From positions 1 to 56,650 of the forward strand of contig DRHS01000156.1 in assembly GCA_011053095.1 (NCBI GenBank): 56,650 nucleotides of DNA, given 5' to 3'. How positions within the stretch are numbered: the stretch's first letter is position 1; each line of letters opens with the position of its first letter. This DNA is from Bacteroides sp. (lineage in GTDB: Bacteria > Bacteroidota > Bacteroidia > Bacteroidales > SM23-62). Shown here in pieces: positions 1 through 56,650 of the stretch. A program made the position numbers and the translations under genes. The notes beneath the pieces are model-generated. The model was not told the origin of the DNA. It did no database searches and was given only the letters and a program-made list of their open reading frames with translations.

Positions 1-998
1 TCAACCCTGATGAGGCCTACCTGATTGATGTTTATCCGGTGATCAAAGGAGCTGTTCAATTCTTTATGGATTTCCTGGTTGAACATCCTAATGGCAAATG
101 GCTGGTTACCAATCCCTCCACATCACCTGAAAATCCACCCAAAGGGCCCGGTTATCGGTATTTCTTCGATGAAGTGACAGGGTCATATTATTTTACAACT
201 ATTTGTTACGGATCCTCAATCGATATGCAGATCCTGAGCGATCTGTTCGCGTATTACATTGAATCGGCAAAGGAACTGGGACTTGATCCTGGTTTTGCTG
301 CAGAGGTATCTGAAGCTCGTAGCAGATTGGTTCCCCCCCAGATAGGAATAGACGGAACCCTGCAGGAATGGACAGAAGACCTGGAACAGCTGGAGGATAA
401 ACACAGGCATTTCTCCCATATGTATGGTCTGTATCCCGGGAATGTGATTTCTGCTAAAAGGACCCCCCAGTTAATTGATGGATGCAAGGCCGTTCTTGAA
501 CAAAGGGGTGATGGCGGCACAGGTTTCTCAAGGGGATGGAAAATCGCTCTGTGGGCAAGGTTGTATGATGGAAACAGGGCAGAAAAGATCTTCAGTGGTT
601 ATATACAGGAACAGTGCTATCCCCAACTTTTCGCCAAATGTTTTACCCCCCTTCAAATTGACGGTACACAGGGTGTTGCGGCAGGCATAACAGAGATGCT
701 TATACAGTCGCATGAAGGAGTTATTGACCTGCTGCCCGCATTACCGGATAAGTGGGATGAGGGCAGGTTTGATGGTGTATGTGCCCGTGGTGGTTTTGAG
801 TTGGATATGACATGGAAGGATCAGACCCTTACTGCATTGGAAATTATATCAAGGGCCGGTGAAACCTGTCGCGTTGATGCAGGTGGAAGATTTAATGTTA
901 TGAAGGATGGAAAGAATATAAAAAGTAAAACACACAGAGACGGATCCATTGAATTCGAGACGATTGAAGGAGGTGTATATAAACTCATAAGGAGATAA
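1..998 (+). CDS. GH95 family alpha-L-fucosidase/galactosidase, C-terminal part (5' end outside window)
   Basis: The reading frame is open from base 3, so the gene starts upstream of the window and only about 331 C-terminal residues are visible. GH95 enzymes are inverting exo-glycosidases that remove terminal alpha-L-fucose, or in some members alpha-L-galactose. Visible family signatures are the LQEW stretch holding the general-acid Glu (codon 366-368), followed by HRHFSHMYGLYPG, then RGDGGTGFSRGWK, and the PLQIDGTQG segment with the catalytic-base Asp of the family's QIDGNFGG motif. The C-terminus holds the usual LLPALPDKW region and a small beta domain. The N-terminal signal, beta domain and N-x-N motif are outside the window. 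It is one of three GH95 genes here. The next gene starts one base after its stop, so they are co-transcribed. The family call is firm; the substrate is inferred. Confidence 0.9.
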   Translation, partial: NPDEAYLIDVYPVIKGAVQFFMDFLVEHPNGKWLVTNPSTSPENPPKGPGYRYFFDEVTGSYYFTTICYGSSIDMQILSDLFAYYIESAKELGLDPGFAAEVSEARSRLVPPQIGIDGTLQEWTEDLEQLEDKHRHFSHMYGLYPGNVISAKRTPQLIDGCKAVLEQRGDGGTGFSRGWKIALWARLYDGNRAEKIFSGYIQEQCYPQLFAKCFTPLQIDGTQGVAAGITEMLIQSHEGVIDLLPALPDKWDEGRFDGVCARGGFELDMTWKDQTLTALEIISRAGETCRVDAGGRFNVMKDGKNIKSKTHRDGSIEFETIEGGVYKLIRR

Positions 999-999
999 A

Positions 1000-2487
1000 A
1001 TGAGAAACTTCCTGCTCATCCTTGGTTTAGTAATTCTGGTACCGGGCGGTTGTAAAGACGATGTCCCCCTACCCAATATTCTGGTATTCCTGGCTGACGA
1101 CCTGGGTTATGGTGATCTTGGCTGCTATGGAAGCCCCATCATCCAAACCCCAAATATTGACCAACTTGCTGCCGAGGGAGTAAGGATGACCGATTGCCAC
1201 TCTGGAGGGACAGTATGTTCCCCTTCAAGATCTGCACTGTTAACAGGTAGGAATCCATACCGAAGCGGTTTTTTTTATATAAGCGGTGGAGACACATTCC
1301 TCCAGGATGATGAAGTCACCATTGCAGAGATTCTGCAGACCAGGGGCTATGAGACGAGTTTCTGGGGCAAGTGGCATCTTTCATACCTGGAGAAAGGAAG
1401 AAGGGATCAACCCGGACCCGGAGACCAGGGATTTGATTATTGGATGGGAACTACGGTAAATGCCTTTGATGGTCCCGCCAATGCCGGAAAATTCATCCGG
1501 AATGGTGAACCCGTAGGACAGGTAGAGGGATGGTACTGCGATGTGATCGTTGATGAAGCATGTGACTGGCTCAGAACCAAAAGGAACCCGGATAAGCCGT
1601 TCTTTATGTATGTTGCATCACATGAACCCCATACGCCAATTTCCCCGCCCCTGGAATACAGTGAGCGCTACAACAATCGGGAGACAGATGACCTCGAAAG
1701 AGGGATTGAATATGGCAGGGTAAAACGTCCCGTGAAAGATATTTCAGCAAATAAAAGTGAATATTATGGTACGGTCACCCAGCTTGACGATGCATTCGGC
1801 CGCCTGATGGCCGCCCTTGAAGGCCTGGGTTTGAAAAACAATACCCTGGTAATTTTTACGAGTGATAATGGTCCGGAAACCCCGGTTACTTTTGAAGAGT
1901 CACTGGGAGAATGGGAAGATCCGATCCGTGATAAGTGCTTCGGTTCACCGGGGAAATTGAAGGGCATGAAAAGATACCCCTACGAAGGAGGCCACAGAGT
2001 GCCGGGAATAGCCAGGTTCCCCGGGGTAATTCCGGAGGGCATAGAATCTGATATACTATTCAATGGTTGCGATTTTTTACCAACATTCTGCCAACTGGTT
2101 AATGTACAGGTGCCATCCGATCGGGCCATTGACGGAATGGATGCATTCGGGGCATTCTTAAATGAAAAGACGAAACGGGAAGTCCCATCCATATGGTTTT
2201 ATCCTCACTACGGCGATACCTACTTCAGGATGCCCCAGATGTCGATGCGGAAAGATGATTATACTCTGATTGGCTGGTTGCCTGAAAAACCGGATTCTTT
2301 AGACCTGAAGACTTGGATGATCATGCATGATCCTCAAAAATTCGAGTTATATGACGTGGCTCTTGATCCAAACCAAATAAGGGATATTTCAGAGCAGGAA
2401 CCTGATGTTGTCGCATCCCTTGGAAAGGAAATGACTCTTTTGTGGAGGGAAATGCGCGATGAGGGCCTGGCAAGAAAAAAAAGATAA
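1000..2487 (+). CDS. Type I (formylglycine-dependent) sulfatase, exported
   Basis: A 495-residue sulfatase of the alkaline-phosphatase fold (CAZy-style S1 type) that hydrolyses sulfate esters on a glycan. An N-terminal signal peptide ends near Cys18, so it may be a lipoprotein, although the lipobox (VPGGC) is atypical. Metal-binding Asp33-Asp34 lie in FLADDLGYGD. The modified Cys is Cys73 in the C-S-P-S-R signature, followed by ALLTGR. Downstream are GKWHLS, HEPHTPI, TSDNGPE and KGMKR...EGGHRVPGI, all expected in arylsulfatase-A-like enzymes. The start is the ATG one base after the GH95 stop; an A/G-rich stretch (aaggagat) at the end of GH95 could serve as a ribosome site. The pairing with GH95 suggests desulfation of a fucosylated glycan, but the substrate cannot be read from sequence. 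Confidence 0.92.
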   Translation: MRNFLLILGLVILVPGGCKDDVPLPNILVFLADDLGYGDLGCYGSPIIQTPNIDQLAAEGVRMTDCHSGGTVCSPSRSALLTGRNPYRSGFFYISGGDTFLQDDEVTIAEILQTRGYETSFWGKWHLSYLEKGRRDQPGPGDQGFDYWMGTTVNAFDGPANAGKFIRNGEPVGQVEGWYCDVIVDEACDWLRTKRNPDKPFFMYVASHEPHTPISPPLEYSERYNNRETDDLERGIEYGRVKRPVKDISANKSEYYGTVTQLDDAFGRLMAALEGLGLKNNTLVIFTSDNGPETPVTFEESLGEWEDPIRDKCFGSPGKLKGMKRYPYEGGHRVPGIARFPGVIPEGIESDILFNGCDFLPTFCQLVNVQVPSDRAIDGMDAFGAFLNEKTKREVPSIWFYPHYGDTYFRMPQMSMRKDDYTLIGWLPEKPDSLDLKTWMIMHDPQKFELYDVALDPNQIRDISEQEPDVVASLGKEMTLLWREMRDEGLARKKR

Positions 2488-2509
2488 TTCAATATATATC
2501 AATCTTCTT

Positions 2510-4756
2510 ATGAAAAATAGTTTTTTCCCAACCTTAATAGTTGTTGTCTCAGGATTTTTCTTCAGTGTTTCGGCAGAGGACAAATATCCTTCCGAACTAC
2601 TCCTCGAGGATATTTACAAGAACAATGTATTCACCCAGAAGGGGATCAATTCCCTTAGCTGGATGAAAGACAACAAAGGCTATTCCACACTGGAGACCAA
2701 TCAGGAAACAGGAGGAAAAGATATTGTGAGGTATGACGCAAAAACCGGCCGGAGGGATGTGCTGGTATCAACCAGCATGTTGATCCCAAAGGGAAAAAAG
2801 GATCCTCTGGCAATAAGGGAATATACCTGGTCGGCGGACAATCAAAAACTGTTGATTTTTACCAATACCAGGCGTGTCTGGCGTCGTCATACAAGGGGAG
2901 ATTACTGGGTATTAGACCTGCAGGAAGGCCACCTGCAACAACTTGGCCGGGGCATGGAACCCGCAAGGCTAATGTTTACCAAATTCTCATCAGACGCTAC
3001 AAAGGCCGGATATGTATACAAGAATAACATTTATGTAGAAACCCTGGAAACGGGCCGGATCACACAATTGACATTCGATGGTGATGATAAAATTGTGAAC
3101 GGGACATTTGACTGGGCTTATGAAGAAGAGTTTCATTGCCGGGATGGATTCCGCTGGAGCCCGGATGGCAAAAATATTGCCTACTGGCACTCCAATACAG
3201 AGGGAACGGGGACATTCTACCTGATTAATAATATTGATTCCATCTATTCCGTGCCTATCCCCCTTCCTTATCCGAAAGTCGGTACCACAAACTCTGCCGT
3301 AAAAGTAGGGGTAGTGTCTTCCGAAGGTGGCGAAAGCCGCTGGTTTGACATTCCTGGCGATATGCGAAATGATTACCTCCCGAGAATGGATTTCATTCCA
3401 AATTCTAACGAGGTAATGATCCAGCAAATGAATCGTTTGCAGAACAGGAATACAATATGGACCGCCGATGTCAATACCATGGAAATAAACAAGATCCATG
3501 TCGAAAATGACGAGGCATTTCTGGATATCCACGACAATATCATGTGGCTTGATGATGAGAAATATTTTACATGGACCAGTGAAAAAGATGGCTGGATGCA
3601 TCTTTATAAAATATCCAGGGATGGGAAAGATGAAATGCTGATCACAAGGGGTGAGTTTGATATTGTCAGGATCAGCTGCATTGATCCTAAGGGTGGCTAC
3701 GTCTACTATATTGCCTCGCCTGACAAACCGACAGAAAGATATCTATACAAGAGCAGACTTGACGGTAAGGGTCAGGCAGAAAGGGTTACACCCGGGGATA
3801 TGACAGGTCAGCATTCCTACCAGATATCGGCCAATGCAAGCTGGGCCATTCATACCTTTCAGAATGTTACCACTCCAAATCATTATCAATTGATATCACT
3901 TCCGCGCCATAAGTCCATCCGTTTGCTGGAGGACAATGCAGGGGCAAAGGACTGGTTCGAAGCTTTAACACTCAATCCAAAAGAATTTTTCAGGGTTGAT
4001 ATCGGTATTGCTGAGCTGGATGGCTGGATGATCAAACCCCCTGGATTTGATGCTTCGAAGAAGTACCCGGTCATAATATATATTTACGGAGAGCCCGCCG
4101 GAGCTACAGTACAGAACAACTGGGGAGGGGGCGATCTCTGGCACCAGTACATGGCAAGCCTGGGTTACGTGGTGATGAGCCTGGATCCGAGGGGTACAAA
4201 ATCTCCCAGGGGAAGGGAATGGAGAAAAGTGATTTATGGAAAGATAGGAATCGTGGCCGGAAATGATCATGCCGCCGGTATGAGAGAGATTTTGAAGAAG
4301 TACGCTTTCATGGATGCTGAGAGAGTCGGAATCTGGGGATGGAGCGGAGGTGGACAAATGACCCTGAACTGCCTCTTTAGATACCCGGATATTTACAAGG
4401 CCGGCATTGCAGTGGCATTTGTCAGCAATCAGCGTTTATACGATGCGATTTACCAGGAACGATATATGGGATTGCCTTCCGAAAATGAATATGGATACAG
4501 GGAAGGATCCCCCATTTTTCATGCCCATAAACTGGAGGGTGAACTGCTGATCATGCATGGTACTGCCGATGACAATGTTCATTACCAGAGCTTTGAAATG
4601 CTGGTTGATGAGTTGGTCAGGCATAATAAAATGTTCCAGATGATGGCTTATCCCATGAGGTCTCACGGGATAAGGGAAAGGGAAAACACAAGCTACCATC
4701 TGCGGCAGGTAATGGAAAGGTTCTGGTTGGAACGTCTTCCTGCGGGAGCGAGATAA
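2510..4756 (+). CDS. Dipeptidyl peptidase IV-like serine peptidase (S9 family), exported
   Basis: A 748-residue protein with a signal peptide (MKNSFFPTL... to FSVSAED), an N-terminal DPP-IV beta-propeller and a C-terminal alpha/beta-hydrolase domain. The triad is visible: Ser612 in GWSGGG, Asp687 in GTADDNVH and His719 in SHGI. The double-Glu motif that holds the substrate N-terminus in DPP-IV is present as YEEE at residues 204-207. The reaction expected of the family is release of N-terminal dipeptides, usually with Pro or Ala at position two, in the periplasm. An in-frame ATG at 2459 would overlap the sulfatase by 29 bases and place 17 polar residues before the signal peptide, so 2510 is preferred. 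A peptidase inside a glycosidase/sulfatase cluster suggests a glycopeptide substrate, and it fits with the M60 protease at 48277. Confidence 0.93.
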   Translation: MKNSFFPTLIVVVSGFFFSVSAEDKYPSELLLEDIYKNNVFTQKGINSLSWMKDNKGYSTLETNQETGGKDIVRYDAKTGRRDVLVSTSMLIPKGKKDPLAIREYTWSADNQKLLIFTNTRRVWRRHTRGDYWVLDLQEGHLQQLGRGMEPARLMFTKFSSDATKAGYVYKNNIYVETLETGRITQLTFDGDDKIVNGTFDWAYEEEFHCRDGFRWSPDGKNIAYWHSNTEGTGTFYLINNIDSIYSVPIPLPYPKVGTTNSAVKVGVVSSEGGESRWFDIPGDMRNDYLPRMDFIPNSNEVMIQQMNRLQNRNTIWTADVNTMEINKIHVENDEAFLDIHDNIMWLDDEKYFTWTSEKDGWMHLYKISRDGKDEMLITRGEFDIVRISCIDPKGGYVYYIASPDKPTERYLYKSRLDGKGQAERVTPGDMTGQHSYQISANASWAIHTFQNVTTPNHYQLISLPRHKSIRLLEDNAGAKDWFEALTLNPKEFFRVDIGIAELDGWMIKPPGFDASKKYPVIIYIYGEPAGATVQNNWGGGDLWHQYMASLGYVVMSLDPRGTKSPRGREWRKVIYGKIGIVAGNDHAAGMREILKKYAFMDAERVGIWGWSGGGQMTLNCLFRYPDIYKAGIAVAFVSNQRLYDAIYQERYMGLPSENEYGYREGSPIFHAHKLEGELLIMHGTADDNVHYQSFEMLVDELVRHNKMFQMMAYPMRSHGIRERENTSYHLRQVMERFWLERLPAGAR

Positions 4757-4792
4757 AAATTTATGACTGGATATTATTAAACAAACGAGATT

Positions 4793-6850
4793 ATGAGAAC
4801 GATTTTGGCCGGAATTCTTTTCCTGATGCCGATAGTTATATTGGGACAGGATGCAAAAATTTTAATGCACTGGGGATTTGAGGATGTCGAAAACCGAAAC
4901 CTGATTGAAGCATCAAGCGGTATTGCTGATACCATTGAGGGAAATTTCGATCCTGCTCCAGGGGTATTGGGACAGGGATTGCGTTTCGATGGTTTTACTA
5001 CATGTGTCAAAAGGAGCAGCATTGACAAAGCCTCAACCGGAGATGAGTTCACGGTTGAAGCCTGGGTTGCCCTCGGAAATTATCCCTGGAACTGGTGTCC
5101 TGTCCTGACCACAGAATCGAACGAAACAATGGGATACCGGCTCATGATAGGTCCTCTGGGACAGGCATCCTTTGAAGCTGCCATTAACGAACAATGGATC
5201 TCCTGCTCCAGCGAAACGGAAGCCCTTCCGTTAAGGAAATGGATACATATTACCGGTGTTTTTAAGGCTGATGAAAGCATGACACTCTATATTAACGGAG
5301 AACTGAAGGCTGAAAACAAGATCAACGGTTCCATCTCTGATCCCATGTACGACTGTACGATTGGTATGGTTGCAGCAGCTTCCAAACCCTCAGATATTCA
5401 CCGTACATGGGGAACCATTGCTGCATATTACGGGATAGATGGGATCCTGGACGAGATATCCGTCTTCGATATGGCCCTTACCCCAGATGAAGTGCTCAAA
5501 AGTTACAGCGAGAAAAATGTTCCGAAGGCAGATATTGCTCCCCGCAAATTACCTGACATAGAAGAGCATCCTGGCAGTTTTGGTGCATTTTATACCAAAC
5601 TAAAATATTATCCCGGCTGGGATGATCTCTGGCCGGTAGAACAGGATCCGGATATTGTGGTCTGTTTCGATAAATCGCCCATCAAACTCATATTCTGGCG
5701 GGGGATTCGATACGCTGCGTCATGGGTATCCGAGAACAATAACTGGATGAGTGACCAGAGCGTTGAAGCCTGGGAACATGGGGAAAAAGACAGAGAGGGC
5801 TGTTTTGAGCACATGCAGGACCGGCATTGCAGGTTTTCACATGTCAGAATCATTGAGAATACCGATGCACGTATTGTAGTTCACTGGAGGTACGCACCCG
5901 TCAGTGCTTATAACAATACCTGGCATCCTGATCCGAAAACAGGATGGGAATGCTGGATCGATGAATACTATTATATTTATCCCGATGCCACAGCCATCCG
6001 GAAGGTATCCTGGAAGAAAGGAAGCCTTGGCTATCCAAGGCAATTCCAGGAAACCCTGGCTTTGATTCATCCGGGACAAAAGATATCGGATTTGCTTGAA
6101 ACGGACTTTGCACTGGTAGGGGATTATGAAGGGAACACTGGCAAGCAATCCTTTGTTGAAGACCCGAATGTACCACCCTTCGGACCATTTAACTGGGACC
6201 AAAACCATGACTATACCATACAGCAATATGGATTTAAATCACAGCATAAACCCTTTATTTGTTTCGAACCAGGCAATAAAATATTTCTCCGGAACGGAAA
6301 ACTGGGTTCCTATGACATGGCGGGGGGCTGCAATCATTTTCCTGTGGGACAGGCCAGATGTGATGGACGAACTACCAGGATGTCCGACCGTCCTTCCCAT
6401 GCGACCTCTTTCCCGATCTCAGATCCGGTGATCCATGAGAAGGGGGACCGTTATTTCTGGAATGGCCTCTATGGGATGAATGATATGGATCTGACCGAAC
6501 TGACTGCATTTGGAAGATCCTGGGCATATGCACCCGAAGTATCTGTAAATGGATCCGGTTTTCACTCTGCCGGATACGACGGAAGTGAAAGATGTTACCA
6601 GATTGAGAACAGCGAGGGCAAAGCCGGTGAGCTCAAGATGACCCTCGCAGGCAGCAGTGACACACCTGTACATAACCCTGCCTTCTACATAAGAAACTGG
6701 AATGCCGATGGTGCAAGCGTGTTGGTAGACGGCAAGGAACTACAGGATTGCAAAACAGGGATTCATCATAAACTGGAGGGCAAAGATCTGATCGTATTTC
6801 TCAGGATGAAATCCAATTCCAATGTGATTGTAAGTATTAAGCCTGAATAA
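4793..6850 (+). CDS. LamG-domain exported protein of unrecognised family (copy 1 of 3)
   Basis: A 685-residue protein with a signal peptide (ending near Gly18-Gln19), a concanavalin-A-like LamG domain at about residues 22-240 (FTVEAWVALG, TLYINGEL, GILDEISVFDMALT), and a large C-terminal module from about residue 262 that I do not recognise. That module has aromatic and acidic blocks shared with the other two copies: FWRG, CFEHMQDRHCRFSHVR, IENTDARIVVHWRYAP, DEYYYIYPDA, CNHFPVGQARCDGRT, YGMNDMD, FGRSW and HNPAFYI.NW. The density of Trp, Tyr, Asp and Glu and the LamG partner would suit carbohydrate binding or cleavage, but no catalytic motif of a named family is visible. The paralog starts 8 bases after its stop. 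It probably acts outside the cytoplasm on the same glycan as the flanking GH95 and sulfatase. The LamG call is firm; the function is unknown. Confidence 0.85.
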   Translation: MRTILAGILFLMPIVILGQDAKILMHWGFEDVENRNLIEASSGIADTIEGNFDPAPGVLGQGLRFDGFTTCVKRSSIDKASTGDEFTVEAWVALGNYPWNWCPVLTTESNETMGYRLMIGPLGQASFEAAINEQWISCSSETEALPLRKWIHITGVFKADESMTLYINGELKAENKINGSISDPMYDCTIGMVAAASKPSDIHRTWGTIAAYYGIDGILDEISVFDMALTPDEVLKSYSEKNVPKADIAPRKLPDIEEHPGSFGAFYTKLKYYPGWDDLWPVEQDPDIVVCFDKSPIKLIFWRGIRYAASWVSENNNWMSDQSVEAWEHGEKDREGCFEHMQDRHCRFSHVRIIENTDARIVVHWRYAPVSAYNNTWHPDPKTGWECWIDEYYYIYPDATAIRKVSWKKGSLGYPRQFQETLALIHPGQKISDLLETDFALVGDYEGNTGKQSFVEDPNVPPFGPFNWDQNHDYTIQQYGFKSQHKPFICFEPGNKIFLRNGKLGSYDMAGGCNHFPVGQARCDGRTTRMSDRPSHATSFPISDPVIHEKGDRYFWNGLYGMNDMDLTELTAFGRSWAYAPEVSVNGSGFHSAGYDGSERCYQIENSEGKAGELKMTLAGSSDTPVHNPAFYIRNWNADGASVLVDGKELQDCKTGIHHKLEGKDLIVFLRMKSNSNVIVSIKPE

Positions 6851-6858
6851 TTTATATC

Positions 6859-8904
6859 ATGAATATTATCTTCCTGGGTCTGCTTTGTTTATTGCCAGCT
6901 CTGCTTTCAGCACAGGAAAGTACCCCCCTGGTGCATTGGGATTTTGAGAGGGTTGAAAACAGGAACCTGCTTGACAAGTTTGGGAATTTATCCGATACAA
7001 TCGAAGGGAATTTCGAATTTGCAGAAGGGATATTGGGTCAGGGATTGCGGTTTGACGGCTTTACAACCTGTGTAAGGAGAGAAGGTTCAAAAAAAACATT
7101 GGGCCAGGAATTTACTATTGAAGCATGGGTAGCTCCGGGAAGCTATCCCTGGAACTGGTGTCCCGTATTAAGCACCGCATCAGCTGAGACCAAAGGATTC
7201 AGAATGTTGATGGGTCCCTTGGGACAAGCCTCTTTTGAATGTGCCATCGGGGAGCAATGGATAGGCTGTACCAGTGAGGAAGAGGCCGTAACGCTCAGGG
7301 AATGGACACAAATAATTGGGGTGCTCCGGTCCGGCGGCAAAATGGAAATATACGTCAATGGCAAGTTGGCAGGAAGCAACCAGGTAAACGCTGAGCTCAT
7401 CCATCCCCGTTCCGGCATATGTATAGGCATGGTAACCTCAGCGGAAAAACCTTCCGATATCCACCGTACATGGGGCACCGTCGCTTCATATTACGGGATA
7501 GACGGGATCATGGATGAAATAAAAATATACAACAAGGCCCTGTCTGGACAAGAGGTATGGCAGAATTTTGACAATTATAATATTCCTGTTGCGGATATCC
7601 CGGCTCGCAGACTGCCTGTAATTAAAAATCATCCTTCCCGGTTCGGGGCATATTATACAAAACTAAAATACTACCCTGGATGGGATAATTTATGGCCTGT
7701 AGGGGAGGATCCTGATATTGTTGTTTGTTTCGATCAATCTCCCGTCAAACTAATTTTCTGGAGGGGGATACGGTACGGCGCGTCCTGGGTAACTGAAAAC
7801 GGAAACTGGATGACGGATCAGAGTGTGGAAGCCTGGGAACATGGTGCCAATGACAGGGAAGGCTGTTTCGAACACATGCAGGACAGGCACTGCAGGTTCT
7901 CACATGTCAGGATCATTGAGAACACCGATGCCCGTATTGTCGTTCACTGGAGGTATGCCCCAACCAGTGCCAGTCTCAATACCTGGCGGCCCGATCCCAA
8001 AACCGGATGGGAATGCTGGATTGATGAGTATTATTATATCTACCCGGATGCTTCTGCGATCCGGAAAGTGTCCTGGAAAAAGGGAAGTCTGGGATATCCT
8101 CGTCAATTCCAGGAATCACTTCCCCTGCTCGCTCCGGGTATGGTAGTTTCTGACCTGCTGGAGAAGGAATATGCCCTGGTGGCCGATTACGATAATAGCA
8201 TGGACAAATCATCTTACCTTGAGGATCCGGAAAATTCTCCCTATGGTGCCTCGGCAACCAAACCCTATACCATACAGCAATATCAATTCAAGTCTGAGAA
8301 CAAACCCTATATTTTATTTGAACCAGGCAATGAAATGTGGCTCAGAAATGCTGGTCTTGGTGCCTATGACAAGGTCCAGGGTTGCAATCATTTTCCGGTC
8401 GGACAGGCACGTTGTGACGGGCGGACATCAAGGATATCGGACCGGCCTTCTTCCTTTAACGGCTTCCCGATTTCCGATCCCCCTGTAAATGAATACGGTG
8501 ACAGAAATTACTGGTGTGGAGTTTATGGCATGAATGAAATGGACATCCATGAGTTGTCAGATTTTGGAAGATCCTGGGCATATGCACCAGCACTATTGGT
8601 TCAAACCCCCGCCACAGAATCAAAAGGATACGACAGGAGCCAAAGATGTTATCAGCTTAGAAACAAGGATGGTGATCCGGGTAAAATCGAGTTCATGCTT
8701 GAAGGCAGCCAGGAATCACCCATACATAATCCGGCATTTTATATCAAGAACTGGAACGCTGAAAAGGTCCGGGTACTCATCGATGGCAAGGAGATAAAGA
8801 ATGCGAGGACCGGAACCGATCATACCCTTGAGGGTAGGGACCTTGTCGTTTTTTTGAATTTGGAAAGCAGGTCAAAATTAAATATCACCTTTTCCCCTGA
8901 ATAG
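6859..8904 (+). CDS. LamG-domain exported protein of unrecognised family (copy 2 of 3, tandem duplicate)
   Basis: A 681-residue protein that matches the 4793 product along its whole length: signal peptide to about residue 18, LamG at about 22-240 (FTIEAWVAPGSYPWNWCPVL, GIMDEIKIYNKALSG), and the same C-terminal module from about residue 262. By eye the two are identical at most positions through CFEHMQDRHCRFSHVRIIEN, DEYYYIYPDA and GSLGYPRQFQE. They differ most in a variable stretch around residues 440-480 and after residue 560. The close similarity and 8-base spacing point to tandem duplication within the operon, and retention of all conserved blocks suggests both are functional. A GH95-like gene follows 45 bases downstream. 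The biochemical role is unknown. Confidence 0.85.
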   Translation: MNIIFLGLLCLLPALLSAQESTPLVHWDFERVENRNLLDKFGNLSDTIEGNFEFAEGILGQGLRFDGFTTCVRREGSKKTLGQEFTIEAWVAPGSYPWNWCPVLSTASAETKGFRMLMGPLGQASFECAIGEQWIGCTSEEEAVTLREWTQIIGVLRSGGKMEIYVNGKLAGSNQVNAELIHPRSGICIGMVTSAEKPSDIHRTWGTVASYYGIDGIMDEIKIYNKALSGQEVWQNFDNYNIPVADIPARRLPVIKNHPSRFGAYYTKLKYYPGWDNLWPVGEDPDIVVCFDQSPVKLIFWRGIRYGASWVTENGNWMTDQSVEAWEHGANDREGCFEHMQDRHCRFSHVRIIENTDARIVVHWRYAPTSASLNTWRPDPKTGWECWIDEYYYIYPDASAIRKVSWKKGSLGYPRQFQESLPLLAPGMVVSDLLEKEYALVADYDNSMDKSSYLEDPENSPYGASATKPYTIQQYQFKSENKPYILFEPGNEMWLRNAGLGAYDKVQGCNHFPVGQARCDGRTSRISDRPSSFNGFPISDPPVNEYGDRNYWCGVYGMNEMDIHELSDFGRSWAYAPALLVQTPATESKGYDRSQRCYQLRNKDGDPGKIEFMLEGSQESPIHNPAFYIKNWNAEKVRVLIDGKEIKNARTGTDHTLEGRDLVVFLNLESRSKLNITFSPE

Positions 8905-8949
8905 CAGCATAGCTGGTTTTGAACAATAACCACAAAAAATCTTGATAGT

Positions 8950-11409
8950 ATGAAAGCAAATATGAATACAAGGCAGATCCGGACAGTAATGTTTGCAGTA
9001 GGAATTGCGATTAGTTTAAATGTTACTGCCCAACTGAAGATTCCTGAGCGGGGATTTGTAAGTTCTGAACCGGGCGAAACATGGGAACAGGGATTGATCT
9101 GCGGCAATGGTACCATCGGAGCAAACATAATGAGTCGTCCACTGGATGAAACCATCATCTTCACCCATGAACGGTTGTTTCTCCCCAGTGGAGCGCCCCT
9201 TATGCCTCCAGACAATGGGTACAGGCTTTTTGAGATCAGGGATTTAATTGACAGGGGACTCTATTCACAGGCCACCCAATTAGCATTCGACTTCTCTACC
9301 CAAAAGAGTTTCATGTATCCGGATCCTTTTGTACCAGCTTTTGACCTCAATATCCGGATGAATACCTCTGAAGAAATTACCGATTACATGCGGTCCGTAG
9401 ATTTCCAGACCGGTGAAACAACGGTACACTGGGCTGATAGAAATGGAGTATACGAACGCCGGATGTTTGTTTCCCGGGCAGATGGAATGGCTGTATTACT
9501 GATCACTGGTCCCGGAAAAGGATCTGTTAATTGCAGCTTGAAACTCAAAACAAGAGAGCCCAGTAATATGTTAATTGAAAAACAGGTAGCAGCCTCTGCC
9601 CGTAAATTTGCCAGCCATGTTACAGATGTGACAGTGTCCGCAGATAAGACGACACTGACCTATCAGAACAGTTATCCCATGGCTTACCCGGGAAGCCTTC
9701 ATGCTCTTGAGGGAATGGCACTTGTGAAACAAATAAATGGCCAGGCAAACACAGACGGAGAAAGCCTTATCATTACCGGAGCAGATGAAGTACTGTTACT
9801 CCTGGATATCAAATTGATATATGATCCGGATCAACCACAACTGGAGAAGACAAAAATGTCTCTTTCTGAAGTATCGGGTAATTATGATGAGCTTCTCAAG
9901 CGTCATGCTAAAATACACGGGGAATTATTCAACCGTATGTCCCTGGATCTCAGGGGAGGTAAGGATCATAAATTGACAACTGAGGAGTTACTGGAAATAA
10001 GCAGTACTGAAAAGTTAAATAACGCCCTGGTCGAAAAAGAATTTGACGCCGGGCGGTATAACATAATCTCTTGTACCGGGGAACTTCCCCCAAACTTGCA
10101 GGGGATTTGGGCCGGGACCTATGTACCGGACTGGGCAAGTGATTTTACCCATAACGGAAACGTGCCCTCTGCCATTGCCAGTATGCTCATGGGCAACATG
10201 CCCGAGCTTATGCTGGCATATACCTCCTATATCGAATCAATTGTCCCTTACCTTGAAATCAATGCCAGGAATATGTTTGGCGCCAGGGGTATAGTACTTC
10301 CCTCCCGTTCAACAACCAATGGTTTCAACAATGCCCTGGCCCCCAGGTTTGCAGGTGGTTTCTGGGTAGGAGGTGCAGCCTGGGCCGCTCATTTCTTTTA
10401 TGATTATTATCTCTACACTGGAGATCGAGAATTTCTTATTGATCATGCTTTGCCCTTTATGGAAAAAGCGGCCCTGTTCTTTGAGGATTACCTGTACGAA
10501 GGTCCGGATGGAAAATATATTTTCTCTCCCACCCAATCACCTGAAAACACCCCGGGCAATACAAAATCACAGGGCAGTTTTAATGCTACCATGGATGTAG
10601 CCGCAGCCAAGGAACTGTTGGGCAATCTCATCTCTGTTTCGACAGAACTTGGGATGAACCAGCAAAAGTTACCCGTCTGGGAAGGCATGCTGGAGAAAAT
10701 GCCTGAGTATATGATCAACCAGGAGGGTGCAATCAAGGAATGGATAACCCCGAAACTTGAGGATAATCTTGGCCACCGGCATTCCTCTCAGCTCTATCCA
10801 TTATACGACGGAATACCGGGGGAGATCGCAAATGATCCTGAACTCCAGGCTGCCTTCAGAAAAATCATCGAAATCAAACTCGACCGGCATTGGAATCCGG
10901 ATAAATCAGGATTCATGTCATTTGGATTGGTGCAATTGGGACAGGCAGCAGCGAGCCTGGGTGAAAATGAACTTGCCTACAGGTGCCTGGTCCAGCTGGC
11001 CAACCGTTATTGGCTGAATAACCTGGCATCCATGCACAATCACAAACGGCTTTTTAACATGGATATCAGCGGGGGAATGCCTGCGGTGCTTATTAAAATG
11101 CTGGCTGCTTCAGAACCTGGAAAGATCACACTGCTTCCAGCCTTGCCTGCTGCATGGCCCGAAGGAGCTATTGAAGGCGTATTGTGTCGTGGACAGATTG
11201 AAATCAAACACCTTGAATGGGATGGACAGGGTATAAAGGTCACGCTGCATTCAAAGAGGGATCAACAGATCCTTCTGGAAATCCCTGATGAGATCAAAAA
11301 GATTACCCTGAAAAAGGGCAAAGCCAAAGTAGGGGATTCGGGTTTCATGAACAGCCGCTTGTTGTCACTACCTGCCATGCAGGACATTTCGTTGAAAATA
11401 ACATTATAA
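8950..11409 (+). CDS. Divergent GH95-like glycoside hydrolase, exported
   Basis: An 819-residue protein with a signal peptide (to about TAQ at residue 27) and the GH95 plan: N-terminal beta domain, (alpha/alpha)6 barrel, C-terminal beta domain. It is distant from the canonical member at 24742. The usual TNINLQMNYW is replaced by FTHNGNVPSAI, yet the N-x-N pair is kept as Asn402/Asn404. The general-acid Glu is Glu597 in IKEW, and the base Asp is Asp705 in FNMDISGG, where canonical enzymes read QIDGNFGG. NLQGIW, SPTQSPENTPG, LGHRHSSQLYPLY and ITLLPALPAAWPEG confirm the relationship. Kept catalytic positions with a rebuilt surrounding pocket suggest an active enzyme with a shifted substrate, for example a sulfated or branched fucoside or alpha-L-galactoside. 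An alternative start is the ATG at 8962. The product of the next gene starts 3 bases after its stop. Confidence 0.82.
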   Translation: MKANMNTRQIRTVMFAVGIAISLNVTAQLKIPERGFVSSEPGETWEQGLICGNGTIGANIMSRPLDETIIFTHERLFLPSGAPLMPPDNGYRLFEIRDLIDRGLYSQATQLAFDFSTQKSFMYPDPFVPAFDLNIRMNTSEEITDYMRSVDFQTGETTVHWADRNGVYERRMFVSRADGMAVLLITGPGKGSVNCSLKLKTREPSNMLIEKQVAASARKFASHVTDVTVSADKTTLTYQNSYPMAYPGSLHALEGMALVKQINGQANTDGESLIITGADEVLLLLDIKLIYDPDQPQLEKTKMSLSEVSGNYDELLKRHAKIHGELFNRMSLDLRGGKDHKLTTEELLEISSTEKLNNALVEKEFDAGRYNIISCTGELPPNLQGIWAGTYVPDWASDFTHNGNVPSAIASMLMGNMPELMLAYTSYIESIVPYLEINARNMFGARGIVLPSRSTTNGFNNALAPRFAGGFWVGGAAWAAHFFYDYYLYTGDREFLIDHALPFMEKAALFFEDYLYEGPDGKYIFSPTQSPENTPGNTKSQGSFNATMDVAAAKELLGNLISVSTELGMNQQKLPVWEGMLEKMPEYMINQEGAIKEWITPKLEDNLGHRHSSQLYPLYDGIPGEIANDPELQAAFRKIIEIKLDRHWNPDKSGFMSFGLVQLGQAAASLGENELAYRCLVQLANRYWLNNLASMHNHKRLFNMDISGGMPAVLIKMLAASEPGKITLLPALPAAWPEGAIEGVLCRGQIEIKHLEWDGQGIKVTLHSKRDQQILLEIPDEIKKITLKKGKAKVGDSGFMNSRLLSLPAMQDISLKITL

Positions 11410-11412
11410 AAA

Positions 11413-13047
11413 ATGAAAAAATCATTTTTATTCTTCTCTATTGTGGCAATCCTTTTGGGGGCTTGCCAAAGAACGAATTTGGCCCAGGATATCTCTAAAG
11501 AAAATGAACCGGGTTTTGTTGGATCGGGTACCAAGGGACTTCATGGGTATATCTGGTATAATGCCCCCCGGCCACCTGCCGGATTCGGGGCGGGAGTTGG
11601 TTTTTACTCGGCTGTATGGCCGCTGATTGATAAGCCTCTTGCAAATTTTCAGATCGGTCTGCCAAGTACCTGGATAAGTCCCGATAATTCAGATAACAAG
11701 GATACACCCCTCTGTCCGGTAGGCACCTATGCAAGGGACAATTGGGATGAGAGAGGGCCTACCTATGGAAGTGTTTTCCAGACTGTTGAAGGGGGACTGG
11801 GCTATTGGGCCGGGAACAGGTTCCGTTACGGGCCTCCCAAATTCAGTATGAATGCCACCTCCAGCTGTTATGATTTTGAAATTGCTTCTCCGGGCTGGTC
11901 TTTTTTCTATAGTAAGACAGCCCTGCCCGATGATAAAATGGGAATTGCCCAACTCAGCAACAGGGTACTGGTTCCGCCGGATGGACTTACATTTCAGGGG
12001 GATCCCAAGGGTCTCTTTATGGGTTATACTTGGATGGCTTTGCCTTTTACGGATGCCAGGGAAGGTCCACCGCCCACGGGGGATCAAAGTTGGACATTGT
12101 TCCTGAATGCATTCAATTTTAAGGGTCCCCTTGCCTATTATATACCGGAGACCTGGAGCAAAATTTCGAAGAATTATGAGTTTGATTATGGCAGGGGATT
12201 GGATGCACGGTCGGGAGTGACGGGAGGAGGAGCGATGGAAATCAACACGGTTCCACATTTTGAGGGAAAGGATGCCGAGGGTGTGACCTGGGTTAAAATC
12301 CCCCGCCTGCAATTTCCTGTAGACGAGCAGGGAAGAACCATCCTGGTGCAGGATGTGGTATATTACTCAAAGCAGGCTCTTTATGATCCATTTAAGGCCT
12401 GGAGGGATGGGGGTAAAGCCTGTACCGGGGCCTTTGATGAAACTGGCAGCATGAAACCTGAATTAAATACAGGTGAGGTCAGATATGACCAGGGCGGAAT
12501 TGAACTCAGTGGAATAGACAATATCCTGAAAACAGCGATTTTCTCCTCAAATGTTTTCGGCTTACAGTGGGAAGACAGCCCGCTGAGTCCGAAGGGCCAA
12601 TTCCCCCAATATTTTAAAGAGCAGGGAAATGTGCGGATAGCTGTATCTGCATCGGAAGTTCCCGATGAGACCCAGATAAAGTCTAAAGAGTTCGCCCTTG
12701 CCGGCAATGCAGAACCATATACTTCTCCTGATACAGGAGCATGGACGAATCCAGGACCGGCACTCGGGCCATTCAAGGTAAGCCTTGTAGATGGATCGGA
12801 GGTTACCTATTACTGGTACCGTTTTGTTGACCAGCCTTCCTTCCAGCAATTTGACTGGAGCGATGAGGAGAAAGCCAAACTTCAATCTTTTGTAGAGAAA
12901 ATTCATGCAAGCTGGTCAATCGACAGGGATTATATGCCTCCACCTGCGATTGGTGAACTGGTCACACTGGATCCGGCCCTAATCCTGACACCTCCCCCTG
13001 GATTCGAAACAGGTTATGTGCCCATTGTTACAGGCCAGGAAAAATAG
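11413..13047 (+). CDS. Lipoprotein of unknown function
   Basis: A 544-residue protein with a clear lipoprotein signal (lipobox LLGAC, Cys18) and no family I recognise. It is rich in Gly, Pro and aromatic residues, with segments such as GYIWYNAPRPPAGFG, YWAGNRFRYGPPKFSM, SGVTGGGAMEINTVP and WVKIPRLQFPVDE, which suggest a beta-rich extracellular protein. Near the end it reads DEEKAKLQSFVEKIHASW, a short predicted helix. It starts 3 bases after the GH95-like gene and so lies in the same operon. It may be a surface glycan-binding protein, an enzyme of an undescribed family or a structural lipoprotein. Sequence alone does not decide between these. Confidence 0.75.
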   Translation: MKKSFLFFSIVAILLGACQRTNLAQDISKENEPGFVGSGTKGLHGYIWYNAPRPPAGFGAGVGFYSAVWPLIDKPLANFQIGLPSTWISPDNSDNKDTPLCPVGTYARDNWDERGPTYGSVFQTVEGGLGYWAGNRFRYGPPKFSMNATSSCYDFEIASPGWSFFYSKTALPDDKMGIAQLSNRVLVPPDGLTFQGDPKGLFMGYTWMALPFTDAREGPPPTGDQSWTLFLNAFNFKGPLAYYIPETWSKISKNYEFDYGRGLDARSGVTGGGAMEINTVPHFEGKDAEGVTWVKIPRLQFPVDEQGRTILVQDVVYYSKQALYDPFKAWRDGGKACTGAFDETGSMKPELNTGEVRYDQGGIELSGIDNILKTAIFSSNVFGLQWEDSPLSPKGQFPQYFKEQGNVRIAVSASEVPDETQIKSKEFALAGNAEPYTSPDTGAWTNPGPALGPFKVSLVDGSEVTYYWYRFVDQPSFQQFDWSDEEKAKLQSFVEKIHASWSIDRDYMPPPAIGELVTLDPALILTPPPGFETGYVPIVTGQEK

Positions 13048-13078
13048 TTCTTCTAATTGATAATGAACATTAACAAAC

Positions 13079-13318
13079 ATGAATAACAGGATCCTGAGAA
13101 TCCTCGGATTATTTATTTCTGTAAATCTCACCATTGGTCTGGCATTTGTATCTGCCCAGGTCTTAACTGTCGGTGAGCATCCGGTAGAGTTACGATTGGC
13201 AGCGGTTAGCAACAATATGGCTCCTGCCTTCCGGTTCCTACTTAATTGGCACCAGTGGTTAGGCAATGTTCGCAAAGAGTTTACATACGAAGGCAAAGCA
13301 ATAGAGCTGAAATTTTAA
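13079..13318 (+). pseudogene. Small exported ORF, probable relic of a larger secreted enzyme
   Basis: A 79-codon frame with a convincing signal peptide (MNNRILRILG... to VSAQ) followed by VLTVGEHPVELRLAAVSNN. That opening resembles the N-terminal strand of large secreted sugar hydrolases of the GH31 type. After a poorly conserved middle it ends in VRKEFTYEGKAIELKF, which looks like the last beta strand of such a protein. The simplest reading is that an internal deletion joined the first and last codons of a gene several hundred residues long. It could instead be a genuine small secreted protein. It lies 31 bases after the lipoprotein gene, and an inverted repeat covers its stop codon. Confidence 0.35.
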
Positions 13319-13336
13319 TGCAATGCATGTTGCATT
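13317..13336 (+). terminator. Inverted repeat overlapping a stop codon, possible weak terminator
   Basis: AATGCAA (13317-13323) pairs with TTGCATT (13330-13336) across a 6-base loop. The stem starts within the stop codon of the small relic ORF. No run of T follows, only aaagacc, so it is a weak candidate for intrinsic termination and may instead be a processing or binding site. Confidence 0.25.
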
Positions 13337-13433
13337 AAAGACCGGAAGTTTGGGTAACTGCCTGCTCATTACCTTTTATGAAAAAAGAACTGGTATTGCC
13401 CGTTAAATGTTAAACCTGAATAATATCAATAAA

Positions 13434-16091
13434 ATGATAAACAAATTCGTAAATCATATTTATAAAGCCGGAACCCTTTTCCTGGCACTTATGATTATCC
13501 CGGTATTTTTCTGTATTGGACAGGCAAATCAGACATCCTTGCTGAAATCATGGGACCAGTATAAAGTCCGGAAAAATGAAACCCGTTTCGGGGGATTAAC
13601 CTGGCGGACCGTAGGACCCTCATTCAATGGTGGTAGGGTCGAATCAGTTTCTAGTCCACCCGGTCAACCTGGAACCATATATGCAGGTTACGGTTCAGGG
13701 AATCTCTGGAAAACTACCGATCATGGCTTGCACTGGGATCCTGTCTTTGATGACCAGGCGGCTTATGGCATCGGGGATGTCGAGGTGGCTCCATCTGACG
13801 GGGAAGTAGTTTGGCTCGGTACAGGAGAGAACCTGAGGGCAACAAGGGGATTCACCATTCCCGGAACAGGTGTGTTTCGATCTGGTGACGGGGGAAAAAC
13901 ATGGGTCCACAAAGGATTATCCGACACCTACCACATTGCCCGTATCCTTGTGGATAATGAAGATCCCGGAAAGGTATACGTGGCCGCTCTGGGTCATTTT
14001 TGGACCAGGAACGAGGAAAGAGGGCTTTTCAGGACAATTGACAGTGGCAAAAATTGGAAAAAGATCCTTTATATTTCAGACAGCACAGGGATCAGTGATG
14101 TAGTAATTCACCCGGAAAACAAAGATATAATTTTCGCTGCCTCATGGGATTGTACCGGAAAAGTTGCCGGTGAAGAAACGGGTATATTCAGAAGCATCGA
14201 CGGTGGTATTAAATGGACACGATTATCGGGGGGATTTCCGGCAGGAAAAGATATCAGCCGGATAGGGTTGGCCATCTCCTCCGGCCCTCCCTATAAACTA
14301 TATGCCCTCGTTGACAACCGGAGCAAACCCGATACCGTGGAGGAGGGGGTGATCGGGGCTGAATTATACAGGTCTGAAAACATGGGAGATAGCTGGATCA
14401 AAACACATGAAGATGATCTTCCAATCTATGCCGGTTTTGGATGGGCTTTCGGGGATCTTCGCGTTTCTCCTGACAATTCAAACGAGGTCTACCTGCTTGG
14501 TGTAAAGATGGTTCATTCTACAGATGCCGGGAAAACCTTCGATTACATCTGGGATCCGGTTGATCACCTTTTTCCCAATGCCGGAGTTTATTTGCATCTT
14601 GACCAGCATGATCTCTGGATAGACCCGGATGATCCCAACCATCTTATTCTGGGGAACGACGGAGGAGTATTTGTCTCCTATAACCGTGGCAGAACCTGGC
14701 TCCATTATAACAATATGCCGGTCGGTGAGTTCTATTGCATTTCCGCCGATTCCCTTAACCCCTACAATGTATATGGCGGGACCCAGGATAATTCCTCTGT
14801 ATTTGGCCCTGTTAACCTTTCCCTGGATGACGGATACGCCGATAACTGGGAATATGTATGGGTAGATCCCTGGTCCGGCGGAGACGGGTTTGTCACCCTG
14901 GCTGATCCGCTTGATCCGAATATAAAATATTACGAAGCCCAGATGGGAGCTATTCAACGTAAAAATATGTCAACCGGAGAAAATGTTTCGATCAGACCTT
15001 CGCTTGAAGAGGAGGATGAAAAGATCAGGTATGAGTGGCAGACACCCTATTTTATTTCCCACCATAATCCTTTAACCCTTTATTTCGGGGGAAGTAAAAT
15101 ATTTAAAAGCCTTAACCGGGGGGATGACTGGAACTGTATAAGCCCTGACCTTACAGAGTCTACCAATACCGACCGAAAGAGCAGGGGGGTGACAGAACTC
15201 TCTGAATCTGTCATAAAACCAGGCTTATTGTATGCCGGGACCAATCTTGGCATGGTATGGATAACGCAAAACGACGGGGTTACCTGGCGCGAGCGATCGG
15301 GCAATTTGCCGCATTGTTATGTCAAAGACATAGAACCTTCATCACATGAAGATTCGTTAGTATATATAGTACTCTCGGGAATAGAAAAGGATGATTTCAC
15401 ATCCTATGTATTTGTATCTGAAAATTATGGAATGGACTGGAAAAGCATTTCTTCAGGACTGCCGGACGAGCCTGTGAATACTCTCCTGGAGGACCCGGGA
15501 AACCCAGATATACTCTATGCCGGGACTTTCCGTTCCGTCTACGTGTCGGTTGATCGTGGAAAACACTGGGAGATGCTGGGGACAGGAATGCCTGCCTGTT
15601 TTGTGCAGGATCTGATCATCCAGCCTCAGGCCGGAGAACTCATAGCTGCTACCCACGGGAGGAGTATTTTTGTGATGGATATCCGGGGCATCCGGCAGTA
15701 TTTTGACAGTACATCGGTAGAAGATAAAAATGCCTTCTTTGATATTCCCATGGCAAAATTGCCCGGTTCCAAGGACTACAGAAGTGATTGGGATTTGCGA
15801 AGCCGCATAAATGCAAAATTTACATTCTATCTGATAAAAGATCAACCGGTTGAACTGACCGTTACTGATCCCGGCGGGGAATCCGTATTTCATAAAAAAT
15901 GGAAAGGGAATACGGGGTTTAATGAATTGGATTGGGACCTGGTAAAGGAGGTTAAAAAAGGAAAATCTGTCTACGCCCTGCCGGATATCACCTTTACCGA
16001 TTCTGGAGATTATAAGGTTGTATTGTCAGGAAAAGGATTCAGCCTGGAGCAGAACCTGATGATTACGGAAGCTGGTAATTATGATAAATAA
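13434..16091 (+). CDS. Exported Asp-box (BNR/sortilin-like) beta-propeller protein
   Basis: About 885 residues with a signal peptide (KAGTLFLALMIIPVFFCIGQA) and many Asp-box repeats of the S-x-D-x-G-x-x-W type: FRSGDGGKTW, FRTIDSGKNW, FRSIDGGIKW, YRSENMGDSW, VSYNRGRTW, VSENYGMDW and VSVDRGKHW. These mark a multi-bladed propeller of the sortilin/VPS10 or sialidase fold. GIGDVEVAPSD, LGNDGG and HGRSIFVMDI are typical of large Bacteroidota members annotated as VPS10- or BNR-repeat proteins. A C-terminal beta domain follows near residue 750. No sialidase Arg triad or FRIP motif was identified, so an enzymatic role is not claimed. An ATG at 13407 would add 9 residues; the ATG at 13434 gives the better signal peptide. 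The 3' end overlaps the next gene by 11 bases. A paralog lies on the minus strand at 20397. Confidence 0.82.
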   Translation: MINKFVNHIYKAGTLFLALMIIPVFFCIGQANQTSLLKSWDQYKVRKNETRFGGLTWRTVGPSFNGGRVESVSSPPGQPGTIYAGYGSGNLWKTTDHGLHWDPVFDDQAAYGIGDVEVAPSDGEVVWLGTGENLRATRGFTIPGTGVFRSGDGGKTWVHKGLSDTYHIARILVDNEDPGKVYVAALGHFWTRNEERGLFRTIDSGKNWKKILYISDSTGISDVVIHPENKDIIFAASWDCTGKVAGEETGIFRSIDGGIKWTRLSGGFPAGKDISRIGLAISSGPPYKLYALVDNRSKPDTVEEGVIGAELYRSENMGDSWIKTHEDDLPIYAGFGWAFGDLRVSPDNSNEVYLLGVKMVHSTDAGKTFDYIWDPVDHLFPNAGVYLHLDQHDLWIDPDDPNHLILGNDGGVFVSYNRGRTWLHYNNMPVGEFYCISADSLNPYNVYGGTQDNSSVFGPVNLSLDDGYADNWEYVWVDPWSGGDGFVTLADPLDPNIKYYEAQMGAIQRKNMSTGENVSIRPSLEEEDEKIRYEWQTPYFISHHNPLTLYFGGSKIFKSLNRGDDWNCISPDLTESTNTDRKSRGVTELSESVIKPGLLYAGTNLGMVWITQNDGVTWRERSGNLPHCYVKDIEPSSHEDSLVYIVLSGIEKDDFTSYVFVSENYGMDWKSISSGLPDEPVNTLLEDPGNPDILYAGTFRSVYVSVDRGKHWEMLGTGMPACFVQDLIIQPQAGELIAATHGRSIFVMDIRGIRQYFDSTSVEDKNAFFDIPMAKLPGSKDYRSDWDLRSRINAKFTFYLIKDQPVELTVTDPGGESVFHKKWKGNTGFNELDWDLVKEVKKGKSVYALPDITFTDSGDYKVVLSGKGFSLEQNLMITEAGNYDK

Positions 16092-17661
16092 GATATTAAT
16101 AATAATGCTCCTGGCCGGTTTAACTGCCTGCACTGATTCTCTGGGAAGGAAGGCCCAAAAGGGCACTCACCTGAACGTGCCTGTACTGGATCCGGATTCC
16201 TTTAAAAAATACATTGATAATTTTAACAATACTGATGAGGAGTTGTATGCGCAATATTACCCAAATGATATAGCCTGGGATTTCCTCAAAAACAACATTC
16301 CGTTTTTTGATTGCCCGGACAAGGAGCTGGAGCGGATCTATTATTTCAGGTGGTGGACATACCGAAAGCATATTAAGCTGACTCCGGATGGATTTATCAT
16401 CACGGAATTCTTGCCGGATGTAAGCTGGTCCGGGAAACATAATTCTATCTCTTGTCCGGGTGCACATCATTTCTATGAGGGCCGCTGGCTTCATAATCCA
16501 CGGTACCTGGACGATTATGCAGTCTTCTGGTTCAGAAAGGGTGGAAGTCCACGGAGCTATAGCTTCTGGGCTGCAGATGCCATCTTCAACTGTTCGATGG
16601 TAAAAGGGAATATGGATATGGCGGGTGAGCTTCTTCCAGATCTGGTAAATAATTATTATGAATGGGAGAAGAAAAGGCTGGAACCCGACGGACTCTTCTG
16701 GCAGATAGATGACCGGGATGGGATGGAAGTATCGGTTGGGGGAAGTGGAAAACGGGCTACCATTAACAGTTACATGTATGGTGATGCGAAAGCCATCTCG
16801 GAAATAGCCCTTTTAAATGGCCAACCGGATATCGTGGAAACATTCTCCGCAAAGGGATCTCATTTAAAGCAACTTGTTCTGGATAAATTATGGGATGAGG
16901 AAGCTGGATTCTTTAAAACACTTTCAAGGGATACAAATGAATTGACCGACGTCAGGGAACTTCACGGCTATACCCCTTGGTACTTCAATCTTCCGGAAAA
17001 GGACGCGGGCTATGAAACAGCCTGGGAACATATCATGGATAAAAGTGGTTTCTATGCACCTTATGGTCTAACATCGGCTGAGCAGAAGCATCCGGGATTC
17101 AAAATATCCTACCAGGGACATGCATGCCAGTGGAACGGTCCCAGCTGGCCATTTGCTACTTCCGTCACACTGACCGCGATGGCCAATCTCCTCAATAATT
17201 ATGAGCAGGATATAGTCAGTAAAGGTGATTATTTTGAACAATTGAGGATATATGCCGGGAGCCATAAACTGAAGAAGGATAATGGAGAACTGGTTCCCTG
17301 GATAGATGAGAACCTGGATCCCTATACAGGGGAATGGTTATCAAGAAAAATGTTAATGCCGGCAAGTAAAGAAAGGGGGAAGGATTACAATCATTCCACT
17401 TTCAACGACCTGATTATTACGGGATTAGTAGGGTTACGGCCCAGAATGGATGAAATTATCGAGATCAATCCCCTCGTCCCCGGGGATACCTGGGATTGGT
17501 TCTGCCTGGATAATATAAAATACCATGACCACATCATAACCATAGTATGGGACAGAAATGGTAGCAGATATAACCTTGGTAAGGGCCTTATGATCCTTTC
17601 CAATGGTAAATTAATAGCAAAAACAAGGCATCTTGATAAACTAAAGGGAACACTGAACTAA
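16081..17661 (+). CDS. MGH1-like (alpha/alpha)6-barrel glycosidase lipoprotein
   Basis: A 526-residue lipoprotein (lipobox GLTAC, Cys17) resembling the mannosylglycerate-hydrolase-like and GH63-type (alpha/alpha)6 barrel family. Supporting segments are YYFRWWTYRKHI near residue 83, LEPDGLFWQIDDRDGMEVSVGG, TINSYMYGDAKAI, ELHGYTPWYF, and QWNGPSWPFATSVTLTAMANLL near residue 352, where the GPSWP block is typical of the fold. The Asp pair in QIDDRDG and Glu residues in the C-terminal helices are candidate catalytic groups, but I cannot assign them. It likely acts as an exo-glycosidase at the outer membrane or in the periplasm. Its start lies inside the end of the preceding propeller gene (11-base overlap), so the two are translationally linked. 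The substrate is unknown. Confidence 0.75.
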   Translation: MINKILIIMLLAGLTACTDSLGRKAQKGTHLNVPVLDPDSFKKYIDNFNNTDEELYAQYYPNDIAWDFLKNNIPFFDCPDKELERIYYFRWWTYRKHIKLTPDGFIITEFLPDVSWSGKHNSISCPGAHHFYEGRWLHNPRYLDDYAVFWFRKGGSPRSYSFWAADAIFNCSMVKGNMDMAGELLPDLVNNYYEWEKKRLEPDGLFWQIDDRDGMEVSVGGSGKRATINSYMYGDAKAISEIALLNGQPDIVETFSAKGSHLKQLVLDKLWDEEAGFFKTLSRDTNELTDVRELHGYTPWYFNLPEKDAGYETAWEHIMDKSGFYAPYGLTSAEQKHPGFKISYQGHACQWNGPSWPFATSVTLTAMANLLNNYEQDIVSKGDYFEQLRIYAGSHKLKKDNGELVPWIDENLDPYTGEWLSRKMLMPASKERGKDYNHSTFNDLIITGLVGLRPRMDEIIEINPLVPGDTWDWFCLDNIKYHDHIITIVWDRNGSRYNLGKGLMILSNGKLIAKTRHLDKLKGTLN

Positions 17662-17695
17662 ATAGTAATGAACTAAATAATAGATCAAATCTACC

Positions 17696-20392
17696 ATGAG
17701 AAATAATTTGTTTATACCTGGTATATTGTTTACTGCCTTTTCAGCAACATTTTGTCTGTTTAATAGCCCGGTGGCTTATTCACAAACTCCAGGTTTCTAT
17801 GCCTATTATACGAGGCTTGGTTTTGAGGACGGAAACAATACAGGGAAATATGCCGATATAGTCATCAATGTAAACCAACTCGGAGAATTTGTTTTTAGCC
17901 GGGAATACAGTTATTTGCCATATCTGCAAATTGGAAACTCCAAACATTTTGTTGACAAGATAATTCCAATTATTGGTGACGGACCGGCTGAAAGGCCCGA
18001 CAGAATAAATAAATGTTCATCTGTAAGAGTGATTGAGAACACATCCGATAAAATTATCATACACTGGAGATATGCCCCGGACCTGAACAGTGAAAATTTT
18101 ACAGATTTTAAGAGTAGTTATGGTGGGGATATTGGGAAATATTTTGCCGATTATGTAGATGAATATTTCACAATAAATCCTGATGGTTCTGTTATAAGAA
18201 CAGTCAAAAAGGGCTGTTATTCACTCGATGAGTGGAATGATCCTATGAATGCGACTACCCAGGCATTTGAACTTACATCCAAAGGTATTGTCAACAAAAG
18301 CACTACAACGGCAAAATTGCAGTCCATTCCTGGTGATCCGGTTAAGGGAACTGCCATTAAAAACGGTGGTAATAAATCCCCGGCTGCGTGGTGGAGGTTT
18401 GACGAAGGATTAAGTAAAAATTACAAGCTTACAAAAGAGAGTATTCAAGGCCATGATTGTGTCATCTCCGGTATGGATAGCTATTGGAGGGCAGGAGTGT
18501 CCGGAACAAGTTTGTCTTTTGATGGTTATACCAATAAGGTAAGCCTGCCTGCTTCCCAGGTACCTGAGATAAGTGGTGATTTCACAATCGAAGCCTGGAT
18601 CGCGCCCCAGGAATATTCATGGAACTGGTCAGGTATTGTTGATCATGACCAGGATAAGCGAGCCGGATATTCCCTGGGAATAAACCATTTGGGTCAGATC
18701 GGATTGCATGCATATATAGCGGGGGAATGGCAGGGATTGATCAGCAGTGAAAAGGTGGACCTGTTAAAATGGACACTGGTCACCGGTGTTTATGAAAAAA
18801 CAAAAGGATTTTCTATTTATTTCAATGGAGTATTAATGAATTCCAAGCCTGTATCGGGGGAGATATTGGATGCAAAAGAGCTGGACCTTTATATTGGCAT
18901 GGCTCATGAGAAACAATATCATTGGGCTTTTGAACGTAACGTCACAACATCATTTCTTTCCAATATGGTTTTCAGTGGATTGATCGATGAGGTCAGGATA
19001 TTTGACAGGGCCCTTGCATCATCAGAAATATCCACTGATTATCAGGCATTTAAACCTGACAACGTGCAACCTTTGCAGTATTGGGTTTTACCCGCCGGAC
19101 CAGAAAAGGCAGGCGGTTTTGGAGCTGCCTATACGAAACTTGAATGCAGTCCTGAATGGGATGGACTATGGCGTGTTGGTGAGTATACGGATATCCTTGT
19201 TTCTTTTGATGATAAACCCAGCCGCTTTGTATTCTGGAGGGGCACAAATTATCTTCCCAGCCTGGTTACAAAACCTGGTGCTGAAGGCATCTGGAATAGT
19301 GACCAGGGACCTGAAGATTATACAGACGAATGCTTTGAGCATATGTCAGATAAAATTTGCCGGTTCTCTCATGTTCGGCTAATTGAGAATACCGATGCCA
19401 GGGTAGTTGTTCACTGGCGCAATGCAAGCGTTAGTATTTCTTATGAGTGGCTGCAGGAAGATGAGAACGGATGGGGCTTATGGACCGATGAGTACTGGTA
19501 TATATATCCGGATGCTGTATCTGTACGGTATCAGGTGAGCGGACGTCTGGCCGATTTTCACGACATACAGACACAGCAAAATGAATTACTCAGCCAGCCC
19601 GGAACAAGACCGGAAGACATTGTTCCTTTTGATGCGATCACTCTTTCTAATTTGGAAGGGGAAACCGAGACATGGAATTACTCTGTTGGAAAGACCTTCA
19701 GGAACGGGGCAGCGATTGGTGGGAATAAAAATCTTGTCTATATGAATCTCAAATCCGAATACAAACATTTTAATATTGGTGAGGTCGGTTCAAATTGGCG
19801 CCCCTATAGTCAATGGCAATCTATGAGGCTTGGACCGGGATTATCGAGATATAATACATGGAACCATTATCCTTTCGGAATTTTGCCCAGTGATGGTACC
19901 GTAAGAACCGGAACAGACCGGGTAAGCAGTTCCTGCCTTGGCACATTAGATGGATTGCATCATCTTCTGGATGATGGCCGGACGGAGGCATATAATATTT
20001 ATGGGATGACCAATCTTCCTGCTTCTGATTTGAAGATGCTTAACCGTTCATGGAACAGCGCAGCTGCAATTACAGATTTGAACCGATGTGAAAGCAGTGG
20101 ATATGACAAGAGACAAAGGGCATACCTTATTAATAAAGAATCAGACGGATTTTCATTCAGTCTTCAAGGTTCTGAGACAGAGCCTATTGTGAATCCTTGT
20201 TTTGTAATTAAGGACTGGGGCAGCCAGTCTTTGGCAGACCTGGAAATCAATGGGGAAAAGATAATCCCGGACAGAAATTTCCGCCAGGGTATCATAAGGG
20301 ATACGGACGGCACAGAAACGATGATCATCTGGATCAGGCAAGAATCACTACAACCGGTAAATTATAAAATCCAGTCCAGCGCCAGCTTATAG
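17696..20392 (+). CDS. LamG-domain exported protein of unrecognised family (copy 3 of 3, with partial internal duplication)
   Basis: An 898-residue relative of the 4793 and 6859 products with a different architecture. A signal peptide (to about residue 30) is followed by a half-copy of the conserved module at about 32-190 (FYAYYTRL, ADIVINVNQ, SVRVIENTSDKIIIHWRYAP, DEYFTINPDGSVIRT). LamG follows at about 228-450 (FTIEAWIAPQEYSWNW, GLIDEVRIFDRALAS), and the complete module runs from about 472 to the end (FGAAYTKL, FWRGTNY, CFEHMSDKICRFSHVR, IENTDARVVVHWRNA, DEYWYIYPDA, GYDKRQRAYL, NPCFVIKDW). The N-terminal half-copy lacks the CFEHM block and has lost many aromatic residues. It follows the MGH1-like gene by 34 bases and ends 4 bases before the convergent minus-strand gene. 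The function is unknown. Confidence 0.83.
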   Translation: MRNNLFIPGILFTAFSATFCLFNSPVAYSQTPGFYAYYTRLGFEDGNNTGKYADIVINVNQLGEFVFSREYSYLPYLQIGNSKHFVDKIIPIIGDGPAERPDRINKCSSVRVIENTSDKIIIHWRYAPDLNSENFTDFKSSYGGDIGKYFADYVDEYFTINPDGSVIRTVKKGCYSLDEWNDPMNATTQAFELTSKGIVNKSTTTAKLQSIPGDPVKGTAIKNGGNKSPAAWWRFDEGLSKNYKLTKESIQGHDCVISGMDSYWRAGVSGTSLSFDGYTNKVSLPASQVPEISGDFTIEAWIAPQEYSWNWSGIVDHDQDKRAGYSLGINHLGQIGLHAYIAGEWQGLISSEKVDLLKWTLVTGVYEKTKGFSIYFNGVLMNSKPVSGEILDAKELDLYIGMAHEKQYHWAFERNVTTSFLSNMVFSGLIDEVRIFDRALASSEISTDYQAFKPDNVQPLQYWVLPAGPEKAGGFGAAYTKLECSPEWDGLWRVGEYTDILVSFDDKPSRFVFWRGTNYLPSLVTKPGAEGIWNSDQGPEDYTDECFEHMSDKICRFSHVRLIENTDARVVVHWRNASVSISYEWLQEDENGWGLWTDEYWYIYPDAVSVRYQVSGRLADFHDIQTQQNELLSQPGTRPEDIVPFDAITLSNLEGETETWNYSVGKTFRNGAAIGGNKNLVYMNLKSEYKHFNIGEVGSNWRPYSQWQSMRLGPGLSRYNTWNHYPFGILPSDGTVRTGTDRVSSSCLGTLDGLHHLLDDGRTEAYNIYGMTNLPASDLKMLNRSWNSAAAITDLNRCESSGYDKRQRAYLINKESDGFSFSLQGSETEPIVNPCFVIKDWGSQSLADLEINGEKIIPDRNFRQGIIRDTDGTETMIIWIRQESLQPVNYKIQSSASL

Positions 20393-20396
20393 GAGA

Positions 20397-23033
20397 CTAG
20401 TATAGGTTGGGAGATTTTCCATCCAGGATAATTAGTTCCCGACTCAGGGTATCCTTACCCACCAGCAACTGCATGCTGTAGGATCCGGATTCAAGAAATG
20501 TTTCATAATGAATGAAATAAGGTTGATCGCTATCTTCCCTTTTGTATATCAGGTCCCAGCGAATCTCGTTAAATCCTTCCTGGCCATCCAGCCTGGTGGA
20601 CCAGACCAACTCATTCCCTGGATTCATAAGTTCAAGTGACACCTGCTGGGAAGTAGATAGCCAGAAGCTGATAGGTACCTTTTTGAGGGTACGGTAATCG
20701 GGTTTCCCTCGGGTGTCATTTTGCCAGGGACGGTGAACCGCCGGGATTTTAAACAAATGGTTCTCCTCAGGGCCTGCTTTATCTGAATATCCTGTCTGAA
20801 TTGGTTTAATATTCATTTTATAAATACCACGGCCATGGGTTGCAGCAATCAGGTCCATAGACGGCTCATGTATCTCCATATCTGCAATGCTTGCTGCCGG
20901 CATATTCTTCCCCAGATATGACCATTGATTGCCCCGGTCAGTTGAGATATAGACCCCCCTGTACATCCCGGCGTAAAGAATATTTTCATTTGTCGGATCC
21001 TCAAGGATTACGTTTGCAGGTTCATCCGGAAGCTTTGATCCCAGTGATCTCCAGTTTTCCCCGTAATTTTCTGATACATACAGGTAATTGCCCAGGTCAT
21101 CGTAATTGATTCCCGTAATTGCCATATATACCCTCTTTTTATTAAACCTTGAGGGACAAATACTCAAGATGTAATTATCCGGGATCCCTTTCGATTGTTC
21201 CTTCCATGACAGGCCATCGTCTTGCGATACCCAGAATGCTCCCCTGTCGGTACCCAAATAGAGCAGTCCGGGTTGTAACGGTGACTCCGCCAATGCTCCT
21301 GCTGCTGTTGATTTTTTTGTTTCAACAGAGGACAGGGAAAGATCTCCACTGATCAGTTCCCAATGATCACCACGATCGGTACTCTTAAAGACAAAATTGC
21401 CTGCATGGTAAAGTGTTTTGGAATGATGTGCTGATATGAAATATGGGGTGACAAAATTAAACCGGAGGCTATCCCCGTATTCTTCAGGCAGCTCTGGCCT
21501 GATGGAAGTCGAACTGTCTATTGCCATGTTTAAGCGTCTGGCAGCACCATTTTGAGCGCTGAAGTACACTGTATTGGGATCTTCCGGATCGACCTGCGTT
21601 ACACAGCCGTCGCCTCCGTTCCAGGCATCTATCCAGAGATATTTCCACCTGTCAGGAAAAGCGGGATTCCATTCTTCCGGTGGACCATATACAGTGGCAT
21701 CATCCTGGACGCCTCCATAGATTTGATATGGAGTCTGATGATCCAGCGTGATGTCATAAAATTCACCGGCAGGAATGTTGTTATAATGCATCCAGGATTT
21801 ACCCCTGTCATAACTGATGTACAATCCACCGTCATTCCCCAGGGCAAGGTGATCGGGATTACCGGGATGGATCCAGAGCTCACAATGATCGAGATGGAGT
21901 CCATGGGCTGCACTGGGTGTAATATGTGCCACATCACCTCCCATTATGGCAAATGTTTTCCCTCCATCAGCACTGTGAGCCAGCCTTACACCCAGCGCAA
22001 ATATTTCATCATCATTCGCCGGACTCACATAAATATCTGTAAAATACCAGCCTATTACCGAAAAAATCTTCAGGTCTTCCTGGTGGGTCCTTTCCCAGTG
22101 CAATCCTCCATCGAGGGTTTTATACACCTCGGCTGCATCGTCATTTTCATTGCTCCGGTTATCAACCAGTACATAGGCTTTGTCAGGATTGGTATAGGAT
22201 ACGGCCAGACCCATTCTACCGGTCCCATACCCCTGCGGCAAACCGATGTTACGCGCTGACCAGGTCTTTCCACCATCGCTGCTCCTGTAAACTCCGCTGT
22301 TGGGACCGCTGACACCCGGATTATTCTCCCACATGGAAGCATACAGGATATCAGGATCTGAAGGAGAGATGACAATATCATTGGCGCCGGTTTGATCATC
22401 ATTATAAAGAACTTGTTTCCAGGATTCTCCTCCATCATTTGTGCGAAAAACGCCCCTGTTCTCATTCTTGGACCAAAAATGCCCAAGCACACTCACCAGG
22501 ACGATATCAGGATTATGGGGGTGAACGGCAATCTCTCCAATATGCCAGGAATCATCAAGTCCAAGGTGCCTCCAGGTTTCGCCGGCATCATCCGACCGGT
22601 AGATACCTGTCCCCGGCATGGTAAAATTCCTTGCTTTTTTGAGGCTTTCTCCCGTCCCCACATAAATGATATTGGGATTTGACGGAGCAAGTGCAAAATC
22701 CCCTATCCCAAGCGATGGCTGGCCTTCAAAAATCGGTTTCCAGGATATGCCATGGTTAACCGACTTCCATAAATTGCCGGAACCAAATGCAATATACATG
22801 GTACCCGGATGCTCAGGGTCGAGTTGTACGGCCTCCACACGTGCTGAATTCAGTGTTGGTCCAAGGCTTATCCAGTCCAATTTAAAGACCGTCTCCATTT
22901 TCATCAAACGATGCATTTCAAAGGAAGCAACCAGGGGAGAAACCGGCTGCTGCGCAAGCATGGTCATGTGAGGTAGAATGATTAGGAGGAGGGCCAGGAC
23001 TTTCTTGACAGGGCTGATCATTTTCATATTCAC
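20397..23033 (-). CDS. Exported Asp-box (BNR/sortilin-like) beta-propeller protein, paralog
   Basis: An 878-residue protein, the only gene on the minus strand. A signal peptide (VKKVLALLLIILPHMTMLAQ) is followed by many Asp boxes: YRSDDAGETW, FRTNDGGESW, YRSSDGGKTW, YKTLDGGLHW, ISYDRGKSW, VSENYGENW and ISTDRGNQW. It aligns block by block with the 13434 product (WISLGPTLNSARVEAV, LGHFWSKNENRGVFRT, LGNDGGLYISYDRG, LPDEPANVILEDP, AATHGRGIYKMNI), so the two are paralogs, although clearly diverged. A C-terminal beta domain may mediate surface attachment or binding. No catalytic sialidase residues were recognised. It is divergent from the sulfatase at 23171 across 137 bases and convergent with the LamG gene. 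Confidence 0.82.
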   Translation of the reverse strand: MNMKMISPVKKVLALLLIILPHMTMLAQQPVSPLVASFEMHRLMKMETVFKLDWISLGPTLNSARVEAVQLDPEHPGTMYIAFGSGNLWKSVNHGISWKPIFEGQPSLGIGDFALAPSNPNIIYVGTGESLKKARNFTMPGTGIYRSDDAGETWRHLGLDDSWHIGEIAVHPHNPDIVLVSVLGHFWSKNENRGVFRTNDGGESWKQVLYNDDQTGANDIVISPSDPDILYASMWENNPGVSGPNSGVYRSSDGGKTWSARNIGLPQGYGTGRMGLAVSYTNPDKAYVLVDNRSNENDDAAEVYKTLDGGLHWERTHQEDLKIFSVIGWYFTDIYVSPANDDEIFALGVRLAHSADGGKTFAIMGGDVAHITPSAAHGLHLDHCELWIHPGNPDHLALGNDGGLYISYDRGKSWMHYNNIPAGEFYDITLDHQTPYQIYGGVQDDATVYGPPEEWNPAFPDRWKYLWIDAWNGGDGCVTQVDPEDPNTVYFSAQNGAARRLNMAIDSSTSIRPELPEEYGDSLRFNFVTPYFISAHHSKTLYHAGNFVFKSTDRGDHWELISGDLSLSSVETKKSTAAGALAESPLQPGLLYLGTDRGAFWVSQDDGLSWKEQSKGIPDNYILSICPSRFNKKRVYMAITGINYDDLGNYLYVSENYGENWRSLGSKLPDEPANVILEDPTNENILYAGMYRGVYISTDRGNQWSYLGKNMPAASIADMEIHEPSMDLIAATHGRGIYKMNIKPIQTGYSDKAGPEENHLFKIPAVHRPWQNDTRGKPDYRTLKKVPISFWLSTSQQVSLELMNPGNELVWSTRLDGQEGFNEIRWDLIYKREDSDQPYFIHYETFLESGSYSMQLLVGKDTLSRELIILDGKSPNLY

Positions 23034-23170
23034 GGATTGATATCACAAGTATAGCATAAATTATGTTATGCATATCCACGGAATCTCCTGTCACTGCAAG
23101 TATTTTATAATAATTTGATTATTTTTATTACCCGGTTACGCATCCTTTTTATTATTCCAATCTACGGGTT
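23034..23170. promoter_or_regulatory. Divergent intergenic region, presumed promoters for both flanking genes
   Basis: This 137-base A/T-rich gap separates the start codons of the minus-strand propeller gene and the plus-strand sulfatase, so promoters in both directions are expected here. On the minus strand TATACTTG (complement of 23046-23053) is one base away from the Bacteroidota -7 consensus TAnnTTTG, but no convincing -33 TTG was found at the right distance. On the plus strand no close match was seen. Confidence 0.4.
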
Positions 23171-24736
23171 ATGTTTACAAAAATTATTCAAGGATTTTGT
23201 CAACTTTTACAGGCCGGTTTTTTATTATTGCTTTCTTCCTGTGGAACTGAATCAGAGATAATCGATAAGCCAAATGTTCTGTTTATCTCCGTGGATGATC
23301 TCAATGACTGGATCGAACCACTGGGCGGACACCCCCAGGCCATTACTCCAAATCTCAACCGGCTTGCAGAGGGATCCGTAAATTTCAGTCAGGCCTACTG
23401 CAGCAGTCCCGGGTGCAACCCGTCCAGGACATCGGTCATGACGGGTCTGGCACCCTATACTTCAGGTGTTTATTCAAATTACCAGGATTGGCGGGAGCTG
23501 ATCCCGGACCGGATATCCATGGGTACTTATTTCAGGAAACATGGATATTATTCCAGCGGAGCCGGAAAGATATTTCATTATTTCATGGTAGACTCTGCCT
23601 GCTGGGACGAATACTGGCCTTCGCAGAAGCAAAATATGCCGGTTGATTACCCGGTGAATCCGGATAAGCATGATAGCTCAACCTACAATATGCCGGTGTT
23701 TGAAAACATGTACATGAGTTTTGACTGGGAAGCCCTGCAGACCGAAGACAAGCAGATGGGAGACTTTAAATCCGTCGAATATATTGCTGGGCAACTCCGC
23801 AAAGACCATGATAAACCATTTTTCCTGGCCTGTGGTATTTACAGGCCACATCTGCCATGGTATGTGCCACAGAAGTACTTTGATATGTTTCCGCTTGAGT
23901 CCATTCAATTGCCGGTAATACTTGAAAACGACCTGGATGATGTTGGAGACCGCTCCAGGGATATTGCCTACAGGGGAGGGGGGTATCACCAGCATGTCCT
24001 GGAAGCGGGACAGTGGGAGATGGCAGTCCAGGCTTATCTTGCATCCATTGCCTTTGCGGATGCCATGTTGGGCAGATTGCTGGATGCCCTGGAAGGAAGT
24101 CAATTCGCTGATAATACGGTAGTTGTACTATGGTCCGATCATGGGTGGCAATTGGGGGAAAAGGAACATTGGAGGAAATTTGCATTGTGGGAGAATGTTG
24201 TTCAATCGGTACTGATGATCAAAGTTCCCGAAGGAACACCCGGTTTACCTGAAGGCTCCTCTGATGGATCCAACTGCAGGCGGATTGTTTCCCTTCAGGA
24301 TATTTATCCCAGCCTGCTGGAAATATGTGGCTTGCCTGCCAGGGATGAAATCGACGGACGAAGCCTGGTCCCCCTGTTACGGGATCCGGGAAGGACATGG
24401 GATTACCCGGCCCTTACAACTTATGATTTCAGTGAATTCTCAGTGCGAAACGAGAGATGGAGGTATACCGTTTTAATAGATGGTAGCGAAGAGTTGTATG
24501 ATCATAGCAGGGATCCCGAAGAATGGACAAACCTTGCAAATAATCCGGAATTCCAGGATGTCAAAAAGGAAATGGCCGGGTATATCCCGAAAAATCCAGC
24601 CCCCCTGAAAGAAACCTCCCTCAAATTGCAGCCACATCACCTTCCTCCGTTTAAATCCAGTGAGGAATACTGGGACTGGAGAAACCATGGAAAAGACTAT
24701 AAATATTTCATTGAGAAATACTGGAATCAAAAATAA
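23171..24736 (+). CDS. Type I sulfatase, iduronate-2-sulfatase-like, lipoprotein
   Basis: A 521-residue sulfatase with a lipoprotein signal (lipobox LSSC, Cys24). Metal-binding Asp42-Asp43 are in ISVDDLNDW. The formylglycine Cys is Cys82 in the C-N-P-S-R signature, and SGAGKIFH replaces the usual GKWH. The combination DDLNDW...GCNPSR...GKIFH is typical of the iduronate-2-sulfatase-like branch. Further markers are GIYRPHLPWYVPQKYFD, LWSDHGWQLGEKEHWRKFALWE and EIDGRSLVPLL. It is likely a surface or periplasmic exo-sulfatase acting on a 2-O-sulfated residue, but this is only family inference. It is the first gene of a plus-strand group; the canonical GH95 starts 5 bases after its stop, which suggests removal of sulfate before fucose release. 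Confidence 0.92.
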   Translation: MFTKIIQGFCQLLQAGFLLLLSSCGTESEIIDKPNVLFISVDDLNDWIEPLGGHPQAITPNLNRLAEGSVNFSQAYCSSPGCNPSRTSVMTGLAPYTSGVYSNYQDWRELIPDRISMGTYFRKHGYYSSGAGKIFHYFMVDSACWDEYWPSQKQNMPVDYPVNPDKHDSSTYNMPVFENMYMSFDWEALQTEDKQMGDFKSVEYIAGQLRKDHDKPFFLACGIYRPHLPWYVPQKYFDMFPLESIQLPVILENDLDDVGDRSRDIAYRGGGYHQHVLEAGQWEMAVQAYLASIAFADAMLGRLLDALEGSQFADNTVVVLWSDHGWQLGEKEHWRKFALWENVVQSVLMIKVPEGTPGLPEGSSDGSNCRRIVSLQDIYPSLLEICGLPARDEIDGRSLVPLLRDPGRTWDYPALTTYDFSEFSVRNERWRYTVLIDGSEELYDHSRDPEEWTNLANNPEFQDVKKEMAGYIPKNPAPLKETSLKLQPHHLPPFKSSEEYWDWRNHGKDYKYFIEKYWNQK

Positions 24737-24741
24737 GTATC

Positions 24742-27180
24742 ATGAGAACCTCATATCTTCTTCTGTCAATCAGTTTAATAATTAACATTTTAGGTACCCG
24801 GGCCCAGACAAATAGAAATGTACTCTGGTATGATGAACCTGCCCAGGTATGGACAGAGGCTTTGCCCATTGGCAATGGCCGATTTGGTGGGATGGTTTAT
24901 GGCGGAGTGATTGATGACAGGATACAATTAAATGAAGAAACGATCTGGTCGGGTGGACCCTATGAGCCTGAGCTCCTGGGCAAAGGGGCAGAAGCCCTCC
25001 CGGAGATACGAGAGCTGGTTTTTCAGGAAAAATTCCGGGAAGCACAGAAAGTGTTTTATGAGGCCATGGAGACAAAGCCTCAACACCACCAGAAATACCA
25101 GACCCTGGGAAGCCTCCATTTGAAATTTTTTGGATTTGGAGACCTGACAGATCACGGGAGTCAGCTCTGGAAATACCGGAGGGAACTGGATATTGATTCT
25201 GCAATTGTACGTGTTTCTGTTACGATTGGAAATGTCACCTACACAAGGGAATATTTTTCGAGTCCGGTTGATAATGTAATGATCATACGGCTGACAGCAA
25301 GTCAACCTGGCAGGATTTCATTCGAAGCCAATCTGACAGGTAAAAAGAATCAACAATATCCTGGTGATGAGTACTTTATGTCTGAAGCCCAGGAAACCAA
25401 TACCTTGATCCTGCGCGGACGAAATGCATCTTATGAGGGTGTGAAAGGCCAGGTGGAATACCAGTGCCGTGCAATGATAAACACCAGTGGAGGGCAAACC
25501 AGTGTTGTTGAGGACAGGGTCAGGGTCGAAAATGCTGATGAGGTAATGATAGTGATTTCTGCGGCTACAAATTTTGTAAATTATAAAGATGTAAGTGCTG
25601 ATCCTGAAAAAAGAGTCCTCTCTCACCTGGAGAATATTCAGGTCAAATCTTACGCCGATCTCAAAAAGGATCATGTGGCGGAACATTCCCGTTTAATGAA
25701 AAGGGTGAGCCTGTCTTTTGGAAGGTCATGGAAGGATGATCTTCCTACGGATGAAAGGATTAAAAGGTACAAGGAAGGAGATGATCCCAATCTGGTAGCC
25801 CTGTTTTTTCAATTTGGGAGATATCTACTGATTAGCAGCTCCAGACCCGGGACACAGCCTCCAAGTCTGCAGGGTATCTGGAATGAGAGTATGAACCCTG
25901 CCTGGGGAGGAAAATACACTACCAACATCAACCTGCAAATGAATTACTGGCCTGTAGATGTTACAAACCTTGCGGAGTGTTTTGAGCCACTTTATGAATT
26001 TATCGAAGACCTGGCTGAAACAGGTTCCAGAACGGCAAAACTACATTACGGTGTAAACGGATGGGTGCATCATTTTAATACCGATATCTGGAGGCCGACG
26101 GCACCAATGGGCTGGGATGGTTACTTTGGTACGTGGCATGCCGCAGGAGGTTGGTTTGCAAGTCATCTCTGGGAACATTACCTCTTTACAGATAACCGGG
26201 AATACCTTGAAAAAGCCTATCCGTTGATCAAGGGTTCCGCGCAATTTTTCCTTGAATCCATGGTGGTCCATCCAGAAACGGGCTGGCTTGTTACCTGTCC
26301 TTCGAGCTCTCCTGAAAATTGGTATAAAGTAGGATTGAATCCACGGGTATGGGACTATCAAAAATTCGAAAATAATGAGATGACAACCATTTGCGCAGGT
26401 CCGACCGTAGATATGGAAATAATCAGGTATTTATTTCAGGCCTGTTCCGATGCAGGAGAAATTTTGGATCTAGACCCTGAATTCAGGAAAAAACTGGCAG
26501 CAGCCACGGAAGAACTTGCTCCTGTCCAGGTCGGTAAACACGGACAGCTGCAAGAATGGCTTGATGATTGGGATGATCCCAATGACCGGCACCGGCACAT
26601 TTCACAATTATGGGGTGTTTATCCTGGCAATACCATCATCCTGGAAAATGATCCGGGATTGGCTAGGGCGGCCAGGGTCTCCCTCCTTCAGAGGGGAGAT
26701 GGGGGGACTGGTTGGGCCATGGCCTGGAAATTAGGTTTATGGTCCAGGTTAAAAGATCCCGGCCATGTTAAAATACTCCTGGATAATATTTTCAATCCGG
26801 AAGGTGAACACTCCCCGGGATCCGGGTATACAGGAGGTGTATTGCCAAATTTGTTTGTGGACCATCCTCCTTTCCAGATAGATGGGAATTTCGGGGGCAC
26901 TGCCAGTATTGCAGAGATCCTGTTGCAATCCCATAACAAAGAAATCGAACTTTTGCCTGCACTCCCGGACAATCTTGCTACAGGTGAGGTGAAAGGTCTG
27001 CTTGCCAGGGGAGGATTCGAGGTGGACATCAAGTGGGAAGAGGGAAAATTAGTTGAATCAGTCATCCATTCCAATCAGGACGGTCCCTGTCGTATCAGAT
27101 ACCTTGGTAAGGTGGTGAGTATAAACCTTAAGAAGGGAATCAAATATAAGCTAAACCGTGAACTAAAATTAGTTCAGTAA
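24742..27180 (+). CDS. GH95 family alpha-L-fucosidase, exported
   Basis: An 812-residue protein with a signal peptide (to about RAQ at residue 22) and complete GH95 architecture. The N-terminal beta domain starts at NVLWYDEPAQVWTEALPIGNG. The (alpha/alpha)6 barrel carries the N-x-N pair Asn395/Asn397 in TNINLQMNYW, the general acid Glu605 in LQEWLDDWDDP, HRHISQLWGVYPG, RGDGGTGWAMAWK, and Asp714 in PFQIDGNFGG. These match the Asn, Asn, Glu and Asp roles established for the Bifidobacterium AfcA family archetype. The expected reaction is inverting hydrolysis of terminal alpha-1,2-L-fucose or a close analogue. Length is normal for the family. It is packed between a sulfatase (5 bases) and GH127 (28 bases) in one apparent operon. 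Confidence 0.95.
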   Translation: MRTSYLLLSISLIINILGTRAQTNRNVLWYDEPAQVWTEALPIGNGRFGGMVYGGVIDDRIQLNEETIWSGGPYEPELLGKGAEALPEIRELVFQEKFREAQKVFYEAMETKPQHHQKYQTLGSLHLKFFGFGDLTDHGSQLWKYRRELDIDSAIVRVSVTIGNVTYTREYFSSPVDNVMIIRLTASQPGRISFEANLTGKKNQQYPGDEYFMSEAQETNTLILRGRNASYEGVKGQVEYQCRAMINTSGGQTSVVEDRVRVENADEVMIVISAATNFVNYKDVSADPEKRVLSHLENIQVKSYADLKKDHVAEHSRLMKRVSLSFGRSWKDDLPTDERIKRYKEGDDPNLVALFFQFGRYLLISSSRPGTQPPSLQGIWNESMNPAWGGKYTTNINLQMNYWPVDVTNLAECFEPLYEFIEDLAETGSRTAKLHYGVNGWVHHFNTDIWRPTAPMGWDGYFGTWHAAGGWFASHLWEHYLFTDNREYLEKAYPLIKGSAQFFLESMVVHPETGWLVTCPSSSPENWYKVGLNPRVWDYQKFENNEMTTICAGPTVDMEIIRYLFQACSDAGEILDLDPEFRKKLAAATEELAPVQVGKHGQLQEWLDDWDDPNDRHRHISQLWGVYPGNTIILENDPGLARAARVSLLQRGDGGTGWAMAWKLGLWSRLKDPGHVKILLDNIFNPEGEHSPGSGYTGGVLPNLFVDHPPFQIDGNFGGTASIAEILLQSHNKEIELLPALPDNLATGEVKGLLARGGFEVDIKWEEGKLVESVIHSNQDGPCRIRYLGKVVSINLKKGIKYKLNRELKLVQ

Positions 27181-27208
27181 ATACCGTTAATTCTAATTCA
27201 ATCAAGCA

Positions 27209-29125
27209 ATGATAAAAAATAAATGTCAATTGTTTTTAATACAGCTTCTAGTATATTTATTAGTGATAGGGTGTAATCAGGCTCCGGTACCCGGGGGAGA
27301 ATACCCCATCACACCCGTGCCCTTTACCAGTGTGCATATAATGGATGATTTCTGGGGACCGAGAATCAAGCGTAATCACGAGATTACCATACCCATTGCA
27401 TTTTATCAATCTGAAATCACCGGCAGGATAAAGAATTTTGAAGTTGCAGGTGGTTTGAAAAAGGGGAGCTTCAATTCTCTTTTTGCTTTCGATGATTCGG
27501 ATGTTTATAAGATTATCGAAGGAGCGAGCTATTCATTACAGACAATTCCTGATCCGGAATTAGAGGCTTATCTTGACAGCCTTATTTATAAAATCGGGAT
27601 GGCTCAGGAGGACGATGGTTATCTGTATACAAACAGGACAATTCTTGGGGATAATGCATCGGATATGGCAGGTCCCTATCGCTGGATCAATGTTGAAAAA
27701 GGAAGCCATGAACTGTATAATGTTGGCCATATGTATGAGGCAGCAGTTGCCTTCTATGAAGTGACCGGCAAACGTAGCTTACTTGAGGTTGCTATTAGAA
27801 ATGCCGACCTGATTCACCAGGAATTTGGCTTGCAGGCCAATACTTCTGCCCCAGGTCATCAGGAAATAGAAATTGGGCTTGTAAAACTTTATAGAACAAC
27901 CGGAGATGAGAAGTATCTAAACCTGGCTAAGTTTTTTCTGGATGTACGGGGACCCGGTGGACATAAGCAATTACAACAACATGCGAAGGTCATTGACCAG
28001 ACTGAAGCTGTTGGACATGCAGTACGGGCTACATACATGTTTTCGGCAATGGCTGATATTGCTGCCCTGGAGAAAGATTCTGTCTATGTTGAGGTGATAG
28101 ATAAAATATGGGAGGATATCGTTTATAAAAAGACCTATATAACCGGTGGAATCGGAACCCATGCCGGGAATGAAGGTTTCGACCAGCCTTACGTTCTTCC
28201 AAACATGGAAGCTTATGCTGAAACTTGCGCTTCCATTGGGAATATATTTTTGAATCACCGGCTGTATCTGTTGCATGGAGAGTCAAAATATTTTGATATG
28301 CTTGAAAGGACCCTCTACAACAGTATGCTTTCAGGTGTCTCCCTTTCAGGGGATATGTTTTTCTATCCCAATCCGCTGGCCTCATCCGGGCAGCACAAAC
28401 GGAGTGAGTGGTTCGGATGTGCATGTTGTCCCTCTAATATTTCAAGATTTATACCTGCCGTACCTGGATATATCTATGCGAAGACGGCTGATGAAATCTT
28501 TGTAAACCTCTTCATTGAGAATCAAGCCTCCCTGGAGCTCAAGGGTCAGCAAATACAGCTTAAACAAGCAACAAAATATCCCTGGGAAGGCAAGATTGAA
28601 ATCACTATTAATCCCAAGGAAAGCATGCGTTTCAGTTTAAATATCCGCCGTCCGGGTTGGGTGGAAAATGAGGCGATCCCAGGTGGATTGTACAGGTTTA
28701 CCGGGGAAAGCAAGGTTTCTATTAAACTCATGGTCAATGATGAACCTGTTGATGTCTCTGTGAAAGATGGGTATATGGTCATCAACAGAAAATGGAAAGC
28801 AGGCGACAGGGTTACGCTTGAGTTACCTATGGAAGTACGGAAAATTTCAGCAGATACCAGAATAGAAGCAAACCTGGATAAGGTCAGCATACAACGAGGC
28901 CCACTGGTATATTGTGCAGAGTGGCCGGATAACGAAAATGTCAGGATACATGAACTGGTACTGAATAAAGATGTTCCCACGAGTACTTTGTTTGATCCTG
29001 AGTTACTGGGAGGAACACAAATCATAAAGACCAGGGCAGGAGAATCAGACCTGACACTCATTCCTTATCACCTGTGGAATAACAGGGGACCCGGAGATAT
29101 GGCGGTTTGGTTATCGGTAAAATAG
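27209..29125 (+). CDS. GH127 family beta-L-arabinofuranosidase-like lipoprotein
   Basis: A 638-residue lipoprotein (lipobox VIGC, Cys22) of the GH127 (DUF1680) family. The metal-thiolate active site of the family archetype HypBA1 is fully visible: the acid/base is Glu322 in GNEGF, the zinc ligands are Glu338 and Cys340 in AETCA, and the two Cys of CACCPSN are Cys406 (nucleophile position) and Cys407. Other markers are FWGPRIKRN near the start, YLYTNRT and WRAGD-like WKAGDRVTLELP near the end. The expected reaction is retaining hydrolysis of beta-L-arabinofuranosides, though related families act on other furanosides or pyranosides such as 3-C-carboxy-5-deoxy-L-xylose. It sits downstream of GH95 and upstream of a URO-D-like gene. 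Confidence 0.94.
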   Translation: MIKNKCQLFLIQLLVYLLVIGCNQAPVPGGEYPITPVPFTSVHIMDDFWGPRIKRNHEITIPIAFYQSEITGRIKNFEVAGGLKKGSFNSLFAFDDSDVYKIIEGASYSLQTIPDPELEAYLDSLIYKIGMAQEDDGYLYTNRTILGDNASDMAGPYRWINVEKGSHELYNVGHMYEAAVAFYEVTGKRSLLEVAIRNADLIHQEFGLQANTSAPGHQEIEIGLVKLYRTTGDEKYLNLAKFFLDVRGPGGHKQLQQHAKVIDQTEAVGHAVRATYMFSAMADIAALEKDSVYVEVIDKIWEDIVYKKTYITGGIGTHAGNEGFDQPYVLPNMEAYAETCASIGNIFLNHRLYLLHGESKYFDMLERTLYNSMLSGVSLSGDMFFYPNPLASSGQHKRSEWFGCACCPSNISRFIPAVPGYIYAKTADEIFVNLFIENQASLELKGQQIQLKQATKYPWEGKIEITINPKESMRFSLNIRRPGWVENEAIPGGLYRFTGESKVSIKLMVNDEPVDVSVKDGYMVINRKWKAGDRVTLELPMEVRKISADTRIEANLDKVSIQRGPLVYCAEWPDNENVRIHELVLNKDVPTSTLFDPELLGGTQIIKTRAGESDLTLIPYHLWNNRGPGDMAVWLSVK

Positions 29126-29151
29126 CCTCGAAATCAAAATATCATAGAGCA

Positions 29152-30312
29152 ATGAGTGAATACACAAGTTATGAAAGAGTAAAAGCCGCTCTGGAGCACC
29201 GTGAACCGGATAAAATTCCTTTCGATCTGGGAGGAACCATGGTTTCTGGTATAAATATTAATGCTTTACACGCCTTAAAGAAATACCTGGGACTTCCCGG
29301 TGAGGCTGAAATCAAAGACAGGGTAACCCAGATGGCATCAACGGGAGAGGACGTCATTGAACGGTTGGGCGTAGATATTAAAAATGTCTCTCCAAGATCT
29401 TCACCACAGGGAATGTTAAAGGAACTCGGAGTCCGGGAAGGATATATTAGAATTGAAGACGAATGGGGGATGCGTTGGAGGATGCCAGTTCAAAACGGAC
29501 ATTATTATGACCTGTATTACAGTCCCCTGAGAGATGCAACAAGTATTTCAGATATTGAGAAATTTTCCTGGCCTGATGCACTTGATACAGAAAGATACAG
29601 CGGCATGAGAAAAGAGGCGAATCAAATTGTTTTTGAAGAGCAGAAGGCATATGTTCTAGGCAGGATGAGTTCCGGGATGTGGGAGCATGCCATGTGGATG
29701 AGAGGTTATGAGCAATTCTTTATGGATATGATGATGAATCCCGGAATTGTGCAGGCAATTATGGAACAGATCCTCGCAATAAAAATGCAATATTGGGAAA
29801 GAGCACTGGAGGAAGTAGGTGAAAATGTGATGGTAGTCTCCTGTGCCGATGACCTGGGAATGCAGACAGGCTTACTGGTGGAACTTGACACCTATAAAAA
29901 GCAGATATGGCCATACCATAAAAGATTGTTCGATTTCATTAAGTCAAAAGCGAAATCAAAGGTTTATATATTTTTTCATAATGATGGAGCCATTATGGAA
30001 ACAATACCTCTCCTGATAGAAGCCGGCGTGGATATCCTTAACCCTTTCCAGGTAAACTGCACCGGGATGGATACAAAAAAATTCAAAAAAGAGTACGGCA
30101 ATCAACTTACCATATGGGGGGGCAGTTGTGACAACCAGACCATTATGCCATTTGGTACTCCACAGCAGGTGAGGGATGAAACCAAAAGAAGGATAGATGA
30201 CCTGGCAGCCGGGGGTGGATTTATTTTCGCACCCATTCACGTTATCCAGGCAGGTGTCCCACCGGAGAATATAATGGCCTGGTGGGAAACGCTGAATGAA
30301 TTCAATTATTAG
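29152..30312 (+). CDS. Uroporphyrinogen-decarboxylase-like (methyltransferase-type) protein, zinc site absent
   Basis: A 386-residue cytoplasmic protein without signal peptide, of the URO-D superfamily that also contains the corrinoid:thiol methyltransferases MtaA/MtbA. It opens with YERVKAALEHREPDKIPFDLGG, typical of the family, and contains EAGVDILNPFQVNCTGMD and IMPFGTPQQVRDE. At the place where methyltransferase members have the zinc motif H-x-C, this protein reads H276-N-D. The later Cys near GGGFIFAP is also missing, although Cys326 occurs in GGSCDNQ. It therefore should not bind zinc in the MtaA manner. An ATG/GTG start at 29107 would overlap GH127; 29152 (MSEYTSYERV) gives the usual N-terminus. 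A paralog with an intact site is at 52051. The function in this locus is unknown. Confidence 0.85.
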   Translation: MSEYTSYERVKAALEHREPDKIPFDLGGTMVSGININALHALKKYLGLPGEAEIKDRVTQMASTGEDVIERLGVDIKNVSPRSSPQGMLKELGVREGYIRIEDEWGMRWRMPVQNGHYYDLYYSPLRDATSISDIEKFSWPDALDTERYSGMRKEANQIVFEEQKAYVLGRMSSGMWEHAMWMRGYEQFFMDMMMNPGIVQAIMEQILAIKMQYWERALEEVGENVMVVSCADDLGMQTGLLVELDTYKKQIWPYHKRLFDFIKSKAKSKVYIFFHNDGAIMETIPLLIEAGVDILNPFQVNCTGMDTKKFKKEYGNQLTIWGGSCDNQTIMPFGTPQQVRDETKRRIDDLAAGGGFIFAPIHVIQAGVPPENIMAWWETLNEFNY

Positions 30313-30485
30313 CTATCATCAAATCCTGTCGGTCCCTGCCTATCCCCGAAAAGTAAATATGGTATATAATTGGGTTAAATTAATATTTAAATGTGAGGCT
30401 GGGATTAGATACATTTATAAGCGATATAAATTACTAATACGATTTTTAGAATATTCTGTCATAATCAGGGATATCGATATTAGCT

Positions 30486-31508
30486 ATGAAGGATACAGGG
30501 TATGACTCAGAAAAAGAATTGATTAATTCAGATCCTCTCGATCAATCATTACATAACATCAAGGTCTTCTCTGCTGAGGATATTAAAAAAATGATTTCCA
30601 TGGAAGAGGCGATTGGTCTTATGGAGCAGGCTTTCGCAAGTTTTTCCTGTGGAAAAAGCCATGTACCTCAGCGCTATATCTCTGATTTCCCTGGTCTCCC
30701 GATGGATATTTTTTTTAAGCCTGTATATTGTGATGACCTGGGACGAATAGCAGCGAAAATCCTGACTCAGAAAAGAGAGAATTCCAATATGGAGAAGCCA
30801 ACAATTTTAGGAATTGTATTGCTTTTTGATTCCACTTCTGGGGAATTATTATCGTTGATTGACGGAACTTATTTAACTGCATTACGGACAGGAGCAGCGA
30901 GTGGCATTGCAACAAGGTTACTTGCAAGAAAAGATGCAGACACTGTGGCTGTATTTGGATGTGGAGCACAGGGACGTACACAACTGGAAGCAGTTTGTAA
31001 TGTCAGACCAATTAAACATGCGATGTTATTTGATACAAGTTCATCAGCATCAGCCAGGCTAATGGAAGAGATGAAGAAAAAACTGGATATATCGATCAGT
31101 ATTGAGGAAGACATGATGAGCCTTAAGCAGGCTGATATCATCTGCACTGCCACAAGTTCACAAACACCCTTATTTCAAATTGAGGATATCCGCCAGGGTG
31201 TTCATATCAATGCCATTGGATCATTCAAACCTCAAATGCAGGAAATTGATCCAATGATAATTAAATCAAGTAATCTTTTTGTGGATTCCAGAAAAGCAGT
31301 CTTAAATGAATCAGGGGATCTGATTAAACCAATCAAAGAGGGTGTGATAAGCGAAAACAATATCAGGGGAGAAATTGGTGAACTCGTAAACGATACAGTA
31401 CCCGGCAGGCAAGGTGCGAATGAAATCACCCTTTTTAAATCTGTGGGTATTGCCGTACAAGATCTTTTTGTAGCAAATGCAGTTTATAATAACTCTCTGA
31501 ATAATTAA
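30486..31508 (+). CDS. Ornithine cyclodeaminase / mu-crystallin family NAD(P)-dependent protein
   Basis: A 340-residue cytoplasmic protein of the ornithine cyclodeaminase/mu-crystallin family. FSAEDIKKMISMEEAIGLMEQAF is the normal family N-terminus but here follows a 27-residue extension. FKPVYCDDLGRIAAKI and DGTYLTALRTGAASGIAT form the substrate region, and VAVFGCGAQGRTQLEAV near residue 156 is the Rossmann dinucleotide-binding loop. Family members deaminate ornithine to proline, reduce cyclic ketimines, or act as alanine dehydrogenases or opine-type synthases, so the substrate cannot be given. It stands 173 bases after the URO-D-like gene and upstream of a decayed amino-acid symporter, which suggests a former amino-acid uptake and catabolism pair. 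Confidence 0.9.
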   Translation: MKDTGYDSEKELINSDPLDQSLHNIKVFSAEDIKKMISMEEAIGLMEQAFASFSCGKSHVPQRYISDFPGLPMDIFFKPVYCDDLGRIAAKILTQKRENSNMEKPTILGIVLLFDSTSGELLSLIDGTYLTALRTGAASGIATRLLARKDADTVAVFGCGAQGRTQLEAVCNVRPIKHAMLFDTSSSASARLMEEMKKKLDISISIEEDMMSLKQADIICTATSSQTPLFQIEDIRQGVHINAIGSFKPQMQEIDPMIIKSSNLFVDSRKAVLNESGDLIKPIKEGVISENNIRGEIGELVNDTVPGRQGANEITLFKSVGIAVQDLFVANAVYNNSLNN

Positions 31509-31730
31509 TAGTATCCCGATTTGTTATGCTAACAGTAGGATGATCTGTCAGCATATTAATTAAAAAACCGCACTGTTTTTGGTCAAATTGTTCTCCGGGA
31601 TGATTATATTCATCAGGAAATGATGTTGTGGGACAAAATATGTTTCACCGCTATTGAAATCCTGTTTATTGAACCCGGTTCTATCCTGAGAATAAAGGAA
31701 ATTCTGCCGTATCATGATTAAAAAAGAAAG

Positions 31731-32871
31731 ATGAAAACAAATCTTGATCCGAGTACCGAGCAGCGTTTCAGCTCCCGATGGGGATTTATACTCAGTGCCC
31801 TGGGCATTGCAGTCGGAACAGGAAATATCTGACGCTTTCCGAGAATAGTAGCTCAAAATGGCAGCCAGGATGGTGCAGGAACCTTCATTGTGATATGGAT
31901 CGGTTTCCTGTTTTTATGGAGCATACCGCTAATCATCGGGGAGTATGCATTGGGAAGGAAGTACAGGAGAGGCGTTCATGGCACCTTCATATACGCAATT
32001 GGAAAGAAGTTTGCCTGGATGGGTGCTAATGTGGCTTTTGTAGCTACCGCCATTACATTTTTCTATTCCGCCCCCTTCCAACAACACTCGAGAGTTCTAT
32101 GATGATATGGGACAATTATCAATCAGGAGGATGGCCCCTGCTGTTTCATGCGCTGGCGATGGGATTTTGTGCACTGGTTATTTGGAAAGGGATCCGTTCA
32201 ATAGAGCGTGTAAATAAAATTCTGATACCATCATTACTTGTGATTGTTGTTCTTGCTGTTATCCGGGCACTTACCCTGGAGGGAGCTATGGAAGGGGTTT
32301 ATTCCTAACCTATGCAGCCTATATGAAGCATAAGTTCGGCGTGGTAAAAAATGCCTTTGCAACCGGTATTGGGAATAACCTGGTATCACTGATGGCTCAG
32401 CTAGAACTTCCAACAAGGATACTTATTGATGTTGGAATGAAGCGCTCAAAAGCCATTTTTGTAATAATCGGGATATCTTATCTGTTAGGAATACCTTCCG
32501 CCCGGAACCTGAATTTCCTCAGCAACCAGGATTTTGTATGGGGACTCGCGCTTATGCTTTCCGGTGCATTCGTGGCGTTCATGTTGATTAAACACGGTAT
32601 TCGGAATCTCAGGATCAATGAAATCTTGAAGGATAGAAGTGACTGGCAGTTAGGGAAATGGTGGGAGCATGTTGTCCGGTTTGTTATCCCATTGGCAGTA
32701 ATTATATTACTTGTTTGGTGGCTGGCTTTGGCGGGCAGAGTGGAAGAGTGGTATAATCCATTCAAAGCTTTTAGCTTAATGACCTGCCTGGTTCAATGGT
32801 CCCTCATCATTACGATATTGTTGTTATTAAATAAATATCTCCAATGGCAGACTCCTTCACATAAAATTTAA
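31731..32871 (+). pseudogene. Decayed Na+-dependent symporter of the NSS/SNF family
   Basis: Frames over this stretch spell pieces of a neurotransmitter:sodium symporter (family length about 450-550 residues), but they cannot form one protein. The first piece, SSRWGFILSALGIAVGTGNI, is followed by TGA (31830-31832) exactly where the invariant Trp of GNIWRFP should be, and the same frame then continues RFPRIVAQNG...PLIIGEYALGRKY. A frameshift near 32075-32099 moves to WPLLFHALAMGFCALVIWKGIRSIERVNKI and RALTLEGAMEGV. A second near 32295-32310 moves to FLTYAAYMKHKFGVVKNAF and ELPTRILIDVGMKRSKA. Material between the second and third pieces is missing. Such transporters import amino acids, which fits the adjacent cyclodeaminase-family gene. 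It is most likely nonfunctional. Confidence 0.88.
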
Positions 32872-33216
32872 CCTGGCATAAAGTATTAAATGTATATGAT
32901 TTTTGCCGTATACTATTCTTAATCAACTCCAAAACATATTCGCTAAACAATACATAAAACACAGAAAATCAAATAGATATAAATTAGTTCTTTATAATTC
33001 CCTCCTGCGGATTCCTTGGCCAGATGTTAAGATAGTACACATTTGCGAGAATATATTGATTTACTTTCTGAAAATTTTGTATTAACTTACCTACGAATAA
33101 TTGCACCGGATACCTGATCGGGAATTCTATGGATCAGGCACCGGATATTTTTCAGCATCTTAGTTCTCAGTCACATGATCATATAGGATTCTTTAGTAAT
33201 TAAATATAAGGCAATC
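32872..33216. other. A/T-rich intergenic region upstream of the AraC gene
   Basis: About 345 bases without a supportable gene. The left part is A/T-rich with no frame of interest. The right part contains a direct repeat enclosing an inverted repeat at 33103-33147 (listed separately), about 70-110 bases before the AraC start. It presumably contains the regulator's promoter, although no clear TAnnTTTG -7 element was seen. Confidence 0.5.
33103..33147. promoter_or_regulatory. Direct repeat with internal palindrome, candidate operator of the AraC regulator
   Basis: GCACCGGATA occurs at 33103-33112 and again at 33138-33147, 35 bases apart. Between them CCTGATC (33113-33119) and GATCAGG (33132-33138) form an inverted repeat with a 12-base spacer. 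AraC-family proteins often bind direct repeats near their own promoter, so autoregulation is a reasonable inference. A transcription terminator is less likely because only a short T run follows. Confidence 0.35.
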
Positions 33217-34137
33217 ATGGATGAAATATTGGAGTACGAAATACAGAACGATCATACCACTCATAAAAAGATCGACCCCGTCTATTTCAAGGTTCCACGC
33301 CTGGCAGAGGAAACCGTAAAGGCTGAGATGTGGGATCTTCAATATTTTTATGATCCAATTCACTATCACGAAGAATGCCAGATCACTTTTATCATTGAGA
33401 GCGAAGGAATGTTGTTTATCGGCGACAGGCTGACAAAATTCCACCGGGGTGAATTATTCGTTATTGGATCGAATACCCCGCATGTATTCAGACACGAAAA
33501 CGCCTATTACCAGGGCCAAACAACCCAGCATGCCAGGGCTATATCAATTTTTTTTAACTCGGAATCCATACTGAATATTATAAATGATCTACCTGAATCC
33601 TCTTCACTCCATAAACTTATGGAGAATGCAAAATATGGATTTAAGATTGAAACCCGCCAGGCAGCTAAATTAAAAGGTCATATAAAGAATGTTTTAAATA
33701 CCTCAGGCATGGAAAGGGTCATTGAACTGCTTACCCTGCTTAATAAGTTGTCGATTCAGAAAGATCTTGAGATTCTCATGACCAAAACCCCGATGATCCT
33801 TGAATATGAGGATGGTCAGAAGCTTGACAAGGTCTTTACCTACATTATGGAAAGCTATAGGGAGAAAATCACACTTGAAGAGGTAGCAGCGCTGATCAAT
33901 ATTACTCCAAGTGCCTTTTGCAGGTATTTTAAGCACCGGACACAAAAAACATTCTCTCGGTTCCTGATAGAAGTAAGGATCGGTAAGGCATGTAAAATGC
34001 TACTGGAAGGTGAGAATGTAGCAGAAGCTTGTTATTCAAGTGGCTATAATAATATTTCCAATTTTCATCGCCATTTTAAGCGAATAATGGCTTTGACACC
34101 CAATGAATATAAAAGGACAATCCAGAAGAGGGCCTGA
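33217..34137 (+). CDS. AraC family transcriptional regulator
   Basis: A 306-residue cytoplasmic protein. The N-terminal half is a cupin-like sensor domain: HYHEECQITFIIESEG, GDRLTKFHRGELFVIGSNTPHVF. The C-terminal about 100 residues contain the two helix-turn-helix motifs of AraC proteins: ITLEEVAALINITPSAFCRYFKHRTQKTFSRFL and VAEACYSSGYNNISNFHRHFKRIMALTPNEY. The PHVF cupin pattern is common in regulators of sugar utilisation. It stands alone, with long spacers on both sides, and is the only regulator visible in the window, so it may control one or both flanking gene groups. It ends in TGA. Confidence 0.93.
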   Translation: MDEILEYEIQNDHTTHKKIDPVYFKVPRLAEETVKAEMWDLQYFYDPIHYHEECQITFIIESEGMLFIGDRLTKFHRGELFVIGSNTPHVFRHENAYYQGQTTQHARAISIFFNSESILNIINDLPESSSLHKLMENAKYGFKIETRQAAKLKGHIKNVLNTSGMERVIELLTLLNKLSIQKDLEILMTKTPMILEYEDGQKLDKVFTYIMESYREKITLEEVAALINITPSAFCRYFKHRTQKTFSRFLIEVRIGKACKMLLEGENVAEACYSSGYNNISNFHRHFKRIMALTPNEYKRTIQKRA

Positions 34138-34147
34138 TGTTCAGGTA

Positions 34148-34175
34148 TTGGCTATTTTACATTGTTCTTAGCCAA
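34148..34175 (+). terminator. Hairpin after the AraC gene, possible terminator
   Basis: TTGGCTA (34148-34154) and TAGCCAA (34169-34175) form a perfect 7-bp stem with a 14-base loop, 11 bases after the AraC stop codon. No T run follows directly, so intrinsic termination is uncertain. Confidence 0.3.
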
Positions 34176-34401
34176 GGTATCTCAGCGATTCTTTTAGATT
34201 TATGGATTCGGGTGTAACGGTTTATCACCAGGGCCCCCAACATATTATATGCAGGTACGGAAATAAGTGGCTGGATAAATTTTATGATGGACAAGACTTT
34301 AGGAAGCCTGAACCTGCAAGATAAAGATATCATCAGATTTCAAAATGGTTGACATTAGATTTATCCCGAGGAAACTAAGGTATCTGATAATTGCCGGTTG
34401 A

Positions 34402-34430
34402 AGGGTAGATACCCTATTTATTTTATTATG
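34402..34430 (+). terminator. Short hairpin followed by T-rich tract, possible terminator
   Basis: AGGGT (34402-34406) pairs with ACCCT (34411-34415) over a 4-base loop and is followed by atttattttatt. The stem is short, but its position and T-rich tail fit a weak intrinsic terminator upstream of the 34661 operon. Confidence 0.28.
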
Positions 34431-34660
34431 AAAATTCCTTAACTTACTGAAAAACTCACGAAGGCGCTTCCAGATCATCCCGAAACTTGTAACTAACTGT
34501 CCGATAATTAGATAAATTCTAATATCGATGAACCATTTTCCGTAACGAAATAAATATAACTTGCAGAATGAGCATCAATGAAGTGAACCAATCTAAAGCT
34601 ATGCTTAAATTCCTAAGAATTATAAAATCCAATAAGCACTCATAGATTCGTATACGGAAA

Positions 34661-36082
34661 ATGAAAAAAACAAAACTATTACTTATCGCATTGACAATTG
34701 TATATTCCCTGTGCTCCGCTAGTGGCATTGCCCGGGATAAGCCTAACATAGTATTCATTTTCATTGATGACCTTGGGTGGACGGACCCTGGATATATGGG
34801 GTCAACCTATTATGAAACACCCAATATTGACCTGCTGGCCGGGCATGGGATGATTTTTACCAATGCCTATGCCAATGCAGCAAATTGCGCACCTTCACGT
34901 GCTAGTTTTTTAACCGGGCAATATACACCCCGTCACGGGGTGTTCACAGTGGCGAGACCGGACAGGGGTGAGTCTGAGGATCGCAGGCTTATACCCATTG
35001 AAAATTCCAGGCAATTTTCACCTGATAAAATTACTATTGCCGAAGCCCTAAGACCTGCCGGATATGTTAGTGCCGCAATTGGCAAATGGCACGTTGCGGA
35101 TTCCCCTCAGCAACAAGGCTTTGATGTTGGCTTAAACAAATTTCAAATAGCCAATGGTTACGAAGCGGGGCATTTTAATATTGAAAAGGAATACCTGACA
35201 GACAGGCTTACCAATGAGGCTGTAGAATTTATCACCCAAAATAAAGACAATCCTTTCTTCCTGTATCTGGCGCATTATGCTGTTCATACTCCGATCGAAG
35301 CAAAGGAAAATCTTATTTCAAAGTACAATGCAAAAGATGCTGCAGGATGCCATGGCAATGCAACATATGCTGCAATGATTGAAAGTATTGATGAAAGCGT
35401 CAGGAAAATTAATGCAACCATTAAGGATCTGGGCTTAAGTGAAAATACCCTGCTGATTTTTTTCTCCGATAACGGAGGCCATGGCACGTATACCTGCCAG
35501 AAACCCCTTCGAGGAGGTAAAGGGATGTTTTACGAAGGAGGGATTCGGGTGCCGATGTTTGTTTACTGGCCGGGAGAAGTCAGAGGCGGCACAATTTGTG
35601 ACTTCCCGGTAATAGGTACAGATTTTTACCCAACATTTATAGAGCTGGCAGGAGCACAACAACCTGTGGATTATATATTGGACGGAAAAAGCATTGTTCG
35701 CCTTTTTAAGGGAAAAAAGTCAATAAAAAGGGATGCTGTTTTCTGGCATTTTCCTGCATATCTGAATTCATATGAAGGTTTGAAAGATGAATCCCGGGAT
35801 ACTGTTTTCAGAACCCGCCCGGTAAGTGTAATCCGAAAAGGAGATTGGAAGCTGTTAATGTTTCATGAAGAATGGGTTCTGGATGGGGGGAAAGAAAAAA
35901 TCAACTCAAACAATTCAGTTGAATTGTATAACCTGAAAAAAGATCCGGGGGAATCAGATAATCTTTCCAACGCTAATAATAAAAGACGGAATAAACTGTT
36001 GGAAGATCTTTTGGAATGGCAGAATGAAATCAATGCACCCATTCCCACGCAGGCAAATTCCGCCTACATTGAGAAATTGTAA
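34661..36082 (+). CDS. Type I sulfatase, arylsulfatase-A-like, exported
   Basis: A 473-residue sulfatase with a signal peptide (LLLIALTIVYSLCSASGIA). Metal-binding Asp36-Asp37 are in IFIDDLGWTD. The formylglycine Cys is Cys76 in the C-A-P-S-R signature, followed by ASFLTGQY. GKWHV, AHYAVHTPIEAK, FFSDNGGHGTY and RGGKGMFYEGGIRVPMFVYWPG are all typical. The SDNGGH...GGKG block places it with arylsulfatase-A-like exo-sulfatases active on glycans. It opens the last plus-strand gene group after a 523-base gap and precedes a dehydrogenase-like gene by 64 bases. The substrate position is not readable from sequence. Confidence 0.93.
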   Translation: MKKTKLLLIALTIVYSLCSASGIARDKPNIVFIFIDDLGWTDPGYMGSTYYETPNIDLLAGHGMIFTNAYANAANCAPSRASFLTGQYTPRHGVFTVARPDRGESEDRRLIPIENSRQFSPDKITIAEALRPAGYVSAAIGKWHVADSPQQQGFDVGLNKFQIANGYEAGHFNIEKEYLTDRLTNEAVEFITQNKDNPFFLYLAHYAVHTPIEAKENLISKYNAKDAAGCHGNATYAAMIESIDESVRKINATIKDLGLSENTLLIFFSDNGGHGTYTCQKPLRGGKGMFYEGGIRVPMFVYWPGEVRGGTICDFPVIGTDFYPTFIELAGAQQPVDYILDGKSIVRLFKGKKSIKRDAVFWHFPAYLNSYEGLKDESRDTVFRTRPVSVIRKGDWKLLMFHEEWVLDGGKEKINSNNSVELYNLKKDPGESDNLSNANNKRRNKLLEDLLEWQNEINAPIPTQANSAYIEKL

Positions 36083-36146
36083 AGAATGATTCGTTCCAAA
36101 ATCGGAATTACCAATACAGATGTCAATCTCTAAATAAGTGCAAGTA

Positions 36147-37271
36147 ATGAAGAAAATAGTAGTATTAGGAGCCGGATTGGTGGGCAGTGCCATGGCCATT
36201 GATCTGAGCAAAAATTTTGAAGTGACCAGTGTGGATATCAATCCCGACTCTTTCCGTAAACTGGATCCCTATAAAGAAATCAGGCAGGTCGTTGCGGATC
36301 TTTCAGATAAAAAAATCCTTAAGGAATTAATACAGGATTATGACCTTGTGGTGGGAGCCGTTCCCGGGTTTATGGGTTACCGGACTCTTGAAACCGTGAT
36401 TGAGGCAGGAAAGGATATTGTTGATATATCCTTTATGCCCGAAGATTTCCTGCAACTGGATGACCTGGCTAAAAAGAATAATGTTACGGCGGTAGTCGAT
36501 TGCGGAGTCGCACCCGGAATGAGTAATATTCTTCTGGGCTACTATAACAAGATTATGGATATCAGCAGTTATGAATGTTACGTTGGGGGATTGCCCTTTG
36601 TCAGGGAATGGCCGTATGAATACAAGGCTGTTTTTTCACCCATCGATGTGATTGAAGAGTATATACGGCCGGCAAGGTATATTCAAAACTCTGAGGTGAT
36701 AATTCGTGAAGCCCTTTCCGATGCCGAGCAAATGGAGTTCGGGGGGATCGGGACACTGGAAGCCTGGAACTCGGACGGTTTGCGCTCTCTTTTACATACC
36801 ATGAAAATCCCCAATATGATCGAAAAAACATTGCGCTACCCGGGATGCATTGAATACCTGAAGGTTCTTCGGGAGACGGGGTTCTTTTCATACGATGAAA
36901 TTGATGTGAAGGGTAAAAAGATCCGGCCAATTGACCTGACGGCTAAACTTCTTTTTCCGATATGGAAAATGAAAGAAGGAGAGGAGGATTACACGGTTAT
37001 GAGGATAATAATCAAAGGCCGGAAGGATGGCAAAGACCAGGCCTATATTTATGACCTTTTTGACCGGTACGACACGGGCGAGAATATTCTTTCGATGGCC
37101 AGGACCACGGGTTATACATGCACAGCAGTTGCCAGCATACTGCTTGAAGGACATATTGACAGGAAAGGTGTATTGCCGCCTGAACTGGTAGGGGAAATTG
37201 ATGGAAACATGGAGCGTGTTTCTAAATACCTGGCCGAAAGGGAGGTGGATTACAAGTTGACAATTCAATAA
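36147..37271 (+). CDS. Saccharopine-dehydrogenase-like NAD(P)-dependent oxidoreductase
   Basis: A 374-residue cytoplasmic protein starting with the Rossmann loop KKIVVLGAGLVGSAMAIDL (G-x-G-x-x-G), then ADLSDKKILKELI and VVGAVPGFMG. VVDCGVAPGMSNILLG and a central domain (YECYVGGLPFVREWPYEYKAVFSP) are characteristic of saccharopine dehydrogenase / lysine 6-dehydrogenase relatives. These enzymes oxidise or reduce C-N bonds of amino acids. It is co-directional with a sulfatase and overlaps the GH78 start (stop TAA shares a base with ATG), so it is transcribed within a glycan operon, which is odd. A role on an amino-sugar or amino-acid substituent is possible but speculative. A GTG at 36138 would add three residues; the ATG at 36147 is preferred. 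Confidence 0.85.
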   Translation: MKKIVVLGAGLVGSAMAIDLSKNFEVTSVDINPDSFRKLDPYKEIRQVVADLSDKKILKELIQDYDLVVGAVPGFMGYRTLETVIEAGKDIVDISFMPEDFLQLDDLAKKNNVTAVVDCGVAPGMSNILLGYYNKIMDISSYECYVGGLPFVREWPYEYKAVFSPIDVIEEYIRPARYIQNSEVIIREALSDAEQMEFGGIGTLEAWNSDGLRSLLHTMKIPNMIEKTLRYPGCIEYLKVLRETGFFSYDEIDVKGKKIRPIDLTAKLLFPIWKMKEGEEDYTVMRIIIKGRKDGKDQAYIYDLFDRYDTGENILSMARTTGYTCTAVASILLEGHIDRKGVLPPELVGEIDGNMERVSKYLAEREVDYKLTIQ

Positions 37272-39712
37272 TGATGAGATTTATACAATTCAATATACTG
37301 GTACTGATTTTTTTGCTGCTCGCCTGCTGCAAGAGAACAGAAGACCCGGAAATACCGGTTTTCTTCAAGGGTAAGAAAGCTGAGTGGATCAGCGACGCAA
37401 GGCCTCTGCCTTCTAACGACTCCCTGTTTTACCTGGATCAGCCTGCGCCGCTTTTCAGAAAAGAATTCAATGCAGGGAGTTCCATTGATGAAGCTAAATT
37501 GTTTATCACTGCGGCTGGTTATTATAAAGCATCTATGAACGGGGAAGCAGTTGGCAGGGCAGTACTTGATCCTGCCTGGACCGATTTCAGCAAGCGGATT
37601 TATTATGCCGAATATGATGTTACATCACTGATTAGTAGTGGCAATAATTGCCTGGGGGTGAACCTTGGAAACGGTTTCTATAATCCCCTGCCTCTCATGA
37701 AGTGGGGGCGCAGGAATTTAAGAATGGATCTGGATATAGGGAAACCCGTATTTATAGCAAAGCTTCTTATTAGTTATACTAACGGCAAATCAGAAGAGAT
37801 CGTCACAGACGGCAGCTGGAAGTATACCTACGGACCATTATTGAAGAACAGTGTCTACCTGGGCGTTGTTCATGATGCCAGGATGGCTAAGCCTGGATGG
37901 GAAAAGCCTGGGTATGAGGACGAATCATGGTCGCCGGCAAAAACTGGTCATGGTCCGGGCGGAAGCCTGCAGAAGGCTTTTTTCCCTCCGGTACGGATTA
38001 CCCGGGAAATATCTCCCGTCGGGCTCTCTTCCCCTGATCCGGATATTTATATAGTGGATATGGGGGTGAATTTTACCGGCACTTACAGGATCAGATTGTC
38101 AGGATCAAGGGGTGATACGATCCGCTTCAGGTTCGGTGAACGGATCTATGAAGACGGAAGGCTTAACCCGATGACCACCGTTATAGGGCAGATAAAAAGA
38201 AAGGGTATCGGCGGACCCGGTGCACCGGATGTTGCATGGCAGACAGACAGTTACATCTTTGGTGACAAAGAAGAGGATTGGTTCAGTCCCCCGTTCACCT
38301 ACCATGTCTACCGGTATATGGAAATCTCCGGCCTTAGAGAAAAGCCTCAAATCCAGGATATTACGGGACTGTTTATGCATTCTGATATTCCAAGGGAAAA
38401 CAGTTTTGCATCTTCTTCAGACCTACTGAATTCAATCCAGGATGCAACTGTAAGGACTTTCAGGGCAAACCTGGTCAGTGTGCAGTCCGACTGTCCCGCA
38501 AGGGAGAAATTCGGTTACGGGGGAGACCTGAATGCAACCAGTGAATCATTCATATATAATTTTAACATGCAGGCATTCTATCGTAAAACCATATACGATT
38601 GGGTAGATGCCATGAACGATTCATTGTTTGTTGATACGGCACCCTTTGCCGGTATCAGGTATTGCGGTTTAAGCTGGGAATCGGCTTACCTCACCACCCA
38701 GTATTACCTCTACCTCTACTACAACGACACAGAGATCGTCAGGGAGTTGTATGAGCAGAACAGGAAGTGGATGGACAAGGCGGCACGCCTGCATCCCGGT
38801 GGAATAGTTGATAAAGGACTGAGTGACCATGAATCCCTTGAGCCAGTCCCTGTGGAGCTGACCGGTACAAGCCATTACCTGCAATGTGCCCGCATTATGG
38901 CAGAATTTGCTTCCGTTATGGGTGACCGTGACAGCGAACATCAATACAGGCTTCTGGCAGATCATCTGGAGGGGCTGATCAGGGAGAAATTCTGGGATAC
39001 ATCCCCGGAAGGGGAAATCAACAGGCAGACCCTGTTCTCAACACTGCTGTATCACGGGATTGTTCCGGAGGATGAAAGGGACGCTGCGACAGATTCCCTG
39101 GTAGAAGCAGTTCAAAAAGGTCCGGCAGGTCATTTCAACACCGGGATATTCGGGACCAAATATGTACTGGAGACTCTTTCTGAATACGGTTCCCCTGCAT
39201 TGGTTTACGAGGTGGTAAACAGTACTGAATTCCCCGGATGGGGTTACATGATCGACCGGGGGGCGACTACCATCTGGGAAACATGGAAGGAAAGCGACAA
39301 CACTTACTCGAACAATCATCCCATGTTCGGTCCCGTTACGGAATGGTATTACCGCTGGCTTGGCGGGATACGGCCTGATCCTTCATATCCCGGGTTCGGC
39401 GAATTTATTCTTGCTCCCTTTACTCCCGTGGGACTCGACCATGTGAATTGTACCTACCATTCACCACCGGGGATGATCGTTTCCAACTGGAAAAAGGCTG
39501 AAGAGGGAACTACCATTTATGAAATGATTATCCCGGAAGGCAGCATCGCAAATGTGATCCTTCCGGTGGATCAATTCCAGCGAATAGAAATCAAAAAGAA
39601 CGGGGAGGATCTATTGCCTGAGAGTGTTGATGGACTGCCATCAGGAAAATTCAGGCTGGATGAGGGTGAATACCATATTACCCTATTATCCCCGCAAAAA
39701 TCAATTTATTAA
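37271..39712 (+). CDS. GH78 family alpha-L-rhamnosidase lipoprotein
   Basis: An 813-residue lipoprotein (lipobox LLAC, Cys19). The N-terminal beta domains include LFITAAGYYKASMNGEAVG, DPAWTDFSKRIYYAEYDVT, GVNLGNGFY and VDMGVNFTGTYRI, as in GH78. The (alpha/alpha)6 barrel carries SDCPAREKFGYGGD near residue 407, with the putative acid Glu412, and GATTIWETW with the putative base Glu670. The C-terminal beta domain follows (YPGFGEFILAPF, TIYEMIIPEGS). The expected reaction is inverting removal of terminal alpha-L-rhamnose. The motif reads REKFGYGGD where many members have RDERLGWTGD, so the pocket may be modified. Its start overlaps the dehydrogenase stop and a sulfatase follows after 10 bases. 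L-rhamnose release fits the mutarotase encoded at 44428. Confidence 0.92.
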   Translation: MMRFIQFNILVLIFLLLACCKRTEDPEIPVFFKGKKAEWISDARPLPSNDSLFYLDQPAPLFRKEFNAGSSIDEAKLFITAAGYYKASMNGEAVGRAVLDPAWTDFSKRIYYAEYDVTSLISSGNNCLGVNLGNGFYNPLPLMKWGRRNLRMDLDIGKPVFIAKLLISYTNGKSEEIVTDGSWKYTYGPLLKNSVYLGVVHDARMAKPGWEKPGYEDESWSPAKTGHGPGGSLQKAFFPPVRITREISPVGLSSPDPDIYIVDMGVNFTGTYRIRLSGSRGDTIRFRFGERIYEDGRLNPMTTVIGQIKRKGIGGPGAPDVAWQTDSYIFGDKEEDWFSPPFTYHVYRYMEISGLREKPQIQDITGLFMHSDIPRENSFASSSDLLNSIQDATVRTFRANLVSVQSDCPAREKFGYGGDLNATSESFIYNFNMQAFYRKTIYDWVDAMNDSLFVDTAPFAGIRYCGLSWESAYLTTQYYLYLYYNDTEIVRELYEQNRKWMDKAARLHPGGIVDKGLSDHESLEPVPVELTGTSHYLQCARIMAEFASVMGDRDSEHQYRLLADHLEGLIREKFWDTSPEGEINRQTLFSTLLYHGIVPEDERDAATDSLVEAVQKGPAGHFNTGIFGTKYVLETLSEYGSPALVYEVVNSTEFPGWGYMIDRGATTIWETWKESDNTYSNNHPMFGPVTEWYYRWLGGIRPDPSYPGFGEFILAPFTPVGLDHVNCTYHSPPGMIVSNWKKAEEGTTIYEMIIPEGSIANVILPVDQFQRIEIKKNGEDLLPESVDGLPSGKFRLDEGEYHITLLSPQKSIY

Positions 39713-39722
39713 ACCAATTGAT

Positions 39723-41345
39723 ATGTATACAAAGAATTTACTTATACTGCTTGGATTCTCAGCTCTGATTATATCTTCCTCAGCCTGCCGGAACACCGGA
39801 AAAGCAGGGGACCAGGACAGGCCCAATATCCTGTTCATTATGTCGGATGATCACGCTTACCAGGCAATCTCTGCCTATAGCGATAAACTGATAAGCACAC
39901 CGAATATCGACCGTATTGCCGGTGAAGGGATCTTGTTTACAAATGCATGTGTCACAAATTCGATTTGTGCTCCCTCCAGGGCAACCATCCTGACAGGGAA
40001 ACATACTCATATCAACGGTAAGATCGATAACAGTATGCCATTTGACACGAACCAGGTTACCTTCCCCCAATTGTTCAGCCAGGCGGGTTATGAAACGGCC
40101 ATGTTCGGGAAACTGCATTTTGGAAATAATCCAAAAGGGGTGGACGATTTCATGATACTGCCTGGACAGGGCAGCTATATTAACCCCAGGTTTATCACTC
40201 CGGAAGGAGACACAACCATCACGGGATATGTAACAGATATCATTACCGACCTGGCCCTTAACTGGCTGGAGGAAAAAAGGAATCCTGAAAAGCCATTCCT
40301 GATGATGTACCTGCATAAAGCACCGCACCGGGCCTGGTGGCCCAACCCGGAGAAGTTTGAAGAATTCTCAGCAAAAACCTTCCCCGAACCTGCAACATTA
40401 TTTGACGACTATAAAAACCGGGGTACAGCGGCCAGGGAGGCCGTGATGGGCATCCGGACCCTCCTGCTCAGTTACGATAACAAGGTACTCCCCGGAGCCA
40501 TTGATGAAGCCGGAATAACAAACGATGACCCCAGGAACAGGAGATATTTTGAAGGGTCCGATTATTCGCGCATGAACGAAGAACAAAGATCCATCTACGG
40601 ACCCATCCTTGAATCCATTTCAGATGATTTCAAATCGCGCTGGCCTTCCATGAGCGAAGAAGAAAAGAGGAGATGGCAGTACCAGCGCTACATCCAGGAT
40701 TACCTGGCCTGCATTTCTTCGGTAGACGATAATGTTGGCAGGGTGCTGGATTATCTTGATGAGAGCGGGTTGGCCGGGAATACCATGGTTGTATATACCT
40801 CGGACCAGGGTTTCTATCTCGGGGAGCACGGGTGGTTTGATAAGCGGTTTGTATATGAAGAATCCTTCAAAACCCCCCTGCTGATCCGCTGGCCAAATGA
40901 GATCACCCCCGGTATCAGCAATGATGAAATGGTCCAGAACCTGGATTTTGCCCAGACATTCCTTGAAGCTGCTGGTATTGAAGCCCCGGGCGACATGCAG
41001 GGAAAGAGCCTTATGCCGCTGCTTAAGGGTGATACAGCCGGATGGGACCGTGATGCTGTCTATTATCATTATTATGAATATCCGGACGGGCAGCATATGG
41101 TCAAGCGACACTATGCCATAGTAACCAGGGAATATAAACTGGTCCATTTTTATTACGATGTGGACGAATGGGAACTGTATGACAGGGAGAAAGACCTCAT
41201 GGAGATGAATAATGTTTATAAGGATACTGCCTATGCTGATGTTGTTGCCAGGCTGCATAAGGAGCTGGATGAAATGAGATTAGAGTATAAGGATTCGCCC
41301 GAACTGGATAAGAAATTTATTGATATTTATATGAAGGAGGAGTAA
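39723..41345 (+). CDS. Type I sulfatase, N-acetylglucosamine-6-sulfatase-like lipoprotein
   Basis: A 540-residue sulfatase with a lipoprotein signal (SSAC, Cys22). Metal-binding Asp42-Asp43 are in MSDDHAYQAISAY. The formylglycine Cys is Cys82 in C-A-P-S-R, followed by ATILTGKHTHINGK. The block YTSDQGFYLGEHGWFDKRFVYEESFKTPLLIRWP strongly resembles glucosamine-6-sulfatase relatives. GKLHFG replaces the common GKWHL. A frame extension to 39624 would overlap GH78 by 89 bases; the ATG at 39723 gives the lipoprotein signal and is chosen. By family, the enzyme would remove 6-O-sulfate from GlcNAc or a similar hexose, as in mucin or keratan-type chains, but this is inference. Confidence 0.92.
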   Translation: MYTKNLLILLGFSALIISSSACRNTGKAGDQDRPNILFIMSDDHAYQAISAYSDKLISTPNIDRIAGEGILFTNACVTNSICAPSRATILTGKHTHINGKIDNSMPFDTNQVTFPQLFSQAGYETAMFGKLHFGNNPKGVDDFMILPGQGSYINPRFITPEGDTTITGYVTDIITDLALNWLEEKRNPEKPFLMMYLHKAPHRAWWPNPEKFEEFSAKTFPEPATLFDDYKNRGTAAREAVMGIRTLLLSYDNKVLPGAIDEAGITNDDPRNRRYFEGSDYSRMNEEQRSIYGPILESISDDFKSRWPSMSEEEKRRWQYQRYIQDYLACISSVDDNVGRVLDYLDESGLAGNTMVVYTSDQGFYLGEHGWFDKRFVYEESFKTPLLIRWPNEITPGISNDEMVQNLDFAQTFLEAAGIEAPGDMQGKSLMPLLKGDTAGWDRDAVYYHYYEYPDGQHMVKRHYAIVTREYKLVHFYYDVDEWELYDREKDLMEMNNVYKDTAYADVVARLHKELDEMRLEYKDSPELDKKFIDIYMKEE

Positions 41346-41370
41346 TCATCAGACAGAAAGGAAAAACCAT

Positions 41371-42840
41371 ATGAAAACAATTTGCCTTATTCCAATTGCT
41401 TTGGTATTTGCAGTTCTCCTGCCGGCTTGCGTAAATAGCGATTCAGCAGAAACTGTAAGTCCAAATATTATTTATGTGCTGACCGATCAATGGAGGGCAC
41501 AGTCCACAGGATACAATGGAGATCCAAACCTTATTGGAAAAACACCCAATATCGACCTTCTGGCTGCACAGGGCGTTAATTTCAAAAATGCAATTTCTGT
41601 ATGCCCGGTCTGCACCCCTTACAGGGCTGCTCTACTGACAGGGCAGTACCCCACCACTACCGGAATGTTCATGAACGACCTCCATCTTCCGGAAGAGTCG
41701 GTTACCATGGCGGAGCTGTTTAAGGAAGCAGGCTATCAAACCTGTTATATAGGTAAATGGCACCTGGACGGGATGGGTAGATTCGAGTTTACTCCGCCGG
41801 AGCGAAGACAGGGATTTGAATACTGGAAAGCACTGGAATGCTCCCATAATTATAATAATCTGCATTATTACACCGGGGATAGCGATGAAAAGAAATACTG
41901 GGAAGGATACGCACCGTATGCCGAAACGGATGAGGCCATATCCTATATCCGGGAGAATGCGGGAGGTGACAAGCCATTTCTGATGGTACTTGCATGGGGC
42001 ACTCCCCACTTTCCTCATCATACTGCACCAGAGGAATTACAGAAAAATTTCAGTCCTGATAATATCATACTTCGCAAAAATGTAAACGAGGAAATGAAGG
42101 AACGAGCAAAGAAAGAGTCAGTAGGGTATTATGCTCATATTCTGGCATTGGACAGCTGTATGGGGAAGTTGCAGAATGCACTTGAACAGGCCGGTATATC
42201 CGAGAACACAATCCTTGTTTTTACCTCTGATCACGGAGAGATGATGGGCTCGCAGGGCGTTCGTCCGAAACAGAAGCAGGTCCCCTGGGCCGAGTCCGTA
42301 AAAGTTCCCTTCCTGCTCAGGTATCCTGCCCGGTTTGGAAATAAGAAAATGGTTGTTGATGCACCCATTAATACACCCGATATTCTCCCGACCCTTCTTA
42401 CACTTGCCGGATTACCAGTTCACGATGCCATTGAAGGTGAAGATATGAGCCGGGCCATTGAGAATAAGGAGGAAGCGGCTGACAAGGCGGCTCTCATTAT
42501 GAGTGTCTCTCCTTTTGCGGGAAAAGCGGATGAATACAGGGGAATATATACTTCACGCTATGCATATGTAAAGACCCTTGAGGGACCCTGGTTTTTATTT
42601 GATCATGAGAAGGATCCGCTTCAGCTGGATAACCTGCTTGGTAAACCCGGGTATGAAGAATTGCAGAAAGACATGGAACGAATGCTGAATCGTGAACTGG
42701 CCAGGGCAGGAGATGAATTCTTGCCGAGGGAGTATTACATCGATAAGTGGGGATACAGGCTGACCGAGGGCGGTTACATTGATTATTCGGCAGGTGCTGA
42801 GTTTCAGGGACCGGGATTGAATAAATCCGGACAAGACTAA
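41371..42840 (+). CDS. Type I sulfatase lipoprotein with C-T-P-Y-R active-site signature
   Basis: A 489-residue sulfatase with a lipoprotein signal (LLPAC, Cys20). The metal site reads LTDQW (Asp39-Gln40). The formylglycine motif is C-T-P-Y-R at residues 81-85, with Tyr where most family members have Ser. The Cys, Pro and Arg that define recognition by maturation enzymes are kept, and ALLTGQYPTTTG follows. GKWHLDG, WGTPHFPHH and FTSDHGEMMGSQG complete the active site, so activity is expected. It follows the preceding sulfatase by 25 bases and precedes GH29 by 23 bases. The adjacent GH29 suggests a sulfated fucoside substrate. Confidence 0.9.
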   Translation: MKTICLIPIALVFAVLLPACVNSDSAETVSPNIIYVLTDQWRAQSTGYNGDPNLIGKTPNIDLLAAQGVNFKNAISVCPVCTPYRAALLTGQYPTTTGMFMNDLHLPEESVTMAELFKEAGYQTCYIGKWHLDGMGRFEFTPPERRQGFEYWKALECSHNYNNLHYYTGDSDEKKYWEGYAPYAETDEAISYIRENAGGDKPFLMVLAWGTPHFPHHTAPEELQKNFSPDNIILRKNVNEEMKERAKKESVGYYAHILALDSCMGKLQNALEQAGISENTILVFTSDHGEMMGSQGVRPKQKQVPWAESVKVPFLLRYPARFGNKKMVVDAPINTPDILPTLLTLAGLPVHDAIEGEDMSRAIENKEEAADKAALIMSVSPFAGKADEYRGIYTSRYAYVKTLEGPWFLFDHEKDPLQLDNLLGKPGYEELQKDMERMLNRELARAGDEFLPREYYIDKWGYRLTEGGYIDYSAGAEFQGPGLNKSGQD

Positions 42841-42863
42841 CTAATACACTAAACAATTTTACT

Positions 42864-44405
42864 ATGAGAAGAGTAATGTCAATTACAACAATTCTGGTGC
42901 TGATATTTCTATCGATATCATGTGCTGGGGAGGCTGACCCGGAAAAGAAATCGGACTTAAAAGAAATGGCCTATGAGGCAACATGGGAATCTCTGAAACA
43001 ACACAGTACACCACAGTGGCTGAGGGATGCAAAGTTTGGAATTTACACACATTGGGGAGTCTATTGCTATACCGCCACCCGTGGGAATGCAACCTGGAAC
43101 TCAAACGCTGCCTATTTCAGGCCCGAATCGGGTGCAGCCCGGGATTTTTATGAGAAGTTCGGTGAACTTACCCCGGAATTTGGCTACAAAGACCTCATTC
43201 CGGAATTTACCGCAGAGAAGTTCGATGCGGAAGAATGGGCTGATCTTTTTGCAAAATCCGGTGCAAAATTTGCCGGTCCCGTAGCCGAGCACCACGATGG
43301 CTTTGCCATGTGGGATACAAAATATTCAGACTGGAATGCAGCCAATATGGGCCCGAAAGGAGATATAGTAGGCGAACTCGAAAAAGCCATAAAAGCAAGG
43401 GATATGAAGTTTGTAACGGCTTTTCATCATGCTGCAAACTGGACGTTCTTTCCTGTCTGGGATACGACAAAAGACTGCAGCAATCCTGAATATTCGGGTT
43501 TGTACGGTCCTGTTCATAAGAAAGGCGAGATGCCGAGCAAGGAATTCCTGGATGAATGGTATGGAAAATTGACAGAGGTTGTCGATAAATACGACCCGGA
43601 CTTTGTATGGTTTGATTTTGCCCTGGACAGAATACGTGAGGATTATGTGAAGAATTTTGTGGCTTACTATTATAATAAGGCGGATGAAAGAGGCAAAGAA
43701 GTTGTGATATCCTATAAAGGCCACGACCTCCCCCCGGGGGTGGCTTTATTGGATCATGAATTAGGGCAGGAGCCTGAATTAACTCATTACGAGTGGATTA
43801 CTGATAATTCAATTGATGTTCAGGGTGCATGGGGTTATATCGAAGGATTGGATTATAAAACGGTTGACCGTTTGGTTGACAACCTGGTTGACAGGGTTAG
43901 TAAAAATGGTTATCTCCTGCTGAATATTGGTCCCAAATGGGATGGTACCATTCCCGAAGAGGCTAAAGCAGGGCTGCTCGGATTGGGTGAATGGCTGGAT
44001 ATTAATGGTGAAGCCATATATGGTACTAGATCCTGGACAAAATCCGGAGAAGGACCAACAAGTGTGAATTTAAACCAGAGAGAAGGAAAGGAAACAGGAA
44101 AGGTTGGTTTCAACGAATCCGATATTGTCTATACGAATAAAGACATCAGGTTTACTGTAAAGGGTAATACTCTTTATGCTACAATTCTGGACTGGCCCGA
44201 AGGAGATGTGATGATCAAAAGTTTAGTAAGGAAAAATGCTCCGGGATATTACATTTATCCGGAGGAGATTGCCTCAGTAACGATGTTAGGCGATGGGAAA
44301 GAACTTGATTGGGAATTGGTTGAAGGAGAAGGCCTGAGAATAACACCTCCCGAAACAAAACCATGCGAACATGCTTTTGTATTCAAAATAGTTCGTCAAT
44401 ATTAA
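42864..44405 (+). CDS. GH29 family alpha-L-fucosidase lipoprotein
   Basis: A 513-residue lipoprotein (SISC, Cys20). KFGIYTHWGVYCY near residue 54 and AEHHDGFAMWDTKYSDWNA near residue 141 are GH29 hallmarks. The nucleophile is Asp251 in VWFDFALD, and GYLLLNIGPKWDGTIP is the usual end of the barrel, followed by a C-terminal beta domain. The family retains configuration and releases alpha-L-fucose from aryl- or oligosaccharides. LLDHELGQEPELTHYEW holds candidate acid/base Glu residues, which cannot be fixed without a structure. It lies between a sulfatase and the mutarotase gene. With three GH95 enzymes it gives the locus two independent fucose-releasing mechanisms. Confidence 0.94.
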   Translation: MRRVMSITTILVLIFLSISCAGEADPEKKSDLKEMAYEATWESLKQHSTPQWLRDAKFGIYTHWGVYCYTATRGNATWNSNAAYFRPESGAARDFYEKFGELTPEFGYKDLIPEFTAEKFDAEEWADLFAKSGAKFAGPVAEHHDGFAMWDTKYSDWNAANMGPKGDIVGELEKAIKARDMKFVTAFHHAANWTFFPVWDTTKDCSNPEYSGLYGPVHKKGEMPSKEFLDEWYGKLTEVVDKYDPDFVWFDFALDRIREDYVKNFVAYYYNKADERGKEVVISYKGHDLPPGVALLDHELGQEPELTHYEWITDNSIDVQGAWGYIEGLDYKTVDRLVDNLVDRVSKNGYLLLNIGPKWDGTIPEEAKAGLLGLGEWLDINGEAIYGTRSWTKSGEGPTSVNLNQREGKETGKVGFNESDIVYTNKDIRFTVKGNTLYATILDWPEGDVMIKSLVRKNAPGYYIYPEEIASVTMLGDGKELDWELVEGEGLRITPPETKPCEHAFVFKIVRQY

Positions 44406-44427
44406 TGGATCAATAATAATCCAAGCT

Positions 44428-44853
44428 GTGAAAAAAACTGTATTGAGCTGTTTTGTACTACTGTTTATCATGGCTTGTAGCAATGATAAACAGAATATGG
44501 ATGAAGAGCGGCATAAAAATGTAAAACGCGTAGGGATGGTAGTAAAGATTAAAAAGGAGATGGTGGAAGAGTATAAGAAACTGCATGCCGACAACAACCC
44601 CGGGGTACGTCATTTACTAAGCAAGTACCATATGCGAAATTTTTCCATTTTTATGGTACAGCTTGCTGATGGTGAGTGGTATGAGTTCGGGTATTACGAA
44701 TACTGGGGCAATGATCTGGAAGGCGATATGGCAAAATTGGATGCCGAACCCGAAAATGCCAGATGGCTGGAACAATGTGATCCCATGCAGGAAGGGATTC
44801 TGCCCGGCCAGAAAGGATGGAAAGTAATGGACCGGATCTATTATAATTATTAG
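44428..44853 (+). CDS. rhaM: L-rhamnose mutarotase (RhaM family), lipoprotein
   Basis: A 141-residue protein of the RhaM (DUF718) family that interconverts alpha and beta anomers of L-rhamnose or, in relatives, L-fucose. RVGMVVKIKKEMVEEYKKLHAD, VRHLLSKYHMRNFSIFMVQ, YEFGYYEYWG and WLEQCDPMQ cover the whole fold. Unusually, it has an N-terminal lipoprotein signal (KKTVLSCFVLLFIMAC, Cys17), whereas the E. coli enzyme is cytosolic. The signal is only encoded if translation begins at GTG 44428; the next in-frame ATG (44470) would remove it. It is 22 bases downstream of GH29 and in the same operon as GH78, so it would act on sugars freed outside the cytoplasm. Confidence 0.87.
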   Translation: MKKTVLSCFVLLFIMACSNDKQNMDEERHKNVKRVGMVVKIKKEMVEEYKKLHADNNPGVRHLLSKYHMRNFSIFMVQLADGEWYEFGYYEYWGNDLEGDMAKLDAEPENARWLEQCDPMQEGILPGQKGWKVMDRIYYNY

Positions 44854-44926
44854 TTATTGCATTTAAGAATAAGTTGAACAGTCGATTTTGTATTTAGCTA
44901 TGTTGACAAACCAATAATCGCTCGTC

Positions 44927-46222
44927 ATGAAAAATTCAAAAGTAATTCCAATCCTGATCGTTTTTGTATTCGCAGTTTGTTCGGTTTTCGCGCAAACCGC
45001 AGATCTGAAACCGGAGATTCTGAAATATGAGCCATTTGTCTGGAAATCCCAGGCTCCTTCCGATTGTCCTTTTGAAGGTTCAGAAACCATCACCGGAATT
45101 AAATTTCTGGGCATCAAGAGCGGGTATCATTACGGTGACACCTGGTACCCGGCCTGGGCGGAGAATGATACATTATACTCTCCATGGACGGATGGAAAAA
45201 CCAAAAGATTGGATGGGTATACAGACAACTCTCGGTCTTGGGTAGATCCAGTACATATTACAACTGGACAAGGGATTATTACTGGGGACGACCCCCTAAC
45301 TATGAAAGCATACAGCATTGGGCTTCATCATAAATCTCCTGCTTTCCCTTATCACGGTCGCTATCCTGCAGGCTCATTAATCTATAATGGGACTTGGTAC
45401 TACGGTACCTACTGTTTGGATCCTGCGGGCTATACGAGATATGGTAAAAATGACACAATTAACTGGCCTTGGATGGGGCCCTTTGTTGGATTTCGATATT
45501 CAAAAGATTATGGCCATACCTGGAACGAATGTCCACATACCCCGGAAAATCCAATTTTTGGTGAAAGCGGCCGTAACGCTTATCCTGTAAAAATTGGTGC
45601 TCCCCATTTTGTCGATTTTGGTAAAAACATGGAGCATTCACCGGATGGGAAAGCCTACCTGGTAGCGCATGGGGCTGATATTAATGACCCCGATCCAAAA
45701 GGGGCCTGGAACAACAGTTGGATCACCGGAGACCAGGTTTATCTCATCAGGGTAATTCCTTCGGAAGAGAATATCAACGATGCATCCAGGTATGAATTTT
45801 ATGCAGGGAAAGATGAGAAGGGTGATCCGGTGTGGACCCATGATTTTGAAATGATCATGCCCCTGCTGGAGTGGAATAATAATATGGGTTGTGTTACCAT
45901 CACGTATAACGCCCCGCTTAAGAAATATATAATGTGTGTTACCGACGGGGGTAATACATATTCAAAAATGAATACTTATTTGCTGGAATCTGACAAGCTT
46001 ACCGGCGAGTGGAGGCTGATAACGTATATGAAGTCTTTTGGTGAACAGGGATATTTTGTAAATATTCCGACCAAGTTCATCAGCAACGACGGAAAAACAG
46101 CCTGGTTGCTTTACTCGGGGAATTATTGGGACACGGTGAATGGTGAAAACAATGGTGTAAATCCTCCGGGAGGCCATTATGGAATGACGTTTCAGAAAAT
46201 TCAATTGTTAATTAATAAATAG
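44927..46222 (+). CDS. Exported beta-propeller protein, possible glycosidase-like, family uncertain
   Basis: A 431-residue protein with a signal peptide (VIPILIVFVFAVCSVFAQ). It contains repeated short strand pairs around Trp/Tyr and Asp, for example SGYHYGDTWYPAW, SWVDPVHITTG, GSLIYNGTWYYGTY, FRYSKDYGHTWNECP, GAPHFVDFGK, SPDGKAYLVAHG and TAWLLYSGNYWD. One Asp-box-like unit (SKDYGHTW) is present. The pattern suggests a five-bladed propeller like GH43/GH117 or sialidase-type enzymes, but I cannot place the catalytic acids. It follows the mutarotase by 73 bases and precedes GH31 by 5 bases, and probably acts on the same glycan outside the cytoplasm. Confidence 0.7.
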   Translation: MKNSKVIPILIVFVFAVCSVFAQTADLKPEILKYEPFVWKSQAPSDCPFEGSETITGIKFLGIKSGYHYGDTWYPAWAENDTLYSPWTDGKTKRLDGYTDNSRSWVDPVHITTGQGIITGDDPLTMKAYSIGLHHKSPAFPYHGRYPAGSLIYNGTWYYGTYCLDPAGYTRYGKNDTINWPWMGPFVGFRYSKDYGHTWNECPHTPENPIFGESGRNAYPVKIGAPHFVDFGKNMEHSPDGKAYLVAHGADINDPDPKGAWNNSWITGDQVYLIRVIPSEENINDASRYEFYAGKDEKGDPVWTHDFEMIMPLLEWNNNMGCVTITYNAPLKKYIMCVTDGGNTYSKMNTYLLESDKLTGEWRLITYMKSFGEQGYFVNIPTKFISNDGKTAWLLYSGNYWDTVNGENNGVNPPGGHYGMTFQKIQLLINK

Positions 46223-46227
46223 AAATC

Positions 46228-48264
46228 ATGCATAAACCCGGCAACTTATTACTGGCAATAGTATTGATTATTGTACCTGCAGGTAAGCTCAGAGCCCAGG
46301 TAGAGAAGGCAGGACCCTTTACCCAATTTGAGAACCGGTTACAATGGGAAAACGAGGGCGAATTATACTGGCTGGATGCATTCGGACCGGATGCCCTCCG
46401 GTTCAGGAGTTCAAAAAGCCTCCGGATTACCGACCAGGACTGGAACCTGCTGCCCCAGTTAGACATTCAGCTTGAAATATCCATCAGCGAGGGCAGGGCA
46501 GTCGTAAAAAACGGGAAGATCAGGGCAGAAATAGAATCGCGCCGGGGGAGGATTACCTATCTGAACGATAAAAACGAGGTATTGCTTCGTGAAGCCTATC
46601 ACCACCACCACCCTCAATTTGCCCGCCAGTATAAAAGCAAGGGGAGCGATCATTTTGAAATGAAAGTGACTTTTGATGCGGACAAAGACGAACATTTGTA
46701 TGGGATGGGGCAATATCCCAATGACTGCCTCGACCTGAAAGGAACTGTGCTGGAACTGGCACAGAAGAACACTCAAATTTCCATCCCATTCCTGCTTTCG
46801 AGCAAAGGCTACGGATTCATCTGGAATAACCCTGCTGTGGGCCGTGCGGAATTATCCCTGACCCATACAAGTTTTTATGCTGAATACACAAGGCAGATGG
46901 ACTATATAATATTTTCAGGTGATACACCTGCAGAGTTGGTGACCCGGTATTCCACTTTCACGGGGACAAGTCCGAAGATGCCTGAATTTGCAACCGGATT
47001 CTGGCAGTCAAAGCTCAGGTATTATTCCCAGGAGAATTTATTATCGGTGGCCCGGGAGTACAAGAAGCGAAACCTTCCCATTTCTGTTATTGTTGCCGAT
47101 TTTTATCATTGGCCTGTAACGGGGGACTGGAAGTTTAATCCTGAATTTTGGCCCGATCCTGCCGGAATGATCAGGGAACTGGATGAGATGGATATCAAGC
47201 TGGTCGTTTCAGTCTGGCCGACACTGGCACCCCAGAGCGAGAATTATGCAGAATTCAGGAGGAGGAACTTTACCATTCGCCCGGAATATGGGAACAACCT
47301 GTTTTTAAAGGTAAACGATGATCTCACCTATGTGGATGTGACCCATCCCGAAGCCAGGAAAGCCTTTTGGTCCAGGCTCAAGGAAAATTATTACGACCTG
47401 GGGGTCCGAATGTTCTGGATGGATGAGGCCGAACCCGAAATCGAACCGCTTGAATATCATAATATCCGCTACTACCGGGGAAACGGCCTTGAAGTGTCAT
47501 GTCTGTACCCGTATCATCTGTCTCAGGCCATTTACGAAGGACAGAAAGAAAGCGGCCAGGAAGAGATCATCAACCTGACACGAAGCGGATGGATAGGCAG
47601 CCAGAGGTTTGGGGCAGTTTTGTGGTCGGGTGATATAAACGGTGATTTTCCCACCCTGAGAAAACAGGTGAAAGCCGGATTAAACATCGGGCTCTGCGGG
47701 ATACCCTGGTGGACCACCGACATCGGAGGTTTCTGGGCAGACCCTCAAAACGAAGATTATAAGGAAGTATTGATCCGATGGTTTCAATACGGTACCTTCT
47801 GTCCGGTGATGAGGATTCACGGGGTCAACAGGCCCTTTCAGCAGATCGAAGGCCAGCTGACAGGTACCGGAGCGGATAATGAGGTATGGAGCTTTGGTGA
47901 AGATGCCTTCGAAATAATGTCTCATTACCTGGATGTCCGGGAAAGGCTGCGCCCCTACATTCAAAGGCATATGGATATCGCTTCCAAAGACGGGACACCG
48001 GTAATGCGCCCTCTTTTCTACGATTTTCCCGATGATGAAAATTGCTATACTATTGAAGATCAGTATATGTTTGGGCCTGACATCCTGGTTGCACCCGTAA
48101 TCAGCGCCGGTGCGAATTCAAGGCCCGTCTACCTTCCCGGGGGATCGGATTGGACGGATGCTGCAACGGGGAAAAAATACAAAGGAGGCCGGACAATCGA
48201 TTATAAGGTTTCGATTGAGAACATTCCTGTATTTACAAGGAACGGGATGGACTTTAAATTGTGA
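46228..48264 (+). CDS. GH31 family alpha-glycosidase, exported (alpha-xylosidase-like)
   Basis: A 678-residue protein with a signal peptide (to about RAQ at residue 24), an N-terminal beta domain, a TIM barrel and C-terminal beta domains. The nucleophile is Asp399 in FWMDEAEPE and the acid/base is Asp469 in WSGDING. IVADFYHWP, SVWPTLAP, GSQRFGAVLWSGD, GIPWWTTDIGGF and YGTFCPVMRIHG are GH31 hallmarks. The DEAEPE form is common in alpha-xylosidase-type members, though alpha-glucosidase or alpha-galactosidase activity cannot be excluded. Length is near the short end for the family. It ends in TGA, and the M60 gene starts 12 bases later. Confidence 0.93.
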   Translation: MHKPGNLLLAIVLIIVPAGKLRAQVEKAGPFTQFENRLQWENEGELYWLDAFGPDALRFRSSKSLRITDQDWNLLPQLDIQLEISISEGRAVVKNGKIRAEIESRRGRITYLNDKNEVLLREAYHHHHPQFARQYKSKGSDHFEMKVTFDADKDEHLYGMGQYPNDCLDLKGTVLELAQKNTQISIPFLLSSKGYGFIWNNPAVGRAELSLTHTSFYAEYTRQMDYIIFSGDTPAELVTRYSTFTGTSPKMPEFATGFWQSKLRYYSQENLLSVAREYKKRNLPISVIVADFYHWPVTGDWKFNPEFWPDPAGMIRELDEMDIKLVVSVWPTLAPQSENYAEFRRRNFTIRPEYGNNLFLKVNDDLTYVDVTHPEARKAFWSRLKENYYDLGVRMFWMDEAEPEIEPLEYHNIRYYRGNGLEVSCLYPYHLSQAIYEGQKESGQEEIINLTRSGWIGSQRFGAVLWSGDINGDFPTLRKQVKAGLNIGLCGIPWWTTDIGGFWADPQNEDYKEVLIRWFQYGTFCPVMRIHGVNRPFQQIEGQLTGTGADNEVWSFGEDAFEIMSHYLDVRERLRPYIQRHMDIASKDGTPVMRPLFYDFPDDENCYTIEDQYMFGPDILVAPVISAGANSRPVYLPGGSDWTDAATGKKYKGGRTIDYKVSIENIPVFTRNGMDFKL

Positions 48265-48276
48265 TAAATATGCAGC

Positions 48277-50451
48277 ATGACAAAGAAAATCATTTATGCA
48301 ATTACTGCGCTAAGCTTTCTGGTAAGCCTTTCAACACTTGCACAGGGACCTCCGGGCTATACTGAATGTGAACCGGAACAAAACTTCACCGAACCCTATA
48401 ATGTGGCTTTTGGAAATGCGGGCAGCTATAAATACCTGTTTAACCAGACCGGCCCCTTCCTTTTTTCCCGCGGACAGTTTTTCGGGGGAAGAAGTCCGGG
48501 TGATCCGGAAAAATGCTGGTGCCAGAAAATCAGAGGAATGGACGTTGATACTCCATCAGCCAGGCTGGCCGGGGCATTTGCAGTTCTGAAAAACCATATT
48601 GAAGGCGGGGACATCCTGTCGGTACGGGAAATACTTGAACAGGACTCCATAATCCAGGCCAATATCTCAGCAATAGGGATCCGGAAAAAGATCGTTGCAC
48701 AGGCTTTTGATCTTGTGGCTGCCTATGAAAAAAATATGGGTCCCCTGTTCAGGAATGAGGCCGGCACAGTTCTTCCTAGGAAACAGGAGGGTGGCAAAGA
48801 AATCCATTATGCCCTTTTTTATATACAGGATGCCATCACAAGATCGTACTGTTCCGCCAATCTGGAAGCGTTCCCGGAGGTGTACCAGGGTGCATATTTC
48901 AGGACATCGGAGTACTTTCCGGGTAAGGTTGGTCCTCCGGAAGATCCTTCAAATGTCAACATAGTCAAAGTAAATGCAACCCAGGCACCCAACTGGGGCA
49001 CACCAATCTATTTCCACCGCGATGCTCCGTCTCGCCGGCCAACCGGTACTTATGTGGCACCAGGATCCATAGTAAAAATAAAATTCCCCTCAAAGGTTGT
49101 AAACAAGGGATTTTCAATCCGGATCGGCACGCATTACTGGGATCTGAGATACAGGAACCGCATGGCAAGACTGGATCGGGCGACTATCATTTACCCTGTT
49201 AATAATGAGACAATTAGTGTGGGATCTCCCCTGGGTGGCAATATCTATTTTGAAGTCCCCGAAGGTCTGGATGAGGGTGAAATCTCCCTGGAAATAACAG
49301 GTGCAGTGCGTGCTCCCTTCTTCTCCGCAAAAAGTTCCCATAAAACCAGCCTGGAAGAATGGCGGAATATTGAACGCCACCATCCGGGTGCCTGGGCTGA
49401 CTTTGAATCCGATAAATTTTTAATGCAGGTGCCGACAAGCTGGATTTATGATTTTGATGACCCGGCGACCATGTTGAGGGATTATGATATTGCTATGGAT
49501 GTTATTAATGATTTGCTGGGTAAACCCAGGATCCACGGAACCCATACCATGTTCAGGCATGTAGATATTATTATGCGTGAGGGTTTCCATACACCGGGGT
49601 ATCCTATGATAAATGTTACCTATGATCCTGACGACCCGACTGACGGAAAAGGCACACAAACAATATTGGGAAGGCCCCAATACCAGCCCTGGCAGATTTT
49701 CCATGAACTGGGTCACTCTCATTATCCTTCATTTTTTGTGAACGAAGTAGAATCCATTGTCAATTTACTCCATGTTGCAATTGCAAACCAGGGTTTTGAG
49801 ATGGAACTTGATTCCGCTTTTGGCTGGTCGATTGTCAACCGGTATGATATTACCCTTGATGTAGCCGCCACCACATTGATGATAAGCGAACCTTTCAGAA
49901 AGAATGAACCCTTGGGCTGGGACCGGATGGCATACCAGCACCGGGGTCATGGGAAATACGTGGATGTTGCCCGCCTGTTCGGCTGGGAAGCAATCGGCAA
50001 AATGTATAAGAAAATAAGCGAGGACTATAACCGGGGGATCGTTATTAAGAAAACCGAACACCCTACCGATGACCGGATTTTGCGCATGTCTGTTGCTGCC
50101 GGGGCGGACCTGCGCCCATTATTGCATTTTTGGGGAAGGCCGCCTGAAGATAATGTATCGCTGGGAGACTCCATTAATACTGCCGGTCTGCCTGCATCGC
50201 AACGCATTTATGATGCACTGGAGCATTACAAAACCATTGTGCCCAAAAACCTGAAAAAGTGCCAATTGCACGCCAAACTTATGTTTCCAGGGGAGGGCCA
50301 TCCATCCCATGAAGGTCATGACCTGGAGCGGGATCATGCCTTTGCCTATGATAATTGGAACAGATCCTATGCAAAAGAAACACTGGATCAGATTGAAAGG
50401 ATACAAAACCTGTACTATCCTGACGGCCGTCCAGATGAAGATCAGGAATAA
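48277..50451 (+). CDS. M60-like (enhancin/mucinase-type) zinc metalloprotease, exported
   Basis: A 724-residue protein with a signal peptide (KIIYAITALSFLVSLSTLAQ). The gluzincin motif is H476-E-L-G-H480, followed by Glu490/Glu492, matching the HExxH...E pattern of the M60-like family. The region before it (SIVKIKFP, GFSIRIGTHYWDLR, EISLEITGAVRAPFF, PTSWIYDFDDPATMLRDYD) matches the M60 beta domain and catalytic N-lobe. Characterised M60-like enzymes cleave O-glycosylated proteins such as mucins. Its presence among fucosidases and sulfatases suggests that the glycan target is protein-linked. A short spacer of 36 bases precedes the symporter gene. Confidence 0.9.
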   Translation: MTKKIIYAITALSFLVSLSTLAQGPPGYTECEPEQNFTEPYNVAFGNAGSYKYLFNQTGPFLFSRGQFFGGRSPGDPEKCWCQKIRGMDVDTPSARLAGAFAVLKNHIEGGDILSVREILEQDSIIQANISAIGIRKKIVAQAFDLVAAYEKNMGPLFRNEAGTVLPRKQEGGKEIHYALFYIQDAITRSYCSANLEAFPEVYQGAYFRTSEYFPGKVGPPEDPSNVNIVKVNATQAPNWGTPIYFHRDAPSRRPTGTYVAPGSIVKIKFPSKVVNKGFSIRIGTHYWDLRYRNRMARLDRATIIYPVNNETISVGSPLGGNIYFEVPEGLDEGEISLEITGAVRAPFFSAKSSHKTSLEEWRNIERHHPGAWADFESDKFLMQVPTSWIYDFDDPATMLRDYDIAMDVINDLLGKPRIHGTHTMFRHVDIIMREGFHTPGYPMINVTYDPDDPTDGKGTQTILGRPQYQPWQIFHELGHSHYPSFFVNEVESIVNLLHVAIANQGFEMELDSAFGWSIVNRYDITLDVAATTLMISEPFRKNEPLGWDRMAYQHRGHGKYVDVARLFGWEAIGKMYKKISEDYNRGIVIKKTEHPTDDRILRMSVAAGADLRPLLHFWGRPPEDNVSLGDSINTAGLPASQRIYDALEHYKTIVPKNLKKCQLHAKLMFPGEGHPSHEGHDLERDHAFAYDNWNRSYAKETLDQIERIQNLYYPDGRPDEDQE

Positions 50452-50487
50452 AAATTGTCAACCAGCTGGTATTGCAAATCTTGATGA

Positions 50488-52041
50488 ATGGTATTTATTG
50501 ACAAGCTCATATTTGTACTTTACGGAATAACGATCATAGCCATTGGTAACTGGGTTGCCCGCTCAAAAACCGGAAAAACCGACAGCAAAGACTATTTTTT
50601 TGCCAATAAAACCCTGCCATGGTACCTGGTAGGAACTTCCATAATTGCCGCAAATATATCTGCCGAACAATTCATCGGGATGTCGGGATCGGGCTATGCT
50701 ATGGGTCTTGCAATTGCCACCTATGAATGGATTGGAGCATTAATTCTCATAATTGTTGCAAAGTATTTCCTCCCGGTTTTTATAAGGAAGAATATTTTTA
50801 CCATGCCCCAGTTTCTGGCGCTTCGGTACGACAACCGGATAAAGACCATTCTGGCTGTATTCTGGCTGGCCCTCTTTGTTTTTGTAAACCTGTCGTCAAT
50901 CCTCTATCTCGGAGCCATAACACTGAGATCCATTTTTGATATACCGATGCTCTACGGTATAATCGGACTTGCAGTATTTTCATTGCTTTATACTGTAGTA
51001 AACGGGCTGAAAGCAATTGCCAGCACAGATATTGTACAGGTATTATTCCTGTTTGTCGGGGGACTCATAACCACCTTTTTGGCGGTTAACAGGGTAGGGA
51101 ATGATACCGGAGTCATAAACGGATTCCAGGCGATGTTCGAGCAAATACCTGATAAATTCCATATGATCGTCAGACGGCCGGATGAAAACTTTATTTACCT
51201 GCCAGGTGTCAGGGCAATATTTGGAGGAATATGGATTGCAGCCATCTATTATTTCGGTGCCAATCAATACATTATTCAGAAGGCCTTTGGTGCCAAAAGT
51301 TTGAAGGAAGCCCAGAAAGGAATGTTATTTGCCGGCTTTCTCAAACTTATTTTACCCTTTGTTGTGGTCATTCCGGGCATTGTGGCTTTTGCCCTGAATG
51401 CAGATATCACCAAGCCGGATGAAGCTTATCCATGGTTACTTGAAAACATTGTGCCGACTGGCATCAAAGGCTTGATTTTTGCCGCCCTGATTGCTGCCAT
51501 CGTATCTTCATTCTCTGCAATCATAAACTCTGCCTCTACCATATTCACAATGGATCTGTATAAGCCTTATTTCAATACAAAAGCGACCGATAAAAAAATG
51601 GTTTTTGTGGGAAGGCTTTCCTCGGTTGTATTTGTATTCCTCTCAGTTCTGGTAGCGGGTAGCCTTGGCAATCTCGAGCAGGCCTTCCAGTTTATCCAGG
51701 AATACACCGGAATGGTTAGTCCCGGGATAACCGCCATTTTTGTTCTGGGAATGTACTGGAAGAAAACCACCTCAACCGCTGCCTTCTGGGGAACCATTCT
51801 ATCCATTCCGGTCTCAGCCGGGTTGAAGTATCTTTTCCCTGAGATTCCATTTCTGGACCAGATGCTGATATCCTTCTTTTTGGTTGCGGGCATAATTATA
51901 GCCATTTCATTGTTTGGACCCAGGGAATCAGGCAAGGGAATTGAACTGCCTGCGGGACTGTTCAAGACGGAAAAATCATTTAATATTTTATCAATCATAA
52001 TAATAATGGTACTGGCAGGAATCTATACCATATTCTGGTAA
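50488..52041 (+). CDS. Na+/solute symporter of the SSS (SGLT-like) family
   Basis: A 517-residue inner-membrane protein with about 13-14 hydrophobic segments. NWVARSKTGKTDSKDYFFANKTLPWYLVGTSIIAANISAEQFIGMSG is the typical SSS N-terminus, and GLIFAALIAAIVSSFSAIINSASTIFTMDLYKPY is the conserved TM8-9 region that carries the Na+ site. The family imports sugars, myo-inositol, sialic acid, proline and others. In this context uptake of a released deoxy sugar or sugar acid is a reasonable inference. It is the only intact transporter in the window, and no SusC/SusD outer-membrane pair accompanies it. The next gene follows after 9 bases. Confidence 0.93.
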   Translation: MVFIDKLIFVLYGITIIAIGNWVARSKTGKTDSKDYFFANKTLPWYLVGTSIIAANISAEQFIGMSGSGYAMGLAIATYEWIGALILIIVAKYFLPVFIRKNIFTMPQFLALRYDNRIKTILAVFWLALFVFVNLSSILYLGAITLRSIFDIPMLYGIIGLAVFSLLYTVVNGLKAIASTDIVQVLFLFVGGLITTFLAVNRVGNDTGVINGFQAMFEQIPDKFHMIVRRPDENFIYLPGVRAIFGGIWIAAIYYFGANQYIIQKAFGAKSLKEAQKGMLFAGFLKLILPFVVVIPGIVAFALNADITKPDEAYPWLLENIVPTGIKGLIFAALIAAIVSSFSAIINSASTIFTMDLYKPYFNTKATDKKMVFVGRLSSVVFVFLSVLVAGSLGNLEQAFQFIQEYTGMVSPGITAIFVLGMYWKKTTSTAAFWGTILSIPVSAGLKYLFPEIPFLDQMLISFFLVAGIIIAISLFGPRESGKGIELPAGLFKTEKSFNILSIIIIMVLAGIYTIFW

Positions 52042-52050
52042 TCTGAAAAA

Positions 52051-53166
52051 ATGAGAAATATGACGCCGAGAAAAAACTTATTACAGCTGTACAATCGTGA
52101 AGGATTTGTAAATGCCCCTGTTGGATTTATTTTGTGTGACAGCCTCGAAGAGGAATTTAAACAGCGATACCCTGATGCAAATAGTTATCAGGATCATTTC
52201 AACTTTCCATACAGAATCATTGCTGATCCCGGTTTTCCATGGAACTTCGACAATCTTGATATGATTCCGGATCAGTTGAACTATGACTGGAGCAAATATT
52301 ATCCGGAAGGATTTGAATACGATGTGCAAATTGATGTCTGGGGAATTGCGCATGAAGAAAATCCAAATTCAATGCATATGACTAAGATGCATCATCCTAT
52401 GAAAAATTTTTCCTCCCTGGATGAAATGAAAGCCTACCCTCTTCCCGATTATACAAATGTTGATTTTTCTCCATTGAAAAATAAGATGGACAAGATTCAT
52501 GATCAGGGATTGGCCGTTTTTGTGTGGCAGGAGTGTACCATTTGGGAAACCGCCTGGTATTTGCGAAGTATGGAGAATTTAATGATGGACATGGCGATGG
52601 GGGACGAAAAAGCAAGCTGGTTGTTGGATCAAATAACAGAAAAGGCATGTTATCGGGCTGAAATATTTGCAAGACAAGGGGCTGATATTCTTGGACTTGG
52701 TGATGATGTTGGGATGCAGGTATCTATAATGATGTCTATCGGGATGTATCAGGAATGGCTGAAACCCAGGTTGGCGAAGGTTATTCAGGCTGCAAAAAAT
52801 GTTAATCCTGATATTCTGATCAGTTATCATTCATGTGGATACATTGAACCCTTTATCCCTGATCTTATCGAGATTGGAGTGGACATACTGAATCCGGTAC
52901 AATCCGAATGCATGGATTTCGAAGAAATTCACAATAAATACGGTTCAAAGCTTTCTTTTAACGGGACCATCGGAACGCAGAAACTAATGCCCTTTGGCAG
53001 TCCCAAAGAAATAAAGGAAGAGGTCAACAGAAATCTTTCAATTTCAGGTGAAAATGGGGGACTATTCTGCTGTCCGACACATTATCTTGAACCAGAGGTA
53101 CCCTGGGAAAATATTGAAGCTTATGTTGAAGCATGCAATAGCTTTAAATTTAAAATGGAATCATGA
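52051..53166 (+). CDS. Uroporphyrinogen-decarboxylase-like methyltransferase-type protein with intact H-x-C...C site
   Basis: A 371-residue cytoplasmic protein of the URO-D/MtaA superfamily. The zinc-type motif of methylcorrinoid:thiol methyltransferases is visible as H260-S-C262 in SYHSCGYIEP, with Cys340-Cys341 in GGLFCCPTH about 78 residues later, close to the spacing in MtaA. IEIGVDILNPVQSECMDFEE and LMPFGSPKEIKEEV are family blocks. It could transfer a methyl group between a corrinoid and a thiol or demethylate a methoxylated compound, but no corrinoid protein is nearby, so this is speculative. It differs from the 29152 copy, which has lost the site. The GH43-like gene start overlaps its stop (ATGA), so they are translationally coupled. 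Confidence 0.85.
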   Translation: MRNMTPRKNLLQLYNREGFVNAPVGFILCDSLEEEFKQRYPDANSYQDHFNFPYRIIADPGFPWNFDNLDMIPDQLNYDWSKYYPEGFEYDVQIDVWGIAHEENPNSMHMTKMHHPMKNFSSLDEMKAYPLPDYTNVDFSPLKNKMDKIHDQGLAVFVWQECTIWETAWYLRSMENLMMDMAMGDEKASWLLDQITEKACYRAEIFARQGADILGLGDDVGMQVSIMMSIGMYQEWLKPRLAKVIQAAKNVNPDILISYHSCGYIEPFIPDLIEIGVDILNPVQSECMDFEEIHNKYGSKLSFNGTIGTQKLMPFGSPKEIKEEVNRNLSISGENGGLFCCPTHYLEPEVPWENIEAYVEACNSFKFKMES

Positions 53167-54512
53167 AAAAAAGAACTTTTTTACTTTTGGGTCTATTCTC
53201 ATTACAGTTTATTGGGTTTAGCCAGAATCCAATCCTTCCCGCCGAGGAGGGAGTTACGGATCCCCATATTCGAATCTATGACGGGACAGCCTATATGACC
53301 ACTTGTCACGACAGGTCAATTGATAATGAATGGTTCAATATTGATCACTGGAGGATGTATTCATCTGAAGATCTGGTTAACTGGAAACTTGAATATGCGT
53401 TGCAACCCGAGGAGACTTACATCGGTACTCCTTACGATCAATGCTGGGCCACAGATTTCATTAAAAAGGATGGTAAATTCTACTGGTATTTCTCGGAACA
53501 TAACCACGGGGTGGGGGTGATGGTGGCCGAATCCCCCGGAGGACCATGGACGGACCCACTGGGAAGGCCATTGCTGAAGGAAGGCGAGGTACCGACCGAT
53601 CCCTACGATCCGGGCATAGTTGAATTCGAAGGTGAATATTATATATTTTTCGGAGTCTGGGATTTCTACATCGCCAGGTTGAATGAAGATATGATCTCTC
53701 TGGCCGAACAACCCAGGAAAATTGTAATTAACAATCCCCGCGGCCCCTACAACCAGGATGGACTGAATACTGAAAATCCAACGGATGATAAACCATTCAT
53801 TCATATCCATAAAGGGAAATTCTATCTTTCATGGGGATGTTTTTATGCCATGTCCGATAATCTTTTCGGTCCCTATGAATATGTGGATGTCATCCTGAAT
53901 GATTCGAGTTTTGCCGAAGGATATAAAGAACCAACATGGCCAAATGGCTATAAGCAGGGGAGGCATGGCTCATTTTTTGAATTCCATAATCAATGGTATT
54001 TTGCATACGATGATATGAGCCAGACAGGGACCAGGTTTTTCAGAAATTCATTTATCTCTTATGTACATTATAGAGAAAACGGGGAAATTGCTCCTATCCG
54101 TGTAGATGGTACCGGTGTGGGACAGTACGATGCAAGCACAGGAAGTATTGAGGCCGAAGATTATTTTAAAGCCTCGAAGATTTCCAAGGTTGAAACCAGG
54201 GAAGGAGGATTTATGGTTGCGGATATCGGGGATGGGGACTTCCTGACATATCCCAACATTCAGGGTCTTGAAGAAAAATCCAGGATTGAGTTCAGGATAT
54301 TGGCGCCGCAGGGTGCTGCCATTGTGATTCATCAAGGATCTCCCGGGGGTGATATCATCGCATCATACAAACTTAAAAAGTCCAGGGCCCAAACCGGTTC
54401 TGTTACCTACACCTTTGATTTTCCGCCACAGGAGGGAAAGACAAGCCTGAGTTTTGTGTTCAGGGGGAAAAAGGATAAGTTGCTGAAATTTGATTCATTT
54501 TCTTTCCATTAA
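53163..54512 (+). CDS. GH43-like five-bladed propeller protein with C-terminal CBM6
   Basis: A 449-residue protein with a signal peptide (LLLGLFSLQFIGFSQ). The propeller carries the GH43 base-type Asp33 in VTDPHIRIYDG and the pKa-modulator Asp149 in YDPGIVEFEGEYYIFFG. Where most GH43 members have the acid Glu (as in EGP), this reads D208-D209-K-P, so the general acid is Asp or absent. RHGSFFEFHNQWYFAYDDMS is the usual last-blade segment. From about residue 325 the sequence ASTGSIEAEDYFKAS to FDSFSFH is a CBM6-type beta-sandwich. Activity on arabinofuranosides, xylosides or galactans is therefore uncertain. It overlaps the URO-D-like gene by 4 bases. Confidence 0.83.
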   Translation: MKKRTFLLLGLFSLQFIGFSQNPILPAEEGVTDPHIRIYDGTAYMTTCHDRSIDNEWFNIDHWRMYSSEDLVNWKLEYALQPEETYIGTPYDQCWATDFIKKDGKFYWYFSEHNHGVGVMVAESPGGPWTDPLGRPLLKEGEVPTDPYDPGIVEFEGEYYIFFGVWDFYIARLNEDMISLAEQPRKIVINNPRGPYNQDGLNTENPTDDKPFIHIHKGKFYLSWGCFYAMSDNLFGPYEYVDVILNDSSFAEGYKEPTWPNGYKQGRHGSFFEFHNQWYFAYDDMSQTGTRFFRNSFISYVHYRENGEIAPIRVDGTGVGQYDASTGSIEAEDYFKASKISKVETREGGFMVADIGDGDFLTYPNIQGLEEKSRIEFRILAPQGAAIVIHQGSPGGDIIASYKLKKSRAQTGSVTYTFDFPPQEGKTSLSFVFRGKKDKLLKFDSFSFH

Positions 54513-54536
54513 TTTCCATCTTATAAATCCAGGCCT

Positions 54537-56650
54537 ATGTCGTATCAAAGAATGCTGCTTGTTTCCCTGCTAATGGTTTTAATTGCCAGCAATAGTGCCG
54601 GGCAGGGCAATACTACTAAACTGTCAGCCCAGGCTAATAATGAGGTTTTTCCGGGAGCGGATGAAAATACACTGTCCCTTTCCCAGTATTTTTCCTGGAT
54701 CAATAATACCAATGAAGGAAGTACGGAGGAGCAGACTTTGATCAACCTGGAATTCTTCAACTGGCTGAAGGATGAATATGGAATGATCCTGGATATCTAT
54801 GTGATCAGTGCCGGTGCAATAGACAAAGGTTTCTGGTATGGAAGCATGGAATCGGATGAATTCAGGACGCAGTTCCCGAATGGATTTGAGCCGATTTACA
54901 GGAAAGCAAAAGAGATGGGTACCCGCCTGGGAACATGGGGCGGTCCCGATGGATTTGGCGATACCCCGGAGGAGGAGAAAGCCCGCAGGGATATGATTGT
55001 GAAACTATGTAAAGATTACGAATTCAGATTGCTGAAATTCGATGCCGTGGTCGGTCAGTTAAGAGACGAGAAGCAGGATGCATTTATAAAAATGATGACG
55101 GAATGCAGAAAATACTCTCCCGATCTGATATTTCTTAACCACAGGTTGAATCTTGGTGAAGAAGCAGAAAAACATGCCACGACATCACTATGGGGAGGAG
55201 AGGAAACCTATATCGACGTTCACATGCCCAATTGGAAGATTACAGCTCCTCACCACAGGGCATCTGCCATATCGAGGGATCTTGTTCCCGGATTGATTCG
55301 CCTGACAGAGGATCATGGTGTTTGTATCTCTTCCTGCCTGGATTATTGGGAGGATGATCTCATCCTTCAGGCGTTCAACCGTAGCCTGTTACTTTCACCT
55401 CAGTTGTACGGGAATCCATGGTTTTTAAAAGATGAGGAATACCCGAAACTCGCGAGGATCTTCAACCTGGCAAGGCAATATCGAGACATTATGCTTGAAG
55501 GAATGGTATTGCCTGAAGAAACCTATGGTCAGAAGGCCGTTTCCCGGGGTTCTGCGGATACGAGGTTGATCACACTGAGAAATCTGAGCTGGGACCAAAA
55601 ATCCTTCCGGCTTAACATCAGTAAAGAAATAGGATTGGAGAGGGAGCAGAAATACGAGGTCCGGGTGCTCCACCCGGTTGAGAGAATCATCGGGGAATTC
55701 AGCTTCGGGGAAACCTGTTCCTTTGAACTTGATCCCTTCCGGACAGCCCTGATACTGGTGACCCCGGCCGGAGAAGGTGGATTGGGCATTAAAGGGACTG
55801 ATTACGAAATAATTCGCGACATAGAAGAGAGGGAAATAATCATCAATCTCCTTGGCTTTCCGGGTGAGAGTAAGTTGATTAGCCTGGATGACGGCGGTTA
55901 CGAATTCAGCAAAGCCGTCATTAATGGAAGGCCGCATAATAAACTTCTCGAAGGAAAGAAAGTAAAAATAGAATTTCCCGGGGTGAAATTAGAAGACGAC
56001 TATTACAGGGACCTGGGAGAATTACCGGAAGTGGAAGTCCCCCTTGATGCTGAAGCCCTGTATGAAGCCACCGTTTTTTCGGCCGATAATAATGCCCTGG
56101 AAGCCAGGTCGCTGGCAAGGTCCGGGTTGTCAAAAATCCCTGCCGTTATAACTGCCCGCGAGGCATTTGTGAACCAGCCATTATTCGAAGCCAGGGGGGT
56201 ATGGGATAAATTTATGTTCGACGGCGACAATAATACTTCCTTTTATGTAAACCGGAGGACATCCCGGGATGCAAGGATCAACAGGGGATCCTTAAGAATA
56301 GACTTAGGGAAGGCCATTCATATCGATGAATTAATCATAGAAACGGAAGATGAACATGGACTTCAACCCTGGAAATTCGGGGAGGCGGCCCATATGGAAG
56401 TTTCAGCTGATCTGAAAAGCTGGGAGCAGATCAGGGTTTTGGCCGGACCGGTAATGAAGGCAAAGTTGGATGCGACTATTCCCTTGAGATACATCAGGTT
56501 CAGAGGTACGCCCGATAAAATTGTTGAAGTAAAAGCATACCTGAACGGGAATGAGTTGGACAGAGATGGCTGGAGAGGATCAAACCTGTTCAGTCCCTAC
56601 AACCGGTTCAAAGCCGAAACCGCCTGGTCTGCCTCAACCGTCATTGATGA
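54537..56650 (+). CDS. GH36/GH27-like TIM-barrel glycosidase with F5/8-type C domain, 3' end outside window
   Basis: The frame is open from the ATG at 54537 to the end of the window, about 704 codons, so the C-terminus is missing. A signal peptide (LLVSLLMVLIASNSAGQ) is followed by a TIM-barrel region: EFFNWLKDEYGMILDIYVI, MGTRLGTWGGPDGFG, RLLKFDAVVGQLR with a nucleophile-like Asp169, and LIFLNHRLNLGEEAE. This resembles alpha-galactosidase-type families, which have a KxD nucleophile segment. Two beta domains follow, and from about residue 554 to 668 there is a discoidin-type (F5/8C, CBM32-like) domain: DNNTSFYV, RGSLRIDLGKAIHIDELII, VSADLKSWEQI, RYIRFRG. It lies 24 bases after the GH43-like gene. 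The family call is moderate; the substrate is unknown. Confidence 0.75.
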   Translation, partial: MSYQRMLLVSLLMVLIASNSAGQGNTTKLSAQANNEVFPGADENTLSLSQYFSWINNTNEGSTEEQTLINLEFFNWLKDEYGMILDIYVISAGAIDKGFWYGSMESDEFRTQFPNGFEPIYRKAKEMGTRLGTWGGPDGFGDTPEEEKARRDMIVKLCKDYEFRLLKFDAVVGQLRDEKQDAFIKMMTECRKYSPDLIFLNHRLNLGEEAEKHATTSLWGGEETYIDVHMPNWKITAPHHRASAISRDLVPGLIRLTEDHGVCISSCLDYWEDDLILQAFNRSLLLSPQLYGNPWFLKDEEYPKLARIFNLARQYRDIMLEGMVLPEETYGQKAVSRGSADTRLITLRNLSWDQKSFRLNISKEIGLEREQKYEVRVLHPVERIIGEFSFGETCSFELDPFRTALILVTPAGEGGLGIKGTDYEIIRDIEEREIIINLLGFPGESKLISLDDGGYEFSKAVINGRPHNKLLEGKKVKIEFPGVKLEDDYYRDLGELPEVEVPLDAEALYEATVFSADNNALEARSLARSGLSKIPAVITAREAFVNQPLFEARGVWDKFMFDGDNNTSFYVNRRTSRDARINRGSLRIDLGKAIHIDELIIETEDEHGLQPWKFGEAAHMEVSADLKSWEQIRVLAGPVMKAKLDATIPLRYIRFRGTPDKIVEVKAYLNGNELDRDGWRGSNLFSPYNRFKAETAWSASTVID

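Follow-up and report, generated by a model that had tools for sequence, protein, structure and literature searches.

A fixed half-module, LamG and full-module order in an unnamed family of putatively secreted, glycan-acting proteins

The 898-residue protein encoded at 17696-20392 (+) of the window (the whole 56,650-nucleotide stretch analysed) carries two homologous regions of unequal length on either side of a LamG domain. This protein, the third of three related copies (copy 3), is better described as having the fixed domain order of an unnamed family than as the product of a duplication in copy 3. We propose that it belongs to an old subfamily with the order signal peptide, half-module, LamG and full module, and that half and full module have come to divide the labour of a secreted protein acting on polysaccharide. 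We give this combined explanation a probability of about 65%.

Results

Copy 3 begins with a predicted Sec-type signal peptide (residues 1-30, 17696..17785; hydrophobic N-terminal helix 8-21 in the structural model), which evolves fast and is 36% identical to its orthologue, compared with ~90% for the domains. The half-module follows (residues 32-205, 17789..18310; homologous core ~34-200), delimited by the self-match, profile alignment (hhalign), 33 complete proteins and dN/dS. A variable linker (residues 206-228, 18311..18379; 65% orthologue identity, pLDDT <50 at 209-225) separates it from the LamG region (residues 229-455, 18380..19060; pLDDT mostly >90). This region belongs to Laminin_G_3 (PF13385, ConA-like lectin/glucanase superfamily), with a Pfam core at residues 276-446 (18521-19033; E 5.4e-24; 85.5 bits against a gathering cut-off of 27.6); the Pfam family matches the central domain and covers neither half nor full module. 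The full module (residues 456-898, 19061..20389) was defined by alignment with 83 homologous modules and by an AlphaFold2 model. It contains the part homologous to the half (residues 472-640, 19109..19615, from the self-match and hhalign) and the CFEHM block (residues 546-550, 19331..19345), nearly invariant in full modules and missing in halves. All these features lie on the forward strand, as do copy 1 (4793..6850) and copy 2 (6859..8904), in which LamG directly follows the signal peptide and is succeeded by a full module, without a half.

Sequence comparison shows homology between residues 34-200 and 472-640, with LamG lying between the two. BLASTP of residues 1-270 against 441-898 aligned 25-196 with 466-634 (E = 9e-12, 29% identity), and the self-match reached a Smith-Waterman score of 123, against a mean of 35.5 (s.d. 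5.7, maximum 75) for shuffled sequences, with none of 1000 shuffles as good. The half also matched the modules of copies 1 and 2 (scores 153 and 142; 0/1000 shuffles as good in each case). When a profile of 12 halves was compared with one of 84 full modules, the match had a probability of 99.8% (E 1e-27, 160 columns) and aligned half columns 6-169 with module columns 13-181. The match stops at column 181 of 440, and the homologous stretch comprises the first ~170 of ~440 module residues, or 40% rather than half. No DNA-level similarity was found between half and full module in copy 3, and within the full module the N-terminal part showed no homology to the C-terminal part (hhalign probability 3%). 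The preliminary description, made from the sequence of this DNA, had read copy 3 as a half-copy, then LamG, then the full module, and had set self-alignment of residues 32-190 with 472-640 as a test; the alignment lies well above chance and the ranges are nearly those claimed. Its account of the motifs was also accurate: IEN..HWRYAP and DEY remain in the half, as proposed for the IENT...HWRYAP and DEY cores, and along with CFEHM several aromatics (W488, W492, W514, W596 and Y604) are missing from halves or vary among them.

The same description had called the half-copy degenerate, a reading that selection contradicts. Comparison with an orthologue 88% identical gave dN/dS values of 0.081 (half), 0.108 (LamG), 0.089 (full module) and 0.35 (linker), so the half is as constrained as the rest of the protein and bears no sign of the relaxed selection of a decaying pseudo-domain. 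Both copies conserve Y38/Y479, D54/D499, R69/R515, D102/D552, H123-W124-R125/H573-W574-R575, E156/E599 and R168/R611; the charged core is kept at 93-100% in halves and >90% in full modules. Halves have lost D489, W492, Q537, E540, C546, E548, M550, R569, W596 and Y604; C546, E548 and M550 are present at frequencies of 0.96, 1.0 and 1.0 in full modules and 0.0, 0.1 and 0.17 in halves. S72, F158 and G197-I198 are conserved specifically in halves. Low dN/dS and conservation together show the half to be a functional domain maintained by selection. It offers a built-in comparison, in which residues common to both copies mark the fold core, whereas those restricted to full modules (CFEHM, E540, R569 and Y604) are first candidates for the working site.

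The half-LamG-full order is not peculiar to copy 3. A scan of genome contigs identified 79 loci with relatives, 12 of them encoding this order. With the contig loci, a search of 1,582 genomes and the completion of cut frames combined, it was present in 33 complete proteins (two near-identical) among 129 distinct full modules, with a gap from half to full module of 222-296 residues in every case. The hosts are Bacteroidota, Planctomycetota, Verrucomicrobiota and one genome belonging to the same phylum as an Aminicenantes genome. A partial internal duplication in copy 3, as originally suggested, does not account for an order shared by 33 proteins of several phyla. Halves were rare in an even draw, with at most four genomes per phylum sample of ~300-400 (preselected genomes included), a count that is a lower bound since each genome was scored on its best candidates only. 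Apart from frames cut by the end of a locus, no half was found without LamG and full module downstream in the 1,582 genomes and 79 contig loci. The idea that the first ~160 residues form an independent domain that can be duplicated therefore holds in part: they are a separate evolutionary unit, present twice in one protein, but were never seen alone or in other contexts.

The short relatives (copies 1 and 2 and ~96 distinct proteins of LamG plus full module) belong to the same full-module family, with full modules 33% identical to that of copy 3. Most have LamG in front and their gene neighbourhoods resemble that of copy 3; unlike copy 3, they have no half before LamG. Some long relatives carry additional domains, with one fused to GH27-NPCBM (L078) and two in which an FAD-dependent oxidoreductase (PF12831, FAD_oxidored) is fused to half-LamG-full in one frame (L140 1-3606 and L179 277-4617). 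A further protein has two full-type modules in tandem with no LamG between them (L124 736-3438, -). One planctomycete genome (G214, loci L170-L176) encodes seven or more half-LamG-full proteins along with numerous further weak candidates, a strong expansion of the family.

Phylogenetic analysis placed the separation of half and full module deep in the family. In trees of the shared region (~240 columns), the halves formed a single clade with full support (100) against all full modules, both with 12 and with 29 halves. The halves and the full modules are separated by ~2.4-3.2 changes per column; the root was set at the midpoint, and long branches may make the split look older than it is. A half's own full module was its best match in only one of 31 proteins, and the mean score of a half was 134.4 against its own full module and 134.0 against others. 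This is not the pattern of a recent tandem duplication, in which the partner within the protein would be closest and the order confined to close orthologues. Half and full-module identities correlated across proteins (r = 0.82; r = 0.51 without close relatives; 0/2000 permutations as high in each case), the pattern that joint inheritance of the two would produce. Within the limits of ~240-column trees, these data show that half and full module derive from one ancestral domain, parted before full modules spread across phyla, and that they have been inherited together since the split.

In the complete full-module tree, the long proteins fell into three groups interleaved with short proteins, and a single clade of long proteins was weakly rejected (p-AU 0.040). 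Taken with the single clade of halves, this interleaving favours an ancestral half that was lost several times, or moved between genes, over one late gain, an inference kept tentative by midpoint rooting and long branches. The short copies 1 and 2 may have lost the half.

AlphaFold2 models were obtained for copy 3 as a whole (mean pLDDT 86) and for the full module alone (pLDDT 91.9, pTM 0.93). The half was less confidently predicted in the whole-protein model, with 10-residue means of 45-95 and poorly predicted loops. Its modelled strands (E34-40, 53-59, 63-67, 75-79, 82-85, 109-115, 120-126, 154-160, 165-172, 187-194 and 197-204) lie at positions equivalent, by alignment, to those of the full module's initial strands. 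Among solved structures, the full-module model was best matched by the galactose mutarotase-like supersandwich (C-terminal domain of LacZ, galactose 1-epimerase and C-terminal region of GH38), with Foldseek E values of 3.6e-9 for 6sd0, ~6e-6 for E. coli LacZ and 2.8e-5 for the galactose 1-epimerase 3imh. Both are all-beta and mostly antiparallel, but TM-scores were just 0.27-0.36 with rmsd 9-16 A; the best value (0.36 by query length, rmsd 14 A) lies below the >0.5 taken to indicate the same fold. The modelled full module thus faintly resembles this supersandwich and would not be a member of it.

Profile and sequence searches did not place the modules in a catalogued family. Pfam gave no recurring match in 84 full modules at E up to 1 and none for the half, PDB sequences gave no significant match for either, and NCBIfam gave only TafC, over the LamG part and far below cut-off; neither module matched a glycoside hydrolase or polysaccharide lyase profile in Pfam or NCBIfam. 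A PDB profile match to AgCarC2, a C-glycoside deglycosidase small subunit, was within chance (E 0.16-0.18, ~40 columns). The whole-protein fold search gave only matches that we attribute to the ConA-like fold shared with LamG, such as those to clostridial neurotoxin receptor-binding domains (TM <0.2 by query length), and they carry no information on the function of copy 3. A literature search returned nothing relevant on the family beyond gene-cluster context.

That context is a carbohydrate-degradation cluster. The window encodes six or nearly six sulfatase-type proteins, five of them confirmed by Pfam (1000, 23171, 34661, 39624 and 41371), together with GH95 enzymes at 8950 and 24742, a third, truncated GH95 at 39 (identified by BLAST), GH127, GH78, GH29, GH31, GH43-CBM6, an L-rhamnose mutarotase-family protein and a sodium:solute symporter. 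Gene clusters for the degradation of sulfated methyl-pentoses (fucose and rhamnose) have been described in Verrucomicrobiota (PMC8857213), and the window resembles them in combining sulfatases with GH29, GH95 and GH78. The word 'laminin' is absent from PMC8857213, so the copy 3 family is seemingly not described there.

Discussion

The resemblance of the cluster to sulfated fucose/rhamnose clusters and the fusions to GH27-NPCBM and FAD oxidoreductase lead us to infer a secreted, glycan-acting protein. Copy 3 would be exported, its LamG would bind a sulfated polysaccharide rich in fucose or rhamnose, and its full module would act on the polysaccharide or hold it, with its nearly invariant CFEHM, E540, R569 and Y604 forming or framing a putative working site. 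The half, keeping the charged fold core only, would be a non-equivalent partner rather than a second working site, either lying alongside LamG and the module or providing a second glycan contact. We consider the evolutionary part of this explanation (an old subfamily, an ancient split of half and full module, and joint inheritance) very probable, and hold the putative functional division of labour tentatively, at somewhat less than even odds.

Several other explanations were weighed against this one. That the half arose from copy 3's own full module by partial internal duplication and has been decaying since would fit two homologous copies in one protein, yet it is very improbable given the occurrence of the order in several phyla, the single best match to an own module among 31 halves, the separate clade of halves, a dN/dS as low as that of the rest of the protein and the lack of DNA-level similarity. 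A different history, in which half-LamG-full is ancestral to the whole LamG-module family and short proteins such as copies 1 and 2 lost the half several times, is a real possibility, although we would not bet on it: the halves are one clade, the full modules of long proteins lie in three groups among short ones, and a tree rooted on the halves has long proteins branching first. Set against this, the deep forks are modestly supported, several rows are long-branched, the tree has no true outgroup, and recombination moving the half between genes would yield the same pattern. An extension in which this ancestral state belongs to a widespread, undescribed family acting on polysaccharide and half and module form an intramolecular pseudo-dimer with a joint site, short proteins having arisen by repeated loss, appears to us unlikely.

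As to what the half does, it could be a structural spacer or chaperone-like segment without ligand contact, its charged residues forming a buried salt-bridge network for folding. Retention of the same charged residues in both copies is what a fold core would show, but the half-specific S72, F158 and G197-I198 suggest a role of its own, and a spacer would not need 90% conservation, level with the rest of the protein; we regard this reading as rather doubtful. It is less probable still that the half is a second working site of different specificity in a bifunctional protein. Strong selection would accord with such a site, as would an H-W-R and D/E/R set that is 93-100% conserved; the half nevertheless misses ~250 module residues and has lost CFEHM, E540, R569 and Y604, all typical of full modules. 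The division of labour that we prefer assigns those features to the full module, a domain that carries no annotation and is common in the polysaccharide-degradation clusters of four or more phyla. Residues restricted to full modules make the function of the family testable by ordinary mutation and binding work.

Several other genes in and around these loci are of note. A 544-residue protein without a Pfam match (window 11413-13047) recurs beside proteins of this family in 14 of the retrieved loci, and a homologue (61%) fused to a LamG-full module (L083 5856-9551) suggests that the two work together. Two URO-D-family proteins (window 29107-30312 and 52051-53166) are 28% identical to each other, and a homologue (60-66%) directly follows the long protein at two loci (L084 10578 and L086 10644). 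Two Sortilin/BNR-repeat proteins that are 44% identical to each other are encoded close to copy 3, one on each strand (13407-16091, + and 20397-23033, -). In the MAG of a close relative (L045 and L085, compared with window 13407-23033), the genes that precede copy 3 in the window (13407 and 16081) are 96-97% identical and lie on another contig with other neighbours, and copy 3 and the next gene are 85-88% identical to the window; a local rearrangement or mosaic is possible. An M60/enhancin-type peptidase is encoded inside the carbohydrate cluster (window 48277-50451).
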